Part shown: positions 1 to 64,000 of the stretch, piece after piece
How the letters are laid out: each line of letters opens with the position of its first letter
Position numbering within the stretch: position 1 is the stretch's first letter
Source: Candidatus Baltobacteraceae bacterium
Lineage (GTDB): Bacteria > Vulcanimicrobiota > Vulcanimicrobiia > Vulcanimicrobiales > Vulcanimicrobiaceae
Direction: 5' to 3'
DNA length: 64,000 bases
Assembly (NCBI GenBank): GCA_036559195.1
Contig: DATBTN010000039.1
Coordinates: 1-64,000, forward strand
Program-made: the position numbers and the translations under genes
Notes under the pieces: generated by a model
Told to the model about the DNA's origin: nothing
Databases searched by the model: none
What the model saw: only the letters and a program-made list of their open reading frames with translations

Positions 1-2
1 GT

Positions 3-509
3 TTCATTGTCATACTCAAAGCGACGGCGGATTCAGAAGCGGGAGTGCTGCCGAGCGCGGAGACGTTGCAGACCGTGGGAAAATTTAACGAAGAGATGGC
101 TGCCGCCGGTGTACTGCTTGCAGGCGAGGGTTTACAAGCGAGTTCGAGCGGCGTTCGAATTTCATATTCTGCGAACGTCACTCCGCTGGTGACTGAGGGC
201 CCGTTTCCGGTGACTCAGGGCCTCGCCGCAGGCTTCTGGATCATCAAGGTAGCCTCAAAAGAGGCGGCGATCGCGTGGGCGAGCCGCGCTCCGTTTCCGG
301 AGGGCGAGGTCGAAATTCGGCGGATACTCGAAGCGGATGACTTCGGCGAAGACTTCACCCCTGAGATGCGCAAGCGTGAGGCGCAGCTCCGCAAGGTCGT
401 GGATGCAGGCGACGGCTATTCTTCAAAACGCTCGATGTGGGCACGCCCCCAATGGACGACGCTCTGGAGCAGCGGTACCAGCGTACGTCCGTATTCCGTC
501 AACGAATAG
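3..509 (+). CDS. YCII/DGPF-family protein, 5' end outside window
   Basis: The frame is open from the window edge, so the true start lies upstream; the visible part is 168 residues. It matches the YCII-related family (DGPFAETKE-type, often called PhnB-like or YciI-like small proteins) through segments such as GVLLAGEGL, the DGPF-like TEGPFPVTQGLAAGFW and an EVEIRRILEADDFGE tail. Exact biochemical role in this family is mostly unknown; many members sit beside ECF sigma factors or regulators. The normal family end is near the KREAQLRK segment; here the frame runs on about 30 residues antisense through the 3' end of the convergent HxlR gene, a 94-bp overlap that looks like loss of an earlier stop. 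Family assignment is good, function is not. Confidence 0.75.
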   Translation, partial: FIVILKATADSEAGVLPSAETLQTVGKFNEEMAAAGVLLAGEGLQASSSGVRISYSANVTPLVTEGPFPVTQGLAAGFWIIKVASKEAAIAWASRAPFPEGEVEIRRILEADDFGEDFTPEMRKREAQLRKVVDAGDGYSSKRSMWARPQWTTLWSSGTSVRPYSVNE

Positions 510-772
510 ATCACCGGGGCGGGAACCGGTCCCGTCTCTTCCCGCATGACGATGTCGTCGGCGATCAACTCCCCTAGTTGCTCCGTCAGGACTTTCTGGG
601 ACACGGCGGGCATGAATCCGCGAAGAGCCGAGAAGTGACGGGGCGAGTCGATCAGGCAATTTACGATAATTAACTTCCATTTGCCGCCCACGGCCGCGAG
701 CGCTGCGGTAAGTGGGCATTCGCTGATCGGGTTGATTCTGCGTGAGCGGACCATGCCGCTGGATTCCACCAA
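416..772 (-). CDS. HxlR-family winged-helix transcriptional regulator
   Basis: A 118-residue protein with the HxlR signature: a conserved Cys (C19) followed by PLTAALAAVGGKWKL, then a recognition helix region (FSALRGFMPAVSQKVLTEQL) and the wing with YSLTEYGRTL. HxlR regulators are small dimeric DNA-binding proteins, often thiol or aldehyde sensors acting through that N-terminal Cys; the effector here is unknown. The start could also be the internal ATG at 754. It is convergent with the YCII-type gene, whose frame overlaps its 3' end. The upstream side faces the flagellar cluster, from which it is probably independent. Confidence 0.85.
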   Translation of the reverse strand: MVESSGMVRSRRINPISECPLTAALAAVGGKWKLIIVNCLIDSPRHFSALRGFMPAVSQKVLTEQLGELIADDIVMREETGPVPAPVIYSLTEYGRTLVPLLQSVVHWGRAHIERFEE

Positions 773-836
773 GACGGCCTCGCCACCCTACCGCGACCGC
801 GACCGATAGGCCGCCTGGCCGGCTTGGGCCAGCCCC

Positions 837-864
837 TAAGGTCGCTCCGGCCGCTTGCCGATGA
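837..864 (+). promoter_or_regulatory. Sigma-28-like promoter for the fliK operon
   Basis: TAAG, 16 nt, then GCCGATGA, close to the FliA/SigD pattern TAAA-N15-GCCGATAA. The same N16 arrangement recurs before motA, flhB and cheY in this window, which is the main support. The predicted start near 871 would fall just before the strong Shine-Dalgarno sequence at 874-886. Confidence 0.45.
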
Positions 865-891
865 TCTATCTACAGAAAGGGGGTGAGATAG

Positions 892-2376
892 ATAGGATTA
901 CCACAACTTCTACCCATCGTCCCGGCGGTCGCCGGGAACGTACCGGCCGTACGCGGGCTGCTTCAGTTTAAAGGTTCGACCGGCGAATCGCACTTCGGCG
1001 CGATCGTCAAAGCGAAGCTCGACAAAGCAACCAGCGGATCCGATATCGCCGCGCAGCTCGCTGCGCTGCTACAAAACGGTACGCCGATCGCAGCGGTCAT
1101 CGACCGGATTGCAAAACAGCTTGCGGATTCCGCCGCGCGCTCGCTTGGAAAACCGATCGACGCCGATGCACGCAAACACCTCGAAGAGGTCTTCGCAAAC
1201 GCTCTCGCTCCACCGGGCACCGGCCCGCCGGGTACGAGCGCACAACAAGCCTCGGCCCTCGGAGAACGACTCAGAAATCTTCTGAGTACGCTCGCGAGGG
1301 AAGCGGAAAACGCAGGGCAGCAGAGTCGATTCTCGGGTAAGATCTTGGACGCCGTTACGGCGAAAGAACCCCCGGCCCCGCAAACGAAAAACTCCGCCGA
1401 CCGTCAATCGGCGCAGATCGCTTCGTTCGTTGAATCGCTCATTGGAAACGCCGTAGCACAGCTGCAGGCGCCAGTTTCCGCATCTGCGCCAGCCGCACCG
1501 GTTCCCACCTCGACACATGCGCTACCAGTGCCCGCGCAACCGCCGCAACCCGCGTCGGATCTGCTCGGCCGCATGATCGCGCGCGCGGTGCGAGCCGACG
1601 CAGCGGTCAACACGTCGAAACCACCTACGTCCGTCGCCGCGGCGCCGAACGCAGCCGGTACTCGCACGGCGTCCGCAATACCCGCGCAATCCGTTCTCTT
1701 CGCACGTCTGATCGCCATCATCGCACACGCAAACAACGATGGCGCAAGCGCGCAAAGCGACGGGCAGTCGCACGCTTCGTTCGATTCAAACGCTCCGCTC
1801 GCGATGACGACCATCGCGAATCCGAGCAAACAGGATGGGACGCAGGCGTTTGGCGCGCAGCTCTCCACGAACCCAACCTCGATCCAGGCAACCTCCGCAA
1901 CGCAGCCGAACGCGGCCGCGCCGTACCGCGCCGTGGATCCGCAAGCGGTCATCGAACAAGTGGTTCAAGGCATCGTTATGCGCAGCGCCGGAAATCATTC
2001 CGAGCTTCGCATGCGGTTGTCTCCGGCTCATTTGGGCGACGTTTCGCTCAAGCTCACGGTCGACGGCGGCACCATCAACGCGACCATGATCGCGCAAAAT
2101 GCCGACGTCCGCGACATGCTGCTGGGCAACCAACACCAACTCGCACGATCGCTCGCCGAAGCCGGGCTCCAACTCGGCTCGTTCTCGGTCGACGTCTCGG
2201 GCAACAACGCCAATGGTTCGGGCGGACAGCAGCAACAACCGACCTTCGGCAACCGCCACGGCCAATTCGGGCATCTGGGCGAGCAAGACGGCATGGATCA
2301 ATGGATCGAACCGCGGTTCGGCCCAGCGGTTTTGCCGGGCATACGCAACCCGTGGTTATTGAACACTCTGGCTTAG
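892..2376 (+). CDS. fliK: Flagellar hook-length control protein FliK
   Basis: FliK is the secreted ruler and substrate-specificity switch of the flagellar export apparatus. The frame is open from 892 to 2376 (494 residues). The middle is Ala/Pro/Gln-rich low complexity, and the C-terminal third carries the Flg_hook domain, with SELRMRLSPAHLGDVSLKL and an LAEAGLQLGSFSVDVS segment, ending in a Gly/Asn/Gln-rich tail. The start is odd: there is no ATG, GTG or TTG in frame between the stop at 889-891 and TTG at 1345. A near-perfect Shine-Dalgarno sequence (AAAGGGGGTGA, 876-886) stands 5 nt before an ATA at 892, which I use provisionally. Starting at 1345 would discard about 150 codons of plausible protein. 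flgD follows after 8 bp. Confidence 0.8.
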   Translation: MGLPQLLPIVPAVAGNVPAVRGLLQFKGSTGESHFGAIVKAKLDKATSGSDIAAQLAALLQNGTPIAAVIDRIAKQLADSAARSLGKPIDADARKHLEEVFANALAPPGTGPPGTSAQQASALGERLRNLLSTLAREAENAGQQSRFSGKILDAVTAKEPPAPQTKNSADRQSAQIASFVESLIGNAVAQLQAPVSASAPAAPVPTSTHALPVPAQPPQPASDLLGRMIARAVRADAAVNTSKPPTSVAAAPNAAGTRTASAIPAQSVLFARLIAIIAHANNDGASAQSDGQSHASFDSNAPLAMTTIANPSKQDGTQAFGAQLSTNPTSIQATSATQPNAAAPYRAVDPQAVIEQVVQGIVMRSAGNHSELRMRLSPAHLGDVSLKLTVDGGTINATMIAQNADVRDMLLGNQHQLARSLAEAGLQLGSFSVDVSGNNANGSGGQQQQPTFGNRHGQFGHLGEQDGMDQWIEPRFGPAVLPGIRNPWLLNTLA

Positions 2377-2384
2377 GAGAAGAT

Positions 2385-2870
2385 ATGTCAACTCCAGTAA
2401 CTGGAACGGCGAACGGTCTTCCGATCGATTCGCTGGTCCAGCAAAAACCCGCGGCGGCAGCGCCGTCGTCAAACGGTCAACTCGGGCAGGATGCGTTTCT
2501 GCAATTGCTTACGGCGGAACTGCGAAATCAGGATCCGCTCAAGCCCATGGACGACACGCAGTCCGTTACCCAGCTCGCGCAGTTCTCGGCGTTGCAATCG
2601 CAGACGACCCTCGCGAGTTCGTTCCAGAACTTCCAATCGAACTTCGGCGTCCTGCAAGCCTCGACGCTGCTCGGTAAGAGCGTCACGGTCTCGACGACCA
2701 ACGGCGCCGGCAATACCTCGACCCAGACGGGAACCGTCTCGTCGATCGACGTGCAAAACGGTCAGCCCTACTTCACGATGAAGGGCGCCAACGGCACTAC
2801 GCTCGCCGATGCAAACGGCGCACCGCTGCTCTTTAACACGACGCAGATCGTGGGTATCGGAACCGCGTAA
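2385..2870 (+). CDS. flgD: Flagellar hook assembly (cap) protein FlgD
   Basis: FlgD caps the growing hook and is needed for polymerisation of FlgE. The 161-residue protein has the conserved N-terminal block LGQDAFLQLLTAELRNQDPL followed by KPMDDTQ and a QLAQFSALQ helix, then a shorter beta-rich C-terminal part, LLGKSVTV and a terminal NTTQIVGI strand. The ATG at 2385 follows AGGAGA at a good distance, so the longer in-frame extension into fliK is rejected. It is shorter than the enteric FlgD, as is usual for FlgD proteins of Bacillus type. Next gene begins 1 bp after its stop. Confidence 0.93.
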   Translation: MSTPVTGTANGLPIDSLVQQKPAAAAPSSNGQLGQDAFLQLLTAELRNQDPLKPMDDTQSVTQLAQFSALQSQTTLASSFQNFQSNFGVLQASTLLGKSVTVSTTNGAGNTSTQTGTVSSIDVQNGQPYFTMKGANGTTLADANGAPLLFNTTQIVGIGTA

Positions 2871-2871
2871 T

Positions 2872-3261
2872 ATGGATCCAAAAGAGATCGGCGCCCTAAC
2901 ACCCGGCATCGTTCCCGGACCGGCAGCACGTCCGGCCGGCAAACCGGTGCAGATTCCGCCGACATCGGCACCGAGCTTTCGCGCGGTTCTGGAGCAACAA
3001 GCGGGCCAACCGCTCAAGTTCTCGGCACACGCGTTGGCGCGATTGCAATCGCGCAACATCAATCTTTCAAACGACGATGTTGCCCGGATGAATCACATGG
3101 CCGACAAAGCCGCTCAAAAGGGAGCGAAACAGTCGCTCTTCATGCTTCGCGACGTCGCGATGGTAGTGAGCATTACCAACCGCACCGTCATTACGGCGGT
3201 CGATCCCGACTCGATGCGCGAGAACGTTTTCACCAACATCGATTCGGCGGCAATCATCTAG
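2872..3261 (+). CDS. Flagellar operon protein, TIGR02530-like
   Basis: A 129-residue protein that sits between flgD and flgE, the place of the small flagellar operon protein TIGR02530 in many FliY-type bacteria. Diagnostic text is LKFSAHALARLQSRNINL, then NDDVARMNHMADKAAQKG and a C-terminal VVSITNRTVITAVD strand pair. The family's role is not established; it is assumed to help hook assembly. The N-terminal 50 residues are Pro-rich and probably unfolded, as expected for an export-dependent or chaperone-bound protein. Start ATG lies 1 bp after the flgD stop. Confidence 0.8.
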   Translation: MDPKEIGALTPGIVPGPAARPAGKPVQIPPTSAPSFRAVLEQQAGQPLKFSAHALARLQSRNINLSNDDVARMNHMADKAAQKGAKQSLFMLRDVAMVVSITNRTVITAVDPDSMRENVFTNIDSAAII

Positions 3262-3309
3262 CGAATACTCATTGTCACTAACCGGGGCGGACCGCTTGCG
3301 GGGCTCCGG

Positions 3310-3339
3310 CCGCGGCGTCGATCGATAGACGCGCCGCGG
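3310..3339 (+). repeat. Intercistronic hairpin upstream of flgE
   Basis: CCGCGGCGTC (3310-3319) faces GACGCGCCGCGG (3328-3339), a ten-pair stem with a two-base bulge. It lacks a T-tract, so it is more likely an RNA stability or processing element before the very abundant hook protein message than a terminator. Confidence 0.4.
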
Positions 3340-3362
3340 ATCTCCGAAAGGTCAAACTTCGA

Positions 3363-4838
3363 ATGGCTTTCGACTCACTCTTTACCGGGATCTCCGGCCT
3401 GAACGCGTTTCAGAGCCAGATCGACATGATCTCGAATAACATCGCCAACGCCGGCACGACGGGTTTCAAGGGCCAGCGCATGACGTTCGCCGATCTGTTC
3501 TATCAGAGCCAAGGCTACGCGTCGGGCCCCACCCAGCAGCGCGGCGGCGTCGATCCCCAGGAACTCGGTCTCGGCGTCAAAGTGAACTCCGTCGACACGA
3601 ACTTCCAGCAGGGCGGACTGCAAACGACCGGCATCAACACCGACCTCGCGCTCAACGGCGACGGGTTCTTCGTGCTGCGCAACACCGACGGCAGCGGCGC
3701 GCCGATCTACACGCGCAGCGGTGCGTTTTCGCTCAACTCGAGCGGCGTGCTCTACGATCCCGGCTCCGGGCTCGCCGTGCAGGGCTATACCGCTAACGCG
3801 AACGGCCAGATCACCTCGACCGGCACGCCCGGGACGGTGCAAATCCCGCTTGGCCTCGCGCAACAGGCCACCGGCACCGGCAGTGCGACCGCGGTAAAAC
3901 TCGGACCCGGCTCGGACAAGAACTTCGATCTCTCGCTCGGCGGCTCGCTCGACCAGACGCAGTATGCGGCTGAAGCGACCACGACCGGATCGGGACAATC
4001 GAAGATTCTCACGACGACCGTGTACGACTCGCTCGGCAACGCGCATCAAGCGACGATCACGTTCAAGCCGATCGCGCCCAACACGCCTCCCGCCACGGCT
4101 TTGCCGCCGACGGTCAACGACGCAAACGGCGTCGCGCACAACGACGTCGCGACGCGCTTCCAATACACGGTCAGCTTTGCCGACGGAACGACGATGCCGG
4201 CCGGTGCAAATACCGGCTACGCGTTCTTCGATAGCAAAGGTCAGTACATCAATAGTTCGGCTGCCGCAGCCGGCGGTGCCGGTCACGTTGCCGGAACGGC
4301 GGCCGCGCCCGCTCAAGGTGACGCGATCACGATCAACGGTTGGGGACCGACCGGACCGAACAACCCGAACAACTCGACCGTCCCCACCACGATCGGATTC
4401 GACTTCTCCAACATGTCGGCGCTCGCGGGAACCGCGACGGCGAACGTCATCGCCCAAAACGGCTACGCGGCCGGCATCCTCTCCAACATTACGGTCGGAC
4501 AGGACGGCACCGTGACCGGTTCGTTCACCAACGGTCAGCAGAAGGCACTCGCACAAGTCGCCGTTGCGACGTTCCAGAACGAGGAAGGCCTGCATCGCGC
4601 CGGCGGCAACGGCTTCGTCGAAACGGCGAACTCGGGACTCGCGCAGTACGGCAGCGCTTCCACCGGACGCTTCGGTTCGATCATCTCGGGTTCGCTCGAG
4701 CAGTCGAACGTTTCGCTCGCCGATGAGTTCACGAAGATGATCGTGGCTCAGCGTTCGTTCGAGGCGAATAGCCGCAGCATCTCGACCGCCGACCAAAACC
4801 TCACAACCGCCATCAACATCCGCGCCAGCGAAAACTAA
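3363..4838 (+). CDS. flgE: Flagellar hook protein FlgE
   Basis: FlgE polymerises into the hook, the universal joint outside the cell. The 491-residue protein starts with the rod/hook helix (FDSLFTGISGLNAFQSQID, then ISNNIANAGTTGFKG), continues with the FlgE/F/G central fold including DLALNGDGFFVL and YTRSGAFSL, has a large exposed D2-type insert rich in Gly/Thr/Asn, and ends with the matching C-terminal helix (LEQSNVSLADEFTKMIVAQR, then FEANSRSISTADQ). The length and D2 insert separate it from FlgF and FlgG. Start ATG follows GAAAGG. A 237-bp repeat-filled gap separates it from flbD. Confidence 0.93.
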   Translation: MAFDSLFTGISGLNAFQSQIDMISNNIANAGTTGFKGQRMTFADLFYQSQGYASGPTQQRGGVDPQELGLGVKVNSVDTNFQQGGLQTTGINTDLALNGDGFFVLRNTDGSGAPIYTRSGAFSLNSSGVLYDPGSGLAVQGYTANANGQITSTGTPGTVQIPLGLAQQATGTGSATAVKLGPGSDKNFDLSLGGSLDQTQYAAEATTTGSGQSKILTTTVYDSLGNAHQATITFKPIAPNTPPATALPPTVNDANGVAHNDVATRFQYTVSFADGTTMPAGANTGYAFFDSKGQYINSSAAAAGGAGHVAGTAAAPAQGDAITINGWGPTGPNNPNNSTVPTTIGFDFSNMSALAGTATANVIAQNGYAAGILSNITVGQDGTVTGSFTNGQQKALAQVAVATFQNEEGLHRAGGNGFVETANSGLAQYGSASTGRFGSIISGSLEQSNVSLADEFTKMIVAQRSFEANSRSISTADQNLTTAINIRASEN

Positions 4839-4866
4839 CGGCGCCGATCGATAGAACCAGCGTTAT

Positions 4867-5023
4867 CATGGTGAGCCTGTCGAACCGGCGTTGTCATGGT
4901 GAGCTTGTCGAACCACGACAGGCTCCGTCCTTCGACAGGCTCCGTCCTTCGACAGGCTCAGGATGACAGGACGGTGTAACCGCGTGGCGAGCGGGGCGTT
5001 GTCATGGTGAGCCTGTCGAACCA
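4867..5023. repeat. Dispersed-repeat cluster between flgE and flbD
   Basis: The gap holds three copies of CATGGTGAGC[C/T]TGTCGAACC in one orientation and two adjoining copies of GTCCTTCGACAGGCTC in the other, the last ending AGGATGACAGGACGG. The opposing arms can pair into hairpins. It belongs to the same family as the elements at 13410, 34563, 37918, 54239 and 63207. It separates the hook block from flbD-motAB but carries no recognisable gene. Confidence 0.85.
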
Positions 5024-5075
5024 ACGACGATGGCGGTGTGGGACTTCGGGGGCGGGTCGATAATTTACTGAAGCT

Positions 5076-5261
5076 ATGATCGCTTTAACCCGGCTTAATG
5101 GCCAGTCCATCATGGTGAACTCGGATCTGATCGAATCGATCGAACCGACGCCCGATACGGTCGTGACGCTCACGAGCGGCAACAAGTTGATCGTGCGAGA
5201 CTCGCTCGATGACATCCAGGCCCGCATCATCGAGTTCAAACGGAAAATCTACGGGCCCTAG
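5076..5261 (+). CDS. flbD: Flagellar protein FlbD (SwrD family)
   Basis: A 61-residue protein of the FlbD/SwrD family: MIALTRLNG at the start, NSDLIESIEPTPDTVV in the middle and an ARIIEFKRKI tail. In Bacillus the homologue SwrD raises motor power by supporting stator function; that fits its place just ahead of motA and motB. It is about the family's normal length. The start is an ATG with a weak ribosome site (CTGAAG). A GTCGATAA at 5056-5063 resembles a sigma-28 -10 but has no matching -35. Confidence 0.9.
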   Translation: MIALTRLNGQSIMVNSDLIESIEPTPDTVVTLTSGNKLIVRDSLDDIQARIIEFKRKIYGP

Positions 5262-5290
5262 AGACAAGTGGGGCGGCACTCGCCCCCGCA

Positions 5291-5330
5291 GCCGCGGCTG
5301 CCCGCGGCGGGGCCCCGACGGGGGCTTTAA
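5291..5330 (+). terminator. Tandem hairpins with short T-run after flbD
   Basis: Two adjacent stems follow flbD: GCCGCGG/CCGCGGC (5291-5308) and GCCCC-GAC-GGGGC (5312-5325), the second followed by TTTAA. The T-run is short, so termination may be partial. It separates the hook block from motAB, which seems to have its own promoter. Confidence 0.5.
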
Positions 5331-5354
5331 TGTTGGTCCGGCCGCGGCCGATAC
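5327..5354 (+). promoter_or_regulatory. Sigma-28-like promoter for motAB
   Basis: TTAA, 16 nt, GCCGATAC: the same N16 layout as the sites before fliK, flhB and cheY. It begins at the end of the preceding terminator hairpin, a common arrangement. The leader to the motA TTG would be about 65 nt. Confidence 0.4.
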
Positions 5355-5427
5355 ATGTTAGGTGGGTGCCCGGACTACGTATACACCTGTCCTATAGCCC
5401 TCCGAAGTACCGCGGAGAAGCAACCTC

Positions 5428-6258
5428 TTGGATTTAGCGACCGTCCTCGGCCTCCTTATAGCTTTTGGGGCCATTATACTTGCCGGCTGGGTCGGTGGAA
5501 CCGATCCGCACGTCGTGTTCGGGCGTTGGGAAGCGCTCGTCTTGATCATTGGCGGAACGATCGGCGCAACGCTCACATCGTTTCCGATGCGCACCTTTCT
5601 CAAGGGCTTTTTGGGCGGCTTTAAAGTCGCGTTCACCGAGCCGGTCTACCACGAGCGCGATATCATCGCGACGCTCGTTTCGTTTGCCGAAAAGGCCCGC
5701 CGCGAAGGTTTGCTGGCGCTGGAAAACGAGGCCGCGGCACTCGAAGACGAGTTCATGCGCAAGGGCATCCAACTCGTGATCGACGGCCGCGACACCGACG
5801 TCATTCGCAAGGTCCTCGAAACCGAGGTCAGCCACGTTCAAGAGCGCGGCACGAAGGCGGAGGCGGTCTTTACGAATCTGGGCGGATACTCGCCCACACT
5901 CGGCATCATCGGTACCGTGCTCGGCCTCATCGGCATGCTGCGCGGCCTGGCTTCGGCCGCCGGCAGTTCCAACGTAGCGGGCTCGATCGGCGTCGCCACC
6001 GCCCAAGCTTTCGTCGCGACGTTCTTCGGCATTCTCTTCGCCAATCTGCTGTGGCTGCCGATCGCCACCAAGATCAAAGAGCGTTACGGGCAACTGCTGC
6101 TGGTGCGCGAGATCATGATCGAGGGCATTCTCTCGATTCAGTCCGGCGATAACCCGCGACTGCTCGAAGAGCGCTTGCACGCGTTCCTGGATCCCGCCGA
6201 GCGCGAGACCGAGATCGAAGAAGGCGGCGCCGTGGTCGAACCGAGCTACTCCACATAA
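5428..6258 (+). CDS. motA: Flagellar motor stator protein MotA
   Basis: MotA forms the proton (or sodium) channel of the stator with MotB and pushes on FliG. The 276 residues contain two N-terminal membrane helices (about 4-22 and 35-52), the cytoplasmic loop with RREGLLALE (about 91-99, the charged pair that contacts the rotor), and two C-terminal helices starting at YSPTLGIIG, with the conserved Pro156, and at the AFVATFFGILFANLL segment. The start is TTG, chosen because GGAGAAG stands 7 nt upstream. The stop overlaps the motB start by one base (TAATG), giving coupled translation of the stator pair. Confidence 0.95.
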   Translation: MDLATVLGLLIAFGAIILAGWVGGTDPHVVFGRWEALVLIIGGTIGATLTSFPMRTFLKGFLGGFKVAFTEPVYHERDIIATLVSFAEKARREGLLALENEAAALEDEFMRKGIQLVIDGRDTDVIRKVLETEVSHVQERGTKAEAVFTNLGGYSPTLGIIGTVLGLIGMLRGLASAAGSSNVAGSIGVATAQAFVATFFGILFANLLWLPIATKIKERYGQLLLVREIMIEGILSIQSGDNPRLLEERLHAFLDPAERETEIEEGGAVVEPSYST

Positions 6259-7025
6259 TGAGCCAACCGGTGAAGACGGCGGGACGCGCGGCCGAAAGCA
6301 AGTTCCGCAAACGTGCCGAGGAACAGAAGGTCGAAACGGCCGGCATGATGCGGTGGCTGCTTACGTACGCCGATATGATCACGCTCATGCTGGCGCTCTT
6401 CATCATCCTCTTCGCGATGTCGACCATCAGTAAAGTCAAAGTTCAGAGCTTCGCCAAGTCGGTTTCGGGCGGCTTCGATAACGTTTGGTCGGTCAATCAG
6501 CCGCCGGCGGGCGGTACGAGTGGCGCCCACGCGTTTAGTTCCCCCTCCGCGGTTCCGACGGTTCAGCGGGAGCTGCAAAAATATATCGAGCAGAACAACC
6601 TGCAGAGTCAAGTTCAGCTGCGTATGGATCACCGAGGTCTGGTGATTACGCTGCTTTCCGACAAGTCGTACTACGACGAAGGGAGCGCGCAGCTGCGCCC
6701 CCAGACGATGCGGATTCTGGACGAAGTCGATCTGTTCTTAAAGAAGAACGAAAATCTCATCCGAGTGGAGGGCAACACGGACGACGTGCCGATCCACACG
6801 GCGCTATATCCGAGTAACTGGGAGTTGTCGACGGCGCGGGCCGTCAACGTCGTGCGGTATCTCGTAGAACGCGATAAGCTCGCGCCTACGCGGATCTCGG
6901 CGGCCGGATATGGAGAGTTTCACCCACGGACGGACAACAGCACGGGTAGCGCGCGGCAGACGAATCGACGAGTCGATATCGTTTTGCTCAACGCGTCTAT
7001 TTCACGCGCCGAAAAGGGGCAGTAA
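6258..7025 (+). CDS. motB: Flagellar motor stator protein MotB
   Basis: MotB anchors the stator to peptidoglycan. Visible are a basic N-terminus, one membrane helix (about 31-55) carrying the ion-binding Asp (D39 in LLTYADMITL), a plug/linker region, and a C-terminal OmpA-like domain with VEGNTDDVPI, ELSTARAVNVV and RRVDIVLLN. The 255-residue length is normal. Translation is coupled to motA. No fliL is present between motB and fliM, although many related clusters have one there. Confidence 0.95.
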   Translation: MSQPVKTAGRAAESKFRKRAEEQKVETAGMMRWLLTYADMITLMLALFIILFAMSTISKVKVQSFAKSVSGGFDNVWSVNQPPAGGTSGAHAFSSPSAVPTVQRELQKYIEQNNLQSQVQLRMDHRGLVITLLSDKSYYDEGSAQLRPQTMRILDEVDLFLKKNENLIRVEGNTDDVPIHTALYPSNWELSTARAVNVVRYLVERDKLAPTRISAAGYGEFHPRTDNSTGSARQTNRRVDIVLLNASISRAEKGQ

Positions 7026-7034
7026 ACTCTAACT

Positions 7035-8033
7035 ATGTCGAGTCTCTCGCAAGAAGAAATCGATGCGCTGATCAACCAGCTCTCGCAAGAGCCGGCCGAA
7101 AAAGCCGAGGTAGTCGAGCAGAAGAAGATCAAAACGTTCGACTTCCGCTTTAACAAGCGCCTAGACAAGTTCTCGAACAATCAACTGATGACGCTGCGTA
7201 CGCTGCACGAGAACTTTACGCGGCTGCTGAACAATTCGCTCTCGGTCTATCTGCGCACGCGCGTCGAAGCGACGATCGTTTCGATCGAGCAGATCAGTTA
7301 CGGAGACTTCATCGCCTCGATCGGGATTCCGTCGATCCTCTCGATCTATTCGATGGATCCGTTGCCCGGCAGCGGTATCGTTCAAGTCGATTTGAACCTC
7401 GTCTTCTCGATCATCGACCGGCTTCTAGGCGGTCCGGGTTGGTTTCCGCAAAAACTTCGCGATCTCACCGATATCGAGCGCACGCTCATGCAGCGCTTCA
7501 TGGCCCGCATGCTCAACAGCTACCGCGAGTCGTGGAACTATCTGCTGACGCTCTCGCTGAAGATCGAAGCGCTCGATTCCAATCCGCAATTCATTCCGCG
7601 CATCATCCCGCTCGATCAGATCGTGGCGTACGTTTCGTGCGAACTCAAGGTCGGGGACATGGCCGGGATCATGAACTTCTGCCTCCCGTATCCGGTGCTG
7701 CAATCGATCGGCGGCCAATTGACGGACTTTCAATGGTCGCCGTCGCTGACCGCCGGCCGCGCCGTGACGGAAGAAGATATTGCCCAATTGGCGCGTAACG
7801 TCGAGCGAGCCGGGGTCGAACTCGAGGTCGAGCTCGGCAAGACGACGGTCTCGCTGCGTGATTTGGTGGCGCTCGCGCCTGGGGACGTGATCTTATTCGA
7901 TAAGCCCACGGACCAGCCGCTCGTCGCTAAAGTCAACGATCGCGAGAAGTTTCAAGTGTTTCCCGGCGTGAACAGGGATCGAATCACCGTTCAAGTCGCC
8001 GGTTTCATTGCGAACGAGGACGGAAGAGTTTAA
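7035..8033 (+). CDS. fliM: Flagellar motor switch protein FliM
   Basis: FliM is the middle part of the C-ring; its N-terminal peptide binds phosphorylated CheY. The peptide LSQEEIDALINQL is at residues 4-16, followed by the CheC-like middle domain (from FDFRFNKRLDKFS, including GSGIVQVDLNLVFSIIDRLLGG) and a C-terminal SpoA domain with LGKTTVSLRDLVALAPGDVI. The 332-residue length is standard. The stop overlaps the fliY start (TAATG). Confidence 0.95.
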   Translation: MSSLSQEEIDALINQLSQEPAEKAEVVEQKKIKTFDFRFNKRLDKFSNNQLMTLRTLHENFTRLLNNSLSVYLRTRVEATIVSIEQISYGDFIASIGIPSILSIYSMDPLPGSGIVQVDLNLVFSIIDRLLGGPGWFPQKLRDLTDIERTLMQRFMARMLNSYRESWNYLLTLSLKIEALDSNPQFIPRIIPLDQIVAYVSCELKVGDMAGIMNFCLPYPVLQSIGGQLTDFQWSPSLTAGRAVTEEDIAQLARNVERAGVELEVELGKTTVSLRDLVALAPGDVILFDKPTDQPLVAKVNDREKFQVFPGVNRDRITVQVAGFIANEDGRV

Positions 8034-8875
8034 TGCCGGATATTCAACAACTCGCCGATTCGATGCTGGCCGCAGCCGGTACGGTTCTCGGACGGCTCGT
8101 CGACGAGCCCATCGGTGCGTCGGGCACGAACCGCAACGATCACGAGGGCTCGATTCGAATGGAAGAAGGCCACCTCGTAACGGTGGCCGGCGTGCCGTCG
8201 CTCGGCGCGCAACTCGTCGTGCGTTTCGGGTCGGCCGATCTCGCGCGGGTCGTCGCCTTGATGCTCGGCGGGGCCGATGAGGGCGGCGAGCTCGGAGCGA
8301 TGCAGCTTTCGATCGTCTCCGAGACCGTCTCGCAGATCGCGGCCGCCATGGCCGAGCAACTCGCAAAGGAACTGGGCGCGAGCGCGGACGGCATTCACGC
8401 CGAGCTCTGCAACGACGCGACGAACGTACCGCCGCCGCCGTTTGAATCCTACGAAGGCACGATCCAAGTTGGCGAGATCGCGGCGCACGTCGCGATCGAC
8501 TTCGACGGGATCGCCGTGTCGAAAATCGCACCGCCGGCGGCGAAGGGGCCGCCCAAGCGCGAGGCCCCAAACGCGCAGGCCGTGACGTTCACGCCGATGA
8601 CGCCGACGCCGTCGCGCGCGGCGCAGCCCGGCCGAGCAAATCTGGACCTCGTCCACGACGTGCCGCTGCAGATCAGCGCCGTTCTCGGCCGAACCGGTTT
8701 GACGTTGCGCGATGTCGTGGCGCTCGCACCCGGAAGCGTTTTCGAACTCGACAAACTCTCGACGGACCCGATCGACCTGTACGTCAATAACATCTTGATC
8801 GCGCGCGGCGAAGTGGTCGTCGTGGACGACAAGTTCGCGGTAAAGATTAGCGAACTCAACCCGAACGTCGGGTAG
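8033..8875 (+). CDS. fliY: Flagellar switch protein FliY/FliN
   Basis: This C-ring protein has two parts: a CheC-like N-terminal half (about 1-150, containing ARVVALMLGG and ETVSQIAAAMAEQL) and, after a Pro/Ala linker, a FliN-type SpoA domain (about 200-280, with VLGRTGLTLRDVVALAPGSV and NNILIARGEVVVVDD). The fusion and the 280-residue length mark it as FliY rather than the short enteric FliN. I do not see an intact DxxxExxN phosphatase motif in its CheC-like half, so CheY-P removal may rest on the separate CheC. Coupled to fliM by a one-base overlap. Confidence 0.88.
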   Translation: MPDIQQLADSMLAAAGTVLGRLVDEPIGASGTNRNDHEGSIRMEEGHLVTVAGVPSLGAQLVVRFGSADLARVVALMLGGADEGGELGAMQLSIVSETVSQIAAAMAEQLAKELGASADGIHAELCNDATNVPPPPFESYEGTIQVGEIAAHVAIDFDGIAVSKIAPPAAKGPPKREAPNAQAVTFTPMTPTPSRAAQPGRANLDLVHDVPLQISAVLGRTGLTLRDVVALAPGSVFELDKLSTDPIDLYVNNILIARGEVVVVDDKFAVKISELNPNVG

Positions 8876-8883
8876 GGCCCATC

Positions 8884-9240
8884 ATGTCATCAGGTTTTTT
8901 GGGCCACTACATCCTCATGCTGCTCGTCGTGGCAGTCATGCTCGCCGGCTTATACATGGTCGCTCGCGCTCTCGGCCGCGGCCGCTTGATCGCATCGACC
9001 GGGAAGCGTCTGGTGAGCGTCGTCGAGTCCACGTACGTCTCCCAGAACACGACCTTGCACGTCATCAAGGTGGCCAATAGCTATTTCTTGGTCGGCGGCG
9101 GAGCGGGTCACCTTCAGACCCTGGCGGAGATTCCGGCCGAGAACGTCGAGCCGTGGCTGACCGAACAGCGCAATCTCTTTACCACACAGACCCAATCGTT
9201 CGCAGCGCTATGGCGAAATCTGCGAAAGCCCCAGCAATGA
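8884..9240 (+). CDS. fliO: Flagellar biosynthesis protein FliO
   Basis: A 118-residue protein with one strong N-terminal membrane helix (about 8-28, YILMLLVVAVMLAGLYMV) and a basic cytosolic domain containing GKRLVSVVESTYVSQNTTLHV and the FLVGGGAGH segment typical of FliO. FliO assists assembly of the FliP-FliQ-FliR export gate. Position directly before fliP supports the call. Its stop overlaps the chosen fliP start by 4 bp. Confidence 0.85.
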   Translation: MSSGFLGHYILMLLVVAVMLAGLYMVARALGRGRLIASTGKRLVSVVESTYVSQNTTLHVIKVANSYFLVGGGAGHLQTLAEIPAENVEPWLTEQRNLFTTQTQSFAALWRNLRKPQQ

Positions 9241-10046
9241 TCCGCGCGTTGCTCGTTCGTCTGTGGACCCGGCATCGCTTGTTCTTTGCCGTCGGCGGCG
9301 TGGCCGTACTCGCGCTTTGGGTGGTTCCCGCGATCGCGAACGCGGCGACCGCGCCGACCGCGCCGATCGTTCCGATTCCGCAGATCAGCTTCGGCGTCGG
9401 CCAAGCGCACAACCCCCGCGATGTTGCGACGTCGCTGCAGATCCTGCTCTTGCTCACCGTGCTTTCGCTCGCGCCGACGCTGCTCGTGCTCGTGACCTCG
9501 TTCACTCGCGTCATCGTCGTACTTTCGTTCGTTCGAACGGCACTCGGCACTCAACAAGTTCCGCCGAATCAGGTGCTGGTGGGCCTCGCGCTCCTGCTGA
9601 CGTTCTTCATCATGAGCCCCGTAATCAAAGACGTGAACGCGAACGCGCTCCAGCCGTACCTCAAGAGTCAGATTTCGCAGCCCGTCGCGCTCGATCGCGC
9701 GGCGCGGCCGCTGCGCGCGTTCATGTTCAAGCAAACGCGCGTAAAAGATATCGCGCTCTTTTACGGGCTCGCAAAAGAACCGCAGCCGGCGGCTCAAAAA
9801 GACGTCCCAACCTACATCCTGATTCCCGCGTTCGTCATCTCCGAATTGAAGACGGCCTTCGAGATCGGCTTCGCGATCTACGTCCCCTTCATCGTGATCG
9901 ACATGGTCGTCGCGGCGATCCTGCTCTCGATGGGCATGATGATGATTCCGCCGGTGATCATTTCGCTGCCGTTCAAGATTTTGATCTTCCTCCTCGTCGA
10001 CGGCTGGAACCTCACGGTGTCGGCGATCTTTCAGAGCTATAGATGA
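9237..10046 (+). CDS. fliP: Flagellar export gate protein FliP
   Basis: FliP is the main subunit of the type III export gate. Starting at the ATG that overlaps the fliO stop (ATGA), the protein has 269 residues: a cleavable signal peptide (about 1-30, ending AIANA), then the family blocks TSLQILLLLTVLSLAPT, SFTRVIVVLSFVR, and YILIPAFVISELKTAFEIGF, and a C-terminal helix pair with GMMMIPP and LLVDGWNL. An in-frame ATG at 9210 is possible but would place extra basic residues before the signal peptide. The fliQ ATG overlaps its stop by 3 bases of ATGA. Confidence 0.95.
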   Translation: MIRALLVRLWTRHRLFFAVGGVAVLALWVVPAIANAATAPTAPIVPIPQISFGVGQAHNPRDVATSLQILLLLTVLSLAPTLLVLVTSFTRVIVVLSFVRTALGTQQVPPNQVLVGLALLLTFFIMSPVIKDVNANALQPYLKSQISQPVALDRAARPLRAFMFKQTRVKDIALFYGLAKEPQPAAQKDVPTYILIPAFVISELKTAFEIGFAIYVPFIVIDMVVAAILLSMGMMMIPPVIISLPFKILIFLLVDGWNLTVSAIFQSYR

Positions 10047-10312
10047 ACTACGCCGACGCGATGACCTTAGGCCGGGACGCGATTTTCGTGGCCTTCGTGG
10101 TCGCCGCACCCGTGCTGCTGCTCTCCATGGTGGTCGGGCTCGCGATCTCGATTTTCCAAGCCGTGACGCAAATCCAAGAACCGACCCTCACGTTCATTCC
10201 GAAGATCCTCGTTTCCGCGTTGGCGCTCCTATTCTTCGGCCCGTTCATGCTCGCAATCTTGACCGATTTCACGAGCCGCGTCTTTACGCACGTCGGTTCG
10301 TTCGTCAAGTAG
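10043..10312 (+). CDS. fliQ: Flagellar export gate protein FliQ
   Basis: An 89-residue, two-helix membrane protein with the FliQ blocks LLSMVVGLAISIFQAVTQIQ and EPTLTFIPKIL. FliQ packs around FliP and FliR in the export gate. Length and order fliP-fliQ-fliR are canonical. Translation is coupled to fliP by an ATGA overlap, and fliR begins 1 bp after its stop. Confidence 0.95.
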   Translation: MNYADAMTLGRDAIFVAFVVAAPVLLLSMVVGLAISIFQAVTQIQEPTLTFIPKILVSALALLFFGPFMLAILTDFTSRVFTHVGSFVK

Positions 10313-10313
10313 C

Positions 10314-11120
10314 ATGCCCGATGTTTTTGGGCTGAGCGCGGCTCAATTCGAAACGTTCTTGCTCGTACTGATGCGCACCGCAACGATGCTCGCGGTCTTT
10401 CCGATCTTTTCAGCCAGTCAGATACCGTCGTACTCGAAGGTCGCGATCGCCGTCATCATCGCGTTTTTGCTTTACCGCACCGTGCCGGCCATCGCTCCGT
10501 TTGGCAACATGGGCGAATTGGTCGTTGCCGCGATCAGTCAAGTCGCGCTCGGACTGATCGTGGGCTTCGTAGCGCAACTCGTCTTCGCCGGGATCCAATT
10601 CGCGGGGCAGCTTCTCGATATCCAAATCGGCTTCGCGGTCGCCAACATCATCAACCCCACGACGCAGCAGTCGGTAACCGTGCTCGGCGAACTCGAACTC
10701 GTTTTGGCGACGCTGGTATTCCTTATCAGCAATTCGCACTTGCTGCTCTTGCAGGGCATCGGCGGTTCGTTCGACCTGCTGCCGCTTCCATACATCAATC
10801 TCGACCCGAGCGTTGCCGGGAACATCGTGGCTTTTTTTAGTCAGTCGTTTTGGATCGTTTTTAAGATCGCCGCGCCGCCTGCCATCGCGCTCTTTCTCGT
10901 CAACGTGGCCCTCGGGTTGATGGCTCGCGTCGCCCCGCAGATGAACGTTTTCGTGGTCGGCTTTCCGCTGCAAATCGGCATCGGCCTCATCATGCTCGCA
11001 ATCAGCGTGCCGATTTTGGTGGGCGTGGCGCCCCAGCTCTACGCGCAGATCCCGCATCAAATGGACGCGGTGATGCGCGGCATGGTCGTCTCGTCCCCGC
11101 TGCCGTCGCCAACGCCGTAG
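10314..11120 (+). CDS. fliR: Flagellar export gate protein FliR
   Basis: A 268-residue polytopic membrane protein of the export gate. Recognisable blocks are LLVLMRTATMLAVFPIF near the N-terminus, GLIVGFVAQLVFAGIQFAGQ, and near the C-terminus LMARVAPQMNVFVVGFPLQI. It ends inside a strong inverted repeat and is followed by a convergent lipoprotein gene, so the transcription unit that includes fliR stops here; flhB resumes beyond with its own promoter-like site. Confidence 0.95.
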   Translation: MPDVFGLSAAQFETFLLVLMRTATMLAVFPIFSASQIPSYSKVAIAVIIAFLLYRTVPAIAPFGNMGELVVAAISQVALGLIVGFVAQLVFAGIQFAGQLLDIQIGFAVANIINPTTQQSVTVLGELELVLATLVFLISNSHLLLLQGIGGSFDLLPLPYINLDPSVAGNIVAFFSQSFWIVFKIAAPPAIALFLVNVALGLMARVAPQMNVFVVGFPLQIGIGLIMLAISVPILVGVAPQLYAQIPHQMDAVMRGMVVSSPLPSPTP

Positions 11121-11155
11121 AGAGATGCGGCGCAACCGCGCCCTCCTACGGCGTT
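11111..11155. terminator. Bidirectional terminator-like cruciform
   Basis: AACGCCGTAG (11111-11120) and CTACGGCGTT (11146-11155) form a perfect ten-pair stem. Between them GGCGC/GCGCC (11129-11133 and 11138-11142) form a second stem with a 4-nt loop. It lies between the convergent fliR and vgb-like genes and includes the fliR stop codon. No long T-run is present, so its efficiency is uncertain. Confidence 0.6.
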
Positions 11156-11165
11156 GCCGTTGCTT

Positions 11166-12203
11166 CTAGTAGCTGAGCTGACCGATCTTGCCGGCCGCAG
11201 TCTCGGTGAAGTAGACGCGGCCGTCGGAGCCTAACGCCGCAAAGGCGGGTTGCGCGTTCGCCGTGGTGATGGCGAACTCTTTAACCCCGGGCGTTCCGAG
11301 GATCGTCGCTTGCCCGACCTTGTTCTGGAGCGGATCGAGGAAGTAGAACGCGTTATCGGTGCCGAGGACCAGCCCGCTGGCTGACGTCGCGGGTGCGAGC
11401 GACGATTCGGGATCCATCGTGCCCTGCGTGGTCATGTGTCCGAGCTTGACGGCGCCCGTTTCGACGAACCACAGCTGGCCGTCGGGACCGATCGCGATGG
11501 ACCCGGGCTGCGCGTTGGCGCTCGTCGTCGGCGTCTCGAAGGTGATCGCACCGGCGGTCGTGATGCGAGCTACCTTGGATGCCGCAGCCTCGGTGAAGTA
11601 CAGCGCGCCGTCGAGCCCGGCCACGATATCGGTCGGCGCCGCGTTGGCGGTCGTCGTCGGATATTGCACGACTGCGGGCGTCGCCGCCATCGGATTGATG
11701 GCCCCGATCGCCGATGCGTTCTTCTCCGCGAACCACAGTTGACCGTCGGGACCGGGGGTGATTCCGGCCGCGCCTGCGTTGGCCGCGGGAATCGCGTACT
11801 CGGTGAAGGTGCCGCTGGTCGACATGCGAGCGATCCGGTTGCCGGCCTGTTCGGTGATCCAGAGATTGTGGTCGGACCCGGTCGCGATCGCATAGGGGCC
11901 GCTCCCGGCCGTCGGCATCGCATACTCGGTGACGCTGCCGTTGCTCTCGATGCGGCCGATTTTATTGCCGGCCTGCTCGGTAAAATAGATCAATCCATCG
12001 GGACCGCGCGTGAGGCCTTCCGGCTGCGAGCCGGCGGTGGGCACGGCGAATTCGCCGGAGACGGTGGGTGCCGTCGACGGTTGCGCGGTCGGAACCGCGT
12101 TTATGGTGCCGCCCTTGCCGCAGGCGGCAAGAGCAAGCAGGCTTAGTAGAGCGAGGGGGGCGAGGGTGGCAAAACTCGTCCTGAGCCGGGCGTTGGGCCG
12201 CAT
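11166..12203 (-). CDS. Vgb-like beta-propeller lipoprotein
   Basis: A 345-residue exported lipoprotein: signal peptide with lipobox LLALAAC (Cys near residue 28), a short Thr/Pro linker, then six or so blades each bearing a GPDG-L-[WY]F-[TV]E type strand (for example GPDGLIYFTEQ, GPDGQLWFAEK, GPDGQLWFVET). This is the virginiamycin B lyase-like/NHL propeller fold. Real Vgb is a cytosolic streptogramin lyase; a lipid-anchored copy is more likely a binding or unknown-substrate protein. It is on the opposite strand to, and interrupts, the flagellar cluster between fliR and flhB, which looks like a later insertion. Confidence 0.8.
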   Translation of the reverse strand: MRPNARLRTSFATLAPLALLSLLALAACGKGGTINAVPTAQPSTAPTVSGEFAVPTAGSQPEGLTRGPDGLIYFTEQAGNKIGRIESNGSVTEYAMPTAGSGPYAIATGSDHNLWITEQAGNRIARMSTSGTFTEYAIPAANAGAAGITPGPDGQLWFAEKNASAIGAINPMAATPAVVQYPTTTANAAPTDIVAGLDGALYFTEAAASKVARITTAGAITFETPTTSANAQPGSIAIGPDGQLWFVETGAVKLGHMTTQGTMDPESSLAPATSASGLVLGTDNAFYFLDPLQNKVGQATILGTPGVKEFAITTANAQPAFAALGSDGRVYFTETAAGKIGQLSY

Positions 12204-12277
12204 GTACTCTCCTTGGGATGGGGGTGGAACGACCTGGCGCTATTCGCCGTCCGCGCCGTAAAGACTGCGTTGCGCGC

Positions 12278-12305
12278 TGAAGGCTACGCCCCTTCCAACC
12301 GATGA
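12278..12305 (+). promoter_or_regulatory. Sigma-28-like promoter for flhB
   Basis: TGAA, 16 nt, ACCGATGA, matching the layout of the sites before fliK, motA and cheY. Because the candidate ATG at 12302 lies inside the -10, this supports the later flhB start at 12338. Confidence 0.45.
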
Positions 12306-12337
12306 TAGCTGTAGGCGCTCTTCACGGGCGCCGTTCT

Positions 12338-13402
12338 ATGCCGAGACCAGAACAAACCGAAAGAGCCACTCCGAAGCGCAAAGAAGAAGCGCGCAAGCGT
12401 GGCCAGGTAGCAAAGAGTCCAGACCTTGCCGGTGCCGCGATCTTTCTAGCGGTCGTATTCGTGCTGCACTCGAACATGATGCAGGCCCTCGGCGGCATCG
12501 GCGGGACGATGCAGAGCATCCTCGTCGGTCTCCACCAGCGTCAGGAATTTACGATCGTTTCGGTGTGGATGCTCTTCGTGCAGGCGTTCGGCGGCGCGGC
12601 GATGTTGCTGCTCGTGCTTTTCGGAACGGCATTGGGTATCGGCTTGCTCGCAAACTATCTGCAAGTCGGCGTCCTCTTCACGCTCAAGTCGATCACGCCG
12701 AGTTTTTCCAAGATCAACCCGGCGACCGGCTTGAAGCGGATGTTTTCCAAGCAAGTGTTGGTCAATCTCGTAAAGCAGCTGCTCAAACTCACGGCCGTCT
12801 TCATCATCATTTACACGAGCATCGCGGGCAACCTCGACATGTTCTATCGTTTCGCCGGCCTCGCGCCGCAGGCGATGGTGAGTTACGTCAACGACATCGT
12901 CTTCGGGATCGGCTGGAAGTTCGGGTTTCTACTGGTGGCCGTTGGGCTGCTCGACTTCGGCTACGAGAAGTGGAACAACGAGCAAAGCCTCAAGATGTCC
13001 AAGCAAGAAGTGAAGGACGAGTACCGTCAATCCGAGGGCAATCCCGAGGCGAAGGGCGCGTTCAAACGGCGCCAGCGCGAGTTTGCCCGCCGGCGGATGA
13101 TGTCGGCCGTGCCCACCGCCACCGTCGTCGTTACCAACCCGACGCACTACGCCGTGGCGCTCGGATGGGACGAATTGAAGATGGATGCCCCGGTCGTCGT
13201 CGCCAAGGGCGCGGACTTGATCGCTAAGCGAATCCGCGAGATTGCCGAAGAACATGGTGTGCCGATCATGGAGAACCCGCCGCTCGCGCGGACGCTGTAC
13301 GCGAAGGTCGACCTCGATGGGGCGATTCCGCCGAACATGTACGCAGCCGTCGCGCAAGTGATTGCCTTCGTCTTCAAACTCAAACGAAAGACCATCGCCT
13401 AA
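12338..13402 (+). CDS. flhB: Flagellar export switch protein FlhB
   Basis: FlhB switches export from rod/hook to filament substrates by self-cleavage. The start at 12338 gives the typical beginning PRPEQTERATPKRKEEARKR and VAKS and 354 residues; the ATG at 12302 adds 12 atypical residues and overlaps a promoter-like site. Four membrane helices occupy about 30-215, and the cytosolic domain contains the autocleavage motif N267-P268-T-H in VVTNPTHYAVAL, followed by PVVVAKGADLIAKRIREIA and ENPPLARTLY. A dispersed repeat directly follows it. Confidence 0.95.
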   Translation: MPRPEQTERATPKRKEEARKRGQVAKSPDLAGAAIFLAVVFVLHSNMMQALGGIGGTMQSILVGLHQRQEFTIVSVWMLFVQAFGGAAMLLLVLFGTALGIGLLANYLQVGVLFTLKSITPSFSKINPATGLKRMFSKQVLVNLVKQLLKLTAVFIIIYTSIAGNLDMFYRFAGLAPQAMVSYVNDIVFGIGWKFGFLLVAVGLLDFGYEKWNNEQSLKMSKQEVKDEYRQSEGNPEAKGAFKRRQREFARRRMMSAVPTATVVVTNPTHYAVALGWDELKMDAPVVVAKGADLIAKRIREIAEEHGVPIMENPPLARTLYAKVDLDGAIPPNMYAAVAQVIAFVFKLKRKTIA

Positions 13403-13409
13403 TGGCCTG

Positions 13410-13470
13410 GTCCTTCGACAAGCTCTCGTCCTTCGACAAGCTCTCGTCCTTCGACAAGCTCAGGATGACA
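13410..13470 (+). repeat. Dispersed repeat, three tandem units, before flhA
   Basis: Two copies of GTCCTTCGACAAGCTCTC are followed by a third unit ending in AGCTCAGGATGACA. The element fills the flhB-flhA gap and stops 7 nt before the flhA GTG, so the flhA ribosome site is made by its edge (GATGACAGAGAG). Confidence 0.9.
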
Positions 13471-13477
13471 GAGAGTC

Positions 13478-15619
13478 GTGGCTAGTACGCAGGTTCCGGC
13501 TCCCTCATCGGGGGGAATCGTCACACGTATTGGAGCGAGTGCACCCATCTGGGTGGCCGGCGCTTCGGTGATGCTCGTCATCTTGATGATCGTGCCGATC
13601 CCGCCCGAGTTGCTGGATCTGTTTCTTTCTCTCAATATTATGATCGCGTTGCTGATCATCGGCACGAGCTTGTACGCGGAGAACGCGCTGCAGTTTAGCG
13701 TGTTTCCGACCTTGCTGTTGATCGTCACGCTTTTCCGGCTTTCGCTCAACGTCACCGCGACGCGCGCGATCCTCCTCCATGGCTATGCGGGCCAGGTGAT
13801 CGAGTTCTTCGGCAATATCGTTGTCGGCGGCAACTATGCCGTGGGCTTCGTGATCTTCTTGATTCTCATCGTCATTCAGTTCGTCGTCATCACCAACGGC
13901 GCCGGACGCGTCGCCGAAGTCGCCGCGCGCTTCACGCTCGATGCCATGCCGGGCAAACAGCTCGCGATCGACGCGGACCTTAACGCCGGGCTCATCACGG
14001 AGTCGGACGCACGCCAACGCCGCAAGGATATCCAGCGTTCGGCCGATTTCTACGGCGCGATGGACGGCGCGAGCAAGTTCGTGCGCGGCGATGCGATCGC
14101 GGCGCTCATCATCGTCGCGATCAACACGGTCGGCGGCTTCATCGTCGGCATCTTTCAGCAGCACATGGGAATCATCCAGGCGCTGCAGCATTTCACGCTG
14201 CTCACCGTGGGTGAGGGCATCGTCACGCAAGTCCCGGCATTGCTGATCTCGACGGCGACCGGCATCATCGTCACGCGCGCCGCATCCGAATCGAACTTCG
14301 GTTCGGATTTAACCAAACAGCTGGCCGCGCAGCCGACCGCGATCCTGATCGCGGCCATCATGACCGGGATCTTCGGTTTGGCGGGTTTGGCGCGCTGGTT
14401 TATGCTCCCTATCTCGCTCTTGCTCTTCGTGTTTTGGCTGCGCCGCCGCCGGATGACGGCGGCCGCCGGCCCGGGCGGCGTGCTGCCCAGCGCAGCGCAG
14501 GCAGCGGCCGTGGCCGGCGGCTCGAGCACGCCGATCGCCAAGGGTGCGGAGAGCGTCATACCGCTGCTTTCCTACGATCCGATGGAGCTAGAGATCGGCT
14601 TCGGGCTCATTCCGCTCGTCGACGTCGGACAGGGCGGCGATTTGCTCGAACGCATCACGCTCATTCGCCGTCACGCCGCGCGCGATCTCGGCATCGTCGT
14701 GCCCCCGATTCGCGTGCGCGACAACCTGCAGCTCAAACCCAGCAGCTACGTCGTAAAGATCTACGGTCTCGAGGTCGCCTCGGCGGAAGTGATGGTGAGC
14801 CGATTGCTCGCGATGAACCCGGGAACGGCGACCGCGCCGATCGACGGGATCGCGACGACCGAGCCGGCGTTCAATCTGCCGGCGCTCTGGGTTCCCGAAT
14901 CCTCGCGAGCGGAGGCGGAGATGGCGGGCTACACGGTGATCGATCCGACCAGCGTTATCGCAACGCACCTGACCGAGATCATCAAGAACCACTCGCCCGA
15001 TTTGCTCGGCCGCCAAGAAACCTCGGCGCTGCTCGACAACGTCAAGACGCACTACCCCGTCGTCGTCGAAGAACTCGTGCCGAATCTGTTGACCGTCGGC
15101 GAAATCCAACGCGTCATGCAGAACTTGCTGCGCGAGCGCATCCCCGTACGCAATCTCTTATTGATTCTCGAGACGCTCGCCGACGCCGCACGCGTCAGCA
15201 AAGACGTCGATTTTCTCACCGAGAAAGTTCGCGGCGCGATGGCGCGCCACATCTGCGCCGAGTATGCCGAGGACGGCCTGCTCTCCGTCATCACCGTCGA
15301 TCCGCGCCTGGAATCGCTGCTGGGCGAAGCCGTGCGCCGCGGCGAAGATGCCTACGCGCTGCTCGATCCGAATACGGTTGCGAAGATCTATTCGTCGCTG
15401 ACCAAGCAAATGGCCACGGCGCAGGGAGCGGGCTTGCATCCGATCGTTTTGGCTTCGCCGTCGGTGCGCTTGGCACTCAAACGCCTGACGGAACGGGCCG
15501 CCCCGCAACTGGTCGTGCTCTCCTATTCGGAGATCGCGCCGGGCTTACGCGTCGAATCGATCGGGCAGATCTCGACGACCGATGAGGCGAACGAACCGAT
15601 GGGGAGCGCGGCACCGTGA
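13478..15619 (+). CDS. flhA: Flagellar export apparatus protein FlhA
   Basis: FlhA is the large export-gate subunit that docks substrates and uses the proton-motive force. The 713-residue protein has the N-terminal membrane half (about 20-330) with LLDLFLSLNIMIALLIIGTS, FPTLLLIVTLFRLSLNVTAT and the conserved cytosolic loop GVDAR-like segment KQLAIDADLNAGLITE, and a C-terminal cytosolic half beginning around PMELEIGFGLIPLVD. The GTG at 13478 is used: it is the first start after the repeat and gives a normal N-terminus. Its stop overlaps the next GTG start (GTGA). Confidence 0.96.
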   Translation: MASTQVPAPSSGGIVTRIGASAPIWVAGASVMLVILMIVPIPPELLDLFLSLNIMIALLIIGTSLYAENALQFSVFPTLLLIVTLFRLSLNVTATRAILLHGYAGQVIEFFGNIVVGGNYAVGFVIFLILIVIQFVVITNGAGRVAEVAARFTLDAMPGKQLAIDADLNAGLITESDARQRRKDIQRSADFYGAMDGASKFVRGDAIAALIIVAINTVGGFIVGIFQQHMGIIQALQHFTLLTVGEGIVTQVPALLISTATGIIVTRAASESNFGSDLTKQLAAQPTAILIAAIMTGIFGLAGLARWFMLPISLLLFVFWLRRRRMTAAAGPGGVLPSAAQAAAVAGGSSTPIAKGAESVIPLLSYDPMELEIGFGLIPLVDVGQGGDLLERITLIRRHAARDLGIVVPPIRVRDNLQLKPSSYVVKIYGLEVASAEVMVSRLLAMNPGTATAPIDGIATTEPAFNLPALWVPESSRAEAEMAGYTVIDPTSVIATHLTEIIKNHSPDLLGRQETSALLDNVKTHYPVVVEELVPNLLTVGEIQRVMQNLLRERIPVRNLLLILETLADAARVSKDVDFLTEKVRGAMARHICAEYAEDGLLSVITVDPRLESLLGEAVRRGEDAYALLDPNTVAKIYSSLTKQMATAQGAGLHPIVLASPSVRLALKRLTERAAPQLVVLSYSEIAPGLRVESIGQISTTDEANEPMGSAAP

Positions 15620-16299
15620 TATTTAAGTTGTTTGGCGGCGCGAATGCGAAGAAGAAGAAGAAACTCGATGCGCAGCAGCTTCCCGCGATACACGCGTTCG
15701 TCGACGTTACCGTGATGGGGCGTTCGATGAAATCGGTCTCGATCGAGGATATCGGCGAGAAAGAGATCGTGACCGGCGAGGCTCTCGGACGAGCGGGCGA
15801 GACCGCCGCGTTCATCTATCAAAACGAGCACGGCCGCTTTCGCTTTTCGACCCGGGTGGTCGGATTCGGCGGGGGGCGAACCCGGTTCGAACTACCCACC
15901 TTCATCGAACCGTTGGGCGGCGGCACGGAAGACGGTCAAAAGCGCGCCAGCCTCCGCCTCGACACGCTCGTCCCCGGCTTCTGGCGATTCGCCCCCAGCT
16001 GCCAGGGCGTGGGCGAGTTCATGAAGGGTAGCGTCCGGGATATCAGCCGGGGCGGCTGCTCCCTCATTACCGATCGCCGGTTCAAGATCGGGCAGATGCT
16101 CGAGCTTAAACTCCAGCTGCGTGCCGATTTCGCACCGCTGCAGGTCTTCGGCGAAGTCGTCCGGGTCGAGCAGATCCCAACCTCGGGGAAATTCTCTCAC
16201 GGCTTGCGCCTGCATGGCACGCGCGAGGACGAAGAGCGCGCGATCCTGGAGTTCATCCACCGGCGGCAAGCCGACCTTCGCAACCGGGGCCTCGCCTAG
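15616..16299 (+). CDS. PilZ-domain c-di-GMP-binding protein (YcgR-like)
   Basis: A 227-residue cytosolic protein with an N-terminal YcgR-type beta domain (about 25-100) and a C-terminal PilZ domain. The c-di-GMP signature is complete: R110-x3-R114 followed by D142-x-S144-x2-G147. YcgR-type proteins bind the flagellar motor and slow it when c-di-GMP is high. Its GTG start overlaps the flhA stop, so it is made with the export apparatus; it takes the place where many clusters carry flhF and flhG, which are absent here. A Lys-rich patch at residues 12-16 may contact membrane or nucleic acid. Confidence 0.85.
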   Translation: MIFKLFGGANAKKKKKLDAQQLPAIHAFVDVTVMGRSMKSVSIEDIGEKEIVTGEALGRAGETAAFIYQNEHGRFRFSTRVVGFGGGRTRFELPTFIEPLGGGTEDGQKRASLRLDTLVPGFWRFAPSCQGVGEFMKGSVRDISRGGCSLITDRRFKIGQMLELKLQLRADFAPLQVFGEVVRVEQIPTSGKFSHGLRLHGTREDEERAILEFIHRRQADLRNRGLA

Positions 16300-16319
16300 C
16301 GAAGCGCCCCGGATGGCCT

Positions 16320-16347
16320 TAAAGTACTAGTGGGATTCTACCGATGA
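16320..16347 (+). promoter_or_regulatory. Sigma-28-like promoter for cheYCAW
   Basis: TAAA, 16 nt, ACCGATGA: the best of the four matching sites in the window. The expected start near 16354 leaves a leader of about 55 nt before cheY. Confidence 0.5.
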
Positions 16348-16410
16348 AGTTCAAGGAGAGCACGCGCTCGTTATAGCGATGTGCGTGCCCCATTTTCAAA
16401 GGAGCAGCCA

Positions 16411-16773
16411 GTGAGCAAGAGGGTCCTCATCGTCGACGACGCGGTCGTCATGCGGATGATGATTAAGGGCATTCTGAGCAAGAACGGATTCGACGTCGTT
16501 GGCGAAGCCCAAAATGGCCTCGAGGCGGTCGACAAGTATAAGGCTCTGACGCCCGATCTCGTGACCATGGACATGGTCATGCCGGAGATGGACGGCATCA
16601 GTGCCGTTCGTCAAATCATCAGCCACGATCCCGAAGCCAAGATCATTATGTGCACGTCCATGGGGCAGCAGGCGCTGGTCGTCGAGGCCATCCAGGCCGG
16701 TGCGAAATCGTTCATTACCAAGCCCTTCCAACCGCCGAAGATCCTCGAAACCATCAATAAGGTGCTCACGTGA
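16411..16773 (+). CDS. cheY: Chemotaxis response regulator CheY
   Basis: A single receiver domain of 120 residues: acidic pair D9-D10, phosphoacceptor D54 in VTMDMVMPEMDG, a CTSMG strand end and K in FITKPFQPPK. Phosphorylated CheY binds FliM and changes motor rotation. The GTG start is chosen because AAAGGAG lies a proper distance upstream; the longer frame from 16381 adds residues unlike CheY. Its stop overlaps the cheC GTG (GTGA), pairing the signal with its phosphatase. Confidence 0.93.
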   Translation: MSKRVLIVDDAVVMRMMIKGILSKNGFDVVGEAQNGLEAVDKYKALTPDLVTMDMVMPEMDGISAVRQIISHDPEAKIIMCTSMGQQALVVEAIQAGAKSFITKPFQPPKILETINKVLT

Positions 16774-17381
16774 GTACCGAGACGATGAAACTGAGCGATC
16801 TCCAAAAGGACGCGCTCAAAGAGGTCGGAAACATCGGCGCCGGACATGCCGCGACGGCGCTCTCTCAATTGCTCAATACGAAGATTAACCTGAGCGAACC
16901 GCGCATCGACGTCGTCAAATTTCGCGACTTGGCATCGCGCGTCGGGCACGAAAACCGCACGGTCGCCGCGCTGCACATGTACGTCCGCGGCGAAACGCCG
17001 GGTCAGATGGTCGTGCTTTTCGATCGCGATCAGGCGCTCGATTTCGTCGGCACCTTTCTCAAACGCGTGATCGGCGACATTCAGATTTTCGATTCGATCG
17101 CGGATTCGACGCTCAAGGAGATCGGCAACATCATCGCCGGTTCGTATCTGACGGCCATCATCAACCTGACCGGTCATAGCGTTCTGCCCTCGGTTCCGAC
17201 GCTCTCCTACGGCACGATTCAAGCGGCCTTCCGGACGTTGATGTCGATATTGCCCGATCAAGATGTGTTCTTGATCGAGAGCGCGTTTCTCGATAAGGAG
17301 AAGGTGGTCGCGGGCCAGTTTATCCTCATCCCCGAAACCGGATCGCTCGGACCGCTCCTCTCCGTCTTCGGCGTGGAGTAG
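16770..17381 (+). CDS. cheC: CheY-P phosphatase CheC
   Basis: CheC removes phosphate from CheY. Both pseudo-symmetric active sites are intact: D14-x3-E18-x2-N21 and S113-x3-E117-x2-N120. The 203-residue length is normal. No cheD, cheR or cheB is seen in this window, so adaptation genes, if present, lie elsewhere. The start GTG overlaps the cheY stop; cheA begins 27 bp downstream. Confidence 0.93.
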   Translation: MSTETMKLSDLQKDALKEVGNIGAGHAATALSQLLNTKINLSEPRIDVVKFRDLASRVGHENRTVAALHMYVRGETPGQMVVLFDRDQALDFVGTFLKRVIGDIQIFDSIADSTLKEIGNIIAGSYLTAIINLTGHSVLPSVPTLSYGTIQAAFRTLMSILPDQDVFLIESAFLDKEKVVAGQFILIPETGSLGPLLSVFGVE

Positions 17382-17408
17382 GACCGCACCGAAAATGTTT
17401 CGGGCGCG

Positions 17409-19322
17409 ATGAGTGAAGATGTTTTCGATCGTTCGGAGTTCGTTGCGTATTTTCGCGACGAAACCGAAGAGTTATTGCAACAGATCGATGCCGATCTGTT
17501 GCAACTCGAAGACCTCGTCGCATCCGGACACCCCGATCCGGAAATCGTAAACTCGCTCTTCCGGGCGCTTCACACGATAAAAGGCAGCGCCGGCATGCTG
17601 CAGTTCGGTGAAGTGCAAAACCTCGCGCACAAACTCGAAAACCTCTGCGATCTGCTCCGCAAAGACCGCATGCCTCTCTCCGAGGGATGCGTCGACATCC
17701 TGTTCTCGGGGCGCGATTTCCTCACCGATCTGGTCGAGGGAGCGATCGGCGATGCGGTCGTTCCGGAGGGACTCGGCGACTACGTGGCGCGACTCGATCA
17801 ATTCGTCTCCGTCTACGAGGAGACGTCGCAGATGATCGACGGGATCGCCGGCGCCGAACCGCCGTTCGAGGAAGTTTCGGAACGGGCCGTGCAATCCGCG
17901 AGTGCCGGCGACGCGGAAGCTTTCGAGGCCGAGATCGAGCGTCTGCTCGAAGAGGCGCAGCGCGCGAAACCCGGCCCCGCTGCCGTAGCGGAGATCGTCG
18001 TAGCGGAGGTCGTCGTCGCCGAGCCCGCCTCGCTGCCGCGAGCGGCCGAGAAGCGCGAAAAGCGCACGGGTTCGCATCAGACGATCCGGGTCGATATCGA
18101 GCGGTTGGACATGCTGCTCAATCTGGTCGGCGAACTCGTGATCAATCGCACGCGCATATCCGATATCGCCAATACGCTCGATCGCACGTTATCGGATAAG
18201 AACGGCGCGCGCCTCAACGGCGACGCGCAAGCGATCGCGCCGCTAGCCAAGGATCTTGCCGAGAGTTCGGCCCTCTTGGCGCGTACGACCAACGAAATCC
18301 AAGAATCGATCATGAAGGTCCGCATGGTGCCGATCGGGCAGGTCTTCGATCGTTTTCCGCGCCTGGTTCGCGACGTGGCCAAGGCGCGCGGCAAAGAAGT
18401 GCAATTGCGCATCTCCGGCGCGGAGACGGATCTGGACAAGACGATCGTCGACGAAGTCGGCGAGCCGCTCATGCATCTCTTGCGCAACTGCGTCGACCAC
18501 GGCATCGAAACGCCGGAGGTTCGCGAGAAGAACGGCAAGCCGCGCGCCGGCACCCTCTCGCTCAACGCGTACCACGAGGGCAATCAAATCATCATCGAGG
18601 TCGCCGACGACGGCGCCGGGATCAATCTCGAGGCGGTGCGCGCGCGCGGTATCAAGCAAGGGTTGATCGCCGCCGACGACCGGCTGACCGATCGCGAGAT
18701 CATCGAGTTGATCTTTACTCCGGGGTTCTCGACCGCGGAGGTTATCTCCGACGTTAGCGGGCGCGGCGTTGGAATGGACGTCGTGAAGAAGAATATCTCG
18801 CGCCTCAAAGGCGTCTTCGACGTCAATAGCGAGACCGGCGGCGGAACGAAGTTTACGATCAAACTGCCGCTCACGCTGGCAATTATCCAAGCGCTGCTCG
18901 TGCGCGTGACCGACGAACTCTACGCCATCCCGCTCGACTCGGTCATCGAGTCGCAGCGCGTCGAGATGCGCGACGTTCGCACGGTCCACGGCAGCGAAGT
19001 GATCACCTTGCGCGGTCAGGTCGTGCCGCTCTTGCGGGTCGCCGACTTCTTCGAACTCGCCGGCGCGCGCGACCCGGACAAGGTCATGATCGTGATCGTC
19101 GGTTTGCAGGGCCGTCAGGTAGGGCTGGTCGTCGATTCGTTTCAGGGCGAGCAAGAGATCGTCATCAAACCGCTCTCGGACGTCGTCGGACGTATCGCCG
19201 GCATCTCGGGAGCGACCATCCTCGGGAACGGCTCCATCTCGCTGATCATCGACGTTCACTCGCTCGTATCCGAAGCTTACGCCAGCGGCCGCGTTGCGCG
19301 CGCCGAATACTCGGGGGTCTAA
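17409..19322 (+). CDS. cheA: Chemotaxis histidine kinase CheA
   Basis: CheA phosphorylates CheY in response to receptors. Domains in order: P1/HPt (1-105) with the phospho-His H55 in LFRALHTIKGSAG; a short Ala/Glu-rich linker (about 140-220) in which no clear P2 domain is visible; P3 dimerisation (about 225-300); P4 ATPase with HLLRNCVDHGIE, DDGAGI and GRGVGMDVV; and the CheW-like P5 (about 480-630). The 637 residues and the missing P2 resemble compact CheA proteins. cheW follows after 2 bp. Confidence 0.95.
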   Translation: MSEDVFDRSEFVAYFRDETEELLQQIDADLLQLEDLVASGHPDPEIVNSLFRALHTIKGSAGMLQFGEVQNLAHKLENLCDLLRKDRMPLSEGCVDILFSGRDFLTDLVEGAIGDAVVPEGLGDYVARLDQFVSVYEETSQMIDGIAGAEPPFEEVSERAVQSASAGDAEAFEAEIERLLEEAQRAKPGPAAVAEIVVAEVVVAEPASLPRAAEKREKRTGSHQTIRVDIERLDMLLNLVGELVINRTRISDIANTLDRTLSDKNGARLNGDAQAIAPLAKDLAESSALLARTTNEIQESIMKVRMVPIGQVFDRFPRLVRDVAKARGKEVQLRISGAETDLDKTIVDEVGEPLMHLLRNCVDHGIETPEVREKNGKPRAGTLSLNAYHEGNQIIIEVADDGAGINLEAVRARGIKQGLIAADDRLTDREIIELIFTPGFSTAEVISDVSGRGVGMDVVKKNISRLKGVFDVNSETGGGTKFTIKLPLTLAIIQALLVRVTDELYAIPLDSVIESQRVEMRDVRTVHGSEVITLRGQVVPLLRVADFFELAGARDPDKVMIVIVGLQGRQVGLVVDSFQGEQEIVIKPLSDVVGRIAGISGATILGNGSISLIIDVHSLVSEAYASGRVARAEYSGV

Positions 19323-19324
19323 CC

Positions 19325-19873
19325 ATGTCAACGATGTCTTTCGCATCAACGGGCTCCGCTCACACCCGATCCAGGTCGCAGGACCACGAGAACGTACAGC
19401 TCTCGGGCGAACGCGTGCAAGTCGTCTCGTTTCATCTCGGCAGCGAAGAGTACGGCGTGGATATCTCGCAGGTGCAGGAGATCATCCGGATGGTCGAGAT
19501 CACGCACGTTCCGCGAGCGCCGCGGTTCATGGAAGGCGTCATCAACCTGCGCGGACAGCTGATTCCGATCATCGATCTGCGCACGCGATTCGGCATGTCG
19601 CGGGCGGAGCACTCGAAGAGCACGCGCATCGTCGTGACCGAGATCGGCAACAAGCGCGTCGGCATCGTGGTCGACTCGGTCTCCGAAGTATTGAACATTC
19701 CGATCGAGCACGTTGAGGATGCGCCGGATATGATCGCCGGCGTCGGTACCGAGTACATTCAGGGCGTCGGTAAAGTGGGCGATCGTCTGATCATTTTGCT
19801 CGACCTTACGATGGTCATGAGCGGCGAGGAAAAGCAGCAGCTCGAGAACGTTACGTCGGAGATCGCAGGCTAA
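19325..19873 (+). CDS. cheW: Chemotaxis coupling protein CheW
   Basis: CheW links receptors to CheA. After an unusual 35-residue Ser/Thr-rich N-terminal extension come the SH3-like folds: VVSFHLGSEEYGVDISQVQE, ITHVPRAPRFMEGVINLRG and QLIPIIDLRTRFG. The 182-residue length exceeds the usual CheW because of that extension; a later start is possible but no better one stands behind a ribosome site. Its 3' end overlaps a convergent GNAT gene by 23 bp. Confidence 0.93.
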   Translation: MSTMSFASTGSAHTRSRSQDHENVQLSGERVQVVSFHLGSEEYGVDISQVQEIIRMVEITHVPRAPRFMEGVINLRGQLIPIIDLRTRFGMSRAEHSKSTRIVVTEIGNKRVGIVVDSVSEVLNIPIEHVEDAPDMIAGVGTEYIQGVGKVGDRLIILLDLTMVMSGEEKQQLENVTSEIAG

Positions 19874-20321
19874 GCTTCATCCCTTCGTGGGTAGCGGCAA
19901 GGCCGAGGCGTTCGTAGAAGCGGCGAGCCTCCGGACGCGCTTTATCCGTGGTGAGTTGCACGATGCTGCAGCCGCGCGTTCGAGCCGCATCGATAGCGAA
20001 GGCCATCAGCCGCTCTCCGAGCCCGGCCCCCCTAGAGGCCGACGCGACGCGCACCGACTCGATTTGAGCCCGCCAGGCACCCCGACGGCTCAACCCGGGT
20101 ATGAAGCTCAGCTGCAGGCACCCGACGACGAGGCCGTCTTGCTCGCAGACGATCAGCTGCTGATTCGGATCCGACTCCAGCGCGGCGAACGCGGTTACGT
20201 AGCATCGCGGGACCGGATCTTCGGCTAGTTCGCGCGTCGCGCCGAGCCGATCGTCGGCCAGCAACTCCACGATTCGCTGTAGGTCGGCGCGCGTCGCACG
20301 ACGGAATGCAATCTCGGACAC
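19851..20321 (-). CDS. GNAT N-acetyltransferase
   Basis: A 156-residue GNAT-fold enzyme that transfers an acetyl group from acetyl-CoA to an unknown amine. The fold blocks are visible: the first strand IAFRRATRADLQRIVELL, GCLQLSFIPGLSRRG, the pyrophosphate loop ASASRGAGLGERLM with ESVRV before it, and the C-terminal RFYERLGLAATHEGMKL. The family resembles small single-domain PhnO/YhbS-like acetyltransferases. It overlaps the end of cheW and is followed 2 bp upstream on the same strand by an unrecognised gene, with which it is probably co-transcribed. Confidence 0.85.
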   Translation of the reverse strand: MSEIAFRRATRADLQRIVELLADDRLGATRELAEDPVPRCYVTAFAALESDPNQQLIVCEQDGLVVGCLQLSFIPGLSRRGAWRAQIESVRVASASRGAGLGERLMAFAIDAARTRGCSIVQLTTDKARPEARRFYERLGLAATHEGMKLSLRSPT

Positions 20322-20323
20322 GA

Positions 20324-20938
20324 TTAATACCAGCTGTCTGCGAGTTGGGTCAACTCGTAGAGCGCCTTGTCGAACTCGGAGGACGTCGCGGCTGCGCCGT
20401 TAGCGATCGCGGCTTGGAGTGCCGCGGCGAGGGCGGTTTCGAAGGCCGCGCGCCGGCCCCGCTTCGCGACGATCAAGGCGTCGATTGCAGAGCGCTCGAG
20501 ACCCTTGATGGCGCTTTCGTTGACGTCGCCCCGGAGCTTGTCTACTTGCGAACGCGCCCCGTCGGCGATCGTCGCGACGCGCGTGCCGTCGGCGTGCGAA
20601 ACCCCGTGCGCGAACGGTGCGTTCGGGCTGAGCGGATCGAACGAGCCGTACGAGCGGCCGTAGCGCCGGTAGAGTTCGCCGAGTTCGCGTCGCGTACGTT
20701 CGCGAATTTCGTGGACGCGCTCGCGAAATGTGGCCATGGCGGCCAGCAGCGAGCCGGCGGATTGCGGCGGCAGCACCTCCCCTATCGTGCGACGGTACTC
20801 GCGATCGGCTTCGTCGAGCGCGCCGATCGCGGGAACGAACGACTCGCGAAACGCCGTCTCGCGCTCCTCGAGATGAAGGCGGGATGCGGCGGCGGCGGCG
20901 AGCGCGAGTGCCAGCGGAGGGGTGGCTCGATCGATCAT
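20324..20938 (-). CDS. Unrecognised Ala/Arg-rich helical protein
   Basis: A 204-residue protein that I cannot assign. It is mostly alpha-helical, rich in Ala, Arg and Glu, with a heptad-like middle (FRERVHEIRERTRRELGELY) suggesting a coiled coil and a conserved-looking YGRSYGSFDPLSP segment. There is no signal peptide apart from an Ala-rich start and no membrane helix. The ATG at 20938 is preferred over one at 21004, because the longer form would cover the blaI promoter. It precedes the GNAT gene by 2 bp and diverges from blaI. Confidence 0.6.
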   Translation of the reverse strand: MIDRATPPLALALAAAAASRLHLEERETAFRESFVPAIGALDEADREYRRTIGEVLPPQSAGSLLAAMATFRERVHEIRERTRRELGELYRRYGRSYGSFDPLSPNAPFAHGVSHADGTRVATIADGARSQVDKLRGDVNESAIKGLERSAIDALIVAKRGRRAAFETALAAALQAAIANGAAATSSEFDKALYELTQLADSWY

Positions 20939-20978
20939 TGGGGCCCTGTTCGCCACGATCCGGTAGGAGTAATTTACT

Positions 20979-21036
20979 ATTAAAGAATTAATTGACATTT
21001 CCAACGAAAGTCGATATATTCTACTAACGAATTAAT
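20979..21036 (+). promoter_or_regulatory. Near-consensus promoter flanked by twin operators before blaI
   Basis: TTGACA (20992-20997), 17 nt, TATATT (21015-21020) is an almost perfect housekeeping promoter in an unusually AT-rich patch. Two similar pseudo-palindromes bracket it: ATTAA-AGAA-TTAAT (20979-20992) and ACTAA-CGAA-TTAAT (21023-21036), centres 44 bp apart. BlaI/MecI repressors bind paired dyads over their own promoter, so these are likely operators for the downstream repressor; this is inference. Confidence 0.7.
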
Positions 21037-21059
21037 ACTTCGATCCCTGGAGGCCCGTT

Positions 21060-21446
21060 TTGGCACGTAAGAAGTCCGCGATCCTCACCGAAGGAGAGCT
21101 TCGGCTTATGGAGATCCTGTGGCAAAAAGGCAAGGCGACCGTAGCGGACGTTACGAGTGCGCTCCCGCCGCCGCCGATCGCTTATAGTACGGTGCTTACG
21201 ACGATGCGCATACTCGAACAAAAAGGCTACGTCTCGCACGAAGAGGACGGACGCGCCTACTTGTACCGTCCGCTCGTCGCGCGGGACGAGGCGGCAAAGT
21301 CGGCGATCGGTCAACTCGTCGATCGTTTTTTTAAGGATAATTCCGGCGAACTCGCGTTGCGTTTGGTCGCGCAAGAGCGGCCCTCCGATGAAGAACTGCG
21401 CCGGCTTAAGGCCCTCATCGAACGGTACGAGGAAAACGGCAAATGA
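21060..21446 (+). CDS. blaI: BlaI/MecI-family transcriptional repressor
   Basis: A 128-residue winged-helix repressor: LTEGELRLMEILWQKGKATV, the recognition helix region AYSTVLTTMRILEQKGYVSH, the wing with GRAYLYRP, and a C-terminal dimerisation helix region. In the known systems the paired M56 protease signals cleavage or inactivation of this repressor when the sensor is engaged. The TTG start follows TGGAGG. Its stop overlaps the ATG of the M56 gene, the same coupling seen in blaI-blaR1 operons. The induced genes here are the secreted pentapeptide and later proteins rather than a visible beta-lactamase. Confidence 0.9.
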   Translation: MARKKSAILTEGELRLMEILWQKGKATVADVTSALPPPPIAYSTVLTTMRILEQKGYVSHEEDGRAYLYRPLVARDEAAKSAIGQLVDRFFKDNSGELALRLVAQERPSDEELRRLKALIERYEENGK

Positions 21447-23440
21447 ACGCGATCATAGCGATGCTCGAACCGATCGCTCGTGCGGTCGTCGCAACCCTTT
21501 TTAACAGTTTGTGGGAGTCGACGCTGCTCGCGATCGCCGTCTGGGCCGTCCTGCGTTTCGTTCCCAATCTCAATGCCGCAACTCGCTATGCGGCGTGGTG
21601 CGTTGCCATCGCCGCGGCGATCGTGTTGCCGCTGGCGACGACTCTTCCACGCATCTCGCTCCAACACAATGTGGCGTACGAGCGCGTACGGCTGACCTCC
21701 GCTCACGCCGTACGACCCTCGGCCGCAACGCTGCGAACGACGCACGCTCGCGTCGCGTCGCCTGCAGTAGACTCGAAGGCGGCGCCGTCGCCGAGTGGGT
21801 TTCGCTTCCCCGATCGGCTGCGTGTCGCCGTCCCGAGTCTCGCGGCGCTGGTGATTTTTTCCGCTTGGCTGTTGGTGGCTCTTGCGATTCTCGGGCGCCT
21901 GCTCCTCAATCTCGTACGGCTGGAAAAGCTTAAACGCGATGCGTTGCCGTTACCGGTCGACTATCGCGAACACCTCAAGCAATGGGAAGGCGCCGCCAAG
22001 GGCGTCCGCGACGTTCGGCTTTGCGTCTCCGACAAGATCGAGGTGCCGATCGCCGTCGGTCTCTTCGATTCGATGGTGTTGATTCCGCAGCATCTCTTGG
22101 AGGCGCTCTCGCGCAGCGAAATCGATCAGATTACCCTGCACGAACTCGGACATCTCCGTCGCGGAGACGACTGGACCAACGCATTTCAACGAGTCGTGCA
22201 AGCGTTGTTTTTCTTCAACCCGGCGATCCTTTGGATCGCGCAGCAGCTCGATCTCGAACGCGAAGTAGCCTGCGACGATTGGGTTCTCACGACGACGCGC
22301 GAGGTGCGTCCGTATGCGTTCTGCCTCACCAAGATGGCGGAAGCCACCACGTGGCCGCACCGGCCGATGGCTGCGCCGGGCGTCTTCGTTACGCGCAAGA
22401 GCCTCTCGATTCGCGTCGAGCGATTGCTGCGCGGCGGCCGCAACGTGCGCACCTGCATCGATTTTGCACCCACGGGCTTGGTTGCGGCGGCGCTGATCGT
22501 GCTGTTCTTCGGACTGCAAACGGTGGCGCCATCGATCGCATTCACGCTCCCGCAGGAGAGCATTGCCGCGCCGCCCGTCGTCGCGCGGCCGGCGCCCGTA
22601 GCCACTCGAGTACGGCACGAAGTACGCATCGTAAAGGTGCAGACACGTACCGTTACGATTCCGGCACGACACATTCACCTGCCGGCGCGGGATATCCACG
22701 TTCACATTCCGCCGATACATATCGATTCACCCGAACAGCGCTTCGTCGTGCCCGACCGCGCCGCACTGCGGGCGCAGATCCAAGATTCGATGCGGCTGCC
22801 GATGCTCAAGATGCAAGGCGTCTTCGGGCATATGCCGCGTCTCACGGGCGCCGGCTGCACCGGCTGCGATATGAGCGGCGCCAATCTGGCCGGTCACAAC
22901 TTTCGCAACAAAAATTATCTCGGGACGAATTTCAAACGAGCCAACCTGCAGAACGCGGATTTCCGCGGCGCATCGCTCACCGGGGTGGACTTCAGCGACG
23001 CCAATCTGCGCGGTGCCGACCTGCGCGGCGCCACGATGGAAGGATGCAATCTGCGCGGCGCCGATCTTACCGGTGCGAATTTGGAGGGAACGCAGATGAC
23101 CGGCTGCGATATCGACATTTCGCGGCTGGTGCCGGCGCAGTCTCGCGCCGTGTTGCGCGGGTGCATGGGATGCGATTTCAAAAATGCCGACCTCCGCGGG
23201 CAAGACCTGCGTAACGTTTCGCTCGAGGGCGACGATCTTCAAGACGCCGACCTTCGAGGCGCCGATCTCTCGGGAGCGCAGTTTACGGGTGTCGATCTGC
23301 ACGGAGCGCGGCTCGACGGCGCTCGTCTGAGCGGTACGACGTTTACGGGCTGCGATTTTTCCGGCGTCGATCTGCACAACGTCGATCTCTCGCATACCCG
23401 CATCGTAGGCAGCAAACTTCGAGACTTGGGAACGCCCTAA
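21443..23440 (+). CDS. M56 (BlaR1-like) metalloprotease fused to a pentapeptide-repeat domain
   Basis: Residues 1-365 are an M56 peptidase: membrane helices at about 12-38, 49-68, 130-156 and 343-362, the zinc motif HELGH (233-237) and EREVACDD with the third ligand E274. In BlaR1 and MecR1 a penicillin-binding sensor follows the last helix. Here residues 371-465 are a linker rich in His (HIHL, HVHIPPIHI around 410-427), and 466-660 are a right-handed beta-helix of pentapeptide repeats (units like ANLRG, ADLRG, VDLHG). Two modules open with CxGCD (C472-C475 and C574-C577). The topology puts this domain outside the cytoplasm as the likely sensor or partner-binding part. It is coupled to blaI. 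The ligand is unknown. Confidence 0.88.
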   Translation: MNAIIAMLEPIARAVVATLFNSLWESTLLAIAVWAVLRFVPNLNAATRYAAWCVAIAAAIVLPLATTLPRISLQHNVAYERVRLTSAHAVRPSAATLRTTHARVASPAVDSKAAPSPSGFRFPDRLRVAVPSLAALVIFSAWLLVALAILGRLLLNLVRLEKLKRDALPLPVDYREHLKQWEGAAKGVRDVRLCVSDKIEVPIAVGLFDSMVLIPQHLLEALSRSEIDQITLHELGHLRRGDDWTNAFQRVVQALFFFNPAILWIAQQLDLEREVACDDWVLTTTREVRPYAFCLTKMAEATTWPHRPMAAPGVFVTRKSLSIRVERLLRGGRNVRTCIDFAPTGLVAAALIVLFFGLQTVAPSIAFTLPQESIAAPPVVARPAPVATRVRHEVRIVKVQTRTVTIPARHIHLPARDIHVHIPPIHIDSPEQRFVVPDRAALRAQIQDSMRLPMLKMQGVFGHMPRLTGAGCTGCDMSGANLAGHNFRNKNYLGTNFKRANLQNADFRGASLTGVDFSDANLRGADLRGATMEGCNLRGADLTGANLEGTQMTGCDIDISRLVPAQSRAVLRGCMGCDFKNADLRGQDLRNVSLEGDDLQDADLRGADLSGAQFTGVDLHGARLDGARLSGTTFTGCDFSGVDLHNVDLSHTRIVGSKLRDLGTP

Positions 23441-23526
23441 CTTCAAGCCGCGTGCGCCTCATAAAATGCCGGCCCGTGGGATCGGGCTTCCTTCTCTGCA
23501 TGGTTCTATAAGGAGTGATTACCTCA

Positions 23527-24255
23527 ATGCTCGCCCTTTTCCAACTCGCACTCGCGGGCGCCCTCGCGCTGGCACCGGCCCCGGGATTGCCGGCCGTCTG
23601 CATCGGATGCGATCTCGCTCGTACGGATCTTCACGGCCGCGACTTGCACGCCGTAAAGTGGGTCGGGACCGATCTGCGTTCTGCCGATCTGCGCGCGGCC
23701 AATCTGCGCGGCGCGCACCTAGCGGGCGTCGATTTTACCGGCGCCGATCTGCGCGGCGCCGATCTGCGCGACGCGAGCCTCGCCGGGGTGGATCTGCGCG
23801 ACGCGAAGCTCGACGGCGCTCGGTTCGAGGGCGCACGACTCGCGGGCGTCGACTTGAGCCGCAGCACCTTCGCCGGGTTGCCCGACGCGCAGGTACGGGC
23901 GCTGCTCGGCCAATGCGCGGGCTGCGACGTCGAACATGTAGACCTCCACGGCCGGGACTTGCACGGTATCGCCGTCGTCGGATCGAGCTTTCGCGATTCC
24001 GATCTGCGTGGGGCCAACGTCTCGGGCGCGACGCTGTGCTCGCACTCCGAACACATCTCGCATAACGGTGACGTCGAGAATATCGGACGCATCGTTTGCG
24101 CCGACCTCGCGGGGGCCGACCTGCGCGGAACGGATCTGCGCGGGGTTCAACTCTGCGACGAGGTACGCGGCAATCGTCGCGACTGTCGGGCGGTCGACGC
24201 GGCTACATTGCGAACGGCCGCACACGCAAATCTCGATGGGGCGGTCGGACCGTAG
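23527..24255 (+). CDS. Secreted pentapeptide-repeat protein with CxGCD modules
   Basis: A 242-residue protein with a signal peptide (about 1-22) and almost entirely pentapeptide repeats (ADLRG, VDLRD and similar). Two modules start with CxGCD and continue DLHGRDLH (residues 25 onward and about 138 onward), matching the C-terminal domain of the upstream M56 protein. Further Cys residues near the C-terminus (LCSHSEH, VCADL, LCDEV, DCRAV) may form disulfides or bind metal. The ATG at 23527 is chosen because AAGGAG precedes it; an in-frame GTG at 23515 lies inside that ribosome site. It may bind the sensor or mimic its structure; this is inference. Confidence 0.8.
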   Translation: MLALFQLALAGALALAPAPGLPAVCIGCDLARTDLHGRDLHAVKWVGTDLRSADLRAANLRGAHLAGVDFTGADLRGADLRDASLAGVDLRDAKLDGARFEGARLAGVDLSRSTFAGLPDAQVRALLGQCAGCDVEHVDLHGRDLHGIAVVGSSFRDSDLRGANVSGATLCSHSEHISHNGDVENIGRIVCADLAGADLRGTDLRGVQLCDEVRGNRRDCRAVDAATLRTAAHANLDGAVGP

Positions 24256-24257
24256 CG

Positions 24258-26372
24258 ATGCGTTGGATTCTCACGGCTCTGCTCGCAATCGTCACGACCG
24301 GGGCGGCGTCGGCCGCGGCCCTCGAATCCGCCACGCCGGCGGCGATCGCCGTTCCAAGGGTAGCGAGCGCGCCTCCCACGATCGCGGATATTTCCGATCC
24401 GGCTTGGCAAAAGGCGGCGCATGTAACGATGGATTGGGATCTGCTCGCACACGGACGCGCGCGGGAAGCTACCACGGCCTACGTTTGCAGCGACGGGACC
24501 TTTCTGTATGTCGCCTTCGATGCGCGCCAGAGCGAGAGCGTCGTCGCAACCCAGCACACGAATAACGCCGGTTACGGCGCCGACGACGACGTCCAAATCG
24601 TGCTCTGGCCCGGCGGCGCAAATGGATTTCAATACCAATTCGTCGCCAATCCAATCGGCACGCACTATCAGTTCTCGTCGGAGAACACGGCCTACGAGCC
24701 GAAATGGACCTCGGTTGCAAAAATCGTTCCCGGCGGGTACGTGGTCGTCATGCGAATTCCGATGGACGTGATGCGCGGAACGTCCGGGGCCGGAGTGTGG
24801 AAAGTTCAATTCGCGCGAGCGGTGGAGTCGACGGGCAACACGTTCGTGTACGCGTACGACACGAATGCCACGAGCCCGACCGACGTGCGCTACGCCGGTT
24901 CGCTGACCGGTTTGCGCACCGTTGCCGTACGCCCGCAATCGCGCGTTGCCGTCTACGGTTTGGGCACGATCGCAGGCTCCTCCATCGGAGGCTCGACCTC
25001 GCGTGCCGGTCTCGATCTCTCGATCCCGATAACGGCGACGTCCTCTTTTTACGCCACGATTCATCCGGACTATTCGAACGTGGAGCGCGACCAGCAATCG
25101 ATCTCGCCCACGGCCTTCCGGCGTTCGTTTAGCGAAATACGCCCGTTCTTTACGCAAGGCCAATCGTCGTATAATAACTTCGATTGCGACGCCTGCAGCG
25201 GCTACACCACCACGCTGTATACGCCGGGCATTCCCACGCCTCGCGACGGATACGCGATAGAAGGCAAGCAGGGCGAATATGGATTCGGCGCCTTCGATGC
25301 CGTTGGAGTGGGACGCAGCGACTCCGCGCAGGCGTTGCGATACACGAACGGGGCGCATACCATCTTCGGCTCGGTTCAACGCATCGCCGTAAACATGCCG
25401 GGCTTCCACGACGACGCGCTCGAGGGTGGGCTCAGCGTTGGCGACGGCAAGCATCTCAGCGCCTATTTTAATTACGCAGTCGACTCGGGAACGAACGTCC
25501 TTCACCCGGAGCGCGCCAAATACTACGACGGCGGCGGAGGATGGGCTAACCAGACGACGGCCATCTTCGGCTCGTTGCGCAAAATCGGGTCCGAGTTTAA
25601 CCCGTACGACGGATTCGTCTCGCACGGCGATATCGCGGGGTATGCGGCCTACTATAGTCACGCCGTCCTGTTTGCGCCGGGCCGGCCTTTGCGCAGCGTG
25701 ACGTGGTCGGGTTTCGTGGACCGCTACCACGGCACCGGCGTCGGCCTCAACCAAACCGATCAGAACTACACCTTCGATCTGCTGACGCGGGGACTGATCG
25801 ACGTCAGCTTGAGCGCCGGTTCGAGTTTCTTACGAATGAATAACGGCGTCTTTTCACCGGTTTCGCAGAACGGGGTCTCCGTGACGTTCGGCAGCGGCGC
25901 CTCCAATGCAAGCGTCAACAACGGCGCGCAGCACGGGCAAGGCGCGACGCCAACCACGGTCGCGTTCTATACGGGCCGATTCGGACCGGGGAGCCTGAAC
26001 TCGTCATCGCTGGCTTCGACGATTCGCGCCGGAAAACGCGGACTTGTTAGCGGCGAGCTCGACGACAATCGGCAATTCCTCGATCGCGGCGGACGGTTCG
26101 AACAATGGCTGGAGCGCGTTGCCTATACGTATCAGGCCGGCCCCGACGAATCGTTCGCCCTCGGCGTTCGGCGCATCATCGGAACGCCGCCGGAGCTTGA
26201 GATCGACCAAGTACCGTCGTTTCAAAGCGGCTGGAACCTCTCGGCGGCGTTCCACCGAATCGTGGGTCCCAACGAACTCTACGCCGTCTACGGCGATGCG
26301 AGCGCGTTCGCAACGTCGCCGCAATTCATCGTCAAATGGATCCATTATTTCGGTGCGGGGAAGGGCACGTAG
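24258..26372 (+). CDS. DUF5916-like protein: CBM9-type domain plus outer-membrane barrel
   Basis: A 704-residue exported protein starting 2 bp after the pentapeptide gene. After a signal peptide (about 1-21) comes a CBM9/carbohydrate-binding-like domain (about 35-225; PTIADISDPAWQKAA, TFLYVAFDARQSE, GADDDVQIVLWPGG, YVVVMRIPMDVM). The rest is alternating-strand sequence typical of the DUF5916 barrel, with FYATIHPDYSNVERDQQ and FSEIRPFFTQGQ, ending in an aromatic IVKWIHYF-like strand. DUF5916 proteins are thought to be outer-membrane proteins of unknown substrate. This suggests the cell has an outer membrane. An earlier in-frame start at 24096 would overlap the previous gene and is rejected. 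Confidence 0.8.
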   Translation: MRWILTALLAIVTTGAASAAALESATPAAIAVPRVASAPPTIADISDPAWQKAAHVTMDWDLLAHGRAREATTAYVCSDGTFLYVAFDARQSESVVATQHTNNAGYGADDDVQIVLWPGGANGFQYQFVANPIGTHYQFSSENTAYEPKWTSVAKIVPGGYVVVMRIPMDVMRGTSGAGVWKVQFARAVESTGNTFVYAYDTNATSPTDVRYAGSLTGLRTVAVRPQSRVAVYGLGTIAGSSIGGSTSRAGLDLSIPITATSSFYATIHPDYSNVERDQQSISPTAFRRSFSEIRPFFTQGQSSYNNFDCDACSGYTTTLYTPGIPTPRDGYAIEGKQGEYGFGAFDAVGVGRSDSAQALRYTNGAHTIFGSVQRIAVNMPGFHDDALEGGLSVGDGKHLSAYFNYAVDSGTNVLHPERAKYYDGGGGWANQTTAIFGSLRKIGSEFNPYDGFVSHGDIAGYAAYYSHAVLFAPGRPLRSVTWSGFVDRYHGTGVGLNQTDQNYTFDLLTRGLIDVSLSAGSSFLRMNNGVFSPVSQNGVSVTFGSGASNASVNNGAQHGQGATPTTVAFYTGRFGPGSLNSSSLASTIRAGKRGLVSGELDDNRQFLDRGGRFEQWLERVAYTYQAGPDESFALGVRRIIGTPPELEIDQVPSFQSGWNLSAAFHRIVGPNELYAVYGDASAFATSPQFIVKWIHYFGAGKGT

Positions 26373-26419
26373 AGCAAGGCGAGCAGGCCAGCGTCCACGT
26401 TCGGAGTAAGGTGACCGGC

Positions 26420-27268
26420 ATGCTCAGTGTCTACGTCGCCGCGCTCGTACTCGGCGCGCTCTCCCCTGCTGCGGCGGCGCCGCACCCGGCGCCCACCTCG
26501 ACGCCGTTAAAAACTATCGCGCACACGATCTCGACGCCGTTCTGCAGCGCGTTTCGCCGGAATATCGCGCCCGCCATCGGGCACGTGCTCGATAACGATC
26601 GCATCATTGCCGCGAGTAAGCCGGCATTCGTGCAGTTTGCCAAAGATCACGCGGCCGCGCTGCACAACGGTTCCCAGGCCGCCGAAGACCTCGACGTCCT
26701 GCAGCTGGAGAATATGGTCGGACCGATGGTGCAGAACGTACAGCAGACCGAATCGCTGCTCGGCAGCAACGCCGCCTTTCCCGTCCGCCCGTTAACGAAG
26801 GACGACCGGCAAATCGTAACGCTGCGTTCGCAGCTGCTCGGCGTATTGCAAGAGCAAAAAGGCGTGCTCGATTTGATTTCGGGCTTGGTCGATACGCAGC
26901 AACTCGGAGAATTGCAGGCGGCCGGGCACGAGTACGACAAGGCGCTCAGCCCCGACGTACGCACGTCCAGTGGCGGCGCGAACTCGCACAACGCGCCGTC
27001 CGATTCGCCGACGACGGCGCCGGATTCGCTCGTCAACGCGGGCCTGCCGAGCAAGAACCCCGGCGGACTTCCCGACGTGAGTAAGCTCAACACCGACTCG
27101 GCGCTCGCCAACAATCCGATCTTCGCTTTTCCGCGTCAGGTCGGAACCTACCAGCAGCGCATCTCGGCCCGCGAGGACGTTACCGCGACCGGCGTTCGCA
27201 ATGCGATTCCGCTCTGCGGCGGTCACAACGCGGGCGCGCCCGCGCCCTCACCGTCGCCGCAGCCGTAA
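26420..27268 (+). CDS. Secreted protein of unknown function
   Basis: A 282-residue protein with a signal peptide (about 1-21), an Ala-rich helical core (about 40-190; for instance KTIAHTISTPFCSAFRRNI and QLENMVGPMVQNVQQTESLL), then a low-complexity Ser/Asn/Pro segment and a Pro-rich tail. The core resembles a helical bundle; I recognise no family. Two Cys residues, one in the core and one near the end, could pair. TAAGGTGA precedes the ATG, and the gene follows the DUF5916-like gene by 47 bp, so it probably closes the blaI operon. Its last 46 bp overlap the convergent hyuB. Confidence 0.7.
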   Translation: MLSVYVAALVLGALSPAAAAPHPAPTSTPLKTIAHTISTPFCSAFRRNIAPAIGHVLDNDRIIAASKPAFVQFAKDHAAALHNGSQAAEDLDVLQLENMVGPMVQNVQQTESLLGSNAAFPVRPLTKDDRQIVTLRSQLLGVLQEQKGVLDLISGLVDTQQLGELQAAGHEYDKALSPDVRTSSGGANSHNAPSDSPTTAPDSLVNAGLPSKNPGGLPDVSKLNTDSALANNPIFAFPRQVGTYQQRISAREDVTATGVRNAIPLCGGHNAGAPAPSPSPQP

Positions 27269-28836
27269 CCGCCGCCGCCCGGCGTTGCGATAACGAGCGT
27301 ATCTCCCGGCACGAGATCGAGCGTCGTCTTTGCCGGCAGCACCGTCGTTCGCGCGTCGCGTACGAGTGCGTGCCGTCCGGTTGCGCCGGCGCCGCCGCCG
27401 CGGGCGCCCGACGGCGCGACGGCATGCCGTTCGGCGAGCAGCGACACCCGCGCGCTGCCGTCGGTGAGTTCGAGCGCCCGAATCAACCCGTCGCCGCCGC
27501 GAAATCGCCCCGCGCCGCCGGTACCGTCGGCGAATTCGTAGCGCGTGACGCGTAGCGGAAACTCCCGCTCGATCGCTTCGATCGGCGTGTTGAGCGTATT
27601 GGTCATGTGGCATTGTATGCCGGAGAGGCCGTCGCTCGTGGGGCGCGCGCCCATACCGCAGCCGTTGGTTTCGTAAAACGCCCAGCTTTCGCCCGAGGCC
27701 CGCACGCCGCCGATCATCACGTTGCTCATCGTACCGCCGCTCGGAGCCGGCACGCGATCGGGCGCGGCAAGCGCCAGCGCCGCGAGCACGACGTCGGCGT
27801 TGCGCGTGCTGGTCTCGACGTTGCCGCCGGAGACGGGCGCGGGGCGGCGCGGATTGAGCAGCGTACCGACGGGCACGTCCACGGTCACCGGACGAAAGCA
27901 GCCGTCGTTCATCGGAATACTCGGATCGGTGACCGCGCGCAGCGCGTAATAGACGCCCGAAAGGGTGACGCCGTAGACCGCGTTCATTGGAAAGGCGACC
28001 TGCTGCGCCGTTCCAGCATAATCGAAGTGCGCGCTGCCGTCGCGAAGCGTCAAACGCAGGGCGATGCGGATCGACGGCCGGCCCGCGCGATCCTCGAGGA
28101 CGTCGCTGCTTTCGAAGACGCCGTCGCCGAGCGCGCGCAAGGCGTTGCGCATGCGGCGTTCGCTTTCGTTGAGGATCCGCTCCAGCGCCGCTTCGACGAC
28201 GGGCTCGCCGTAGCGGGCGTAGAGTTCGAGGAGCCGCCGCTCGCCCGTGTGGTTGCCGGCGAGCTGCGCGCGGAGGTCGCCGCTGCGCGCGTGCGGCGTA
28301 CGCGAGTTGGCTCGAAAAATGGCGATCGTTGAAGTCACGACGCGATCGTCGCGCACGAGGCGAATCGGCGGCACGATCAAGCCTTCGGCGAAGAGTTCGG
28401 GCGCATCGGCCGACATCGAACCGGGTACCATGCCGCCGACGTCGGTATGATGCGCTTTGTTGGCCGCATAGCCGACGAGCGTCGAGTTGAAATAGATCGG
28501 GCGAATGACGGTGACGTCGTTGAGATGGGTGCCCGAGAGATACGGATCGTTGACGACCCACATCTCGCCTTCGCGTACGCCGCCGTCCTGCGCCTCGATT
28601 GCATCGAGCGTCGCGCGCAATCCCCACGGCAGCGATCCCAGGTGCACCGGAATATGCTCGGCTTGTGCGATCAGCCGGCCGCGCCGATCGAAGAGCGCGC
28701 ACGAATGGTCGAGCCGTTCCTTGATGTTCGCCGAATACGCGCTATTGCGAACCGCGATGCCCATCTCTTCGCTTGCGTAGATAAGCGAACTCTTGATCAC
28801 TTCGCTCACGATCGGGTCGACGGCACCGACCTTCAT
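27223..28836 (-). CDS. hyuB: Hydantoinase/oxoprolinase subunit B (HyuB)
   Basis: The B subunit works with HyuA in ATP-dependent opening of hydantoin or 5-oxoproline rings, or in related acetone/acetophenone carboxylases. The 537-residue sequence has the hydantoinase_B blocks: DPIVSEVIKSSLIYASEEMG, SANIKERLDHSCALFD, AEHIPVHLGSLPWGL, VVNDPYLSGTHLNDVTV, GYAANKAHHTDVGG, MSADAPELFAEGL and, near the end, FRGGDGLIRALEL and IATPGGGGYG. The exact substrate cannot be read from the sequence. The ATG overlaps the stop of the CHAD gene by 4 bp, so the intervening CHAD genes are translated as part of this operon. Confidence 0.9.
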   Translation of the reverse strand: MKVGAVDPIVSEVIKSSLIYASEEMGIAVRNSAYSANIKERLDHSCALFDRRGRLIAQAEHIPVHLGSLPWGLRATLDAIEAQDGGVREGEMWVVNDPYLSGTHLNDVTVIRPIYFNSTLVGYAANKAHHTDVGGMVPGSMSADAPELFAEGLIVPPIRLVRDDRVVTSTIAIFRANSRTPHARSGDLRAQLAGNHTGERRLLELYARYGEPVVEAALERILNESERRMRNALRALGDGVFESSDVLEDRAGRPSIRIALRLTLRDGSAHFDYAGTAQQVAFPMNAVYGVTLSGVYYALRAVTDPSIPMNDGCFRPVTVDVPVGTLLNPRRPAPVSGGNVETSTRNADVVLAALALAAPDRVPAPSGGTMSNVMIGGVRASGESWAFYETNGCGMGARPTSDGLSGIQCHMTNTLNTPIEAIEREFPLRVTRYEFADGTGGAGRFRGGDGLIRALELTDGSARVSLLAERHAVAPSGARGGGAGATGRHALVRDARTTVLPAKTTLDLVPGDTLVIATPGGGGYGCGDGEGAGAPAL

Positions 28837-29273
28837 GCGACGGGTTTTCCGAAGCCGGTAAAAGCGATCAGCCCGCTAAAGGGACCGGCTTCGACGAACG
28901 CGTCGATCCAGAGCGCGCGCGCTCGCAGCAGATGTTTCTCACGGTCGGCGGCGATTCGCGCCAGCAACGAGCCGCCGTCCGCGCGCGCGAGTTCGATCAG
29001 CAGCGCGCAATCGTGTACGTCGCCGAGGGCCCCGACCAACTGCGCGAGGCGCTCGGTCGCGGCGCCAAGTTCCGGCCGATTCCGGTGGCCGCTCTCGAGC
29101 AGATAGCGCAAGCGCTTTCCGGCCAACCGCAGCGCGTGCAGGCGAGCGTCGTCGTTCTGCGATGCGAGGTCGCGCGCGCTCTCGAGCATTTCGGCAAACC
29201 GCACGCCGAGCGAGCGCCGCAGGGCGTCGATGGCCGGGTCCGCCGGCTCGATCCGCAATTGACGCGGCGTCAT
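28833..29273 (-). CDS. CHAD-domain protein, C-terminal half
   Basis: A 146-residue helical protein that corresponds to the second helical bundle of a CHAD domain: LRRSLGVRFAEMLESARD, then the family's basic helix LHALRLAGKRLRYLLES, and LAQLVGALGDVHDCALLIEL. CHAD domains bind polyphosphate through conserved His, Arg and Lys residues; known proteins have both bundles in one chain of about 280 residues. Here it is a separate gene whose ATG overlaps the stop of the first half by 4 bp (ATGA), so the two are probably translated in equal amounts and pair. An earlier start would read through unrelated sequence. Confidence 0.75.
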   Translation of the reverse strand: MTPRQLRIEPADPAIDALRRSLGVRFAEMLESARDLASQNDDARLHALRLAGKRLRYLLESGHRNRPELGAATERLAQLVGALGDVHDCALLIELARADGGSLLARIAADREKHLLRARALWIDAFVEAGPFSGLIAFTGFGKPVA

Positions 29274-29665
29274 TGCGAGACCCGTAAGAACGCATCGAGA
29301 CGGTTCTCCGCTTTGCGTTTGCGGCGCGCGACGGCGCTGCGAAGGCGTTCGATCGCCTCGCGCTCTTCGAGCGTGGAGGCCGCCCGATAAGCGCGCAACC
29401 GCTGCAGATGCACGTCTGCATCGCGCACCTTTCCCAGCCATTTGCGCAAGGCTCGAACGCGCGGCGCGAGGGCGGGTTCCTCGTCCACGCAAGCCGGGAA
29501 GTCCTCCAAGATCGCGAGCAGCCGTGCCGCGGCCTTGCGGGCGCGGTGAACGCGTTTTGCCGACGGCTTCTTTTCGAAGCGTCGCAGCGCGCGCTCCATG
29601 TGCGCGCGCGCCCGCTCGCAGGCATCGACCGCCCAATCGCCGATCGTTCCGGCCGTCTCGTTCAC
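29270..29665 (-). CDS. CHAD-domain protein, N-terminal half
   Basis: A 131-residue basic helical protein matching the first bundle of a CHAD domain: ERALRRFEKKPSAKRVHRAR with the typical K-R-V-H-R-A-R helix, RLLAILEDFPACVDEEP, and LRKWLGKVRDADVHLQRLRA. The GTG start overlaps the hyuA stop (GTGA) and the stop overlaps the next ATG, so it is coupled on both sides. A CHAD pair inside a hyuA-hyuB operon is not something I know from described systems; a role in binding phosphate or polyphosphate near an ATP-using enzyme is speculation. Confidence 0.75.
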   Translation of the reverse strand: MNETAGTIGDWAVDACERARAHMERALRRFEKKPSAKRVHRARKAAARLLAILEDFPACVDEEPALAPRVRALRKWLGKVRDADVHLQRLRAYRAASTLEEREAIERLRSAVARRKRKAENRLDAFLRVSQ

Positions 29666-31737
29666 AACGCACGCTCCAGGGTGAGAATATCCCCGTCCTG
29701 CGCGCGCCAACCCGGCGGGACGTAGGCGCAGGTGTCGTATTGCTCGACGAGCGCCGGCCCGTCGATCGCCGGCGGAAGATGCTCGCGCGTGTAGACCGGC
29801 GTCGGCCGAAAAGCGCCGTCGATAAACACGTCGCGCGTGGCCGGCGCGGGCGCGGGAGTTGCGGCGGCACGCGTTCGATCGGCGCGCGGAGCACGAGCCA
29901 GGTTGCCGATTGCCGTAAGCCGCGCGTTGACCAGCTCCACCGCTTCGTCGCGGACCGCGTATCCATACCGGCGTTCGTGCTTGCGGTGAAAGCTCTCGGC
30001 GATCGCATCGATCGAATCGCCGTGTTCGATATCGAGCTCGAAGCTCTGTCCGCGATAGCGCATGTCGTATTCGCGCACGAAACCGATGGCGGCGTCGTCG
30101 ACACCCTGCTCGCGCAGCGCTTGGCGGCCTTCCTCTTCCAGACCGGCGAAGAGCGCTTGCAATTCGTCGCAATCGAACGCGGAGAGTTCGCGTAAGACCG
30201 GCCGCACGAAACTGGCGCGCATTTCGGCGACGAGCAACCCGTAGGCGGAGAAGACGCCGGGATGGCGCGGGACGAGCACGCGTGCGATGCCGAGCTCCTC
30301 CGCGAGCGCGCAGGCGTGCAGCGGACCGTTGCCGCCGAACGCGATCATGGCGAACTCGCGCGGATCGAGTCCCCGTTCGACCGTGACGATGCGCAGCACT
30401 TTGGCCATCTCGCTATCGACGAGCGTAAGAATGCCGCTCGCGGCCGCCTCCACCGAGAGCTGCAGCGCTTGCGCGAGCGTCGCAACCGCGTCGCGCGAAC
30501 GGCGCGCGTCGATCGGAAACGTCCCGCCGACCAGGTGCGTTTGATTCAAACGCCCGAGCACGACGTTGGCATCGGTGACCGTCGCGCGATCGGAGCGTCC
30601 GTAACAGGCGGGACCGGGGTCGGCGCCGGCCGAGAGCGGCCCGACGCGTAGCGATCCGCCGTCGTCGATCCACGCGACCGTGCCGCCGCCCGCGCTAATC
30701 TCGGCGAGATCGACGAACGGAAAACGCACGGGATAGCCGCTGCCCTTGATCGAGCGTCCGGAGTGCGTGGAGCCCGCCGCCTCGAATTCGCCGACGACTT
30801 GCACCGCGCCGTCGGCGATCGTGCCGGCCTTTGCGGTTGTGCCGCCCATATCGAACGAGAGCACTTTCTCGAGGGCTAATTGACGCGCGGTTTCGGCCGC
30901 GGCGATGACGCCCGAGGCCGGCCCGCTCTCGATGATCGTTGCCGGCCGCGCCGCGGCGCGTTGCGCGGTCGCCATGCCGCCGTTGCTTTGCATGACGTAG
31001 AGCGGCGCGGTGATGCCGTCGTCGTGCAACGCCCGAACCAACCGCTCGATGTACCGGCGGACGATCGGCAAGAGCGCGGCGTTAACGACGGTCGTGGAGA
31101 AGCGCTCGTACTCGCGATACTCCGGATCGATCTCCGCGGAAGACGTAATCGGTATGCCGGGCAGCGCGCGAGCGATCGCTCGCGCGAGGCGCCGTTCGTG
31201 CGCGTCGTTTGCGTAAGCGTGGAGCAGCCCGATCGCGACGGCATCGACGTTACGAGCGCGCAGTTCGGCGATCGCGCGCTCGATCTCGGCATCTTCGAGC
31301 GCGACGAGCACGTTGCCGGAAAAGTCCATGCGCTCGCGCACGCCGATGCGATCCGCACGCGCGACCAGCGGCTTGGGGCGCGTCACGAACAGATTGTAGA
31401 CTTCGCTGCGATTCTGCCGCCCGATCTCGATGACGTCGCGAAACCCCTCGGTGGTGACGAACGCCACCCGCGGCAACTCGAGATGCATCTGCCCGAGCAG
31501 CGCGTTGGTTGCGATCGTCGTCGAATGGGAGAGCCATTCGATATGCGGGGCCGTTGCATACCGTGCCCGCAGTTCGCGCATAGCTTCAAGCACGCCGCGC
31601 TCCGGTGCCTGAGGCGTGGAAGCAACTTTGAGCGCGACGATCTCGCCGCTAGCCGTATCGACGGCGACGAGGTCCGTAAACGTCCCCCCGACGTCGATCC
31701 CAACGCGAAGTCTCGTGGCCGTTGGCAAAATGGGCAC
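29662..31737 (-). CDS. hyuA: Hydantoinase/oxoprolinase subunit A (HyuA)
   Basis: The A subunit carries the actin-like ATPase of the hydantoinase/oxoprolinase family. The 691 residues show the N-terminal phosphate-binding LRVGIDVGGTFTDLVAVD, HSTTIATNALL, EGFRDVIEIGRQNR, the central VLSFDMGGTTAKAG, GPLSAGADPGPACYG, and IAFGGNGPLHACALAEELG. The start is GTG at 31737; a TTG three codons on is possible. It leads a minus-strand operon (hyuA, two CHAD halves, hyuB) and diverges from the SOS-controlled imuA across about 145 bp. Confidence 0.92.
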   Translation of the reverse strand: MPILPTATRLRVGIDVGGTFTDLVAVDTASGEIVALKVASTPQAPERGVLEAMRELRARYATAPHIEWLSHSTTIATNALLGQMHLELPRVAFVTTEGFRDVIEIGRQNRSEVYNLFVTRPKPLVARADRIGVRERMDFSGNVLVALEDAEIERAIAELRARNVDAVAIGLLHAYANDAHERRLARAIARALPGIPITSSAEIDPEYREYERFSTTVVNAALLPIVRRYIERLVRALHDDGITAPLYVMQSNGGMATAQRAAARPATIIESGPASGVIAAAETARQLALEKVLSFDMGGTTAKAGTIADGAVQVVGEFEAAGSTHSGRSIKGSGYPVRFPFVDLAEISAGGGTVAWIDDGGSLRVGPLSAGADPGPACYGRSDRATVTDANVVLGRLNQTHLVGGTFPIDARRSRDAVATLAQALQLSVEAAASGILTLVDSEMAKVLRIVTVERGLDPREFAMIAFGGNGPLHACALAEELGIARVLVPRHPGVFSAYGLLVAEMRASFVRPVLRELSAFDCDELQALFAGLEEEGRQALREQGVDDAAIGFVREYDMRYRGQSFELDIEHGDSIDAIAESFHRKHERRYGYAVRDEAVELVNARLTAIGNLARAPRADRTRAAATPAPAPATRDVFIDGAFRPTPVYTREHLPPAIDGPALVEQYDTCAYVPPGWRAQDGDILTLERAL

Positions 31738-31845
31738 CCCGCCCTCGATTCAACACGACTGGCGGAACGTCTCTTGGCAATGCAGGTGGAAATCGAAAGG
31801 CCGCTCTCGCGAGCGGCCCGGCCGGTTGACTTGACAGCAAGGAGA

Positions 31846-31874
31846 TTGACATCGAACATATGTTCGATTAGGAT
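31846..31874 (+). promoter_or_regulatory. SOS promoter with LexA box, imuA
   Basis: TTGACA (31846-31851), a 17-nt spacer, TAGGAT (31869-31874). The palindrome TCGAACATATGTTCGA (31852-31867) fills the spacer and fits the Gram-positive LexA/DinR site CGAAC-N4-GTTCG exactly, so LexA would block the polymerase. The ATG starts 8 nt after the -10, so the mRNA is probably leaderless or has a leader of one or two bases. Confidence 0.88.
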
Positions 31875-31882
31875 GATCTCCC

Positions 31883-32629
31883 ATGCTTGCGGCGATAGAA
31901 CCCGATCCCCGGCGAACAGCCTTCCAGGCCCTTAAGGCCGGAATGGATTTGGGGAGCGCGCGCGCCATCGTTCAGCCTGGAGAACGCCTGCTTTCGACCG
32001 GCTTTCCGGAGCTGGACCGGGCCCTAGGCGGCGGTTTTCCACGCGGGGCGATCGGGACGCTCGAAGGGGGCCTCAGCTCCGGCCGCACGGCTATTGCCGC
32101 CGGCTTGTTGGCGGTCGCCACCAGCCGGGGATTGGCGGCGGTGGTCGACGATGGCTCGCTGTATCCGCCCACGCTGGCAGCGGCCGGAGTGCGGCTGGAC
32201 CGGCTGCTGGTGGTGGCTGCTGCCACGACCCTGGGCATCGCCCGGGCGGCCGATATTCTCTTACGGTCGCGGGCCTTCGAAGTGATCGTCGCGCCGGGCG
32301 CCGCGCTCAAGGCAACGGTGTGGTCGCGGTTGGCGGGACTCGCGCAGAAAGCCGATGCGCTGTTGGTCACACTAGGGCCGGAGGCGCGTTCCGAACTTGG
32401 ATACTTTGCGAGCGCTCGCGTGGGATGCGCGATCGAACGCGTGCTCTGGTGTAACGAATCGGGACCTTTCTGCGAACTCGCCGGCTACGATATCTCGGCG
32501 CGCGTACTTAAACATCGCCGTGCGGCACCCGGCGCGATCGCCCGCCTGCGCGTTCTCTCAAACGGAAGCGGCGCAGTCGTACGCGAGCGCCTCGTCGGGA
32601 ACCGCCGGCTCACTGCTGTGGCCTATTAG
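31883..32629 (+). CDS. imuA: ImuA-like RecA-fold mutasome protein
   Basis: ImuA-type proteins are RecA-related partners of ImuB and DnaE2 in damage-induced mutagenesis. The 248-residue protein has a RecA-like core: FPELDRALGGGFPRGAIGTL, a P-loop-like EGGLSSGRTA (61-70) in which the usual Lys is Arg, and later strands (VVDDGSLYPPTL, ILLRSRAFEVIVAPG). With an altered P-loop, ATP hydrolysis may be weak or absent. The gene follows an exact LexA box, lacks a visible ribosome site and is probably read from a leaderless mRNA. imuB starts 12 bp after it. Confidence 0.85.
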   Translation: MLAAIEPDPRRTAFQALKAGMDLGSARAIVQPGERLLSTGFPELDRALGGGFPRGAIGTLEGGLSSGRTAIAAGLLAVATSRGLAAVVDDGSLYPPTLAAAGVRLDRLLVVAAATTLGIARAADILLRSRAFEVIVAPGAALKATVWSRLAGLAQKADALLVTLGPEARSELGYFASARVGCAIERVLWCNESGPFCELAGYDISARVLKHRRAAPGAIARLRVLSNGSGAVVRERLVGNRRLTAVAY

Positions 32630-32641
32630 GAACGTCTTTTT

Positions 32642-34078
32642 ATGCTCTGCGTCTACGTTCCCAACTACGCACTCGCCGTTGCGCGCCGCGATCGCCCCGA
32701 TCTCGGCGACGTTGCGGCACTGCTGGCCGATAAACCCGATCGCGGACGCGTTCTCGCGCTCGACGAACGCGCCGCGGCATGCGGGGCGCGCGTCGGACAG
32801 ACGGTCGTGCAGGCGCGCGCCTCGGCTAACGACGCGTGCGTGCTGGTACACGATCCGATTCGCTCGCATCTGGTTTGGAGCGACATGCTCGACGCGCTCG
32901 ATGCGGTTTCGCCGCTGGTCGACGACACGGCCGAAGGGCTCGCCTATCTCGAGATGCGCGGCATCGACGGCGCTCCATCCGATTGGATCGCGCGCGCGCA
33001 TACGGTGCTGCGCGATTTCGATCTGCCGCTGCGCGTAGCGATCGCACCGAATAAGTTTCTCGCGCACGCGGCGGCCAGCGTGGCCGACGGATACGTTTGC
33101 GGGCGAGAAGACGTGCGCGCGCTGCTCGAGCCGCTGCCGGTCGAACTGCTCGATCTCGACCCGAAGACGATCGAACGCTTGGGGCTGCTGGGCGTGCGCG
33201 CGCTCGGCGACCTCGCGCGCCTACCGCATGGTCCGCTCGTCCGTCGCTTCGGAAAGAGCGCGGCCACGTGGCACGCGCGAGCCAACGGAAACGACCCGAC
33301 GCCGCTCTTGCCGCGCGCGCACGAGATACAGATCGATGCAGCGATGTACGGCGAAGGCACGGCCGATCGCGAAGAACAGCTCTACTTTGCCTTGCGTATG
33401 TTGACCGACCGCGTCTGTTCGGATCTCGCGCGGATGGGTAAAGGTGCGGCGATGGTCCAGGTGAGTTTCGAATGTGAGAGCGGCGATAACCGCCGCATGG
33501 AGGTCGGGCTGGCTCAAGCGACGGCCGATTCGCGCATGATGCTCGATGTCGTACGCGCGAAACTCGAGGGGCAAGCGTTCGAGTCGCCGGTCGTGGGCTT
33601 GCGAGTAGCGGTCATGCGCTTGGAAGAGCTCGGCACCCCCGCCACGCTCTTCGCGCAACGCGAACCGGATCCGCAGGCGATCGCACTGGCGCTCGCACGT
33701 CTGGAGAACGCGCTCGGTGCGAGCGGAACGCGAATGCGCGCGCAAGCGGCCCACTGTTTCGAGCAGCGATTCACCGCCGAAGCCTTTGCCGTTGGTGCGG
33801 GTGAGGCGCCCACAACTGCGAATGCGGCGCATCCGGTGCCGCAGTTGCGGTTGCTCGCGGTGCGCGAGATCGACGTCGTCATACGGGCCAACGAGCCGGT
33901 GCTCGTTGGATCGCCCCCACGAGCCGTGACCGATTGTGCGGGGCCCTGGCGCATCGACGAAGGCTGGTTCGATGGCCCGGTCGTCCGCGACGAATACGAC
34001 GTATTATTAGAAGACGGTCAACTGTATCGCATCTATCGCCAAGGCGAACGCTGGTATCTTCGAGGAGCCTATGATTGA
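32642..34078 (+). CDS. imuB: ImuB Y-family polymerase-like mutasome protein
   Basis: ImuB is an inactive Y-family polymerase that tethers DnaE2 to the sliding clamp. The 478-residue sequence begins CVYVPNYALAVARR, where active polymerases have the DxDAFF metal site, and has DDTAEGLAYLEM where they have the second acidic motif, so the catalytic carboxylates appear lost. Helix-hairpin-helix text (LGLLGVRALGDLARLP) and the little finger follow, and the end LYRIYRQGERWYLRGAYD is the typical ImuB C-terminus. The ATG of the GIY-YIG-like gene lies 8 bp inside its 3' end. Confidence 0.9.
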   Translation: MLCVYVPNYALAVARRDRPDLGDVAALLADKPDRGRVLALDERAAACGARVGQTVVQARASANDACVLVHDPIRSHLVWSDMLDALDAVSPLVDDTAEGLAYLEMRGIDGAPSDWIARAHTVLRDFDLPLRVAIAPNKFLAHAAASVADGYVCGREDVRALLEPLPVELLDLDPKTIERLGLLGVRALGDLARLPHGPLVRRFGKSAATWHARANGNDPTPLLPRAHEIQIDAAMYGEGTADREEQLYFALRMLTDRVCSDLARMGKGAAMVQVSFECESGDNRRMEVGLAQATADSRMMLDVVRAKLEGQAFESPVVGLRVAVMRLEELGTPATLFAQREPDPQAIALALARLENALGASGTRMRAQAAHCFEQRFTAEAFAVGAGEAPTTANAAHPVPQLRLLAVREIDVVIRANEPVLVGSPPRAVTDCAGPWRIDEGWFDGPVVRDEYDVLLEDGQLYRIYRQGERWYLRGAYD

Positions 34079-34550
34079 AGCAGTAGCCGATACCGGTTGC
34101 CAACGGTTTCAGCGCGTCGCGTGGGATTGGCTGCAAAGCGGCGAGAGCACGCGAACCAATCATCTGCTCTCGCCGCTCGAAGAACTTTGCGGCTATAACT
34201 ACGGCTTCGTCTATCTCATGCGGATCGACGACGCATCGGTAAAGATCGGCTTCTCCGAACACCCGCAACGCCGTTTGCGAGAACTCAAAGCGGAGTACGG
34301 CGAAGGTATCGGCCTGAAAGCCTGCTTCGTCGGCGAAGCGTCATCCGAGCGTTTCGCGCATCGGCGATTTGCGAGCCTGCGCATTCGCAACGAGTTGTTC
34401 TATCCGCATCCAACGATCGAGGCCTACTTCGCGAGTTCGCGCAAACAGATGCACGATGCGATCCGCCAACTGCACGTCTGCAGCGCGGAATGTCCGCAAC
34501 TCAACCGCCGCCTCGACCTCCGCATGCTCGGCGCCTGGCTATCGCGCTAA
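34071..34550 (+). CDS. GIY-YIG-type (T5orf172/MUG113-like) protein
   Basis: A 159-residue protein with a GIY-YIG-like core: GFVYLM (45-50), VKIG (57-60), R67/R68 in PQRRLRELK, E93 and H97 in SERFAHRRF, and E108 in RNELFYP. This pattern fits the T5orf172/MUG113 group of predicted nucleases or DNA-binding proteins. The first 35 residues are an extra N-terminal part. The start overlaps imuB by 8 bp, so it should be SOS-induced with imuAB. A nuclease partner for the mutasome is an attractive but untested reading. A hairpin-forming repeat follows it. Confidence 0.75.
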   Translation: MIEAVADTGCQRFQRVAWDWLQSGESTRTNHLLSPLEELCGYNYGFVYLMRIDDASVKIGFSEHPQRRLRELKAEYGEGIGLKACFVGEASSERFAHRRFASLRIRNELFYPHPTIEAYFASSRKQMHDAIRQLHVCSAECPQLNRRLDLRMLGAWLSR

Positions 34551-34562
34551 AAACCGCCCCCC

Positions 34563-34660
34563 AGATGCTTCGACAGCTCATGCTTCGACAAGCTCAGCAT
34601 GACAACACACGCCCCCTTCTTGTCATCCTGAGCTTGTCGAAGGACGAGCTTGTCGAAGGA
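34563..34660. repeat. Inverted pair of dispersed repeats
   Basis: Left arm 34580-34603 (GCTTCGACAAGCTCAGCATGACA) pairs with the right arm TGTCATCCTGAGCTTGTCGAAG starting at 34621, with a 17-nt loop between; extra half-units flank each arm. The long stem would end transcription or protect the imuAB message. Same family as the other five elements. Confidence 0.85.
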
Positions 34661-34746
34661 CGGCGCGTGGCAGACCAGTCGCATTTGGGTACCATCGTAA
34701 AACCGGGGCTTTCCGCCTGCCAAACTACCGAAAGTAGCATCATTTA

Positions 34747-34920
34747 ATGTTGACCACCGCAGATCTGCAAAAGCACGTCGATGCATTCTTTGTCGAAAAT
34801 ATCGAAGAACAGAGTAAGTTGAACGAAGGCCAGCAGCTTCGGCAACTCATCCTCTTGCAGACGGAGGCCACGCTAAACCTGACGCGTACGATCGAGAAGG
34901 CGCTCGAGCGATTGCCTTAA
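34747..34920 (+). CDS. Small helical protein, 57 residues
   Basis: An open frame of 57 codons with even codon use and a strongly helical composition: TTADLQKHVDAFFVENIEEQ, then QQLRQLILLQTEATLNLTRT and EKALERLP. It looks like a small soluble helical hairpin or coiled coil. No clear ribosome site stands upstream; a small CTAC-GAAA-GTAG dyad lies about 15 nt before the start. Its last 4 bp overlap the convergent DUF5069 gene. No family recognised; it could be a real small protein with a modest chance of being spurious. Confidence 0.55.
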   Translation: MLTTADLQKHVDAFFVENIEEQSKLNEGQQLRQLILLQTEATLNLTRTIEKALERLP

Positions 34921-35267
34921 GCGCGGCCTTCCTCGGCGTCCTGCTTGTCGAGGTGCGACTTCATGTCGTCGAGCACGTATGAATTGGCTGCTTCGCGGTG
35001 CGGGTCGTCGACGTGTTTGTCGAAGTAGTCCGCGAGATCCGAATCGCTCGCGCCATCGCGAATGAGTTTGTCGAAGTCGGCAACGCTCACGCCCGCACGG
35101 TCGAGAAACCCCGTCGAAAGGCCGCAGTACGCGATGTATTCGCCTTCTAATCCGGCATGCTCCGCGCGCACTTTGTCGGCCAGTCTCGCGAGCCACGTGT
35201 AGCGGCCTAGCAAGAAGCGCCCGCTGCGCGGCGGCGTCGTATTCAGGTCCGGTGCGATGATGCTCAT
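34917..35267 (-). CDS. DUF5069 protein
   Basis: A 116-residue soluble protein of the DUF5069 family, identified by LNTTPPRSGRFLLGRYTWL, ARLADKVRAEHAG, LEGEYIAYCGLSTGFLDRAG and a C-terminal helix pair. Function is unknown for the family. It stands between the mutasome halves on the opposite strand, in the same direction as pirin, whose stop lies 30 bp before its start codon. Possibly co-transcribed with pirin. Confidence 0.8.
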   Translation of the reverse strand: MSIIAPDLNTTPPRSGRFLLGRYTWLARLADKVRAEHAGLEGEYIAYCGLSTGFLDRAGVSVADFDKLIRDGASDSDLADYFDKHVDDPHREAANSYVLDDMKSHLDKQDAEEGRA

Positions 35268-35297
35268 GCGTCTCTTTTACCCGCTCGCGCAGTAAAC

Positions 35298-36176
35298 CTA
35301 CTCGAAAAGGAGCGGCCGTCCGAATCGGCCGGCGTTGAAGTCTTGGATTGTTTGATTGATTTCGTCGTGCGTGTTCATCACGAAGGGGCCGTAGCCGACA
35401 ACCGGCTCATCGAGCGGCTTGCCGCTCAGGATAAGCAGTGACGAGTCTGTTTCCGCAGATAGGTGCAGGTCCGCTTGCCCCCGTTCGAACGTCACGAGCT
35501 GACCAGCCTCCGCCGCGGCCCGATCATTGATACCGACGCGGCCGTCAAGCATGACGACCGCTAGCGTGCGTCCGCCTTGGAGCGGTATAGCAGTAGCGTT
35601 TCCGCCCTTCAACCGCACGTCGAGTACGTCCATCGGCGTATGCGTGGCCGCCGCGCCGCTAACCGCCGCAAATTTGCCCGCGATCACGCGCACGCTTCCG
35701 GCAGCATTTGGTAAACCGACGACGGGGATATCGGTGCTCAGAATCGTCTGATATGCCGGCTCAGTCATCTTTTTTGCGGCTGGCAGATTCACCCACAGCT
35801 GCAGCATGTGCATCGGACCGCCGCGCTCCGCAAAGGCGCGCGAATGGAACTCTTCGTGCAGAATGCCGGAGCCGGCGGTCATCCATTGCACATCACCCGG
35901 CCCGATGACGCCACCGTTACCGAGCGAATCGTGGTGCTCGACTTCGCCTGCATAGACGATGGTTACTGTTTCGAAACCGCGGTGTGGATGCCAGCCGACG
36001 CCACGCTGTTTCGACGTTGGGCTATATTCGCGCGGAGCGGCGTGGTCGAGCAAGATAAAGGGGCTAAGATCGTGCTTGTCGGCATACGAGAAGAGCGATT
36101 GGACATGGAAGCCGTCGCCTACCCAGTGCGGTGCAGGGGCGTCGTGTACGCCCGTAATCGTTTTCATACTCCCCAT
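35298..36176 (-). CDS. Pirin-family bicupin protein
   Basis: A 292-residue pirin/YhhW-like bicupin. The N-terminal cupin holds the metal ligands in GWHPHRGFETVTIVYAGEVEH (two His and a later His/Glu pair), then the typical DVQWMTAGSGILHEEF and MHMLQLWVNLPA; the C-terminal cupin ends with FVMNTHDEINQTIQDF. Bacterial pirins are reported as quercetin 2,3-dioxygenases or redox-linked regulators; the role here is open. Two starts (36176 and 36167) are close; either works. It diverges from dnaE2 across the SOS promoter. Confidence 0.9.
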   Translation of the reverse strand: MGSMKTITGVHDAPAPHWVGDGFHVQSLFSYADKHDLSPFILLDHAAPREYSPTSKQRGVGWHPHRGFETVTIVYAGEVEHHDSLGNGGVIGPGDVQWMTAGSGILHEEFHSRAFAERGGPMHMLQLWVNLPAAKKMTEPAYQTILSTDIPVVGLPNAAGSVRVIAGKFAAVSGAAATHTPMDVLDVRLKGGNATAIPLQGGRTLAVVMLDGRVGINDRAAAEAGQLVTFERGQADLHLSAETDSSLLILSGKPLDEPVVGYGPFVMNTHDEINQTIQDFNAGRFGRPLLFE

Positions 36177-36244
36177 AACCCAAATCGGGTTTCGCTCCGA
36201 GCCTCCAGAGCCCGGAGTCCCCTAGCCGGCCGCTCGCCTTGCCC

Positions 36245-36274
36245 TTGACGATCGAACGCATGTTCGACTACGAT
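36245..36274 (+). promoter_or_regulatory. SOS promoter with LexA box, dnaE2
   Basis: TTGACG (36245-36250), 18 nt, TACGAT (36269-36274) with the palindrome TCGAACGCATGTTCGA (36252-36267) in the spacer. As at imuA, the ATG begins 8 nt after the -10, so a leaderless mRNA is predicted. The shared plan ties dnaE2 to imuAB in one SOS response. Confidence 0.87.
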
Positions 36275-36282
36275 GGCGGCCC

Positions 36283-39200
36283 ATGGATGGTTATGCGGAG
36301 CTGCACTGCTGGTCGAATTTCACGTTTCTCGAGGGTGGGTCGCACCCCGAGGAGCTGGTGGATCGTGCGGTCGAGCTGGGCCTCAAGAGCCTCGCTATAA
36401 CCGATCGGGACGGCTTCTATGGGGCGGTCCGCTTCGCCAAACATGCCAAGCTGCGAGGGCTGCCGGCGATCCTCGGCAGCGAACTGACCTTTGAAGACGG
36501 CGCCCGGATCGTGCTGCTGGTCGAGAACGAGCGCGGGTATGCGAATCTGTGCGAACTGATCTCGGTCGCGCAGATGCGGGGCAGCAAGGGCGATGCGCGC
36601 TTGCAGCTGGGCGATCTGGACGAACGCAGCGACGGGCTCGTCGCGCTCTCGGGCGGTGCGAACGGACGGATCGAGCGCGCGTTGCGAACCTGCGATCGCG
36701 AGCGAGCCGTGCGCGAAGCCGATGCGCTGCACGAACGATTCGGCGATCGGTTCTATCTCGAACTCCAACAGCATCTGCACGCCGAAGACGCGCGTCTGTG
36801 TAATGCATTGCTCGATCTCTCGCGGGAGCGATCGCTTCCGTGCGTGGTTACCAACGGCGTCGCTTACGCGCGTAAAGAGGACGCGCAACTCGCCGACATC
36901 CTCGCATGCATCAAGCTGAAGACGAACCTCGGCCAGGCTCGTAGCGATGCGCTGCTGCGCGCCAATGCGGAGTATCACTTAAAAGACGCGAGGATGATGC
37001 GGCGGCTCTTCAAGCCTTACCCGTACGCCCTTCGCAATACGTTGAACGTGGCCGAGCGGTGCGGGTTCCGGCTCGACCGTTTGCTCGGGCAGTTCCCGCT
37101 CTTTCCGGTACCGGAAGGTTACACGCGTCAAACCTATCTGCGCGAACTGGTAGCGCGAGGTGCGGCCGAACGGTACGGCATGCCGCTGAGCAGCGCGGTC
37201 GAACGGCAGTTGGAATACGAACTCGGCATCATCGCCAAGATGGATCTTGCCGGATACTTTCTCATCGTTTGGGATATCGTGCGCGCGGCCAACGAACTGC
37301 GCGTACTCTGCCAGGGCCGCGGGTCGGCAGCGAATTCCGCGGTCTGCTACGCGCTCGGGATCACCGCCGTCGATCCGGTCGGCATGGATCTGCTCTTCGA
37401 GCGCTTCATGTCCGAAGAGCGTCAAGAGATTCCCGACATCGACATCGACTTCGCGCATCAAGACCGCGAGAAGGTCATTCAATATATCTACGATCGATAC
37501 GGGCGCAGTAACGCCGCGATGGCGGCCGAGGTCATCAGTTATCGCACGCGTTCGGCGATTCGCGATGTGGGCAAAGCGATCGGTCTTACGCTCGCCCAAG
37601 TGGACGCCGTCGCGCGCGAATACGACGCACGTGAATCGCTCGCCGATTCGATGGGCGGCGGCGAGACCGGCGAGCGGCTTTTGACGTTTTGCCGGCGCAT
37701 CGACGGGTTTCCGCGGCATATGGGGATTCACTCCGGCGGCATGGTGATCACGCGCGATCCACTCGTGCGCGTGGCGCCGGTGGAGTGGGCGACGATGCGC
37801 GACCGCACGATCGTGCAATGGGATAAGGACGACCTGCAAGACCTCGGACTTATCAAGATCGATCTGTTGGGTTTGGGCATGCTCTCGCTGTTGCGGGAAG
37901 CGTTTGCCATTCACGCAGTCCTTCGACCGTTCGACGAGCTCAGGGCAGGCTTAGCTCAGGATGACAAAGGGGGATTGGGTTTGCATAGTATTCCGGCGGG
38001 GGATCCGGCGACGTATGAGATGATGCAGCGGGCGGATACGATCGGGGTGTTTCAGATCGAATCGCGCGCGCAGCAGTCGATGCTGCCGAAGATGAAGCCG
38101 ACGTGTTTTTACGATATCGTCATGCAGGTTGCGATCATTCGGCCCGGGCCGATTCAAGGGCAGATGATCCATCCGTTTTTGCGGCGGCGCGCCGGACTCG
38201 AGCCGGTGACCTATCCGCATCCCAAACTCAAACCGATTCTCGAACGAACGCTCGGCGTACCGCTCTTTCAAGAACAAGGAATGCGCATGGCGATCGAAGC
38301 GGGCGGGTTTTCGCCGGGGCAAGCCGATCAATTGCGCCGCGCGATGGGGCATAAGCGCTCGCACGAACGCATGCAGGAGATTTATCCGCGGCTCGTCGAG
38401 GGTATGGTGAGCAACGGCATCGATCGCGACGCCGCGGATAAACTCTTTAAGATGCTCGAGGGCTTTGCCGATTACGGATTTCCGGAATCGCACGCCGCCA
38501 GTTTCGCGCTCTTGGCCTACGCGTCGGCATACGTAAAGTGCCACTACCCGGCGATCTTTGCGGCGGCGATCCTCAACGTGCAGCCGATGGGGTTTTACTC
38601 AACCGAAGTGCTGGTCAACGACGCGCGCCGTCACGGCGTCGCGATTAAACCCGTCGCCGTAAACGCGAGCGAGTACTGGAGCCGCGTCGATAGCGACGGT
38701 GCGTTGCGATTGGGGTTCCACGTGATACGGGGGCTCGGCGAAGCGCAGAAAGAGCGGTTAGAAGCGGCGCTCGCGCAGGGACCGTTCGAAGATATTCGTG
38801 CCTTCGCGCAGCGAACGCAACTGGAAAAAGAGGCGCTCGAAAATCTGGCGGCGGCCGGCGCCTTTGCGCCTTGGTTTGCCGCGCGGCGCGATGCGATGTG
38901 GGCGCTGCGCGGGCTCGACGAGCGCGAGACGCGCGGCGAACTGGGGCGCATCATGGATGTCGACGAACCGCAAGCGCGTTTCAAAACGCTCTCGAAACAG
39001 GAAGAGTCGGCGTTCGATCTGTGGTCGACGGGCATCGCGCCGACGGAGCAGCCGATCGTGCATTTCCGGCCGTTTTTGGAGCGCGAACGAGTGCTGCAAG
39101 CCGCGCAGCTCGCCGCCCAGCCGAACAATCTCATCTGTCGCGTCGGCGGCATGGTGATAACGCGCCAGCGTCCCGGAACCGCGAAGGGGTTCGTCTTCTT

Positions 39201-39411
39201 GACGCTCGAGGACGAAACGGGGCTCGTCAACGTCATCGTGCGGCCCGACGTTTACGAACGCAACCGCCGAACGATCCGCCAATCGTCGACGCTGATTATC
39301 GAAGGCAAGCTGCAGAAGGACGGCGCCGGCATCGACGTGCTCGCGCGCAAGTTCTGGGCCTTCGAAAGCGACGGCATCGTCGATGGCGTGCGTGCCCGGA
39401 ACTTTCACTAG
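36283..39411 (+). CDS. dnaE2: Error-prone DNA polymerase DnaE2
   Basis: DnaE2 is the C-family polymerase of the ImuA-ImuB mutasome. The 1042 residues contain a PHP domain (1-210; YAELHCWSNFTFLEGGSHPE), the palm with catalytic PDIDIDF (D385, D387, D389), the fingers with GVFQIESRAQQSMLPKMKP, helix-hairpin-helix and a C-terminal OB fold (about 935-1010; VGGMVITRQRPGTAKGFVFL). Residues about 546-566 (HAVLRPFDELRAGLAQDDKG) come from a dispersed repeat inserted in frame between LLREAF and LHSIPAGDPATYEMM. The reading frame is intact, so the enzyme is probably made. The C-terminal tau-binding part of replicative DnaE is absent, as expected for DnaE2. Confidence 0.95.
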   Translation: MDGYAELHCWSNFTFLEGGSHPEELVDRAVELGLKSLAITDRDGFYGAVRFAKHAKLRGLPAILGSELTFEDGARIVLLVENERGYANLCELISVAQMRGSKGDARLQLGDLDERSDGLVALSGGANGRIERALRTCDRERAVREADALHERFGDRFYLELQQHLHAEDARLCNALLDLSRERSLPCVVTNGVAYARKEDAQLADILACIKLKTNLGQARSDALLRANAEYHLKDARMMRRLFKPYPYALRNTLNVAERCGFRLDRLLGQFPLFPVPEGYTRQTYLRELVARGAAERYGMPLSSAVERQLEYELGIIAKMDLAGYFLIVWDIVRAANELRVLCQGRGSAANSAVCYALGITAVDPVGMDLLFERFMSEERQEIPDIDIDFAHQDREKVIQYIYDRYGRSNAAMAAEVISYRTRSAIRDVGKAIGLTLAQVDAVAREYDARESLADSMGGGETGERLLTFCRRIDGFPRHMGIHSGGMVITRDPLVRVAPVEWATMRDRTIVQWDKDDLQDLGLIKIDLLGLGMLSLLREAFAIHAVLRPFDELRAGLAQDDKGGLGLHSIPAGDPATYEMMQRADTIGVFQIESRAQQSMLPKMKPTCFYDIVMQVAIIRPGPIQGQMIHPFLRRRAGLEPVTYPHPKLKPILERTLGVPLFQEQGMRMAIEAGGFSPGQADQLRRAMGHKRSHERMQEIYPRLVEGMVSNGIDRDAADKLFKMLEGFADYGFPESHAASFALLAYASAYVKCHYPAIFAAAILNVQPMGFYSTEVLVNDARRHGVAIKPVAVNASEYWSRVDSDGALRLGFHVIRGLGEAQKERLEAALAQGPFEDIRAFAQRTQLEKEALENLAAAGAFAPWFAARRDAMWALRGLDERETRGELGRIMDVDEPQARFKTLSKQEESAFDLWSTGIAPTEQPIVHFRPFLERERVLQAAQLAAQPNNLICRVGGMVITRQRPGTAKGFVFLTLEDETGLVNVIVRPDVYERNRRTIRQSSTLIIEGKLQKDGAGIDVLARKFWAFESDGIVDGVRARNFH
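37918..37966 (+). repeat. Dispersed repeat inserted in frame within dnaE2
   Basis: Contains AGTCCTTCGAC, GTTCGACGAGCTCAGGGCAG and GCTTAGCTCAGGATGACA, matching the intergenic elements. The inserted length keeps the dnaE2 frame and adds about 20 residues between two conserved blocks. Confidence 0.85.
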
Positions 39412-39420
39412 TCGCTTCAA

Positions 39421-40188
39421 CTATCGAGGCGTCAATTGGTACACCATTTGGAGAAAACGCGTGAGTTGGGTGCCGGGCGGTAAGACGTAGCCGGGTAACG
39501 GCCCGCGGACCGGGAAATGGTCGCGGTGTTCGGCGAACGGATCGTCGCCGTTGGGGTAACGTTCGGGCCACGGAATCACGCCGTTCTCCACGCTGCCGTC
39601 GCCGAAGAGCGCGGAATAGCGAATATAATAGTAATCCCAATCGCCTTCGCGCCACGATTTGATCGGTTCGCCGTAGACTTCGACCGACGGCGTGCCGGCC
39701 GCACCCGCAAAGTTGATGCGATAGTGCCTGATCGAAACCGGGGGCTGCGTGGCGCGTGCGGCTCCGAGAACGGGATCGTCAACTTTGCGCGTTTGTGCGA
39801 TCGTTCGCGCGAATCGCTGTTCTTGTTGCGCGATGGCTTGCGGCGTGAGCGTCCGCGGCTGCTCCGTCCGGGGTGCCTTCACGTGAGCCACGTGATTCAC
39901 GTGATTCACGTGGATCACGTGAATCGCGGGCGGCACCTTCGCCGCTATCCGTCGAAACGCAACCCGGCGCGGCTGCGGCCGAACGAGCCGTTGCGGGCGC
40001 GCGCGGCGTTCGATGCGAATCGCCGACGAGGTAACGACTTCTCGCTCGATCGGCACTTGGTTCGGATTCGGGAGCAAGCGAAAGAAGATCAACGCCGCCA
40101 ACAGCGGCCCGAAAACGAAATGCAGGATCGTCGAGAGCAGCAGCGCCCACATGAGCGCGTGAAACCCCCGCTCGCGCGCGCGTGACAC
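39421..40188 (-). CDS. One-TM protein with HVx repeat, paralogue of next gene
   Basis: A 255-residue protein with one N-terminal membrane helix (about 13-37, LLLSTILHFVFGPLLAALIFF), then an Arg/Pro-rich linker, a run of HVx triplets (H-V-I/N/A/K repeated five times), and a globular C-terminal part with SVEVYGEPIKSWREGDWDYY and GVIPWPERYPNGDDPF. The layout (short inside, one helix, Pro-rich spacer, outer domain) resembles TonB-like proteins, but I see no TonB signature. It is a paralogue of the gene 3 bp away (shared TLTPQAIAQQEQRFA versus RLTAKTIAQQDAQFA). Function unknown. Confidence 0.7.
   Translation of the reverse strand: MSRARERGFHALMWALLLSTILHFVFGPLLAALIFFRLLPNPNQVPIEREVVTSSAIRIERRARPQRLVRPQPRRVAFRRIAAKVPPAIHVIHVNHVNHVAHVKAPRTEQPRTLTPQAIAQQEQRFARTIAQTRKVDDPVLGAARATQPPVSIRHYRINFAGAAGTPSVEVYGEPIKSWREGDWDYYYIRYSALFGDGSVENGVIPWPERYPNGDDPFAEHRDHFPVRGPLPGYVLPPGTQLTRFLQMVYQLTPR
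39880..39921. repeat. Five CACGTG palindromes at 9-bp spacing
   Basis: CACGTG occurs at 39880, 39889, 39898, 39907 and 39916, giving a tandem array of a 9-bp unit (CACGTGATT and variants). It encodes the HVx triplets of the protein above. Each unit is self-complementary, so slippage and expansion are likely. Confidence 0.9.
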
Positions 40189-40191
40189 GCT

Positions 40192-40992
40192 CTAATTATG
40201 ATCGATCGGGCAATAGGGCAAGCGGTGTGCGTAGCAATACGCGACCAGCGGCTGCATCGCCACGCCGGCCGCGAGTTGAAAGTCGGCCAGCGGGCCCGGC
40301 AGCGGAATGCGCCGGATACCTCGCACGAAGGGATCTTCCCCGGGCAGGTAGCGGATCGGCCACGGCACGATGCCCTCTTCGGGCGTGCCGTCGGCGTACG
40401 TGACCCGGTAGCGCACGTAGTAGTAGTCGTACCCCCCGTCTTTCCAGGATTTGACGGGATAGAGATAGCCGTCCCCGGAGCCGGCGCCCGGAATGCCGGA
40501 GAGATCCCGTTTGAAATGGGCGGGCGGCTCGGCGGCGACCCTTCCCGAAGTGGCGCCCGCTACGGGGTTGATCGCCTTTTTCGCATCCGCGATCGTTTTG
40601 GCAAATTGGGCGTCCTGCTGCGCGATCGTCTTGGCCGTCAATCGAGCGGGCGCGCGCTTATCGAAGTGCGAGAGTTCTTTGCGATGCGGCGCGGCCGATC
40701 GCTGCGACGGGGCGGCCGCGGCGTTAGCCGTGCGGGGCACGACGATCGTTCGAGGCGTCCGCACGGCGGTGCGGCGCGGCTGCGGCGTGTGCTGGGGCCG
40801 GGGAGTCGCCGGCGGCCGGTGCTCGATGGTGACGTGAGCGGTTACGACGATCGGCGCCCGCTCGCCGCCGAATCGCAGGACGTGGCGAAAAAAGAGGGTC
40901 GCCAGATACGACCCGATCGTGAAGTGAATGAGAACCGAAAGCAAGAGCGACCACCAAAGCAGCCGTCGTGCGCGGTCTTTAAGGCGCCGCAC
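40192..40992 (-). CDS. One-TM protein, paralogue of downstream gene
   Basis: A 266-residue protein with an N-terminal membrane helix (about 13-35, WWSLLLSVLIHFTIGSYLATLFF), a Pro/Arg/Thr linker, and an outer domain with YLYPVKSWKDGGYDYYYVRY and GIVPWPIRYLPGEDPFVRG, which aligns with its neighbour (SWREGDWDYYYIRY, GVIPWPERYPNGDDPF). The GTG at 40992 is preferred because earlier starts overlap the ModA-like gene. The tandem pair follows the orphan ModA-like gene by 25 bp and is probably one operon with it. Unknown function; a periplasm-spanning adaptor is only a guess. Confidence 0.65.
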   Translation of the reverse strand: MRRLKDRARRLLWWSLLLSVLIHFTIGSYLATLFFRHVLRFGGERAPIVVTAHVTIEHRPPATPRPQHTPQPRRTAVRTPRTIVVPRTANAAAAPSQRSAAPHRKELSHFDKRAPARLTAKTIAQQDAQFAKTIADAKKAINPVAGATSGRVAAEPPAHFKRDLSGIPGAGSGDGYLYPVKSWKDGGYDYYYVRYRVTYADGTPEEGIVPWPIRYLPGEDPFVRGIRRIPLPGPLADFQLAAGVAMQPLVAYCYAHRLPYCPIDHN

Positions 40993-41017
40993 CGCTTTCG
41001 AGGGTACGGGTTCCGGG

Positions 41018-41812
41018 TTAAGGGCGCCTGGGGAAGTAGCGCAGCCCCGCCCGCTCGAGGATCGCCTTCCCCGCACCGTCCAACACAAAATCGGCGAAGC
41101 GGCGGGCCGCCTGCGGATGCCGGGCGTTGCTCATAATCGCGAGGGTGTACGTAATCTTGGACGCCAAGTTGGCTTGCTCGGGCAGTTCGACCACGGGCAA
41201 CTGTTTGGCGCTGGTCTCGGTCGAGTAGAAGAAGCCCGCATCGAGTTCGCCGCTCTCGACCCGCACGAGCAGGTCCTGTTCTGGAAAGACTTCGGCCTTG
41301 GCCAGAAGGGCTTTTTCGGCAGACGGCTTGCGGTAATAAGCGGCCAAGAGGTGCGCCGCCTCGAGGGTGCGCTGGCCTTTTGGATCGAGTTGCGGATCGG
41401 TCCGGCCGACTCGTACGCCGGACGCGAGCAGCACGTTGAGAATCGAGCGTTTTCCGGCAGCCGCTTCTTCAAAAAGCGCGCGGTTTGGCGATTTTGCCGA
41501 GTATCCCACGACCATGCGCGCGGACCCGAACGTAACGCTCGAGCCGACCGGCAGGCCCGCGAGCAGTTTCGGATCGGCGGTGATGAAGACGTCGGGCATC
41601 CGCAGGCCGTCGCGTATAAGATTCGCAAGCTCGCGGCTGCCCTTGCCTTCGCCCTGAAACGTCAAACCGGTCCGTGCCGCCAGGGCTTGGGCGAGCGGAC
41701 CCTCCATCGTCGTAACGAGCGAGCCCGCGTAAGCCACAGACACCGGGCCGGCGGATTGGGGTACCACTGCAAGTGTTATGGCGAGCAATCCGATCGCGAA
41801 TATCTTCGTCAT
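41018..41812 (-). CDS. ModA/WtpA-like oxyanion-binding protein
   Basis: A 264-residue periplasmic-type substrate-binding protein of the molybdate/tungstate group: signal peptide (about 1-20), then VSVAYAGSLVTTMEGPLAQAL, FQGEGKGSRELANLIRDG, PDVFITADPKLLAGL, and a C-terminal hinge AAHLLAAYYRKPSAEKALLA with GELDAGFFYSTE. WtpA-like proteins bind tungstate or molybdate and normally sit with modB/modC permease and ATPase genes; none is seen here. Instead it heads a minus-strand unit with two one-TM paralogues. Another anion is possible. Confidence 0.8.
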   Translation of the reverse strand: MTKIFAIGLLAITLAVVPQSAGPVSVAYAGSLVTTMEGPLAQALAARTGLTFQGEGKGSRELANLIRDGLRMPDVFITADPKLLAGLPVGSSVTFGSARMVVGYSAKSPNRALFEEAAAGKRSILNVLLASGVRVGRTDPQLDPKGQRTLEAAHLLAAYYRKPSAEKALLAKAEVFPEQDLLVRVESGELDAGFFYSTETSAKQLPVVELPEQANLASKITYTLAIMSNARHPQAARRFADFVLDGAGKAILERAGLRYFPRRP

Positions 41813-41895
41813 GGATGCGCCTTCGCGCGAAGCGCGGAAAAGACATTGAGCGTGCGCGTAGCGAATACCGTGATGGCCCGTAGGAGTAGGAGATT

Positions 41896-42153
41896 TTGAC
41901 GCAAGCGCAATTCACGAACGAAACGAATCCGACCAACGGTCAGATTCCGCCGCGCACCGGCCGCGACTCGCAGGCGCTCACGCGAACGCTCATCTGGGTC
42001 GGCGTTGCCGGACTCTCGGCCGCACTTGCATTTACCGTCGTTCGCGCCATGATGAACCGGCGGCCCGTGGATCCCACGAGCCAACGCATCCAACAACTCA
42101 TCGACGAGGCCAACTCGCTGCTCAAAACGCTTGACGATCAGAGAAACGCCTAG
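41896..42153 (+). CDS. Small one-TM membrane protein
   Basis: An 85-residue protein with a polar, Thr/Asn-rich N-terminus (1-25), one membrane helix (about 30-50, TRTLIWVGVAGLSAALAFTVV) and a cytosolic or outer tail (RIQQLIDEANSLLKTLDDQ) that looks amphipathic. The TTG start follows TAGGAG. Function unknown. Its 3' end overlaps the rlmD start region by 23 bp, so it is probably co-transcribed with rlmD. Confidence 0.65.
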   Translation: MTQAQFTNETNPTNGQIPPRTGRDSQALTRTLIWVGVAGLSAALAFTVVRAMMNRRPVDPTSQRIQQLIDEANSLLKTLDDQRNA

Positions 42154-43636
42154 CCCTCCCGGCGCGCCGTTGCGCGTCGGGGCGCACGTCGAACTCGGGT
42201 TCAACGATCTGCTCGCGAACGGACAAGCCGTCGGCCGCACCGGCGGGCTGGTGGTTTTTTGTTTTGGCCCGTTGCCGCAAGAGCGCGCCCGCGTTCGCAT
42301 CAACGCCATCAAACCGAAGTACGCGGTCGGCGAGCTGATCGAGATCACCAAAGCCTCGCCGTTTCGCGCCGTTCCATTCTGCCCGGTATTCGGAACGTGC
42401 GGCGGTTGCCAGGTGCAGCACTTGAGCTACCCCGCCCAGCTCGCGTGGAAGAAGGACGTCGTGCGTAACGCGCTCGCGCGCATCGGCGGCTTTACGGATA
42501 TCGAGATCCGCGATCCGGTCGGGATGATCAATCCGCGCAACTACCGCAACAAGATGTCGCTCGTCGTCGAGCATCGCGCGGCCGTGCCGGAGATCGGCTT
42601 CTATCAGCAGCGCTCGCACGATCTCGTGCCGATCGAGGGCTGCCCGATCGTGACGTCGCAGCTCAACGCGCACATCGGGCGGCTTAACGAGGCGCGTTTC
42701 GACGCACGAACGGCACCGGCATTCGAGCAGACGCGGCATATCGTCGCGCGCAGTGCCAAGGCGACCGATCAAAGCGTGGTCACCTTTACGACCGCCCAGC
42801 CCTCCGACGGCGTCACTACAACGGCGCCGGCCATGCTGGAGCGGCTGCGCGGCGCGGTCGGCCTGACCAACTCGTTCGATCTCACGAGCCAGAATGCGAT
42901 CATGGGCCGCAAACACCGCGTCGTTGCGGGTTCGCCGCAGATCGAGGAATCGATTGCGGGCGTGCGCTACCGGGTTTCGGCCGGCTCGTTCTTTCAGGTC
43001 AACGTCGAGATCGTCGGGCGCATATTCGAACTCATGGCGCGCGGATTGGAGGCGCCGCGAAAAATCGTCGATCTCTATTGCGGGGCCGGCACGTTCGCGC
43101 TGTATTTTGCCAAACTCGGCTGCGAGCTTTTCGGCGTCGAAGAGAGCCCGCAAGCCATTGCCGAAGCCAACGAGAACGCCGCGCTCAACGGCCTGAGCGA
43201 ACGGGTGCGCTTTCGCTCCGGCCGCGTGGAAGATGTGCTCCGTCAGGCCGAGGGGCGCGAGGCGCTGGCCGGCGCGCAGATCGTTTTTCTGGATCCGCCC
43301 CGCAAGGGCTCCGACGAAGTGACGCTCGGAGCCGTCGTTGCCGCCGAGGTGCCCAACGTGTGGTATCTCTCGTGCGACCCGGCGACGCTGGCCCGGGATT
43401 TGAAGTTTCTGGTCGCCAATGGATATCGGCTCGGCGTCGTCGCGCCGTTCGATATGTTTCCGCATACCGGACACGTCGAGACGCTGGTAACGCTCTATCG
43501 GGAGTCCACGATGGCCAACCACATCGCGGCGACCGAGTTCAAAGACGCGCCGGTGCCGCAGTGGCCGGGCGACGAACGCGCCGCACACCCAGATCGCACG
43601 GAGAATCCGGAGTACCCTGACTTTGTCATCCGATAA
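42131..43636 (+). CDS. rlmD: 23S rRNA m5U1939 methyltransferase RlmD/RumA-type
   Basis: A 501-residue class I SAM methyltransferase that makes 5-methyluridine in 23S rRNA (or tRNA, since the families are close). Visible are an N-terminal TRAM-like part (about 15-75), the [4Fe-4S] Cys set in CPVFGTCGGCQVQHLSY plus IEGCPIV, the SAM site IVDLYCGAGTFALYFAKLG, EANENAALNGL, and the catalytic LDPPRKGSDE and YLSCDPATLARDL. The C-terminal 40 residues are an extra tail. TTG start at 42131 lies in the end of the preceding gene. gatC starts 14 bp before its stop. Confidence 0.87.
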   Translation: MTIRETPSPPGAPLRVGAHVELGFNDLLANGQAVGRTGGLVVFCFGPLPQERARVRINAIKPKYAVGELIEITKASPFRAVPFCPVFGTCGGCQVQHLSYPAQLAWKKDVVRNALARIGGFTDIEIRDPVGMINPRNYRNKMSLVVEHRAAVPEIGFYQQRSHDLVPIEGCPIVTSQLNAHIGRLNEARFDARTAPAFEQTRHIVARSAKATDQSVVTFTTAQPSDGVTTTAPAMLERLRGAVGLTNSFDLTSQNAIMGRKHRVVAGSPQIEESIAGVRYRVSAGSFFQVNVEIVGRIFELMARGLEAPRKIVDLYCGAGTFALYFAKLGCELFGVEESPQAIAEANENAALNGLSERVRFRSGRVEDVLRQAEGREALAGAQIVFLDPPRKGSDEVTLGAVVAAEVPNVWYLSCDPATLARDLKFLVANGYRLGVVAPFDMFPHTGHVETLVTLYRESTMANHIAATEFKDAPVPQWPGDERAAHPDRTENPEYPDFVIR

Positions 43637-43919
43637 GATCGATATCCGTTACGTGGCCAAACTCGCGCGGCTGGCACTCACCGACGACGAGGTCGAGTCG
43701 TTTGGCCGGCAGCTCGGCGATCTACTCGGACACGTCGACGCACTCGGCGAACTCGATACGGCCGCCGTCTCGGCGACCGCACAGGTCGTCGAATCGCGCA
43801 ACGTCGAGCGGGTCGACGCCGTCGGACCGTGTTTGGATCGGGAAACGGTTCTCGCGCAGGCTCCGCAGCGCCAGGGCTCGTTTTTCCGCGTTCCGCGAAT
43901 CATCGCGGAGGAGGGTTAG
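43623..43919 (+). CDS. gatC: Asp/Glu-tRNA amidotransferase subunit C
   Basis: A 98-residue GatC: IDIRYVAKLARLALTDDEV at the start, QLGDLLGHVDALGELDT in the middle, and an ending QRQGSFFRVPRII. GatC helps GatA and GatB assemble; the complex converts Glu-tRNA(Gln) or Asp-tRNA(Asn) to the amide form, which indicates that the cell makes at least one of these by the indirect route. TTG start; 14-bp overlap with rlmD. gatA begins 2 bp after its stop. Confidence 0.93.
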   Translation: MSSDKIDIRYVAKLARLALTDDEVESFGRQLGDLLGHVDALGELDTAAVSATAQVVESRNVERVDAVGPCLDRETVLAQAPQRQGSFFRVPRIIAEEG

Positions 43920-43921
43920 CG

Positions 43922-45382
43922 ATGCGCACGGCGGCGCAGATCGCACGCGACGTGAACGCGAAGACGGAGTCGGCGCGCGAAGTAACCGATGCGACGCTCG
44001 CGCACGTCGACGCCGTCGACGGGCAGATCGGCGCCTATCTGACGCGTCTGCACGATCTCGCGCGGGCGCAGGCCGCTCGCGTGGACGAACGCGTTCGCAA
44101 CGGAGAACGGCTACCGCTCGCCGGCGTTCCGATTGCCGTCAAAGACAATATGTGTTTGGCGGGAACGCGCACGACGTGCGGATCGAAGATTCTCGAGCAT
44201 TGGGTGGCTCCGTACACGGCGACGGCGGTGCAGCGCATTCTCGATGCGGGCGGCATCCCGATCGGCAAGACGAACATGGACGAGTTCGCGATGGGCAGTT
44301 CGTGCGAGAACTCCGCGCTCGGTACCACGCACAATCCGTTCGATCTCACCCGCGTGCCCGGCGGGAGTTCGGGCGGCTCGGCCGCCGCCGCGGCCGCGCA
44401 CGAAGCGGCGATCGCCCTGGGCAGCGATACGGGCGGTTCGATTCGCGAGCCGGCGGCGTTCTGCAATCTCGTCGGGTTCAAACCAACGTACGGTCGCATC
44501 TCTCGCTACGGGCTGATCGCGTTTGCATCGAGCCTCGATCAGATCGGACCGCTCACGCGCACCGTCGAAGATGCGGCGCTCGCGTACGACGTCATGGCGG
44601 GTAAGGATCCGATGGATTCAACCAGCATCGATCGGGCGGTCGAACCCACGGCGACGGCGCTGCGCACCGATCTGGCGGGCGTGCGCGTCGGGATCGTCAA
44701 AGAATTCGTCACCGAGACCTTGGGACCCGATATTGCGGCGCTCTACGCGCGCGCCTATGCCGACTTGGAGAAGCTGGGCGCCCAACTCGTGGAGGTCTCG
44801 CTGCCGACCGCCGAGTACGGCCTCGCGACCTATTATTTGATCGCACCCGCCGAGTGCAGCAGCAATCTCGCCCGCTTCGACGGCGTGCGATACGGCCTGC
44901 GCGTCGACGGCGCCGACGTCGGTCAGATGTACGAAGCCACGCGCGCCGCCGGTTTCGGCGCCGAGGTGAAGCGCCGCATTCTGATCGGCACCTACGCGCT
45001 TTCGAGCGGGTACTACGACGCGTACTACGTGAAAGCACAGAAGGCACGAACGCTCATCGGCGACGATTTCAAGCGCGCCTTCGCAACCTGCGACTTGATC
45101 GCGTCGCCCGCCGCCAGCTCGCCGGCATTCGCGTTCAACGCGAAGAGCGATCCCTACAGCATGTATATGATGGATTATTACACGATTCCGATGTCGCTCG
45201 CCGGATTGCCGGCGCTTTCGGTTCCCTGCGGATACGTTACGCCGGCGGGCGGCGAAGCGCCGATGCCGATGGGGCTACAGCTTGCAGCACCGCTCTTTGA
45301 AGAAGCGAAACTCCTCGGCGCCGCGCACGCCTACGAACAGGCGACGCAGCACGCGCTCAAGGCCGCGGTGGCCGTGGCATGA
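43922..45382 (+). CDS. gatA: Asp/Glu-tRNA amidotransferase subunit A
   Basis: GatA is the glutaminase/amidase subunit. The Ser-cisSer-Lys triad is visible: Lys in GVPIAVKDNMC, cis-Ser in VPGGSSGGSAAAAAAHEA, and the nucleophile Ser in LGSDTGGSIREPAAFC. The 486-residue length is usual. The ATG at 43922 stands just after the gatC stop; an earlier in-frame start at 43829 would lie inside gatC and is rejected. Stop overlaps the gatB start by ATGA. Confidence 0.96.
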   Translation: MRTAAQIARDVNAKTESAREVTDATLAHVDAVDGQIGAYLTRLHDLARAQAARVDERVRNGERLPLAGVPIAVKDNMCLAGTRTTCGSKILEHWVAPYTATAVQRILDAGGIPIGKTNMDEFAMGSSCENSALGTTHNPFDLTRVPGGSSGGSAAAAAAHEAAIALGSDTGGSIREPAAFCNLVGFKPTYGRISRYGLIAFASSLDQIGPLTRTVEDAALAYDVMAGKDPMDSTSIDRAVEPTATALRTDLAGVRVGIVKEFVTETLGPDIAALYARAYADLEKLGAQLVEVSLPTAEYGLATYYLIAPAECSSNLARFDGVRYGLRVDGADVGQMYEATRAAGFGAEVKRRILIGTYALSSGYYDAYYVKAQKARTLIGDDFKRAFATCDLIASPAASSPAFAFNAKSDPYSMYMMDYYTIPMSLAGLPALSVPCGYVTPAGGEAPMPMGLQLAAPLFEEAKLLGAAHAYEQATQHALKAAVAVA

Positions 45383-46833
45383 GTGCGTTCGAAGCGGTTA
45401 TCGGTATCGAGTGTCACGTCGAGCTCAAGACGAAGAGCAAGATGTTTTGCGCGTGCCCCAACGAGTTCGGCGGCGAGCCCAATACTAAGGTCTGCCCGGT
45501 GTGTTTGGCGCTCCCCGGCGCGCTGCCGGTCGTCAATCGAGAAGCGGTGCTCCACATGGTGCGCGCGGGCCTGGCGTTTGGCACGGAGATTCCGGCCTTT
45601 TCGAAGTTCGATCGAAAGAATTACTTCTATCCCGACATGCCCAAAGATTACCAGATCTCGCAGTTCGACATGCCGCTCACGCAGGGCGGCGTGGTTCGCT
45701 ATTGGCTCGAAGACGGCACGATCAAGGAATGCCGCTTAACGCGGATTCATCTGGAAGAGGATACCGGAAAGTCGACGCACGCGGGCAGCGGCGACGGCCG
45801 CATCGCCGGCAGTTCGCACTCGCTGATCGACTTCAATCGCGCGGGCGTTCCGCTCATGGAGTGCGTCTCGGAGCCCGATATCCGCAGCGCTGACGAAGCG
45901 GTGGGCTATCTCGATGCACTCAAGCGCACCTTCGTTCAGCTCGGCGTGAGCGACGTTAAGATGGAAGAAGGCTCGCTGCGCTGCGATGCCAACGTCTCGA
46001 TCCGCCCGGTCGGAGCCTCCGAGTACGGCACGAAGACGGAGATCAAAAACATGAACTCGTTTCGCTCGGTGCATCGCGCCATCGAGAGCGAGATCGCGCG
46101 CCAGACCGCCTTGATCGAGTCCGGCGGGCGCGTGACGCAGGAGACTCGCGGGTGGGACGAAGGCGCCGGTACCACGCACCCGATGCGCAGCAAAGAAGAG
46201 GCGCACGATTACCGCTACTTCCCCGATCCCGATTTGCTGCCGATCGAACTCGACCGCAGCGTCGTCGATCGCATCGGAAGCGAGTTGCCGGAATTGCCGC
46301 TCGCCCGTTTCGAGCGTTATCATGGCGGGTTCGGCCTGACGCCGTCGCAGGCGACGCAGCTCGTGGATAACGCACCGCTCGCGACCTATTTCGACGCCGT
46401 GGTCGCCGCGAGCAAACACGCCGCGCAGTCCACGAACTTCGTTCTTGGAGATCTCTCGCGTCTGGCCAACGAGACCGGCGTCGCGATCTACGAATCGCCG
46501 GTGGCACCGGCTGCCTTGGCCGAATTGATCGCACTCGTTGAGAGCCAAACGATCAACTCGAAAATCGCTAAAGATCTGCTCGAGCGTATGTGGAAGGGCG
46601 AAGGTTCGCCGAAGACGATCGTCGAGCGCGAGGGGCTCGCGCAGACGAGCGACGCGGGCGAGATCGCAACCTTCGTCGACGAGGTGCTCGCCGCGAACGA
46701 AAAGGCCGTGGCCGACTACAAATCCGGGAAGACCAACATCCTCGGCTTCTTGACGGGCCAAGTAATGAAGCACTCGCGCGGCAAGGCCAATCCCGCCCTC
46801 GTCGGAGCGTTGCTCAAGCAAAAGCTCGACTGA
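45379..46833 (+). CDS. gatB: Asp/Glu-tRNA amidotransferase subunit B
   Basis: GatB binds the mischarged tRNA and activates the carboxyl group with ATP. The 484 residues contain IGIECHVELKTKSKMFC, the zinc Cys of CACPNEFG and KVCPVCLALPG, NRAGVPLMECVSEPDI, and the C-terminal YqeY-like tail (AKDLLERMWKGEGSPKTIVE). ATGA overlap with gatA gives a coupled gatCAB operon. mutS2 follows after 15 bp. Confidence 0.96.
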   Translation: MSAFEAVIGIECHVELKTKSKMFCACPNEFGGEPNTKVCPVCLALPGALPVVNREAVLHMVRAGLAFGTEIPAFSKFDRKNYFYPDMPKDYQISQFDMPLTQGGVVRYWLEDGTIKECRLTRIHLEEDTGKSTHAGSGDGRIAGSSHSLIDFNRAGVPLMECVSEPDIRSADEAVGYLDALKRTFVQLGVSDVKMEEGSLRCDANVSIRPVGASEYGTKTEIKNMNSFRSVHRAIESEIARQTALIESGGRVTQETRGWDEGAGTTHPMRSKEEAHDYRYFPDPDLLPIELDRSVVDRIGSELPELPLARFERYHGGFGLTPSQATQLVDNAPLATYFDAVVAASKHAAQSTNFVLGDLSRLANETGVAIYESPVAPAALAELIALVESQTINSKIAKDLLERMWKGEGSPKTIVEREGLAQTSDAGEIATFVDEVLAANEKAVADYKSGKTNILGFLTGQVMKHSRGKANPALVGALLKQKLD

Positions 46834-46848
46834 CGGCGCGCACTTGTC

Positions 46849-49200
46849 ATGGATCTAGCGGACCCGCGGACACTCGATACGCTCGATTTTGCGAGCGTGC
46901 GCGAGCGCGTCGTCGGCCAAACGCGTACGGAGCGCGGGCATACCTACGCAAGCGCGCTCGCGCCGCTGGTCGATTTCGCGGGCGTGCGAGCGGAGCAGGC
47001 GGCGACCGATGCCGTCCGCGGATTGGTCGAGTCCATCGACCTGCACGTGGGCGCCGCGCGCGATACGGCCGCGTGGACGGCGAGCGCGGCGCTCGGCTCG
47101 ACGTTGGCCGCCGCGGAGCTTCGGAGCGTAGCCGAGGCGCTTGCCGCCGCCGCCGCCGCTTTCAATAAAACGCGCGAAACGCCGAGCGAGGCGCTGGCCC
47201 CGATTACGGCGCCGTACCGGCCGCTGCGCGAGGTAGCGCGGGATATTCTCGATGCGATCGACGAGCGCGGCGCGGTGATGGACCGCGCGTCGCCGGCGCT
47301 CGCGCGCATTCGTAAGAGTATCGTGCAATCGCAGAGCGACGCGCGCGACCGAGTTGCAGCCATGCTGCGCTCGGCGAAGTACGCCAATGCCATTCAGGAT
47401 TCGGTCGTCACGATTCGCGAGGGCCGCTTCGTGGTGCCGATCAAGGCCGAGTTCTCCGGCGAGTTTCCCGGAATCGTGCACGATACGAGTTCGAGCGGCC
47501 AAACGCTCTTCGTCGAGCCGCTCGCGGCTCTCGAATCGAACAATCGGCTGCGTACGCTGCGCATCGAAGAGGAGCGCGAAGTGGCGCGCGTGCTCGCCGC
47601 ACTTTCGCGCATCGTCGGGGTAAATGCCGCGCAGATCGAAGCGAACGTCGAAGTGCTGGCGCTCCTCGACGTACTCGTAGCGAAGGCGCAGATCGCGCGG
47701 TCGATGCGGGCCCTGGTACCGGAGCTCGTCGAGAGCGCGACGATCGCCGTGTACGAGGGGCGTCATCCGCTTCTCGGAGAACGCGCGATTCCGCAGTCGC
47801 TGCAGATCGACGACGCGACGCGGCTGATCGTCATCAGCGGTCCGAACATGGGGGGCAAGACCGTCGCGCTCAAGATGGTCGGGCTCTTCGTCGCGATGAC
47901 GTATGCGGGCATGCAGATTCCGGCCGGCGCCGGCACGCAGATCGGCAGCTTCACCCGGATCTTCACCGACATCGGCGACGAACAATCGATCGCCGAGAAC
48001 GCTTCGACGTTTTCGGCGCATCTGCAGCGGATGCGCGAGATCATTTCGGAGGCCGACGCGTGCTCGCTCGTACTCGTCGACGAAATCGGCGGGGGGACGG
48101 AGCCCACGAGCGGCGCGGCCTTGGCGGTTGCGATTCTCGAGCGCCTGCTCGCGGTTCGTGCGTGCGGCATCGTGACGACACACGCGACCGAACTCAAGCT
48201 CTTCGCTCATTCGACCGAAGGCGTCGCGAACGCCTCGGTGCGTTTCGACCCGCGTACCTTCGCGCCGACCTATCACCTCGATATCGGCGCGCCCGGACAG
48301 TCGCTCGCCTTCGCACTCGCACGATCGCGCGGGATTCCGCCCGAGTTGATCGCGCGTGCCGAATCGCTGCTCTCTACCCGCGAACGGGACTACGAAGGCG
48401 CGCTCGCGGAGCTTTCCGAGGTCAACGCCGGTCTCCAACACGATCGGGAAGCGCTCGCGCGCGATCGCGCGCATCTCGAGTCGCTGCAGAACAACCTGCG
48501 CGCACGCACCGAGGCGCTCGAACGCGAACGCCGCCAGTTCGCCGATGCTGCCGAGACGCGCATGCAGCAGGCGCTGCGCGAATTCGCAGCCGAACTCGAG
48601 CGGCGCGCGGCGCTGCGAGGCGCGCAAGGCGAACGCGCGCGCGTAACGCCGGGGCAAAGCGCGCTGCTCTCGCGCACCGTCGACGAGATGCACCGCGATC
48701 TCGGTATCCGCCCGGAGCGTAGCGACGCGCGCGTGACCGGGCGATTCGAAATCGACGAGCCGGTTCGCGTGCTTTCGTTCGATCAGGATGCGACGGTCAT
48801 CGCCGATAACGGGCAGTCGGTGCTCGTCGCGATCGGTGCGATGCGAACGGTAGTGCCCAAGAGCGACCTTGCGCGGCGCGGCGCGGCCGTCCCGGGTGCG
48901 AAGCGCCGGCGGGCCGAGGCCCAGGCGGGCATGGCAAAGCTCGAAGCCGCAACGCGGACGATGGCCGAGCTGGACGTTCGCGGCAAGCGGTTCGTCGATG
49001 CCGAGCCGATCGTCGAACGCTGGATCGACGAAGCGGTTCTCGCCGGCAGTTCCCCCTTGCGATTGATTCACGGCAAGGGTACGGGCATGCTCGGCCGCGG
49101 GCTGCAAGAGCACCTGCGCGCGCATCCGAGCGTTGCGAGCCTGCGCTACGGCGATGAAAACGAGGGAGGCGGCGGCGTCACCATCTTGGAATTGCGCTAG
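46849..49200 (+). CDS. mutS2: Endonuclease MutS2
   Basis: MutS2 is a MutS-like ATPase without the mismatch-recognition domain, linked to recombination control or to collided ribosomes. The 783-residue sequence has the core and clamp region (about 1-300), the Walker A motif SGPNMGGKTVALKM, Walker B ACSLVLVDEIGGGTEPTSG, a long coiled coil (about 510-625), and the C-terminal Smr endonuclease domain with ELDVRGKRF and LRLIHGKGTGMLGRGLQEHL. tyrS begins 5 bp after it. Confidence 0.94.
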   Translation: MDLADPRTLDTLDFASVRERVVGQTRTERGHTYASALAPLVDFAGVRAEQAATDAVRGLVESIDLHVGAARDTAAWTASAALGSTLAAAELRSVAEALAAAAAAFNKTRETPSEALAPITAPYRPLREVARDILDAIDERGAVMDRASPALARIRKSIVQSQSDARDRVAAMLRSAKYANAIQDSVVTIREGRFVVPIKAEFSGEFPGIVHDTSSSGQTLFVEPLAALESNNRLRTLRIEEEREVARVLAALSRIVGVNAAQIEANVEVLALLDVLVAKAQIARSMRALVPELVESATIAVYEGRHPLLGERAIPQSLQIDDATRLIVISGPNMGGKTVALKMVGLFVAMTYAGMQIPAGAGTQIGSFTRIFTDIGDEQSIAENASTFSAHLQRMREIISEADACSLVLVDEIGGGTEPTSGAALAVAILERLLAVRACGIVTTHATELKLFAHSTEGVANASVRFDPRTFAPTYHLDIGAPGQSLAFALARSRGIPPELIARAESLLSTRERDYEGALAELSEVNAGLQHDREALARDRAHLESLQNNLRARTEALERERRQFADAAETRMQQALREFAAELERRAALRGAQGERARVTPGQSALLSRTVDEMHRDLGIRPERSDARVTGRFEIDEPVRVLSFDQDATVIADNGQSVLVAIGAMRTVVPKSDLARRGAAVPGAKRRRAEAQAGMAKLEAATRTMAELDVRGKRFVDAEPIVERWIDEAVLAGSSPLRLIHGKGTGMLGRGLQEHLRAHPSVASLRYGDENEGGGGVTILELR

Positions 49201-49205
49201 CCTCT

Positions 49206-50393
49206 ATGACCGCCCAAGAATTGCTCGACGGGTTCGACCACGTCGAGACGAAAGCCGAATTCGAAACGCGCCTCAAGGCCGCGACGCCGCTCGTCATTAA
49301 GCTGGGTCTCGATCCCACCTCGCCGGACCTGCACATCGGCCACGCCGTCGTGCTGCGCAAGATGCAGCAATTCGTCGACGACGGTCACAAGGTTACGCTG
49401 CTGATCGGCGATTTCACGACGCGCATCGGGGATCCGACCGGGCGCAACGAGACGCGGCCTCCGCTAAGCGCCGAGCAAATCGAAGCGAACATGCGCACCT
49501 ACACGGACCAGGCGGGCAAAGTGCTCGACATGTCGCGCGTGTCTCTACGGTATAACTCGGAGTGGTTGGGTAAACTCGCGCTCGCCGACCTTCTGCGGCT
49601 CCTCTCGCAAGTCACGGTGGCGCAAATGCTCGCGCGCAACGATTTCGACGAGCGGTACAAGGGCGGCGTTTCGATCTCGCTGCACGAGTTTCTCTATCCG
49701 GTGGCGCAGGCGTACGACAGCGTCGCGCTCGAAGCCGATGTGGAACTCGGAGGAAACGATCAGCTCTTCAACCTGCTGATGGGGCGGCATTTTCAAGCGC
49801 ACGCGCGGCAGCGCCAGCAGATTTGCATGACCGTGCCGCTGCTCGAGGGCCTCGACGGAACGCGCAAAATGTCGAAGTCGTACGGCAACTACGTCGGCCT
49901 TACCGAATCCGCGCAAACGCAATTCGGCAAATTGATGTCGATTCCGGATACGATCGTGCCGCGCTATGCGCGCCTGGCTGCGTTCCGGTCACAGAGCGCG
50001 TGCGACGCGCTGGCGGCGGGACTCGCGGCCGGAACGCTCGCGCCGATGGAAGAGAAGAAGCGGCTCGCGCGGGAGGTCGTAGCTCGCTATCACGGTGCGG
50101 AGGCCGCCCGCGAAGCGTGCGAGTATTTCGAACGCACGATTCAGCGCAAGGAGATTCCGACCGAGAACGTCCCGGAACTGCGCGTGGGGGACGCTCGCCG
50201 CGTCGTGGACCTGATCGTCGGCGCCGGATTCGCCGAGAGCAAGCGCGCCGCCGAGCGACTAATCTCGGGGAACGGCGTGCGGGTGGATGGTATACTCGTC
50301 TCCGACCCGAAGGCGCCCTGGGCGTCGCCCGATCCCGCCGTGCTCTCGGTCGGATCGCGCCGATTCGTTCGCGTTCTTCCCAACGAAAGGTAA
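49206..50393 (+). CDS. tyrS: Tyrosyl-tRNA synthetase
   Basis: A 395-residue class I synthetase with HIGH at 43-46, the Tyr-binding ELGGNDQLFNLLMGR, KMSKS at 221-225, and a C-terminal S4 RNA-binding domain with RVVDLIVGAGFAESKRAAER and SGNGVRVDG. The sequence is of the TyrZ-like branch (LGLDPTSPDLHIGH, GDFTTRIGDPTGRNETR). A zinc-ribbon gene follows after 2 bp. Confidence 0.93.
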   Translation: MTAQELLDGFDHVETKAEFETRLKAATPLVIKLGLDPTSPDLHIGHAVVLRKMQQFVDDGHKVTLLIGDFTTRIGDPTGRNETRPPLSAEQIEANMRTYTDQAGKVLDMSRVSLRYNSEWLGKLALADLLRLLSQVTVAQMLARNDFDERYKGGVSISLHEFLYPVAQAYDSVALEADVELGGNDQLFNLLMGRHFQAHARQRQQICMTVPLLEGLDGTRKMSKSYGNYVGLTESAQTQFGKLMSIPDTIVPRYARLAAFRSQSACDALAAGLAAGTLAPMEEKKRLAREVVARYHGAEAAREACEYFERTIQRKEIPTENVPELRVGDARRVVDLIVGAGFAESKRAAERLISGNGVRVDGILVSDPKAPWASPDPAVLSVGSRRFVRVLPNER

Positions 50394-50395
50394 CC

Positions 50396-50626
50396 ATGGC
50401 CGACCCTGCGGTGACGTACACCTCGTCCATGCCGAAGATCGAAGGCAAGAAATTCGTTTGCAAGCGCTGCAAACGCGAGTATGGCTATCCGCAGCCCGGC
50501 GAGCGGCCGATTCGCTGCGAATGCGGCTGGTGGTATGAGAACGTTGCGGGCAGCATAAAAGAAGCCTATTGGCAGCGGATCGAGCCGTATCGCGTGCCTC
50601 CGGCTAAGCTGTTTCCAATCGAGTAA
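50396..50626 (+). CDS. Small zinc-ribbon protein
   Basis: A 76-residue protein with a two-knuckle zinc ribbon: FVCKRCKREYG and IRCECGWWYENV. The spacing CxxC...CxC resembles small zinc-ribbon proteins of the RNA polymerase subunit type, such as archaeal Rpo12/RPC10-like sequences, but the similarity is limited. The ATG follows an AAAGG ribosome site that overlaps the end of tyrS, with which it is co-transcribed. Its last 23 bp overlap the convergent hslO. Confidence 0.75.
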   Translation: MADPAVTYTSSMPKIEGKKFVCKRCKREYGYPQPGERPIRCECGWWYENVAGSIKEAYWQRIEPYRVPPAKLFPIE

Positions 50627-51494
50627 TCAGGTCGTTTACCTCTTCGGAGGTAAAGACGTAGAGTTTCTTGCAGAACTCGCACGTCGCTTGCGTTTCCTTA
50701 CGCTCTTCCAACATACGGCGCAGTTCGGTGACGCCGAGGCCCAAGAGGGCCGTCTCCACTTTGTCGCGATTGCAGCGGCACGCGAAGCGTACGGCGAGGC
50801 TGCGGTGCGAACGCAGGACCGCATCGCCCGCGAGCGCGTGCAGCAGCGCGTGCGCGTCGGCACCCTCCGCAATCATCGTCGTAATCGGCGGCATCGCGAG
50901 CGCGCGCCGCTCGAGCGCCGCGATCGCTTTTTCGTCGGCTCCGGGTAAGACTTGCGCGATCAGCCCGCCGGCGGCGATAACGCCGCTCGGATTCGCCAGC
51001 ACGCCGAGCGCCACGACGCTCGGAATTTGTTCGGAATCTACGAGATACGACGCGATGTCTTCGGCGATCTCGCCGGAATAGAGCGGCACGACGCCGACGT
51101 ACGGTTGCCCCACTTCGTAAGATTTGGTTACTTGCAGCGATCCGCTGCCGATCGCGCCGGCAACGTCGAATTTTCCGCGATCGTTGAGCGGCATGTCCGC
51201 TTCGGGCACCTTCGCGTATCCGCGCGCGCCGATCGCGCCGTCGCCGAGCATCCATGCGTCGCCGATCACGGCGCGGATCGGTCCGTCGCCCGAGATCTGC
51301 AGCGAAACGCGTTCGCTGCCTTTAAGGCTCGCGCCCAGGAGCGCGGCCCCCGTCGTGATGCGTCCGACGGCCGCGGCCGCCGTCGGCGCCAGCGCGTGGC
51401 GGACTTGCGATTCGCGTACGAGTTCGGTGGTGATTCCGGCAACGACGGCAAAACCGGCTTCCGGCGCCGACGCGGCAATGATGAGATCGGGCAT
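50604..51494 (-). CDS. hslO: Redox-regulated chaperone Hsp33
   Basis: Hsp33 is a holdase turned on by oxidation of a zinc-bound Cys centre. The 296 residues include the N-terminal fold (GSERVSLQISGDGPIRAVIG, GSGSLQVTKSYEVGQPYVG, YSGEIAEDIASYLVDSEQIP) and the switch: CRC in VRFACRCNRDK and CEFC in ATCEFCKKLYVF. The start at 51494 (PDLIIAASAPEAG) gives a normal N-terminus; longer forms run into aroQ. Divergent from aroQ with 51 bp between. Confidence 0.93.
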   Translation of the reverse strand: MPDLIIAASAPEAGFAVVAGITTELVRESQVRHALAPTAAAAVGRITTGAALLGASLKGSERVSLQISGDGPIRAVIGDAWMLGDGAIGARGYAKVPEADMPLNDRGKFDVAGAIGSGSLQVTKSYEVGQPYVGVVPLYSGEIAEDIASYLVDSEQIPSVVALGVLANPSGVIAAGGLIAQVLPGADEKAIAALERRALAMPPITTMIAEGADAHALLHALAGDAVLRSHRSLAVRFACRCNRDKVETALLGLGVTELRRMLEERKETQATCEFCKKLYVFTSEEVNDLITRLETA

Positions 51495-51545
51495 AGGGGC
51501 TCGACTTACCGAGGGCAGTCGCATTTCCTCCCCGAATGGCGCGCC

Positions 51546-51998
51546 ATGCGAGTGCTCGTCATACACGGCCCCAATCTCAACTTACTCGGCGAACGCGAGC
51601 CGAGCGTATACGGCACGCAAACGCTCGCGCAGATCGATTCCGCGATCGCGGCGGCCGCGCGCGACCTGGGATTGGAAACGCGCAGCGTGCAGCACAATAG
51701 CGAAGGCGCGATCGTCGACGAATTGCACGCCGCGCGATCGACCTACGATGCGATCGTTATCAACCCCGGTGCGTACACGCACTATTCGTACGCCATCGCC
51801 GACGCGATTGCGGCGATCGCGATTCCGGTGATCGAAGTGCACCTTTCCAACGTTCGCGCGCGCGAAACGTTCCGTGCCAACAGCGTCGTGGCGCCCGTAT
51901 GCGTCGGCTCCGTCGCCGGATTCGGCGCCAACTCCTACGTACTCGCGGTTCGCGCGGCCGCCGAGCTACTGGGTCCAAAGTCGGAAAAAGCCCGGTAG
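51546..51998 (+). CDS. aroQ: 3-Dehydroquinate dehydratase, type II
   Basis: Catalyses the third step of the shikimate pathway. The 150-residue sequence carries all type II blocks: VIHGPNLNLLGEREPSVYG, the QHNSEGAIVDELH loop, NPGAYTHYSYAIADA, and IEVHLSNVRARETFRANSVV. The active-site Tyr and His appear in the YG and AYTHYS segments. Start ATG gives the canonical beginning. Other aro genes are not in the window. Confidence 0.95.
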   Translation: MRVLVIHGPNLNLLGEREPSVYGTQTLAQIDSAIAAAARDLGLETRSVQHNSEGAIVDELHAARSTYDAIVINPGAYTHYSYAIADAIAAIAIPVIEVHLSNVRARETFRANSVVAPVCVGSVAGFGANSYVLAVRAAAELLGPKSEKAR

Positions 51999-52114
51999 AT
52001 TAAGGTTTTTCGGCACTTTTTGGAAGGAGCGCGCTACGGACTTGCGTATATGCAGTTCCCAGGCGGCCTGCCCTACTGAAGCACTTTTTTAAGAGCCGCT
52101 AAGGAGAATTTCAT

Positions 52115-52471
52115 TTGACGAAAGCCGATCTAATTGAGACCGTTGCCGCCGAAGCCGAGCTGTCCAAACGACAGGCGGGCGAAATCGTCGATCTCGTCCT
52201 CGACGAAATCAAAACGGCGCTTCAGAAGGGCGATCGGGTCGCCCTAACCCCGTTTGGCAGCTTCGTCGTTCGTCAGCGGAAGGCGCGCGAAGGCCGCAAT
52301 CCTAAGACGGGCGCAAAGATCAAGATCGCCGCTCGCAAGGTCCCGGCGTTTGTAGCCGGCAAGGCCCTCAAGGAGGCCGTTTCGGGCATCCGTGCCGGCG
52401 CGAAGAAAGCGACTGCGAAGAAGAGCGCCGCGAAGAAGAGTCCCGCGAAGAAGGGCGGACGCAAGCGCTAA
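52115..52471 (+). CDS. hup: HU-family DNA-binding protein with lysine-rich tail
   Basis: Residues 1-90 are a standard HU fold: TKADLIETVAAEAELSKRQA, then VALTPFGSFVVRQRKAREGR and PKTGAKIKIAARKVPAFVAG. Residues 91-118 form a histone H1-like basic tail of AKK repeats (GAKKATAKKSAAKKSPAKKG). Such tails are known in actinobacterial HupB. The TTG start follows AAGGAG. The next gene begins directly at the stop with no ordinary start codon. Confidence 0.93.
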   Translation: MTKADLIETVAAEAELSKRQAGEIVDLVLDEIKTALQKGDRVALTPFGSFVVRQRKAREGRNPKTGAKIKIAARKVPAFVAGKALKEAVSGIRAGAKKATAKKSAAKKSPAKKGGRKR

Positions 52472-52473
52472 CG

Positions 52474-53102
52474 ATCGGTCCGCTCGCGCGGAACGAACTT
52501 TCGCAAGCCGTCGAAATCTTTGGGCTTGCTTTTGCGGACGAGCACGGACCCCGCTTTAACGGACCGGCTCGTCCCGCTGCTTTTATCGACGTTTGGAGAT
52601 TCATTCACGACGTCGAACCCGCGGGGTTTCTCGCGGCGCGCGACGACGGGAGAGTCGTTGGCTATGCAATCTTTGTGCGTAGTATAAAAGCAATCCAGCG
52701 CAAGGCCGTGCTCTCGGGCACGGCCTTCGTCTGGGCCGTCCGCGCCCTGACGGGACGATACGATCTGCGGTTGGGCGCGATGTGGCGAATCGTGCGCAAC
52801 AAAGCGCTCTTCATCACGAGCGGCCAGAAGTATCGTTCGCAGGGTGACGCGCAGCTACTTAACGTCGCCGTTCATCCCGATGCCCGGGGCCGGGGCATCG
52901 CAACGGCGCTTGTGGAGGAAGGCCTGCGCGCGATGGGCGCTGCCGGCGTTTCCGAGGTTCGACTCGAGGTGCGGCCGAGCAACGCGAGCGCCCGTCGAGT
53001 CTACGAACGCACGGGATGGCGCGAAGTGGGCCGAACGCGCGACATCGAAGGGGAATGGATGGTAATGGTAGCAAACCCGCCCTTGTCGAAGGGACACAAT
53101 AA

Positions 53103-53112
<10 letters not shown>
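52474..53112 (+). CDS. GNAT N-acetyltransferase lacking a canonical start codon
   Basis: The frame is open from inside hup to 53112, and GNAT-like sequence begins right after the hup stop: LARNELSQAVEIFGLAFADE, GFLAARDDGRVVGYAIFV, then LNVAVHPDARGRGIATALVE (the CoA loop) and VRPSNASARRVYERTGWREV. Yet no ATG, GTG or TTG occurs before GTG 52675, which would remove the first third of the fold. I place the start provisionally at ATC 52474; ACG at 52471, overlapping the hup stop (TAACG), is another option. Re-initiation after hup is plausible. The last 10 bp overlap the tRNA-Pro gene. Confidence 0.65.
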
Positions 53113-53176
<64 letters not shown>

Positions 53177-53184
53177 ATCGACCG

Positions 53185-53219
53185 AACGGACCTGGAAATA
53201 TCTATTCCGGGTCCGTTTT
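53185..53219 (+). terminator. Rho-independent terminator after tRNA-Pro
   Basis: AACGGACC-T-GGAA and TTCC-G-GGTCCGTT form a long stem with a 7-nt loop, followed by a short T-rich run (TTTTCC). Placed 8 nt after the tRNA. Confidence 0.85.
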
Positions 53220-53230
53220 CCATCTGCACC

Positions 53231-53464
53231 TCAATTTTGCAACCTCGAAGGCGCTTCAATCGGGTATATGCAGACAGCGCTTTCAAGATAGTTTGAAACA
53301 CTCGATTTCGCGCGTTGCACCGGATAGATTGTGACTATCAGACTGAGAGATAGCGCCTGTAAAAACAGGCTGTGCTCCTCGTCAGTCTCCTGCGATTGCA
53401 GCATTTCCAAAATCGCATCTCGAAAGTACGAGTGCTCGTTGCGAGTCTCGCCCTTGAACAGCAT
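53231..53464 (-). CDS. Unrecognised small protein, second gene of an AT-richer pair
   Basis: A 77-residue protein whose ATG overlaps the stop of the upstream gene by one base (TGATG). It starts LFKGETRNEHSYFRDAILEM and has a helical region with a hydrophobic stretch (SLFLQALSLSLIVTIYPVQ). I recognise no family. The base composition is AT-richer than its surroundings, and it ends just past the tRNA-Pro terminator, so it may be acquired DNA. The pair could be a toxin/immunity-like unit, but nothing in the sequence proves that. Confidence 0.5.
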   Translation of the reverse strand: MLFKGETRNEHSYFRDAILEMLQSQETDEEHSLFLQALSLSLIVTIYPVQRAKSSVSNYLESAVCIYPIEAPSRLQN

Positions 53465-53838
53465 CAGGCCTTATCCCGGATCACGTATGTTTGCAACTCA
53501 GCCGCCGAACTCCACGCAACTATTGGGTATAGGTCGCCCAACGCAAAATTCTCTGCACGCAAGCCGTTGCGGTGGTCGTATACGACGACAATATTGTCGA
53601 TCGAGCCGCATCGCAAAGTGAGCTTTCCTGACGCAATGAGGCGAAGCTGCTCTGCGTCATCTTCGTCGGCCGATCCGAGCGTAGCCACCATCAAGTCGCC
53701 GCCAAAATTTCGCAGCACGCCGATGCCCACGAGGTAATTGTCATCGGACAACTTCCACGCTTCGGTGCTAACACGCCAAAACGGCACCAGCGTCATGATG
53801 TACTCACAGACTTCCTGACCAAACGTTCGGGTTTCCAT
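53464..53838 (-). CDS. Unrecognised protein, first gene of an AT-richer pair
   Basis: A 124-residue soluble alpha/beta protein: ETRTFGQEVCEYIMTLVPFW, LSDDNYLVGIGVLRNFGGD, ATLGSADEDDAEQLRLIASG, NIVVVYDHRNGLRAENFALG. GGGAG stands before ATG 53838, which I prefer to the ATG at 53850. A hairpin with CCCACG/CGTGGG arms (53846-53868) lies directly upstream of that ribosome site in the leader. No family recognised; size and neighbour resemble small immunity-type proteins. Codon use differs from the housekeeping genes around it. Confidence 0.55.
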   Translation of the reverse strand: METRTFGQEVCEYIMTLVPFWRVSTEAWKLSDDNYLVGIGVLRNFGGDLMVATLGSADEDDAEQLRLIASGKLTLRCGSIDNIVVVYDHRNGLRAENFALGDLYPIVAWSSAAELQTYVIRDKA

Positions 53839-54238
53839 GATTGCTCCCACGGCAAAGACCGTCGTGGGCCTCTCACCCTGCGCGCTAAAGCCCAGGAGAT
53901 CAGGCTATCACACGTGTCAACCTTCCTCCACTCGGCGATAACGCCCGTCAGATACGGGACTGTTCCTCGAATAGATGGTCCCATCGCTACGTTTCGACCC
54001 AGCTGTTTAACAGAATTCCTTGACGATGAGTGATTCTGTCAACCGATAGCAAGTTTACCTGGCATTAGTTTTCAGGCCGTCTACCAGGTAGGATGTGACT
54101 GACGGTTTTTTGGAGCGGACGAGGCCGATGAACTCAAGTAAAATAACGGATTTTGATCTCGGCTGGAGGACAATCTACCAGCCCGACCATATGGAAACCC
54201 GAGCGCTTCTGCGCCGGGTTTTCTGCTTGTCGAAGCGC
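53839..54238. other. Gene-free AT-richer stretch with several dyads
   Basis: No convincing gene in about 430 bp up to the PaiB-like gene. It holds a leader hairpin (53846-53868), the near-palindrome CTGTTTAACAG (54003-54013), the pair ACCTGG/CCAGGT (54059 and 54085 area), a weak CCGTC/GACGG stem before TTTTTT (ending near 54109), and GGCTGG/CCAGCC (about 54161-54184). On the plus strand these could belong to a small RNA that ends at the terminator 54195-54224. A 63-codon minus-strand frame at 53793-53984 overlaps the gene above and looks spurious. Confidence 0.5.
54195..54224 (+). terminator. Strong terminator-like hairpin without an obvious gene
   Basis: AAACCCG-A-GCGC-TTCT-GCGC-CGGGTTTT followed by CTGCTT. 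No protein gene on the plus strand precedes it, so it may end an unannotated small RNA transcribed from about 54110 or earlier. It also lies 40 bp downstream of the PaiB-like gene's stop, so it could act on that gene in the other direction. Confidence 0.6.
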
Positions 54239-54276
54239 GTCCTTCGACCCAGTCCTTCGACAAGCTCAGGATGACA
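54239..54276 (+). repeat. Dispersed repeat at the 3' end of the PaiB-like gene
   Basis: GTCCTTCGACCCAGTCCTTCG continues ACAAGCTCAGGATGACA. Read on the minus strand, its edge CTTGTCATCCTGA encodes the last residues (Leu-Ser-Ser) and the stop codon of the PaiB-like gene. Confidence 0.88.
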
Positions 54277-54892
54277 AGGGGTTTGCTCGCGCCATGTCGT
54301 CGGCTAGCAGGCGGTCCGATTCGCGACCGGTTGCGCGTAGGGCGCGGATGAGATGTTGGGGTTCGCCGTCGCTTTTGTTTTGGCTCAGTTTAAACTTCGC
54401 GGTTACGTCGGTCACGCCGATCGAAAAGGCGACGATCGCTTTTTGAAGCCGGTCGAAATACTCATCGTCCAACTCGTCGATGCTCCACGAATCGGGGGCT
54501 CCGGACTCCACGTGCTCGACGAGGCGGCGCAGTATCGGCCGGGTTTGGTCGCCGGCCGCTAGACGAACCGTGCCGGTGCAGTGAACGGTCGAATAGTTCC
54601 ATGTCGGAACGTTGCGGGTACGGTCGGCATAAAAGCGCGGCGAGATGTACCCGTGCGCGCCGTGAAAGGCGACGAGGACCTCCGCGCCCTCGAGTTCTTT
54701 CCACTGCGGATTGGCGCGCGCGAAATGGCCGAGCAGCGTGAGCGGCGTCTCGTCCGCAATGACAAATGGCAGGTACGAAACGAACGGGCGTCCGTTCTCC
54801 GCGGAACTGACGATTGTCCCGAGCGGAAAGTCCCGAATCAGACGCAGCGCGGCTTCGCGATCCGGTAGCTGATTGTGCGCCGGTATGTACAT
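54266..54892 (-). CDS. PaiB-like FMN-binding protein
   Basis: A 208-residue split-barrel flavin-binding protein of the PaiB (FMN-binding negative regulator) family: MYIPAHNQLPDREAALRLIRD, FPLGTIVSSAENGRPFVSYL, HFARANPQWKELEGAEVLVAF, HGAHGYISPRFYADRTRNVPTW and NYSTVHCTG. In Bacillus, PaiB affects protease and sporulation genes; enzymatic roles are also possible. The C-terminal SQNKSDGEPQHLIRALRATG block is typical. The repeat at its end supplies the last three codons and stop. Confidence 0.85.
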   Translation of the reverse strand: MYIPAHNQLPDREAALRLIRDFPLGTIVSSAENGRPFVSYLPFVIADETPLTLLGHFARANPQWKELEGAEVLVAFHGAHGYISPRFYADRTRNVPTWNYSTVHCTGTVRLAAGDQTRPILRRLVEHVESGAPDSWSIDELDDEYFDRLQKAIVAFSIGVTDVTAKFKLSQNKSDGEPQHLIRALRATGRESDRLLADDMARANPLSS

Positions 54893-54963
54893 ACCGTAAA
54901 TCTACCATACGCGGCACGCGGCGCGCGCAACGCTTTGCCTCGAAGCGTGTTATACGGTGTAGA

Positions 54964-55152
54964 ATGCAATCGAAACGGCAGCCCCCGGTGGGGGATTTTC
55001 TCGTTATTACTTTAGTCGCTATTGCGACGGGCGTCCTAATGATCGCGCAACCCGAGTTGGGCTTAGCGATGGCGGTGGGTTGCCTACTGGTCGGCGCCTC
55101 CGCGGTCACGTTCTTCGGCCTGCGCCGCTTGGGATGGCTAAAGAACTTCTAG
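54964..55152 (+). CDS. Small two-helix membrane protein
   Basis: A 62-residue protein with a short polar start and two hydrophobic helices (about 13-29, FLVITLVAIATGVLMIA, and 33-52, LGLAMAVGCLLVGASAVTFF) separated by a Gln-Pro turn, ending in a basic tail. No ribosome site is obvious. It lies 11 bp before the secreted-protein gene and is probably in its operon. No family recognised. Confidence 0.6.
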   Translation: MQSKRQPPVGDFLVITLVAIATGVLMIAQPELGLAMAVGCLLVGASAVTFFGLRRLGWLKNF

Positions 55153-55163
55153 GAGGACCGGAA

Positions 55164-55808
55164 ATGCTGAAACGATTTCTCTGCGGCGTCTTTGGACTGT
55201 TGCTTGCCTGCACGGTCTGCGCCGCAGCCGATCAAAGCCCGACCTTCAACGGCCCCTTGAACCCCTCTGAAAAGGCCTTCGTGGCGGCGATCCAAGCCGA
55301 CCTGACGGCGCGCTTTCCGACGGCGGCCGACGCCGAGAAAGCCGGCTACATCCGCTACACGAACGCCGACGATACCGGCGCGATCAGCTATGCCAATCTG
55401 CATTGGCAATCGTCCGACATCAGGCACCCTAGCCAACTCTGGTACGACGCCGCCGGAAATCTCCTCGGGGCCGATTTTTCCGTAGTGCAAACCGGCACCA
55501 AGCGACCGAGCCTTTTCGGCGTGAACCCGGGGCGCCTCTATCAATTTAACGATCACGTTCACTACGTTGCCAAGAGTGCAACGGGTGCGCTCGAGTACGA
55601 CAAGTACATCATGGCGCCCGCCTTCCGCCAGGCCGGCGGAGATCCGGCGCATCCGACGGCGGCCGATCTGGTCAAGATGGGCAAAGTCGCGAGCGCGAGC
55701 GACGTCGTCGCCGTTTTCGACATGCCGTCGATCTGGGACGCGATCGTGTGGGTGAAAGCGAACCCGAACGGTGCCTTTGCCGAAAAGAACCCGCTGGTAA
55801 AGCCGTAA
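55164..55808 (+). CDS. Secreted protein of unknown function
   Basis: A 214-residue exported protein with a signal peptide (about 1-21, ending TVCAAA). The mature part is a mixed alpha/beta domain with SEKAFVAAIQADLTARFPTA, EKAGYIRYTNADDTGAISYA, NLHWQSSDIRHPSQLWYD and a C-terminal AVFDMPSIWDAIVWVKAN. AGGAGG stands before the ATG. I do not recognise the family. Its stop touches the msrB start, so both are likely exported or expressed together; msrB itself shows no signal peptide. Confidence 0.65.
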   Translation: MLKRFLCGVFGLLLACTVCAAADQSPTFNGPLNPSEKAFVAAIQADLTARFPTAADAEKAGYIRYTNADDTGAISYANLHWQSSDIRHPSQLWYDAAGNLLGADFSVVQTGTKRPSLFGVNPGRLYQFNDHVHYVAKSATGALEYDKYIMAPAFRQAGGDPAHPTAADLVKMGKVASASDVVAVFDMPSIWDAIVWVKANPNGAFAEKNPLVKP

Positions 55809-56222
55809 ATGACGATGAAACACGATGCCTCGCCGGAAGTCGAGAAGACCGAAGCCGATTGGCGCAAGGAGCTCTCGCCCGAGCACTATCACATCCTGCG
55901 CGAAGCGGGTACGGAGCGGGCGTTTAGCGGCGAGTTGCTGGTAAATCACGATAGCGGGCTCTACCGCTGCGGTGCCTGCGGGGCCGAGCTCTTTACTTCC
56001 GATGCCAAATTCGACTCGCACTGTGGCTGGCCGAGCTTCACCAAACCCCAGCAGCAGCAAAACGTGCGGCTGCTGGACGATTCGAGCTTGGGAATGCGCC
56101 GGACGGAAGTCCGCTGCAAGCGCTGCGATTCACATCTCGGCCACGTTTTCGACGACGGCCCCGGCCCCGAGGGTACGCGTTACTGCATCAACTCGCTCTC
56201 TTTGAAGTTCGAGAAGCAATAG
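55809..56222 (+). CDS. msrB: Peptide-methionine (R)-S-oxide reductase MsrB
   Basis: Repairs oxidised methionine (R form). The 137 residues have the zinc Cys pairs C54/C57 (YRCGACG) and C103/C106 (VRCKRCD), the HCGWPSF block and catalytic C126 in GTRYCINSLS. A resolving Cys at the usual position is not obvious, so reduction may use a different route. The ATG begins immediately after the preceding stop; a second ATG follows two codons on. Confidence 0.94.
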   Translation: MTMKHDASPEVEKTEADWRKELSPEHYHILREAGTERAFSGELLVNHDSGLYRCGACGAELFTSDAKFDSHCGWPSFTKPQQQQNVRLLDDSSLGMRRTEVRCKRCDSHLGHVFDDGPGPEGTRYCINSLSLKFEKQ

Positions 56223-56251
56223 CGCTCGTCATCGCCGAACCTCGCCTCCAG

Positions 56252-56695
56252 ATGAATTCGCTCTTCGAATCGACTCCGGTGCAGGTGACGCTTTTCGCCG
56301 ACGGCGGCTCGCGCGGTAACCCGGGACCGGCCGCGAGCGGCGCCGTGCTCCTGACCCCCGACGGCACCGTGATCGGCGAGGTCGGGCGCTTTCTGGGCAT
56401 CGCGACCAATAACGTCGCGGAGTGGAGCGCCGTGCTCTTCGGCTTGCAAGCCGCGTTGGAGCTGGGCATCACGACCATCGCAATTCGTTTGGATAGCGAA
56501 CTCGTGGTCAAGCAGCTTACCGGCGAATATCGCGTGAAGCACCCCGATCTTCAGCCGCTGCACCGCCAGGTGACCGCGCTGCTGCGACGGTTCTCGCACG
56601 TCGATCTCAAGCACGTGCCGCGCAAGCAGAACAAACTTGCGGATGCCGTCGTCAATCGGGTTCTCGACCAGGAGCGTCCTTCGTCAACCAAGTAA
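56252..56695 (+). CDS. rnhA: Ribonuclease HI family protein
   Basis: Cuts RNA in RNA/DNA hybrids. The 147 residues hold the four catalytic carboxylates of the RNase H fold: D17 in FADGGSRGNPG, E57 in NNVAEWSA, D81 in RLDSELVVKQ and D131 in NKLADAVVN. It resembles the short RNase HI-like (Rv2228c N-terminal/YpdQ) type that lacks the basic protrusion of E. coli RNase HI. The frame and ATG are clear; it follows msrB by 29 bp. Confidence 0.9.
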   Translation: MNSLFESTPVQVTLFADGGSRGNPGPAASGAVLLTPDGTVIGEVGRFLGIATNNVAEWSAVLFGLQAALELGITTIAIRLDSELVVKQLTGEYRVKHPDLQPLHRQVTALLRRFSHVDLKHVPRKQNKLADAVVNRVLDQERPSSTK

Positions 56696-56704
56696 GGTCC
56701 CTCG

Positions 56705-57355
56705 ATGCGTCGTAACCTCGTCCCCGCCGCGATCGGTATTTTCGCCACGATCATGTTCGTTGCGGGGCTGTTCTTCTATCGCCATACCGATCTCACGAAG
56801 ATCGACCAGATGGCGAAGATCCAGCAGATGCCGAGCGTTATCAACGTGAGCTTAACGCTGCAGTACGACAAGCCGCCGATCTACCGCGAAACGTATTCGA
56901 TGAAGGACGTTAACGGCGTCTCGACCGCGCAGTATCAAATTCACGGCTTCAACGGCAAGCTGATCACGATCACCTCGCCGCCGGATCGCAACTACACCGT
57001 GTCGTTCTTTTTCGAGAAGACGGTGCAAGACGGTATCTGGCAGATCGTCAATACGCCCGCGCGCGGCGATACGAGCATCGTCTACACGATTAAGGTCTAC
57101 CAGCAAGTCAACGGCGAGCACGGCTCGCGAACGATCGCGTTCACGGATCCGCACTATTTGGCGCGCCAAGCCGGGCACCAATACGCCATTCACCTCGATC
57201 CGCAAAAACCGACGCCGGATCTGCTGCATCTGCACAGCACGTCGCTCGCCGACCCGCGCTACGAAAAGCTCGTGCGAGACTTCCGCACCTTCGGTCCCCC
57301 GTCGTTTCGCAAAAAGGTTGCCGACGCACAGCGGATGGTTCGGGCGGGCCATTGA
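56705..57355 (+). CDS. Membrane-anchored protein of unknown function
   Basis: A 216-residue protein with one N-terminal membrane anchor or uncleaved signal (about 5-25, LVPAAIGIFATIMFVAGLFF) and a beta-rich outer domain (VINVSLTLQYDKPPIYRETY, YTVSFFFEKTVQDGIWQIV, SIVYTIKVYQQVNG), then a polar tail. No family recognised. The stop overlaps the TTG start of the polysaccharide deacetylase (TTGA), suggesting a shared envelope role. Confidence 0.6.
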   Translation: MRRNLVPAAIGIFATIMFVAGLFFYRHTDLTKIDQMAKIQQMPSVINVSLTLQYDKPPIYRETYSMKDVNGVSTAQYQIHGFNGKLITITSPPDRNYTVSFFFEKTVQDGIWQIVNTPARGDTSIVYTIKVYQQVNGEHGSRTIAFTDPHYLARQAGHQYAIHLDPQKPTPDLLHLHSTSLADPRYEKLVRDFRTFGPPSFRKKVADAQRMVRAGH

Positions 57356-58155
57356 TCGGGAAGAAGTTTTCTCGCACGGCGTGGCGCGGCATCGCTATTG
57401 TCGCGATCGCGGGCATACTCGTGTTTGCCGGATACGAGCTTTTCGAGCAGCCCGGCAATCAGATTTTCGGGCCGACCGTAACGCATGGGCCGCTCAACGA
57501 AAAGGTCGTAGCGCTCACGTACGACGACGGGCCTAACCCGCCGTATACCGATGAGATTCTCACCGTGCTCGAACGCGAGCACGTCCGCGCGACGTTCTTT
57601 CTCGTAGGGCGCGCGGTTCGCGCCTATCCGGCAACCGCGAAACGCGAAGTGCTCGACGGCGACGCCATCGGAAACCATACGTGGGATCACGCACATCTAA
57701 TCGTGATGCGGCGCAGCCAAATACACGCGTCGCTGCGGCGAACCGACGCAGCCATCTATGCCGCGACCGGCGTCCATACGACGCTCATGCGTCCGCCGTA
57801 CGGCGCGCGCGATTGGCCCGTCATGCAGGTCGCGCACAAGCTCGGTTACACGGTCGTAATGTGGTCGGTTCCGTTGGCGATGGATTGGGAGTACCCGCCC
57901 GCGGCGGTCATCGCCCGACGCGTTTTGAAATACGTCAAGGATGGCTCGATCTTCGTGCTGCACGACGGCAACCGCGGGCAGCTCTGCGCCTTGCGGCACC
58001 TCAACCCGCACGTCTGCGATCGTAGCCAAGACGTGGAAGCGACGCGACTGATCGTCGAAACGCTCAAAGGGCAGGGCTACCGCTTCGTCACGATCCCCGA
58101 ACTGATCGCGCTACGCAAGAGTACTACGCATATAACCGCCCCCGGAGGCGAATAA
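57352..58155 (+). CDS. Polysaccharide deacetylase (NodB-type, CE4)
   Basis: A 267-residue membrane-anchored enzyme that removes acetyl groups from cell-wall or exopolysaccharide sugars. One N-terminal helix (about 12-28) is followed by the NodB domain: TYDDGP with D58 and D59, the metal site H109-x3-H113 in GNHTWDHAHL, RPPYGARDWPV, and LHDGNR near the end. The TTG start overlaps the previous stop. Its 3' end overlaps the convergent DUF3465 gene by 32 bp. Confidence 0.9.
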   Translation: MIGKKFSRTAWRGIAIVAIAGILVFAGYELFEQPGNQIFGPTVTHGPLNEKVVALTYDDGPNPPYTDEILTVLEREHVRATFFLVGRAVRAYPATAKREVLDGDAIGNHTWDHAHLIVMRRSQIHASLRRTDAAIYAATGVHTTLMRPPYGARDWPVMQVAHKLGYTVVMWSVPLAMDWEYPPAAVIARRVLKYVKDGSIFVLHDGNRGQLCALRHLNPHVCDRSQDVEATRLIVETLKGQGYRFVTIPELIALRKSTTHITAPGGE

Positions 58156-58477
58156 AACCGTCCGTATGCTCGCCGGCAGGATCGCGATGGGTCCAATGCA
58201 CGATGGGTTCCCGGCCCGGATCGTGCACCATCTCGCCGCGCACGTCGATCCGATCGCCCGCTTGAACGGGCACGCGCGGCGCGAGCTTGACGTTATCGAC
58301 GATCTCGACTGGCCCCGCGGCCGTTTGTGCGTCGAACGCCTCGTGCATCGCGTGCGTATGGGATCCATAGAAAAAATGGGGCGCGTCGAGAACCGTCGCC
58401 GCAAACGTCACCTCGGCCGGACGCGTCCCGGAATAGGCAGCCGCCAAATCCATCAATCTCATCCTCCGCAGCGACAT
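58124..58477 (-). CDS. DUF3465 protein
   Basis: A 117-residue protein with the DUF3465 pattern: SHTHAMHEAFDAQTA, VDNVKLAPRVPVQAGDRIDV, GEMVHDPGREPIVHWTHRDP, HTDGFIRLRGRLYA. The family is small, OB-like and of unknown role. No signal peptide. An alternative start at 58453 is possible. Convergent overlap with the deacetylase suggests the two 3' ends are independent transcripts. Confidence 0.75.
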   Translation of the reverse strand: MSLRRMRLMDLAAAYSGTRPAEVTFAATVLDAPHFFYGSHTHAMHEAFDAQTAAGPVEIVDNVKLAPRVPVQAGDRIDVRGEMVHDPGREPIVHWTHRDPAGEHTDGFIRLRGRLYA

Positions 58478-58545
58478 TCACGCGCGTTTCGTCGCGTCGC
58501 TAGGTGCGCGTGCGAATCCGTGGTAGACTCGAACGTACTCGTCTC

Positions 58546-59118
58546 ATGAGAACGATTCGAACCGCGCGATTACGCCTCACGCCGGTCACCGCGCAGAACG
58601 CCGATGCGTTGTGGGCCGTGCTTCAACAGCCGGACTTGCGGACGTTTCAGGATTTGCCGGCCGTTACTGCGAGCACGTTCGTCGGAATGGTCGCCCGTCG
58701 TCCACAGCGTTTGCGCCCGGGCCAGCCCGGCCGCTTCGAATGGCTCATCTACGGACACAAAATGCGCAAGCCGCTGGGCTGGGTATCGCTGCGCGTTCCC
58801 GAGCGCGAACGCTCCTGCGGTGAGATTGGCTACAGCATCGTGCGCGAGTCCCGCGGCCGCGGTATCGCCACCGAAGCCGTTCGGGCGCTGGTTGCCGAGG
58901 CATTCGAGCTGGCGGCGCTCGCTCGCGTAAAAGCCTATTGCGTTCCCGAAAACGCCGCGTCGCGGCGCGTGCTCGAACGCAGCGGTTTCGAAACCGACGG
59001 CCTGTTGTCCAACGGCGCATCGGTCAACGGCGAGCTCGTCGACGTGCTGGCGCACGTGCTCCCGCGCGAACGCTGGGCTCAATCGGGAAAGACGATCGAG
59101 ATATCCGCGTCGGCATAA
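58546..59118 (+). CDS. RimJ/RimL-type GNAT acetyltransferase
   Basis: A 190-residue GNAT of the RimJ/RimL group: RTARLRLTPVTAQNADALWA, WLIYGHKMRKPLGWVSLRV, the CoA loop ESRGRGIATEAVRALVAEAF, KAYCVPENAASRRVLERSGF. Such enzymes acetylate protein N-termini or small molecules. The ATG at 58546 is preferred over 58504. The last 40 bp overlap the convergent Nudix gene. Confidence 0.88.
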   Translation: MRTIRTARLRLTPVTAQNADALWAVLQQPDLRTFQDLPAVTASTFVGMVARRPQRLRPGQPGRFEWLIYGHKMRKPLGWVSLRVPERERSCGEIGYSIVRESRGRGIATEAVRALVAEAFELAALARVKAYCVPENAASRRVLERSGFETDGLLSNGASVNGELVDVLAHVLPRERWAQSGKTIEISASA

Positions 59119-59576
59119 CCCGCGTACTGCAGCGGTAAATCGCCGCGCAAGTAGGCGAGCAGCGGCTCGCGCACCACCCGGACGGTCAAACGCTCGGCAA
59201 TCTGCGCGAGTGGAACCCACCGTGCCTCGGCGACGTGATCGTCATCCCGCGGCGCGACGATGTTGCCGGACACCTCCGCCGCAAACGTGCAGTTGGTAAA
59301 GTGAACGTCGCCGTCGTAGGATTCGCTCAGATAGAGCAACTCACCGATTCGCGCGCTCAGACCGGTCTCTTCGAGGACTTCGCGCGCGACGGTATCGCGA
59401 AGCAGTTCGCGCGGCAATTGACGGCCGCCGGGGAGATTCCAGAGCGGTTGCGCGTGATTGGGGTAGCGCGAGGCCACGAGCAAAATCGACGAACCTCGCC
59501 GAATCAGCGCGCTCGCGAGATGAATGCGTCTTACCAGATCGGCGATTGTAATGCCATCCGCCGGCGAACGAACCAT
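59079..59576 (-). CDS. Nudix hydrolase
   Basis: A 165-residue Nudix enzyme that cleaves a nucleoside diphosphate-linked substrate. The Nudix box is complete: GGRQLPRELLRDTVAREVLE followed by ETGL fits G-x5-E-x7-REVxEExGL. Flanking text is RRIHLASALIRRGSSILLVA and a C-terminal EARWVPLAQIAERL. The ATG at 59576 is used; the frame runs further upstream but overlaps a small gene. It is the last gene of a minus-strand unit with a glycosyltransferase. Confidence 0.88.
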   Translation of the reverse strand: MVRSPADGITIADLVRRIHLASALIRRGSSILLVASRYPNHAQPLWNLPGGRQLPRELLRDTVAREVLEETGLSARIGELLYLSESYDGDVHFTNCTFAAEVSGNIVAPRDDDHVAEARWVPLAQIAERLTVRVVREPLLAYLRGDLPLQYAGYADADISIVFPD

Positions 59577-59698
59577 GCGGGCAGATGCGACTCGTGTTTG
59601 ATCGTCACGCGATGCGAACGAGTCGCGCGTGGAGCCATGGATCCGAGCAGAACCGCCGCGATCGCCGCCACAACCGCCGCGAGTGCAAGTCGCCTCAC
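59531..59698 (-). CDS. Small one-TM or secreted protein, 55 residues
   Basis: A 55-codon frame starting at a GTG that overlaps the glycosyltransferase stop by 4 bp (GTGA). Residues 1-21 form a clean hydrophobic helix (RRLALAAVVAAIAAVLLG), followed by a basic tail. It overlaps the first 46 bp of the Nudix gene in another frame. Coupled start and signal-like helix make it plausible; no family recognised. Confidence 0.5.
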   Translation of the reverse strand: MRRLALAAVVAAIAAVLLGSMAPRATRSHRVTIKHESHLPAWFVRRRMALQSPIW

Positions 59699-60774
59699 CC
59701 CAAAGCCCTTCCGCCCGGTGCGTCGGCGGCTCCTGCGACCCGTTCGAAAATTTCAAGCGTGCGTTCCGCGGTTCGCCGCCACGTCATGTACCGTGCCCGT
59801 TCGTACCCGGCGGCGCGCAGGGAATCGGCCAACCCCGGCTCTGCGAGCACGCGCCGGATCTGTGCCGCGAAGGCCGCCTCATCGCCGGGCGGAGCGTAGA
59901 TGGCGGCCTCGGCGCCGGCTTCGGGGATAGCCGCAGCCGACGACGCAACTACCGGGGCGCCGTAGCTCATTGCCTCCAAGACGGGCAGTCCAAACCCTTC
60001 GTACCGCGAAGGGTAGACGAAGACGCTGCAGGAGCGATAGAGGGCGGCGAGCGTCGCGTCGTCGACGTGACCCAGAACGTGAATCGGAATTTCGTCGCGA
60101 TGCGGAATCGGATCGGCGATCGTTCCGACCACCACGAGCGCGAGCGGGCAATCGTCGCCCGCAAGGCGCGCGAGCGCGGCGACGAGCGTATCGAGTCCTT
60201 TGCGCCGCTCGCTTTCGCCGACGAAGAGCGCGAACCGGCCGAAGGACGCCGGGTCCGGCGCGACGCGCGCCGGCGCGCGGGGCGGCGAGACCCCGAGCGC
60301 GATCGCCGTGATTCGTTCCGGCGCGAGATCGAGTACGCGCGCCAATTCGTGCCTGGAGAAACTCGAATCGGTAATGATGTGCGCGCACGTGCGGGCGGCG
60401 GCGCGAAACGACGCGCGCGCGGTTTCGTCGAACCCCTCCAACGCGAACGTCGACGCGTCGTGCAGCGTCGCAACCGCCGGAAGCGTAAACTCGCTCCAAC
60501 TCGGTCCGTTGAATGGAAACCATAGCAGATCGAGGGATGCACGGGTGTGAAGGCGGCGCGAGCGAATCGCGTAGCGGCGATTGCGGGTTTCCCGCCGGTA
60601 GCGCCGCGCCACCGTCCAGGTGTGCCATTCCGGGACGACGAGCGTCACCGCGATTCGGTCCGCGAACGCCTCGTCCCACACATCGAGCAGGGCGCGCAGG
60701 TAGCGGCCGATCCCGCGACGGTCGCCGGGAAGATTCCACGCGTCGACGCCGACGCGAAGGATGCGCTCATTCAC
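59695..60774 (-). CDS. Group 1 (GT4-type) glycosyltransferase
   Basis: A 359-residue glycosyltransferase with the GT-B fold: GVDAWNLPGDRRGIGRYLRA at the N-terminus, TLHDASTF, DSSFSRHELARVL in the linker, FALFVGESERRKGLDTLVAA and the retaining-enzyme E-x7-E region FVYPSRYEGFGLPVLEAMSY. The donor and acceptor are unknown; surface polysaccharide synthesis is likely. GTG at 60774 is preferred over the ATG at 60798. It is divergent from a paralogue just 22 bp away. Confidence 0.88.
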   Translation of the reverse strand: MNERILRVGVDAWNLPGDRRGIGRYLRALLDVWDEAFADRIAVTLVVPEWHTWTVARRYRRETRNRRYAIRSRRLHTRASLDLLWFPFNGPSWSEFTLPAVATLHDASTFALEGFDETARASFRAAARTCAHIITDSSFSRHELARVLDLAPERITAIALGVSPPRAPARVAPDPASFGRFALFVGESERRKGLDTLVAALARLAGDDCPLALVVVGTIADPIPHRDEIPIHVLGHVDDATLAALYRSCSVFVYPSRYEGFGLPVLEAMSYGAPVVASSAAAIPEAGAEAAIYAPPGDEAAFAAQIRRVLAEPGLADSLRAAGYERARYMTWRRTAERTLEIFERVAGAADAPGGRALG

Positions 60775-60796
60775 GCGGCATACCTCTGGAAGCTCC

Positions 60797-61816
60797 ATGC
60801 ACGTCGCGGTCGATGCTCACAATCTGCTTACCGATCGTCGCGGCATCGGCGTCGCCGTTCGCGCCATACTGGGGCAGTGGATCGAGCACGCCGCATGCGA
60901 TCTGACTTTGCTCGTGCGTCACCCGCTTCCTATGCTGCGCAAACCGGCGCTCGCGCGCGAGCTCGGCAGCCGTGCCTTTGCGGTGGCGTCGCGCGTTCCG
61001 CGCTCGGCCGACGTTGTGTGGCACCCATGGAACGGCACGTTTTTCGATGCGGGCGACGTGCCGGCGGTCGCAACGATCCACGACGTCGCACCGTTCGCAT
61101 TCCCGGATCGCGATGCCGGCCGGCGCGAATCCCAACAGGCGCCGTTCCGGCGTACGGCGCGATCCGCGCGGCGAATCATCGCCGATTCGTTCGTTACGAA
61201 ATCCGAGATCGAACGCTATCTCGAGGTGCCGCCCGATCGGATAACGTGCGTGCCGTTGGCCGCCGATCCGCGCTACACGCCCGGGCCCGCGGATGGGATT
61301 CCGGACGCAACGCGGGGGCGGCCGTACCTGCTCTACGTCGGAGCGATCGAAACACGCAAGAACGTCGACACGTTGATCGCGGCGTGGCGAACCGCTTTTC
61401 CCGCGTGCGACGTCGCGCTCGTTCTGGTTACCACGCAGGCCGTACCCTCCGATACGATCGCGCTGCACGATGTGAGCGTGGAGCGTTTACGCGATCTGTA
61501 TCGCGGCGCGCTGGCGGTCGTGTGTCCCTCGATCTACGAAGGCTTTGGGCTGCCCGCGCTCGAGGCGCTCGCGTGCGGCGCGCCGGCGGTCGTGTCGCGA
61601 GCCTCGTCGCTGCCCGAAGTCTGCGGCGACGCCGCGCTCTATGTGGAGGATCCGCTCGATGGCGAGCAGTGGGTCGCCGCGCTGCGACGAATCGCGGCCG
61701 ACGCGCCGCTGCGCGCGCGTTTGCAGACCGCCGGCCCGCAGCGGGCCGCACTCTTCTCGTGGGCGAGAACCGCGCAGGAAACGCGCAACGCGCTCGAAAG
61801 CGTGCGAAATGACTAG
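60797..61816 (+). CDS. Group 1 (GT4-type) glycosyltransferase
   Basis: A 339-residue paralogue of the divergent gene: HVAVDAHNLLTDRRGIGVAV at the N-terminus, TIHDVAPFAFPDRDAG, DSFVTKSEIERYL, YLLYVGAIETRKNVDTLIAA and VCPSIYEGFGLPALEALACG. ATG at 60797 starts the mature fold; the earlier start at 60761 would lie within the neighbouring gene's 5' end. A family 2 glycosyltransferase starts 8 bp before its stop. Confidence 0.88.
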   Translation: MHVAVDAHNLLTDRRGIGVAVRAILGQWIEHAACDLTLLVRHPLPMLRKPALARELGSRAFAVASRVPRSADVVWHPWNGTFFDAGDVPAVATIHDVAPFAFPDRDAGRRESQQAPFRRTARSARRIIADSFVTKSEIERYLEVPPDRITCVPLAADPRYTPGPADGIPDATRGRPYLLYVGAIETRKNVDTLIAAWRTAFPACDVALVLVTTQAVPSDTIALHDVSVERLRDLYRGALAVVCPSIYEGFGLPALEALACGAPAVVSRASSLPEVCGDAALYVEDPLDGEQWVAALRRIAADAPLRARLQTAGPQRAALFSWARTAQETRNALESVRND

Positions 61817-62693
61817 CGTCGCCGCGCACCTGATCGTCGGCCGGAAGGAAGAGCCGTTTCTCGGTGCGATGCTCGAATCGCTCGTCGGCGTCGCCGACGT
61901 ACTGATCGTAAACGACAACGCATCCGATCCGTCGCCCCACGGTTCGACGCTGCGCACGAGCTGGTTCGGCCGCAACGACCGGTTGACGATCGATCGAACG
62001 CCGTTCTCCGATTTCTCGACCGCGCGAAACGCTTGTCTGGCGCGGCACGCCGAACGCAGCGCCGGCGATTGGGTCGCCTTCGTTGATGCGGACGAAGTCC
62101 ACGGAGACGACGTGCGCCGCATCGCACGCCACCTCGCGTACGTTCCGCAGTCGCTCGATTTCGTGGACGGCTATACGTGGCATTTCTTCGCATCGTTCGA
62201 TCTCTACACGTCGATCGAGCGACGGATGTCGTTCTTCCGTTTCACGCCGAACGCGCGTTGGACCGGCCTCGTTCACGAACGCCTCGAAGGTCTTTCGGGC
62301 GGCCGCATCGCGTTGCCGTACGTGTACGGTCACTACGGCCACGTTTTGCCGGCTCGCCGCCATGCGGAGAAGGGCCGTCTCTACAGCAGCCTCGGCCAGA
62401 CGGGCAAGGTGGTTGCCGAGGAAGCACTCGATCGAATCGATCCGGCGCAGTATTTCGAAGACGTTTGGCCTACGCTGCTGCGCTTCGGCGGAGAACACCC
62501 GCCGGCGGCGCGTCACACGATCGAGCGTCTGCGCGAGGTCTATGCGATCGAACAGACCCGCGCGCTTGAGTTAACGCGCGCCGCACAGCCTCCGCTGACG
62601 CGCGCGCGCAACGCGCTGCTGAAAGCCAACTACGAGCAACGATGGCGAGGACGCGCGCTCAATCCGCTCGCTCGGCGGCTAATGGCTCGCTAG
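61809..62693 (+). CDS. Family 2-like glycosyltransferase
   Basis: A 294-residue protein of the GT-A fold: AAHLIVGRKEEPFLGAMLES, VADVLIVNDNASDP, the metal-binding WVAFVDADEV (DAD), then FFRFTPNARWTGLVHERLEG, typical of the glycosyltransferase group that acts on surface glycans (SunS/LgtF-like family). The ATG overlaps the GT4 stop by 8 bp. The end overlaps the convergent reductase gene by 35 bp. Confidence 0.8.
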   Translation: MTSVAAHLIVGRKEEPFLGAMLESLVGVADVLIVNDNASDPSPHGSTLRTSWFGRNDRLTIDRTPFSDFSTARNACLARHAERSAGDWVAFVDADEVHGDDVRRIARHLAYVPQSLDFVDGYTWHFFASFDLYTSIERRMSFFRFTPNARWTGLVHERLEGLSGGRIALPYVYGHYGHVLPARRHAEKGRLYSSLGQTGKVVAEEALDRIDPAQYFEDVWPTLLRFGGEHPPAARHTIERLREVYAIEQTRALELTRAAQPPLTRARNALLKANYEQRWRGRALNPLARRLMAR

Positions 62694-63201
62694 CCAAATA
62701 GGCGAGATGTACGACGCCGCTCGGGAACGCATGCGAGTGCTCGAGCTGCCAGCCCGGATCGGTCCCGCCGTCGCGCCGAAACATGGGAATGCCGCGCCCA
62801 AGCATGACGGGCATAATGAAGAGATCGATGCGGTCGACGATGCCGAGATCGAGAAATGCGCCCATCGCGCGTGCGCCGCCCATGATCCACACGTCGCCCG
62901 CGCCCAGGCTCGGCAAAAGTGCGGCGAGTCCCTCAGGGCCGCCCGTCGCGAGCCCGACGTCCTCCGGCAATGGCTCGAGCGCACGCGACGTAAGCACGAT
63001 AATCCGTTTGCCGTCGTACGGCCAATACTCGAAACTGCGGGCCTGATCGTAGGTTGTGCGCCCCATAACGAGCGTCTCGATCGAGGCAAGAAATGTCGTA
63101 AACCCAAAGTCGTTCTCTGCGAACGCGTCGAGCCACCCAACATTGCCCGCCTCATCAGCAATAAACCCATCCAAACTAACCGCAAAATACAACCTAATCA
63201 T
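62659..63201 (-). CDS. RibD C-terminal/DHFR-like reductase
   Basis: A 180-residue dihydrofolate reductase-fold protein: IRLYFAVSLDGFIADEAGNV at the start, VMGRTTYDQARSFEYWPYDG, RIIVLTSRAL, VWIMGGARAMGAFLDLGIVD and LFIMPVMLGRGIPMF. Proteins of this type (YyaP/YwjB-like) are of uncertain substrate. The ATG at 63201 is chosen; a repeat-derived upstream extension of repeated LRQAR units in frame is not real N-terminus. The repeat edge gives the ribosome site GGATGACAGGA. Confidence 0.88.
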   Translation of the reverse strand: MIRLYFAVSLDGFIADEAGNVGWLDAFAENDFGFTTFLASIETLVMGRTTYDQARSFEYWPYDGKRIIVLTSRALEPLPEDVGLATGGPEGLAALLPSLGAGDVWIMGGARAMGAFLDLGIVDRIDLFIMPVMLGRGIPMFRRDGGTDPGWQLEHSHAFPSGVVHLAYLASEPLAAERAD

Positions 63202-63206
63202 GTTCC

Positions 63207-63267
63207 TGTCATCCTGAGCTTGTCGAAGGACGCGAGCCTGTCGAAGGACGCGAGCCTGTCGAAGGAC
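63207..63267 (-). repeat. Dispersed repeat, three tandem units, between threonine aldolase and reductase
   Basis: On the minus strand: GTCCTTCGACAGGCTCGC twice, then GTCCTTCGACAAGCTCAGGA and TGACA. It encodes the last residues and stop of the aldolase (P-S-T-G-S-R repeats) and the ribosome-binding region of the reductase. Confidence 0.9.
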
Positions 63268-64000
63268 CATCCGCTCGACGTACGGCTTGTTCGACAGCAT
63301 GGGCAAAGGAATCCACATCCTCCGGTCGCGTGGCGAAGTGCGTCATCCACCGAGCCTCCGGCAACGACTCGTCGAACACGTAAAAGAAGTAGCGCTCCTG
63401 GATCTTCGGAATCGCCGCCCGGTCCAGCGTTGCGAACACGGCGTTGGCTGCCACCGGTCGCGTGATACGGACGTCCGGAATCGCGCGAATCCGGGCCTCC
63501 AGCGCTTGCGCCATGGCGTTCGCGTGCGAGGCATACCGGTGCCAGCGATCTTCCGCAAGCAACGCATCGAATTGAGCCGCGATATAGCGCATCTTCGAGG
63601 CGAGCTGCATGGCTTGTTTGCGCACGAACGGTGCGGCCGTTGCATGGAGCGCGGGATCGAAGAAAAGCACGGCCTCGCCCGCGAGCAATCCGTTCTTCGT
63701 CCCGCCGAAACTCAACACGTCGACCCCCAAGTCAACGGTGCAAGCGCGCAGCGAGACGCCTAGCGCGGCGGCGGCGTTGCAGATGCGCGCACCGTCGAGG
63801 TGCACGATCATGTCGTGCCGATGTGCGAACGTCGCAAGGTCGCGGATCTCGTCGGGATCGTAAAGACCGCCGAATTCGGTGGTATTGGAGATCGAGATCG
63901 CGCGCGGAACCACGTGATGCGGGTCGGACGCATGGGCGACGAGCGGTTCGAGATCGGCAACGCGCAGCTTTCCGTCTGCGCTCGGTACCGCGAGAATCTT
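63209..64000 (-). CDS. ltaE: Low-specificity L-threonine aldolase, 5' end outside window
   Basis: The last 263 codons of a PLP-dependent beta-eliminating lyase that cleaves threonine to glycine and acetaldehyde. Visible are ISISNTTEFGGLYDPDEIRD, HLDGARICNAAAALGVSLRA, the PLP Lys in LSFGGTKNGLLAGEAVLFF, and RKQAMQLASKMRYIAAQFDA. The frame is open to the window end. The C-terminal ADGPSTGSRPSTGSRPSTSS tail comes from the dispersed repeat and is not part of the family fold. Confidence 0.88.
   Translation of the reverse strand, partial: KILAVPSADGKLRVADLEPLVAHASDPHHVVPRAISISNTTEFGGLYDPDEIRDLATFAHRHDMIVHLDGARICNAAAALGVSLRACTVDLGVDVLSFGGTKNGLLAGEAVLFFDPALHATAAPFVRKQAMQLASKMRYIAAQFDALLAEDRWHRYASHANAMAQALEARIRAIPDVRITRPVAANAVFATLDRAAIPKIQERYFFYVFDESLPEARWMTHFATRPEDVDSFAHAVEQAVRRADGPSTGSRPSTGSRPSTSSG

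Follow-up and report, generated by a model that had tools for sequence, protein, structure and literature searches.

BlaR1 is known almost exclusively as a penicillin sensor. The window analysed here, a stretch of 64,000 nucleotides from a Candidatus Baltobacteraceae genome, contains an operon that an initial annotation had described as BlaI–BlaR1-like, with a pentapeptide-repeat (PPR) beta-helix in the position of the antibiotic sensor. The locus raises the question of which signal such a protease would perceive, and which genes are controlled in response.

Organisation of the operon

The following features were assigned:

21060–21446, + strand: blaI-family repressor (128 aa, TTG start, GGAGG upstream; Penicillinase_R PF03965, 2.1e-30, Pfam)
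21443–23440, + strand: M56 protease fused to an extracytoplasmic PPR domain (M56::PPR; 665 aa; PF05569, 1.9e-36; PF00805, 1.2e-54)
22139–22153, + strand: HELGH zinc-protease site, residues 233–237 of M56::PPR
22844–23116, + strand: beta-helix module 1 of M56::PPR, residues 468–558, with C472xxC475 at its head
23162–23419, + strand: beta-helix module 2 of M56::PPR, residues 574–659, with C574xxC577 at its head
23515–24255, + strand: putatively secreted pentapeptide-repeat protein (246 aa, GTG start; PF00805, 3.3e-31, Pfam)
24258–26372, + strand: 704-aa protein with a CBM9-like domain and a beta-barrel of outer-membrane type (DUF5916 just above cut-off)
26420–27268, + strand: exported protein without a known family (282 aa), with C42 and C266 as an invariant Cys pair

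The five genes share one strand and are separated by intergenic gaps of −4, 74, 2 and 47 bp; the tight packing noted in the initial annotation was retained, but its range of 2–86 bp was not. Hydropathy analysis indicated membrane helices in M56::PPR and signal-like N-termini in the three products encoded downstream of it, and all three of these agree with the earlier proposal of a secreted PPR protein, a DUF5916-like barrel and a further exported protein. Likewise, no beta-lactamase was found by Pfam among the operon genes, as had been claimed. A divergent gene at 20324–21004 had no match in the loci of relatives and was consequently not counted as part of the operon.

Architecture of the M56 protease

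Pfam and AlphaFold2 agreed on the placement of a PPR beta-helix at the antibiotic-sensor position of a BlaI–BlaR1-like operon. Peptidase_M56 was matched over residues 24–326 of M56::PPR and Pentapeptide over six stretches, the best being residues 520–556; at the C-terminus Pfam detected only pentapeptide repeats and no penicillin-binding (class D beta-lactamase-like) domain. The AlphaFold2 model (mean pLDDT 78.6) contains the M56 core and four long helices (residues 3–39, 45–70, 132–166 and 341–361), as well as a disordered linker (~370–466) and a confident beta-helix (~468–660), which is split into modules 1 and 2 by a short helix (564–573). The HELGH site (residues 233–237), the last membrane helix (predicted at 341–361) and the repeats, given earlier as residues 466–660, were in this way all recovered, and a two-module beta-helix on a flexible linker is predicted with confidence. 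Residues H233, E234 and H237 are invariant among 25 M56::PPR homologues. When the M56 part was compared with the cryo-EM structures of BlaR1, 8exr (transmembrane plus protease domain) gave a TMt of 0.58 and an rmsd of 4.1. At the sequence level the similarity of M56::PPR to BlaR1 is marginal (E 0.003), and the NCBIfam model blaR1_generic covered residues 134–294 only, with 76.7 of 400 bits.

Proteins encoded downstream of the protease

The secreted PPR protein has a hydrophobic N-terminus, as judged from hydropathy alone, and carries at this end the same type of CxGC head (C29xGC32) as the modules of M56::PPR, with four invariant cysteines C-terminal to it; C29, C32, C175, C195, C214 and C224 are conserved throughout 20 homologues. 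The closest functional precedent is, by analogy, YjbI of Caulobacter, a secreted PPR beta-helix which has Cys pairs at both ends and controls outer-membrane protein composition (PMC12864828). Cys pairs at both ends of the beta-helix are common to the two proteins. Proteins of the YjbI type are further characterised by a location at the outer-membrane surface and by a charged C-terminal tail on which their function depends. However, YjbI works through the two-component systems ChvGI and UzcRS, and neither a link to BlaI/M56 nor an M56 fusion is described in the part of the text consulted (PMC12864828).

For the barrel protein, the window's own sequence matched DUF5916 in Pfam with 23.5 bits against a cut-off of 22.6 bits. 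Since 23 homologues were scanned in addition, of which 17 matched DUF5916 and 10 matched CBM9_1, the DUF5916 assignment is secure. In the AlphaFold2 model (mean pLDDT 74) an N-terminal sandwich is followed by approximately twenty long strands, and a Foldseek search with this model returned as top match the CBM9 module 1i82 (TMt 0.74), followed by a TonB receptor and other outer-membrane barrels. The protein thereby shares with the CBM9/DUF5916 barrel proteins (PF06452, PF19313) an N-terminal CBM9-like sandwich and a C-terminal barrel; no solved full-length relative was found by sequence, and DUF5916 was not named in the literature searched. The product of 26420–27268 had no match to any family or structure in Pfam or the PDB.

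Promoter and dual operator

Upstream of blaI, the promoter elements are interleaved with two palindromes:

20977–20994, + strand: operator 1, a palindrome of sequence CTATTAAAGAATTAATTG that overlaps the -35 box (no mismatch to the relatives' consensus; PWM 29.4)
20992–20997, + strand: -35 box TTGACA (the window reads TAATTGACA; the word of the relatives is TAGTTGAC)
21015–21020, + strand: -10 box TATATT, located in the sequence 17 bp from the -35 box
21021–21038, + strand: operator 2, a palindrome of sequence CTACTAACGAATTAATAC directly adjoining the -10 box (one deviation from the search pattern; PWM 21.9)

The consensus operator, CTAYTAA-N4-TTARTWG, is 18 bp long and occurs in pairs around the blaI promoter. 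The two operators of the window start 44 bp apart, the corresponding distance in relatives being 43–52 bp and mostly 44–46 bp. The word TAGTTGAC, which was found upstream of blaI in 54 regions, equals the right half of the -35 palindrome. A generalised form of the palindrome gave 116 matches in 103 genomes, versus 19 for the reversed control. This operator differs from the box TACA-N2-TGTA of BlaR1/BlaI and MecR1/MecI, and 0 matches to the classical box were obtained in the upstream regions of blaI. In the second of the two clades described below, a single copy of the palindrome is located near the start codon, and at three loci (L078, L089, L090), where blaI closely follows another gene, no palindrome was found. 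Two further blaI genes are present in this genome, each preceded by related palindromes in which the core is CTAC or CTAG instead of CTAA; each BlaI repressor may accordingly have its own sites, as these core differences would fit.

Operators elsewhere in the genome and in relatives

Allowing 0–1 mismatch, the genome contains four operator sites in total, two of which are those at the operon promoter. One of the others (C35:12314) is situated 11 bp before a second CBM9/DUF5916 barrel, 31% identical to the operon barrel, and the other (C42:34504) has its start 19 bp ahead of an exported peptide of 66 aa, which carries LKIITTV close to its end and has relatives downstream of dual operators in two further genomes (L219, L221). 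Only three barrels of the CBM9/DUF5916 type are present in this genome, and no operator was found at the third (C23). Among relatives, five orphan operators in four genomes precede barrels (L228, L235, L236, L237, L239), one of which (L237) is the orthologue of the second barrel (2e-255). In the nine genomes checked the number of barrels was only 1–5 per genome, and approximately 0.1 orphan operator–barrel pairs would be expected by chance (a rough figure, for 25 loci and ~2,500 genes per genome). The remaining orphan sites have neighbouring genes of various kinds, and some of these sites will be chance matches. In the loci inspected, no beta-lactamase or PBP gene was recognised next to the operators, and no petE or petJ near them.

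Distribution and conservation

The search alignment was matched at 1e-20 in 98 of 149 genomes of Ca. Eremiobacterota/Vulcanimicrobiota, and both the M56 and the PPR part in about 60 of these 149. A fusion or assembly artefact, considered initially for the region of residue 465, is ruled out because M56::PPR is found in ~60 genomes; moreover, the PPR domain is present in each of the nearest seven relatives, which are placed in a fully supported clade. All M56::PPR genomes belong to the class of the window's genome and nearly all to its family, while in distant phylum members the matches reached E values of only 1e-24 to 1e-39 and the PPR part was not seen to be matched. The titles of the matching records name Candidatus Eremiobacterota; two records entitled 'Proteobacteria' and 'Rhodospirillales' (L100, L135) fall inside Eremiobacterota groups and are probably misnamed. 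In the one alignment search on which the distribution beyond the phylum is based, a Gloeobacterales bin (L160) was the sole carrier of M56::PPR.

In a tree of the M56 part, the PPR proteins are divided between two groups of Eremiobacterota, with 41 and 16 rows, in addition to L160; the 'non' label of L086, a short PPR protein, resulted from the repeat threshold. Since fully supported branches force at least two label changes, the PPR domain must either have been acquired repeatedly or have disappeared from the sister group. The C-terminal region of phylum M56 proteins devoid of PPR has no Pfam match, and a barrel gene also follows some of these PPR-less genes (L087, L088). A Poribacteria M56 protein, outside the phylum, carries HEAT repeats. 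With PPR, Pfam-unmatched regions and HEAT repeats all occupying M56 C-termini, the sensor position of these proteins is exchangeable, and repeat solenoids recur there.

The recurrence of blaI and secreted PPR genes beside M56::PPR, which had been proposed as a check, was observed: blaI is adjacent in 51 of 51 loci, with a 4-bp overlap in 27, and a secreted PPR gene is present in at least 31 of the 40 loci of the window's own group (clade 1), where the barrel occurs in at least 36 and the fifth protein in at least 20. In clade 2 (n = 11), which includes a cultivated species, at least nine loci have a secreted PPR gene and none of the 11 a barrel beside M56::PPR. These counts are lower bounds, as some contigs end inside loci. 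The barrel is consequently not part of every M56::PPR system, and an obligate secreted-partner model is not required, because no secreted PPR gene was seen in nine of the 40 clade 1 loci (some on cut contigs). With adjacent blaI and M56 genes and palindromic operators at the blaI promoter, the locus fits the broad class of BlaI/M56 pairs, and its status as a real conserved system is well supported.

Candidate signals

Each of the two beta-helix modules nearly always opens with CxGC, the spacing between the pairs is 102 or 103 residues in almost every sequence, and C472, C475, C574, C577 and C637 are invariant among 25 diverse M56::PPR homologues. These five cysteines and the near-constant distance between the pairs, together with the equivalent head on the secreted PPR protein, would be compatible with a metal (copper, zinc) or thiol-redox sensor, in which the paired CxGC motifs would bind metal or form a disulfide switch controlling the protease. 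Consistent with this, PetRP is a copper-responsive BlaI/BlaR1-like pair (PMC7896320), the best NCBIfam score of BlaI is to CopY/TcrY, though far below cut-off, and loss of YjbI is triggered by zinc stress (PMC12864828). However, CxxC is missing in four loci of a single genus (L061, L064, L065, L072), which keep the PPR domain, blaI and barrels, and in the Gloeobacterales/cyanobacterial protein L160; a single CxxC pair is found in L059, L060 and L086. The existence of such Cys-free members weakens the metal or thiol signal as a general rule. In addition, the operon lacks a metal transporter or chaperone, the cysteines of YjbI are dispensable for its zinc-induced turnover (PMC12864828), and the Cys caps may simply stabilise the helix ends. 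A metal or thiol signal is retained as the main rival explanation, albeit an unlikely one.

The CBM9-like N-terminal domain of the operator-linked barrels (Foldseek 1i82) would also be compatible with a nutrient switch resembling the regulation of polysaccharide utilisation: a polysaccharide would be recognised by the beta-helix or by the CBM9 barrel, and its uptake would be induced through the circuit. This reading appears quite improbable: the operon encodes neither a glycoside hydrolase nor a transporter, none was recognised behind the barrel-linked operators, and sugar binding is not known for PPR beta-helices.

The long disordered linker between the last membrane helix and the PPR domain makes mechanical coupling not obvious, as would be expected if the PPR domain served only for rigid tethering or localisation, with the membrane helices, the linker or a partner protein acting as the sensor. 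This is very unlikely, however, considering that the PPR domain is the best conserved stretch of the C-terminal half and has rigid internal spacing, while among homologues the linker shows no constraint on either length or sequence, and that the BlaR1 C-terminal domain at the equivalent position is the sensor. A resistance system (Qnr-like or beta-lactamase) was rejected as the best reading because the PPR domain follows the last membrane helix, the Qnr models scored far below cut-off and the operon has no beta-lactamase, and phage defence was dismissed, PADLOC returning only weak helix-turn-helix matches to BlaI and NCBIfam HalA scoring far below cut-off.

Proposed mechanism

An envelope signal is favoured, since the putative targets encode outer-membrane and exported proteins, the presence of Omp85 marks the organism as diderm, and YjbI provides a precedent; a cultured relative has an LPS outer membrane (PMC9758169). 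The locus probably represents a signal-transduction operon of the BlaI/M56 kind that serves to set the composition of the outer membrane, the state of the envelope being read by the beta-helix. BlaI would repress transcription from the operon promoter and from a few distant ones through the paired 18-bp palindromes, to which it would bind and which are observed at the corresponding positions. By analogy with BlaR1, M56::PPR would span the inner membrane with the zinc protease in the cytoplasm and the beta-helix in the periplasm. A change in the envelope would be read by the beta-helix, either directly or via contact with the secreted PPR protein, whereupon the protease, again as in BlaR1, would remove BlaI. 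This accords in spirit with the initial suggestion that the sensor could respond to its secreted partner or to envelope damage. Upon derepression, CBM9-barrel outer-membrane proteins and accessory exported proteins would be produced along with the secreted PPR protein. Since the latter is encoded in the operon itself, its induction might return the circuit to the initial state.

A more specific version, which is conceivable but on balance doubtful, is a homotypic loop in which the M56 beta-helix binds its secreted PPR partner and measures the free periplasmic versus the outer-membrane-docked pool, thereby tuning barrel output. If true, this would represent a new outer-membrane-capacity monitor and a new function for pentapeptide proteins.

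Relation to known systems

The operon resembles BlaR1/BlaI and MecR1/MecI (Staphylococcus, Bacillus licheniformis) in having a blaI-family repressor beside a four-helix HExxH M56 protease, an extracytoplasmic C-terminal domain past the last membrane helix and palindromic operators at the promoter. It differs in carrying a pentapeptide beta-helix where these have a penicillin-binding domain, and in an operon with no beta-lactamase or PBP gene, the output of which would rather be envelope proteins. BlaI/BlaR1-like pairs outside beta-lactam resistance are already known: in cyanobacteria, PetR/PetP responds to copper and controls petE/petJ (PMC7896320, PMC13421787). Here too a BlaI-like regulator and a BlaR1-like protease have a non-beta-lactam role in a diderm host, but a PPR sensor or an outer-membrane regulon is not mentioned in the PetRP texts (PMC7896320, PMC13421787).

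What is new is the dual palindromic operator, the putative few-site regulon and the two-module, mostly CxGC-headed beta-helix as putative sensor. The operator pair, the regulon with its further barrels and small exported peptide, and the paired CxGC motifs go beyond the initial annotation, as do the other C-terminal domains on phylum M56 proteins and the known non-beta-lactam pairs. Its claim that the layout is without described precedent held in the literature searched, where M56, BlaR1 and pentapeptide repeats were not found together; InterPro may list the domain pair without a study. Papers naming both BlaR1 and pentapeptide repeats are, judging by the titles and abstracts available, antibiotic-resistance reviews.

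The same switch is in this case conserved in a little-studied soil bacterial phylum, with a putative beta-helix sensor and an operator-defined outer-membrane gene set. It links two questions, namely the role of secreted pentapeptide proteins and the signals of M56/BlaI pairs lacking a penicillin-binding domain. The system is testable, because a cultivated carrier exists: in genome G090, which we infer to be that of Vulcanimicrobium alpinus WC8-2, blaI lies at about 1,362,464–1,362,844 on the minus strand and M56::PPR at 1,360,347–1,362,461, and two PPR genes are present.

Paralogous pairs and other putative M56 sensor domains

The genome that carries the operon also encodes two paralogous blaI–M56 pairs (L002 and L003, on contigs C66 and C73), the C-termini of which appear TonB-like by eye. 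The promoters of these pairs contain palindromes with the cores CTAC and CTAG, as opposed to CTAA, and this difference in sequence suggests that each pair has its own operator specificity.

A Poribacteria M56 protease adjoining blaI (L157, 1276-3981) has a C-terminal domain of HEAT repeats, predicted to be another repeat-solenoid sensor. In a further group of M56 proteins from Eremiobacterota (L073, L074, L084, L085, L087, L088, L127 and L130) the C-terminal region ends in an HGFxNLSxxQLxxLKxxGI-like motif, and no Pfam family was found for this region in the three members scanned. The M56 genes of L087 and L088 are followed downstream by a CBM9/DUF5916 barrel gene.

An M56–pentapeptide fusion lacking CxxC was observed in a Gloeobacterales bin (L160, 1-1866), in a gene cut by the contig end. 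Two records titled Proteobacteria and Rhodospirillales (L100, L135) are placed among Eremiobacterota, and are probably misnamed bins.

Neighbourhood of the M56–pentapeptide locus

Convergent to the operon lie the following genes, the first assigned by Pfam and the second by its appearance:

27223-31737, minus strand, hydantoinase/oxoprolinase B gene and neighbouring putative A-subunit gene

The B gene is kept in the same place in several relatives (L035, L036, L050-L053 and L055). An additional pentapeptide-repeat gene of ~210 aa is located directly upstream of blaI in L036 (8685-9329, the same as L105 36-680). In L061, L064 and L072 a second barrel gene is divergent from blaI, and the operator region consequently sits between two barrel-bearing transcription units.

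Operators away from blaI–M56 pairs

The operator precedes a small exported or membrane peptide of ~52-66 aa in three genomes (L182, the C42:34504 region of the operon's own genome G000; L219; L221). Near its end the peptide carries (P)LKII(A/T)TV, a motif similar to the TPLKTIxH with which the operon's fifth protein begins in its mature form.

Orphan operators were likewise found near an MFS transporter gene, there as dual sites, in two genomes (L229, L230), near a secreted protein similar by eye to an acyl-CoA thioesterase/BAAT N-terminus in two genomes (L223, L224), and, in one genome (L220), near an exported protein that looks retropepsin-like by eye.

Follow-up and report, generated by a model that had tools for sequence, protein, structure and literature searches.

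The window analysed here, the whole 64,000-nucleotide stretch at positions 1 to 64,000 of contig DATBTN010000039.1, comes from the draft assembly (2.48 Mb, 80 contigs) of a Candidatus Baltobacteraceae bacterium, and the nearest records of its HyuB protein belong to the phylum Eremiobacterota. Four genes follow one another on the minus strand, in the order hyuA, CHAD-N, CHAD-C and hyuB, and in the window sequence each joins the next by a 4-bp overlap, three in succession (Table 1). Pfam and the sequence bear out exactly the gene families, coordinates, strand and overlaps given by the first-pass annotation of this DNA. That annotation also spoke of two CHAD genes inside a hyuA–hyuB operon; the position and the overlaps hold, but what the two open reading frames (ORFs) encode is one CHAD domain, not two CHADs. 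Beyond the operon, F14, which has no match in Pfam or NCBIfam, occupies the same place beside imuA–imuB in some 18 genomes, and an imuA-like match occurs in 88 of the 103 genomes surveyed below.

Table 1. Genes and overlaps at the hyu locus and its surroundings (positions in the window)
Feature	Position	Strand	Description
F14	26336..27268	+	310 aa; convergent with hyuB; one edge of the variable site
hyuB	27223..28836	-	ATG start, 537 aa; PF02538, E 3e-191
CHAD-C/hyuB overlap	28833-28836		ATGA
CHAD-C	28833..29273	-	ATG start, 146 aa; PF05235 profile positions 141-227, E 4.5e-11
CHAD-N/CHAD-C overlap	29270-29273		ATGA
CHAD-N	29270..29665	-	GTG start, 131 aa; PF05235 profile positions 5-116, E 1e-11
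hyuA/CHAD-N overlap	29662-29665		GTGA; CHAD-N GTG start within the hyuA stop overlap
hyuA	29662..31737	-	GTG start, 691 aa; PF05378, PF01968, PF19278
imuA-like	31883..32629	+	NF033429 ImuA, E 3.2e-15, below cut-off; other edge of the variable site
imuB-like Y-family polymerase	32642..34078	+	Y-family DNA polymerase profiles, below cut-offs; adjoins imuA in relatives
dnaE2, error-prone DNA polymerase	36283..39411	+	NF004225, above cut-off

HyuA retains intact the ATP motifs defined for such proteins in PMC8453981—DVGGTFTD, DMGGT and GADPGP—and these, together with the domains of HyuA and HyuB, place the two in the ATP-dependent hydantoinase/oxoprolinase family. Judged in this way, HyuAB is an ordinary ATP-dependent hydrolase whose putative substrates are lactams or hydantoins: HyuA would phosphorylate, and HyuB would open a lactam- or hydantoin-like ring, after the model of caprolactamase, CapAB (PMC8453981). 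The window proteins are ordinary members of the family to which CapAB (6YRA) belongs, with the difference that both score far below the CapA and CapB equivalog cut-offs. The solved structure of CapAB is a plain alpha2beta2 tetramer (PMC8453981), and no CHAD partner has been described in this family. Related carboxylases of the same superfamily do possess small extra subunits, gamma in acetone carboxylase and epsilon in acetophenone carboxylase (PMC8453981); the extra genes of the window are CHAD halves, to judge by Pfam and by fold.

The CHAD profile, PF05235, has 228 positions, and CHAD-N and CHAD-C divide it between them without overlap, scoring 45.7 and 43.6 bits against a Pfam cut-off of 25.6. 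They are thus the N- and C-terminal halves of a single domain, and the division of the profile rules out two independent CHAD domains. The genome has no CHAD besides this pair. The cut falls between the two bundles of the fold, and profiles of the two halves match each other reciprocally. In its AlphaFold2 model (pLDDT 94.7) CHAD-N forms a helical bundle on its own, of four long helices, and its best matches in the PDB are CHAD structures (probability 1.00, TM ~0.72 over the half, with a weak E of 0.05). CHAD-C matches the C-terminal half of the Chlorobium CHAD structure 6qv7 in phmmer (E 0.001) and, by this likeness, is the predicted C-terminal four-helix bundle of the domain that CHAD-N begins. 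The net charges of the halves are +13 for CHAD-N and only +2 for CHAD-C.

One relative, G102, has the two halves joined in a single ORF between hyuA and hyuB. Its model (pLDDT 92.1, pTM 0.89) contains two bundles, with its weakest stretch a low-confidence linker at residues ~120–145, where the split would fall, and it resembles the solved CHADs 6qv5, 6qva, 3e0s and 6rn5 (Z 20.1–22.1) and ygiF (14.0) more than the best unrelated chain (11.2). As modelled, the single-ORF version is a complete CHAD. The two-bundle, pseudo-twofold CHAD fold is therefore recovered from the CHAD-N model, the G102 model and the reciprocal matches of the halves together. By its family matches, the two-bundle fold of its joined form and its contact residues, the window pair resembles the known CHAD proteins, or phosins, of Chlorobium (CtCHAD, 6qva), Ricinus (6qv5) and Escherichia coli (ygiF). 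The solved examples, however, hold both bundles in one polypeptide—a property of those examples rather than of the Pfam definition—whereas the bundles of the window pair are the products of separate genes. A literature search found no description of split CHADs.

In CtCHAD, mutation of His253, Arg256, Arg260, Arg296 or Arg418/Tyr419 weakened polyphosphate binding (PMC6537752). We located the equivalents of these residues by motif and position in 44 N halves and 44 C halves. All 44 N halves have the equivalents of His253, Arg256 and Arg296, and among the C halves Arg418 has its equivalent in 42 of 44 and Tyr419 in 43 of 44. The position of Arg260 varies: it is Arg in 36 of the 44 N halves and Ala in eight, and the window has Ala. 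Because the known contacts lie on both halves, polyphosphate binding would need both proteins. The genome contains genes for PPK1 and Ppx, which probably equip the cell to synthesise polyphosphate and to break it down.

Relatives were surveyed in 103 genomes of one order of the Eremiobacterota, soil bacteria, the assemblies mostly metagenome-assembled drafts and several of them incomplete; 69 have a CHAD match. Both halves occur together at 44 loci. At 40 they are two adjacent ORFs, always N followed by C, so that 39 split pairs are known besides that of the window, in several different neighbourhoods; at four they form one ORF, which belongs to the two-half family in G006, G078 and G102 and is an ordinary full-length CHAD in G008. 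A start that would give the 4-bp overlap is possible at the second gene in about half of the split pairs, and in the others there is an overlap of 8 or 20 nt or a separation of at most 26 nt. CHAD-N and CHAD-C are closely spaced in all neighbourhoods, and many pairs that are not part of a hyu operon are coupled just as tightly; the spacing is therefore a property of the pair and not of hyuAB. The sole possible exception to paired halves is G077 (L091), in which only a truncated fragment of a single half was found, near a contig end. In G006, the single-ORF CHAD of g7 (L035 9706–10137) adjoins a TnpB/Cas12f-like fragment (PF07282), a possible clue to movement of the gene.

Of the 67 genomes of the order that have hyuB, 7 have the pair inserted between hyuA and hyuB, and these are spread over five genera: the window, G020, G090 and G091 (g21), G026 (g27), G034 (g35) and G102 (g26). 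The survey of hyu operons for CHAD genes suggested by the first-pass annotation thus finds that the insertion recurs, and it is not the accident of one genome. The same annotation had proposed a CHAD subunit for the hydantoinase/oxoprolinase family, and had named absence of the CHAD genes from the operons of relatives as what would tell against it; with 7 of 67, such absence is largely what we see, and the proposal is not supported. Pair and hyuB occur in the same genome in 33 cases and are together in only those seven. Ten genomes have the pair without hyuB, and 11 have hyuB without any CHAD, figures in which single absences are soft since some genomes are incomplete. CHAD does not always accompany HyuAB, nor HyuAB always CHAD, as would be expected of an obligate subunit.

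Comparisons at the site between F14 and imuA are independent of genome completeness, and there the locus is found in four states. It is empty in G095, G096 and G036; holds the CHAD pair only in G030, G060, G033 and G092; holds hyuAB only in G025, G098, G099 and G100, and in G028, where the contig breaks before imuA; and holds hyuA–CHAD–CHAD–hyuB in the window, G020, G090 and G102, and in G091 and G026, where the contig stops short on one side. Each part therefore stands alone at the very site that elsewhere holds both. Where only the pair occupies this site, the genome has no close hyuB anywhere; in G025, which has hyuAB at the site, the CHAD pair is on a different contig. The hyuB orthologues of most family members are ~64–80% identical, and in most relatives without CHAD there the gap between hyuA and hyuB is -5 to +23 nt.

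By eye, other genes were seen between hyuA and hyuB: a peptidase-M20-like gene on the opposite strand in G008 (L101 ~3430–5040) and a Rieske-type oxygenase in G019 (L110 ~3760–5670). The hyuA–hyuB junction is one that tolerates inserts. In G102, hyuA (L058 5392–7503) is broken into two frames, with a short direct repeat (ATACCTCAGGATGACA, present twice) at the break, which may reflect decay or assembly error; the one-ORF CHAD (7508–8338) and hyuB downstream remain open. Outside the order, we found no CHAD in the hyuAB operons of 43 loci chosen by likeness to the window HyuB, from archaea, Bipolaricaulota, Alphaproteobacteria and others (among L133–L153). Beyond the phylum, the HyuB proteins closest to that of the window (L133–L143) come mostly from thermophilic archaea, Thermoproteota, at 48–53% identity, a hint that hyuAB has passed between archaea and Eremiobacterota.

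Away from hyuAB, the pair occupies several unrelated neighbourhoods across the order. Seven genomes of one CHAD branch have it beside phosphate genes, with an exopolyphosphatase-type ppx on one side, G021 excepted. On contigs that extend far enough, the other flank carries pstSCAB together with genes for a PhoB/YycF-type response regulator and a PhoR-like histidine kinase. In g38 the pair comes after genes that encode a RecG-like helicase and a HAD hydrolase, and in g36 and g10 its neighbours, where examined, are unrelated to phosphate. The phosphate-linked pairs are real but sit on a different CHAD branch from that of the window, which disposes of a direct link between the window pair and a phosphate regulon; it is thus to homology and conserved residues that we look for its polyphosphate binding.

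The history of pair and operon can be read in part from their trees. The CHADs of hyu operons form one clade with CHADs now located elsewhere in g5, g26 and g7 (bootstrap 100); when full-length CHADs are added, the deepest member of this hyu clade, G034, is poorly supported (43). Pairs found without hyuAB at the F14–imuA site group instead with those of g10 and g36 (bootstrap 99). In the HyuAB phylogeny the operons with CHAD do not form a single clade; their distribution takes 3 changes, where shuffled labels take 6.6. At the F14–imuA site, the presence of CHAD takes at least 6 changes and that of hyuAB takes 1. The most economical account is that pair and operon were associated early and that one or the other was then lost or moved repeatedly; three independent insertions at one and the same junction are less likely. 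The split itself has a history, too. With full-length CHADs included, the phosphate-linked pairs group with them, and a full-length gene beside ppx (L025, in G016, C102) nests among the split pairs, because of which fission, to judge from the tree, may have happened twice, or have been reversed by re-fusion.

Successive 4-bp overlaps had been thought to imply stoichiometric production. In the window and 20 relative loci, all DNA of the family, 62 of 172 pairs of adjacent genes that share a strand and lie within 70 nt (~36%) have a usable start at -4, and with this base rate three in a row are weak evidence for stoichiometry. The four genes remain overlapping or no more than 4 nt apart in relatives with the same arrangement, apart from which their spacings drift: -14/-4/-26 in g21, -8/-4/-4 in G026 and -4/-4/+4 in G034. 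The spacings at the hyuA–CHAD and CHAD–hyuB junctions differ between genera.

How, then, is the arrangement best explained? We think it likely that the two genes encode a phosin-type, polyphosphate-binding CHAD in two parts, a putative heterodimer that is expressed from hyuAB as its host operon and is not a required part of HyuAB. CHAD-N and CHAD-C would each fold as a four-helix bundle, co-translated from their overlapping genes, and would associate without a covalent bond, restoring the pseudo-twofold CHAD fold and its basic cleft for polyphosphate; both the heterodimer and its binding of polyphosphate we infer. The pair would have entered the F14–imuA site, or have long shared it, and would use the hyuAB operon transcript. 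That it is not required for HyuAB follows from the occurrence of each without the other, even at that site. Streptomyces offers a precedent for CHAD genes in phosphate-related operons: its CHAD protein PptA (6rn5) is likewise produced from a host operon, ppk-pptA-nudix, from which pptA is missing in some species (PMC8003754). PptA differs in being one protein, from a ppk operon under phosphate control, whereas the host operon of the window is hyuAB and its CHAD genes are halves.

That the split is a sequencing frameshift, or a gene in decay, is hardly credible. The genome is a draft in 80 contigs and a single base change would fuse the frames, but the 40 split pairs extend over many genomes and genera, in most of them the second half has a proper start and in many the 4-bp overlap recurs, and the residues of the halves are conserved; an error as the origin of the split is ruled out by the pairs of the relatives. 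Nor does it seem at all probable that the pair is a CHAD that does not bind polyphosphate and serves in some other role, such as metal binding or as a scaffold. The Arg260 position is lost in the window, branches in the hyu clade are long and, in PMC10892726, a role in copper resistance is proposed as possible for other CHADs; yet the remaining contact positions are kept in essentially all pairs, and the solved CHADs have no conserved metal site (PMC6537752).

A closer bond with the enzyme deserves more attention, and we rate it unlikely rather than far-fetched: where the pair lies in the operon, it would be an accessory part of HyuAB that tethers the enzyme to polyphosphate granules, or through which polyphosphate regulates it. 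The tight, overlapping arrangement is kept in seven genomes of five genera, small extra subunits are known among the carboxylases of the superfamily (PMC8453981), and the insertion is clustered on the HyuAB tree, although shared descent alone would give the same clustering. Against this, close relatives have HyuAB at the same site without the pair and other genomes have the pair and no hyuAB, the solved CapAB is simply an alpha2beta2 enzyme (PMC8453981), CHAD-N and CHAD-C are just as tightly spaced in many pairs that belong to no hyu operon, and our literature search found no link between CHAD domains and hydantoinases. We think it improbable, too, that in the genera with the pair in the operon the split heterodimer docks on HyuAB and supplies it with two further subunits, optional and specific to the clade, with a tie to granules or a response to polyphosphate. 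Something may nevertheless keep the order hyuA–CHAD–CHAD–hyuB, since it persists in five genera despite wide divergence of the CHAD proteins. A functional tie between pair and enzyme is possible, then, but unnecessary to the reading we prefer, of a two-gene CHAD expressed from an operon that does not depend on it.

Since each part occurs without the other in relatives, the neighbourhood looks like a lodging rather than a four-part enzyme, and it carries a caution for annotation: a conserved, tight position in an operon, even one with 4-bp overlaps, is not proof of a subunit. The CHADs known so far are single chains in which two similar bundles are joined, and a large part of one order appears to make CHAD as two half-proteins, with joined forms in some relatives. 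Split and joined together, these proteins offer natural material on the question whether duplication and fusion gave rise to the CHAD fold, and the split ones offer material for building polyphosphate binders from two halves.
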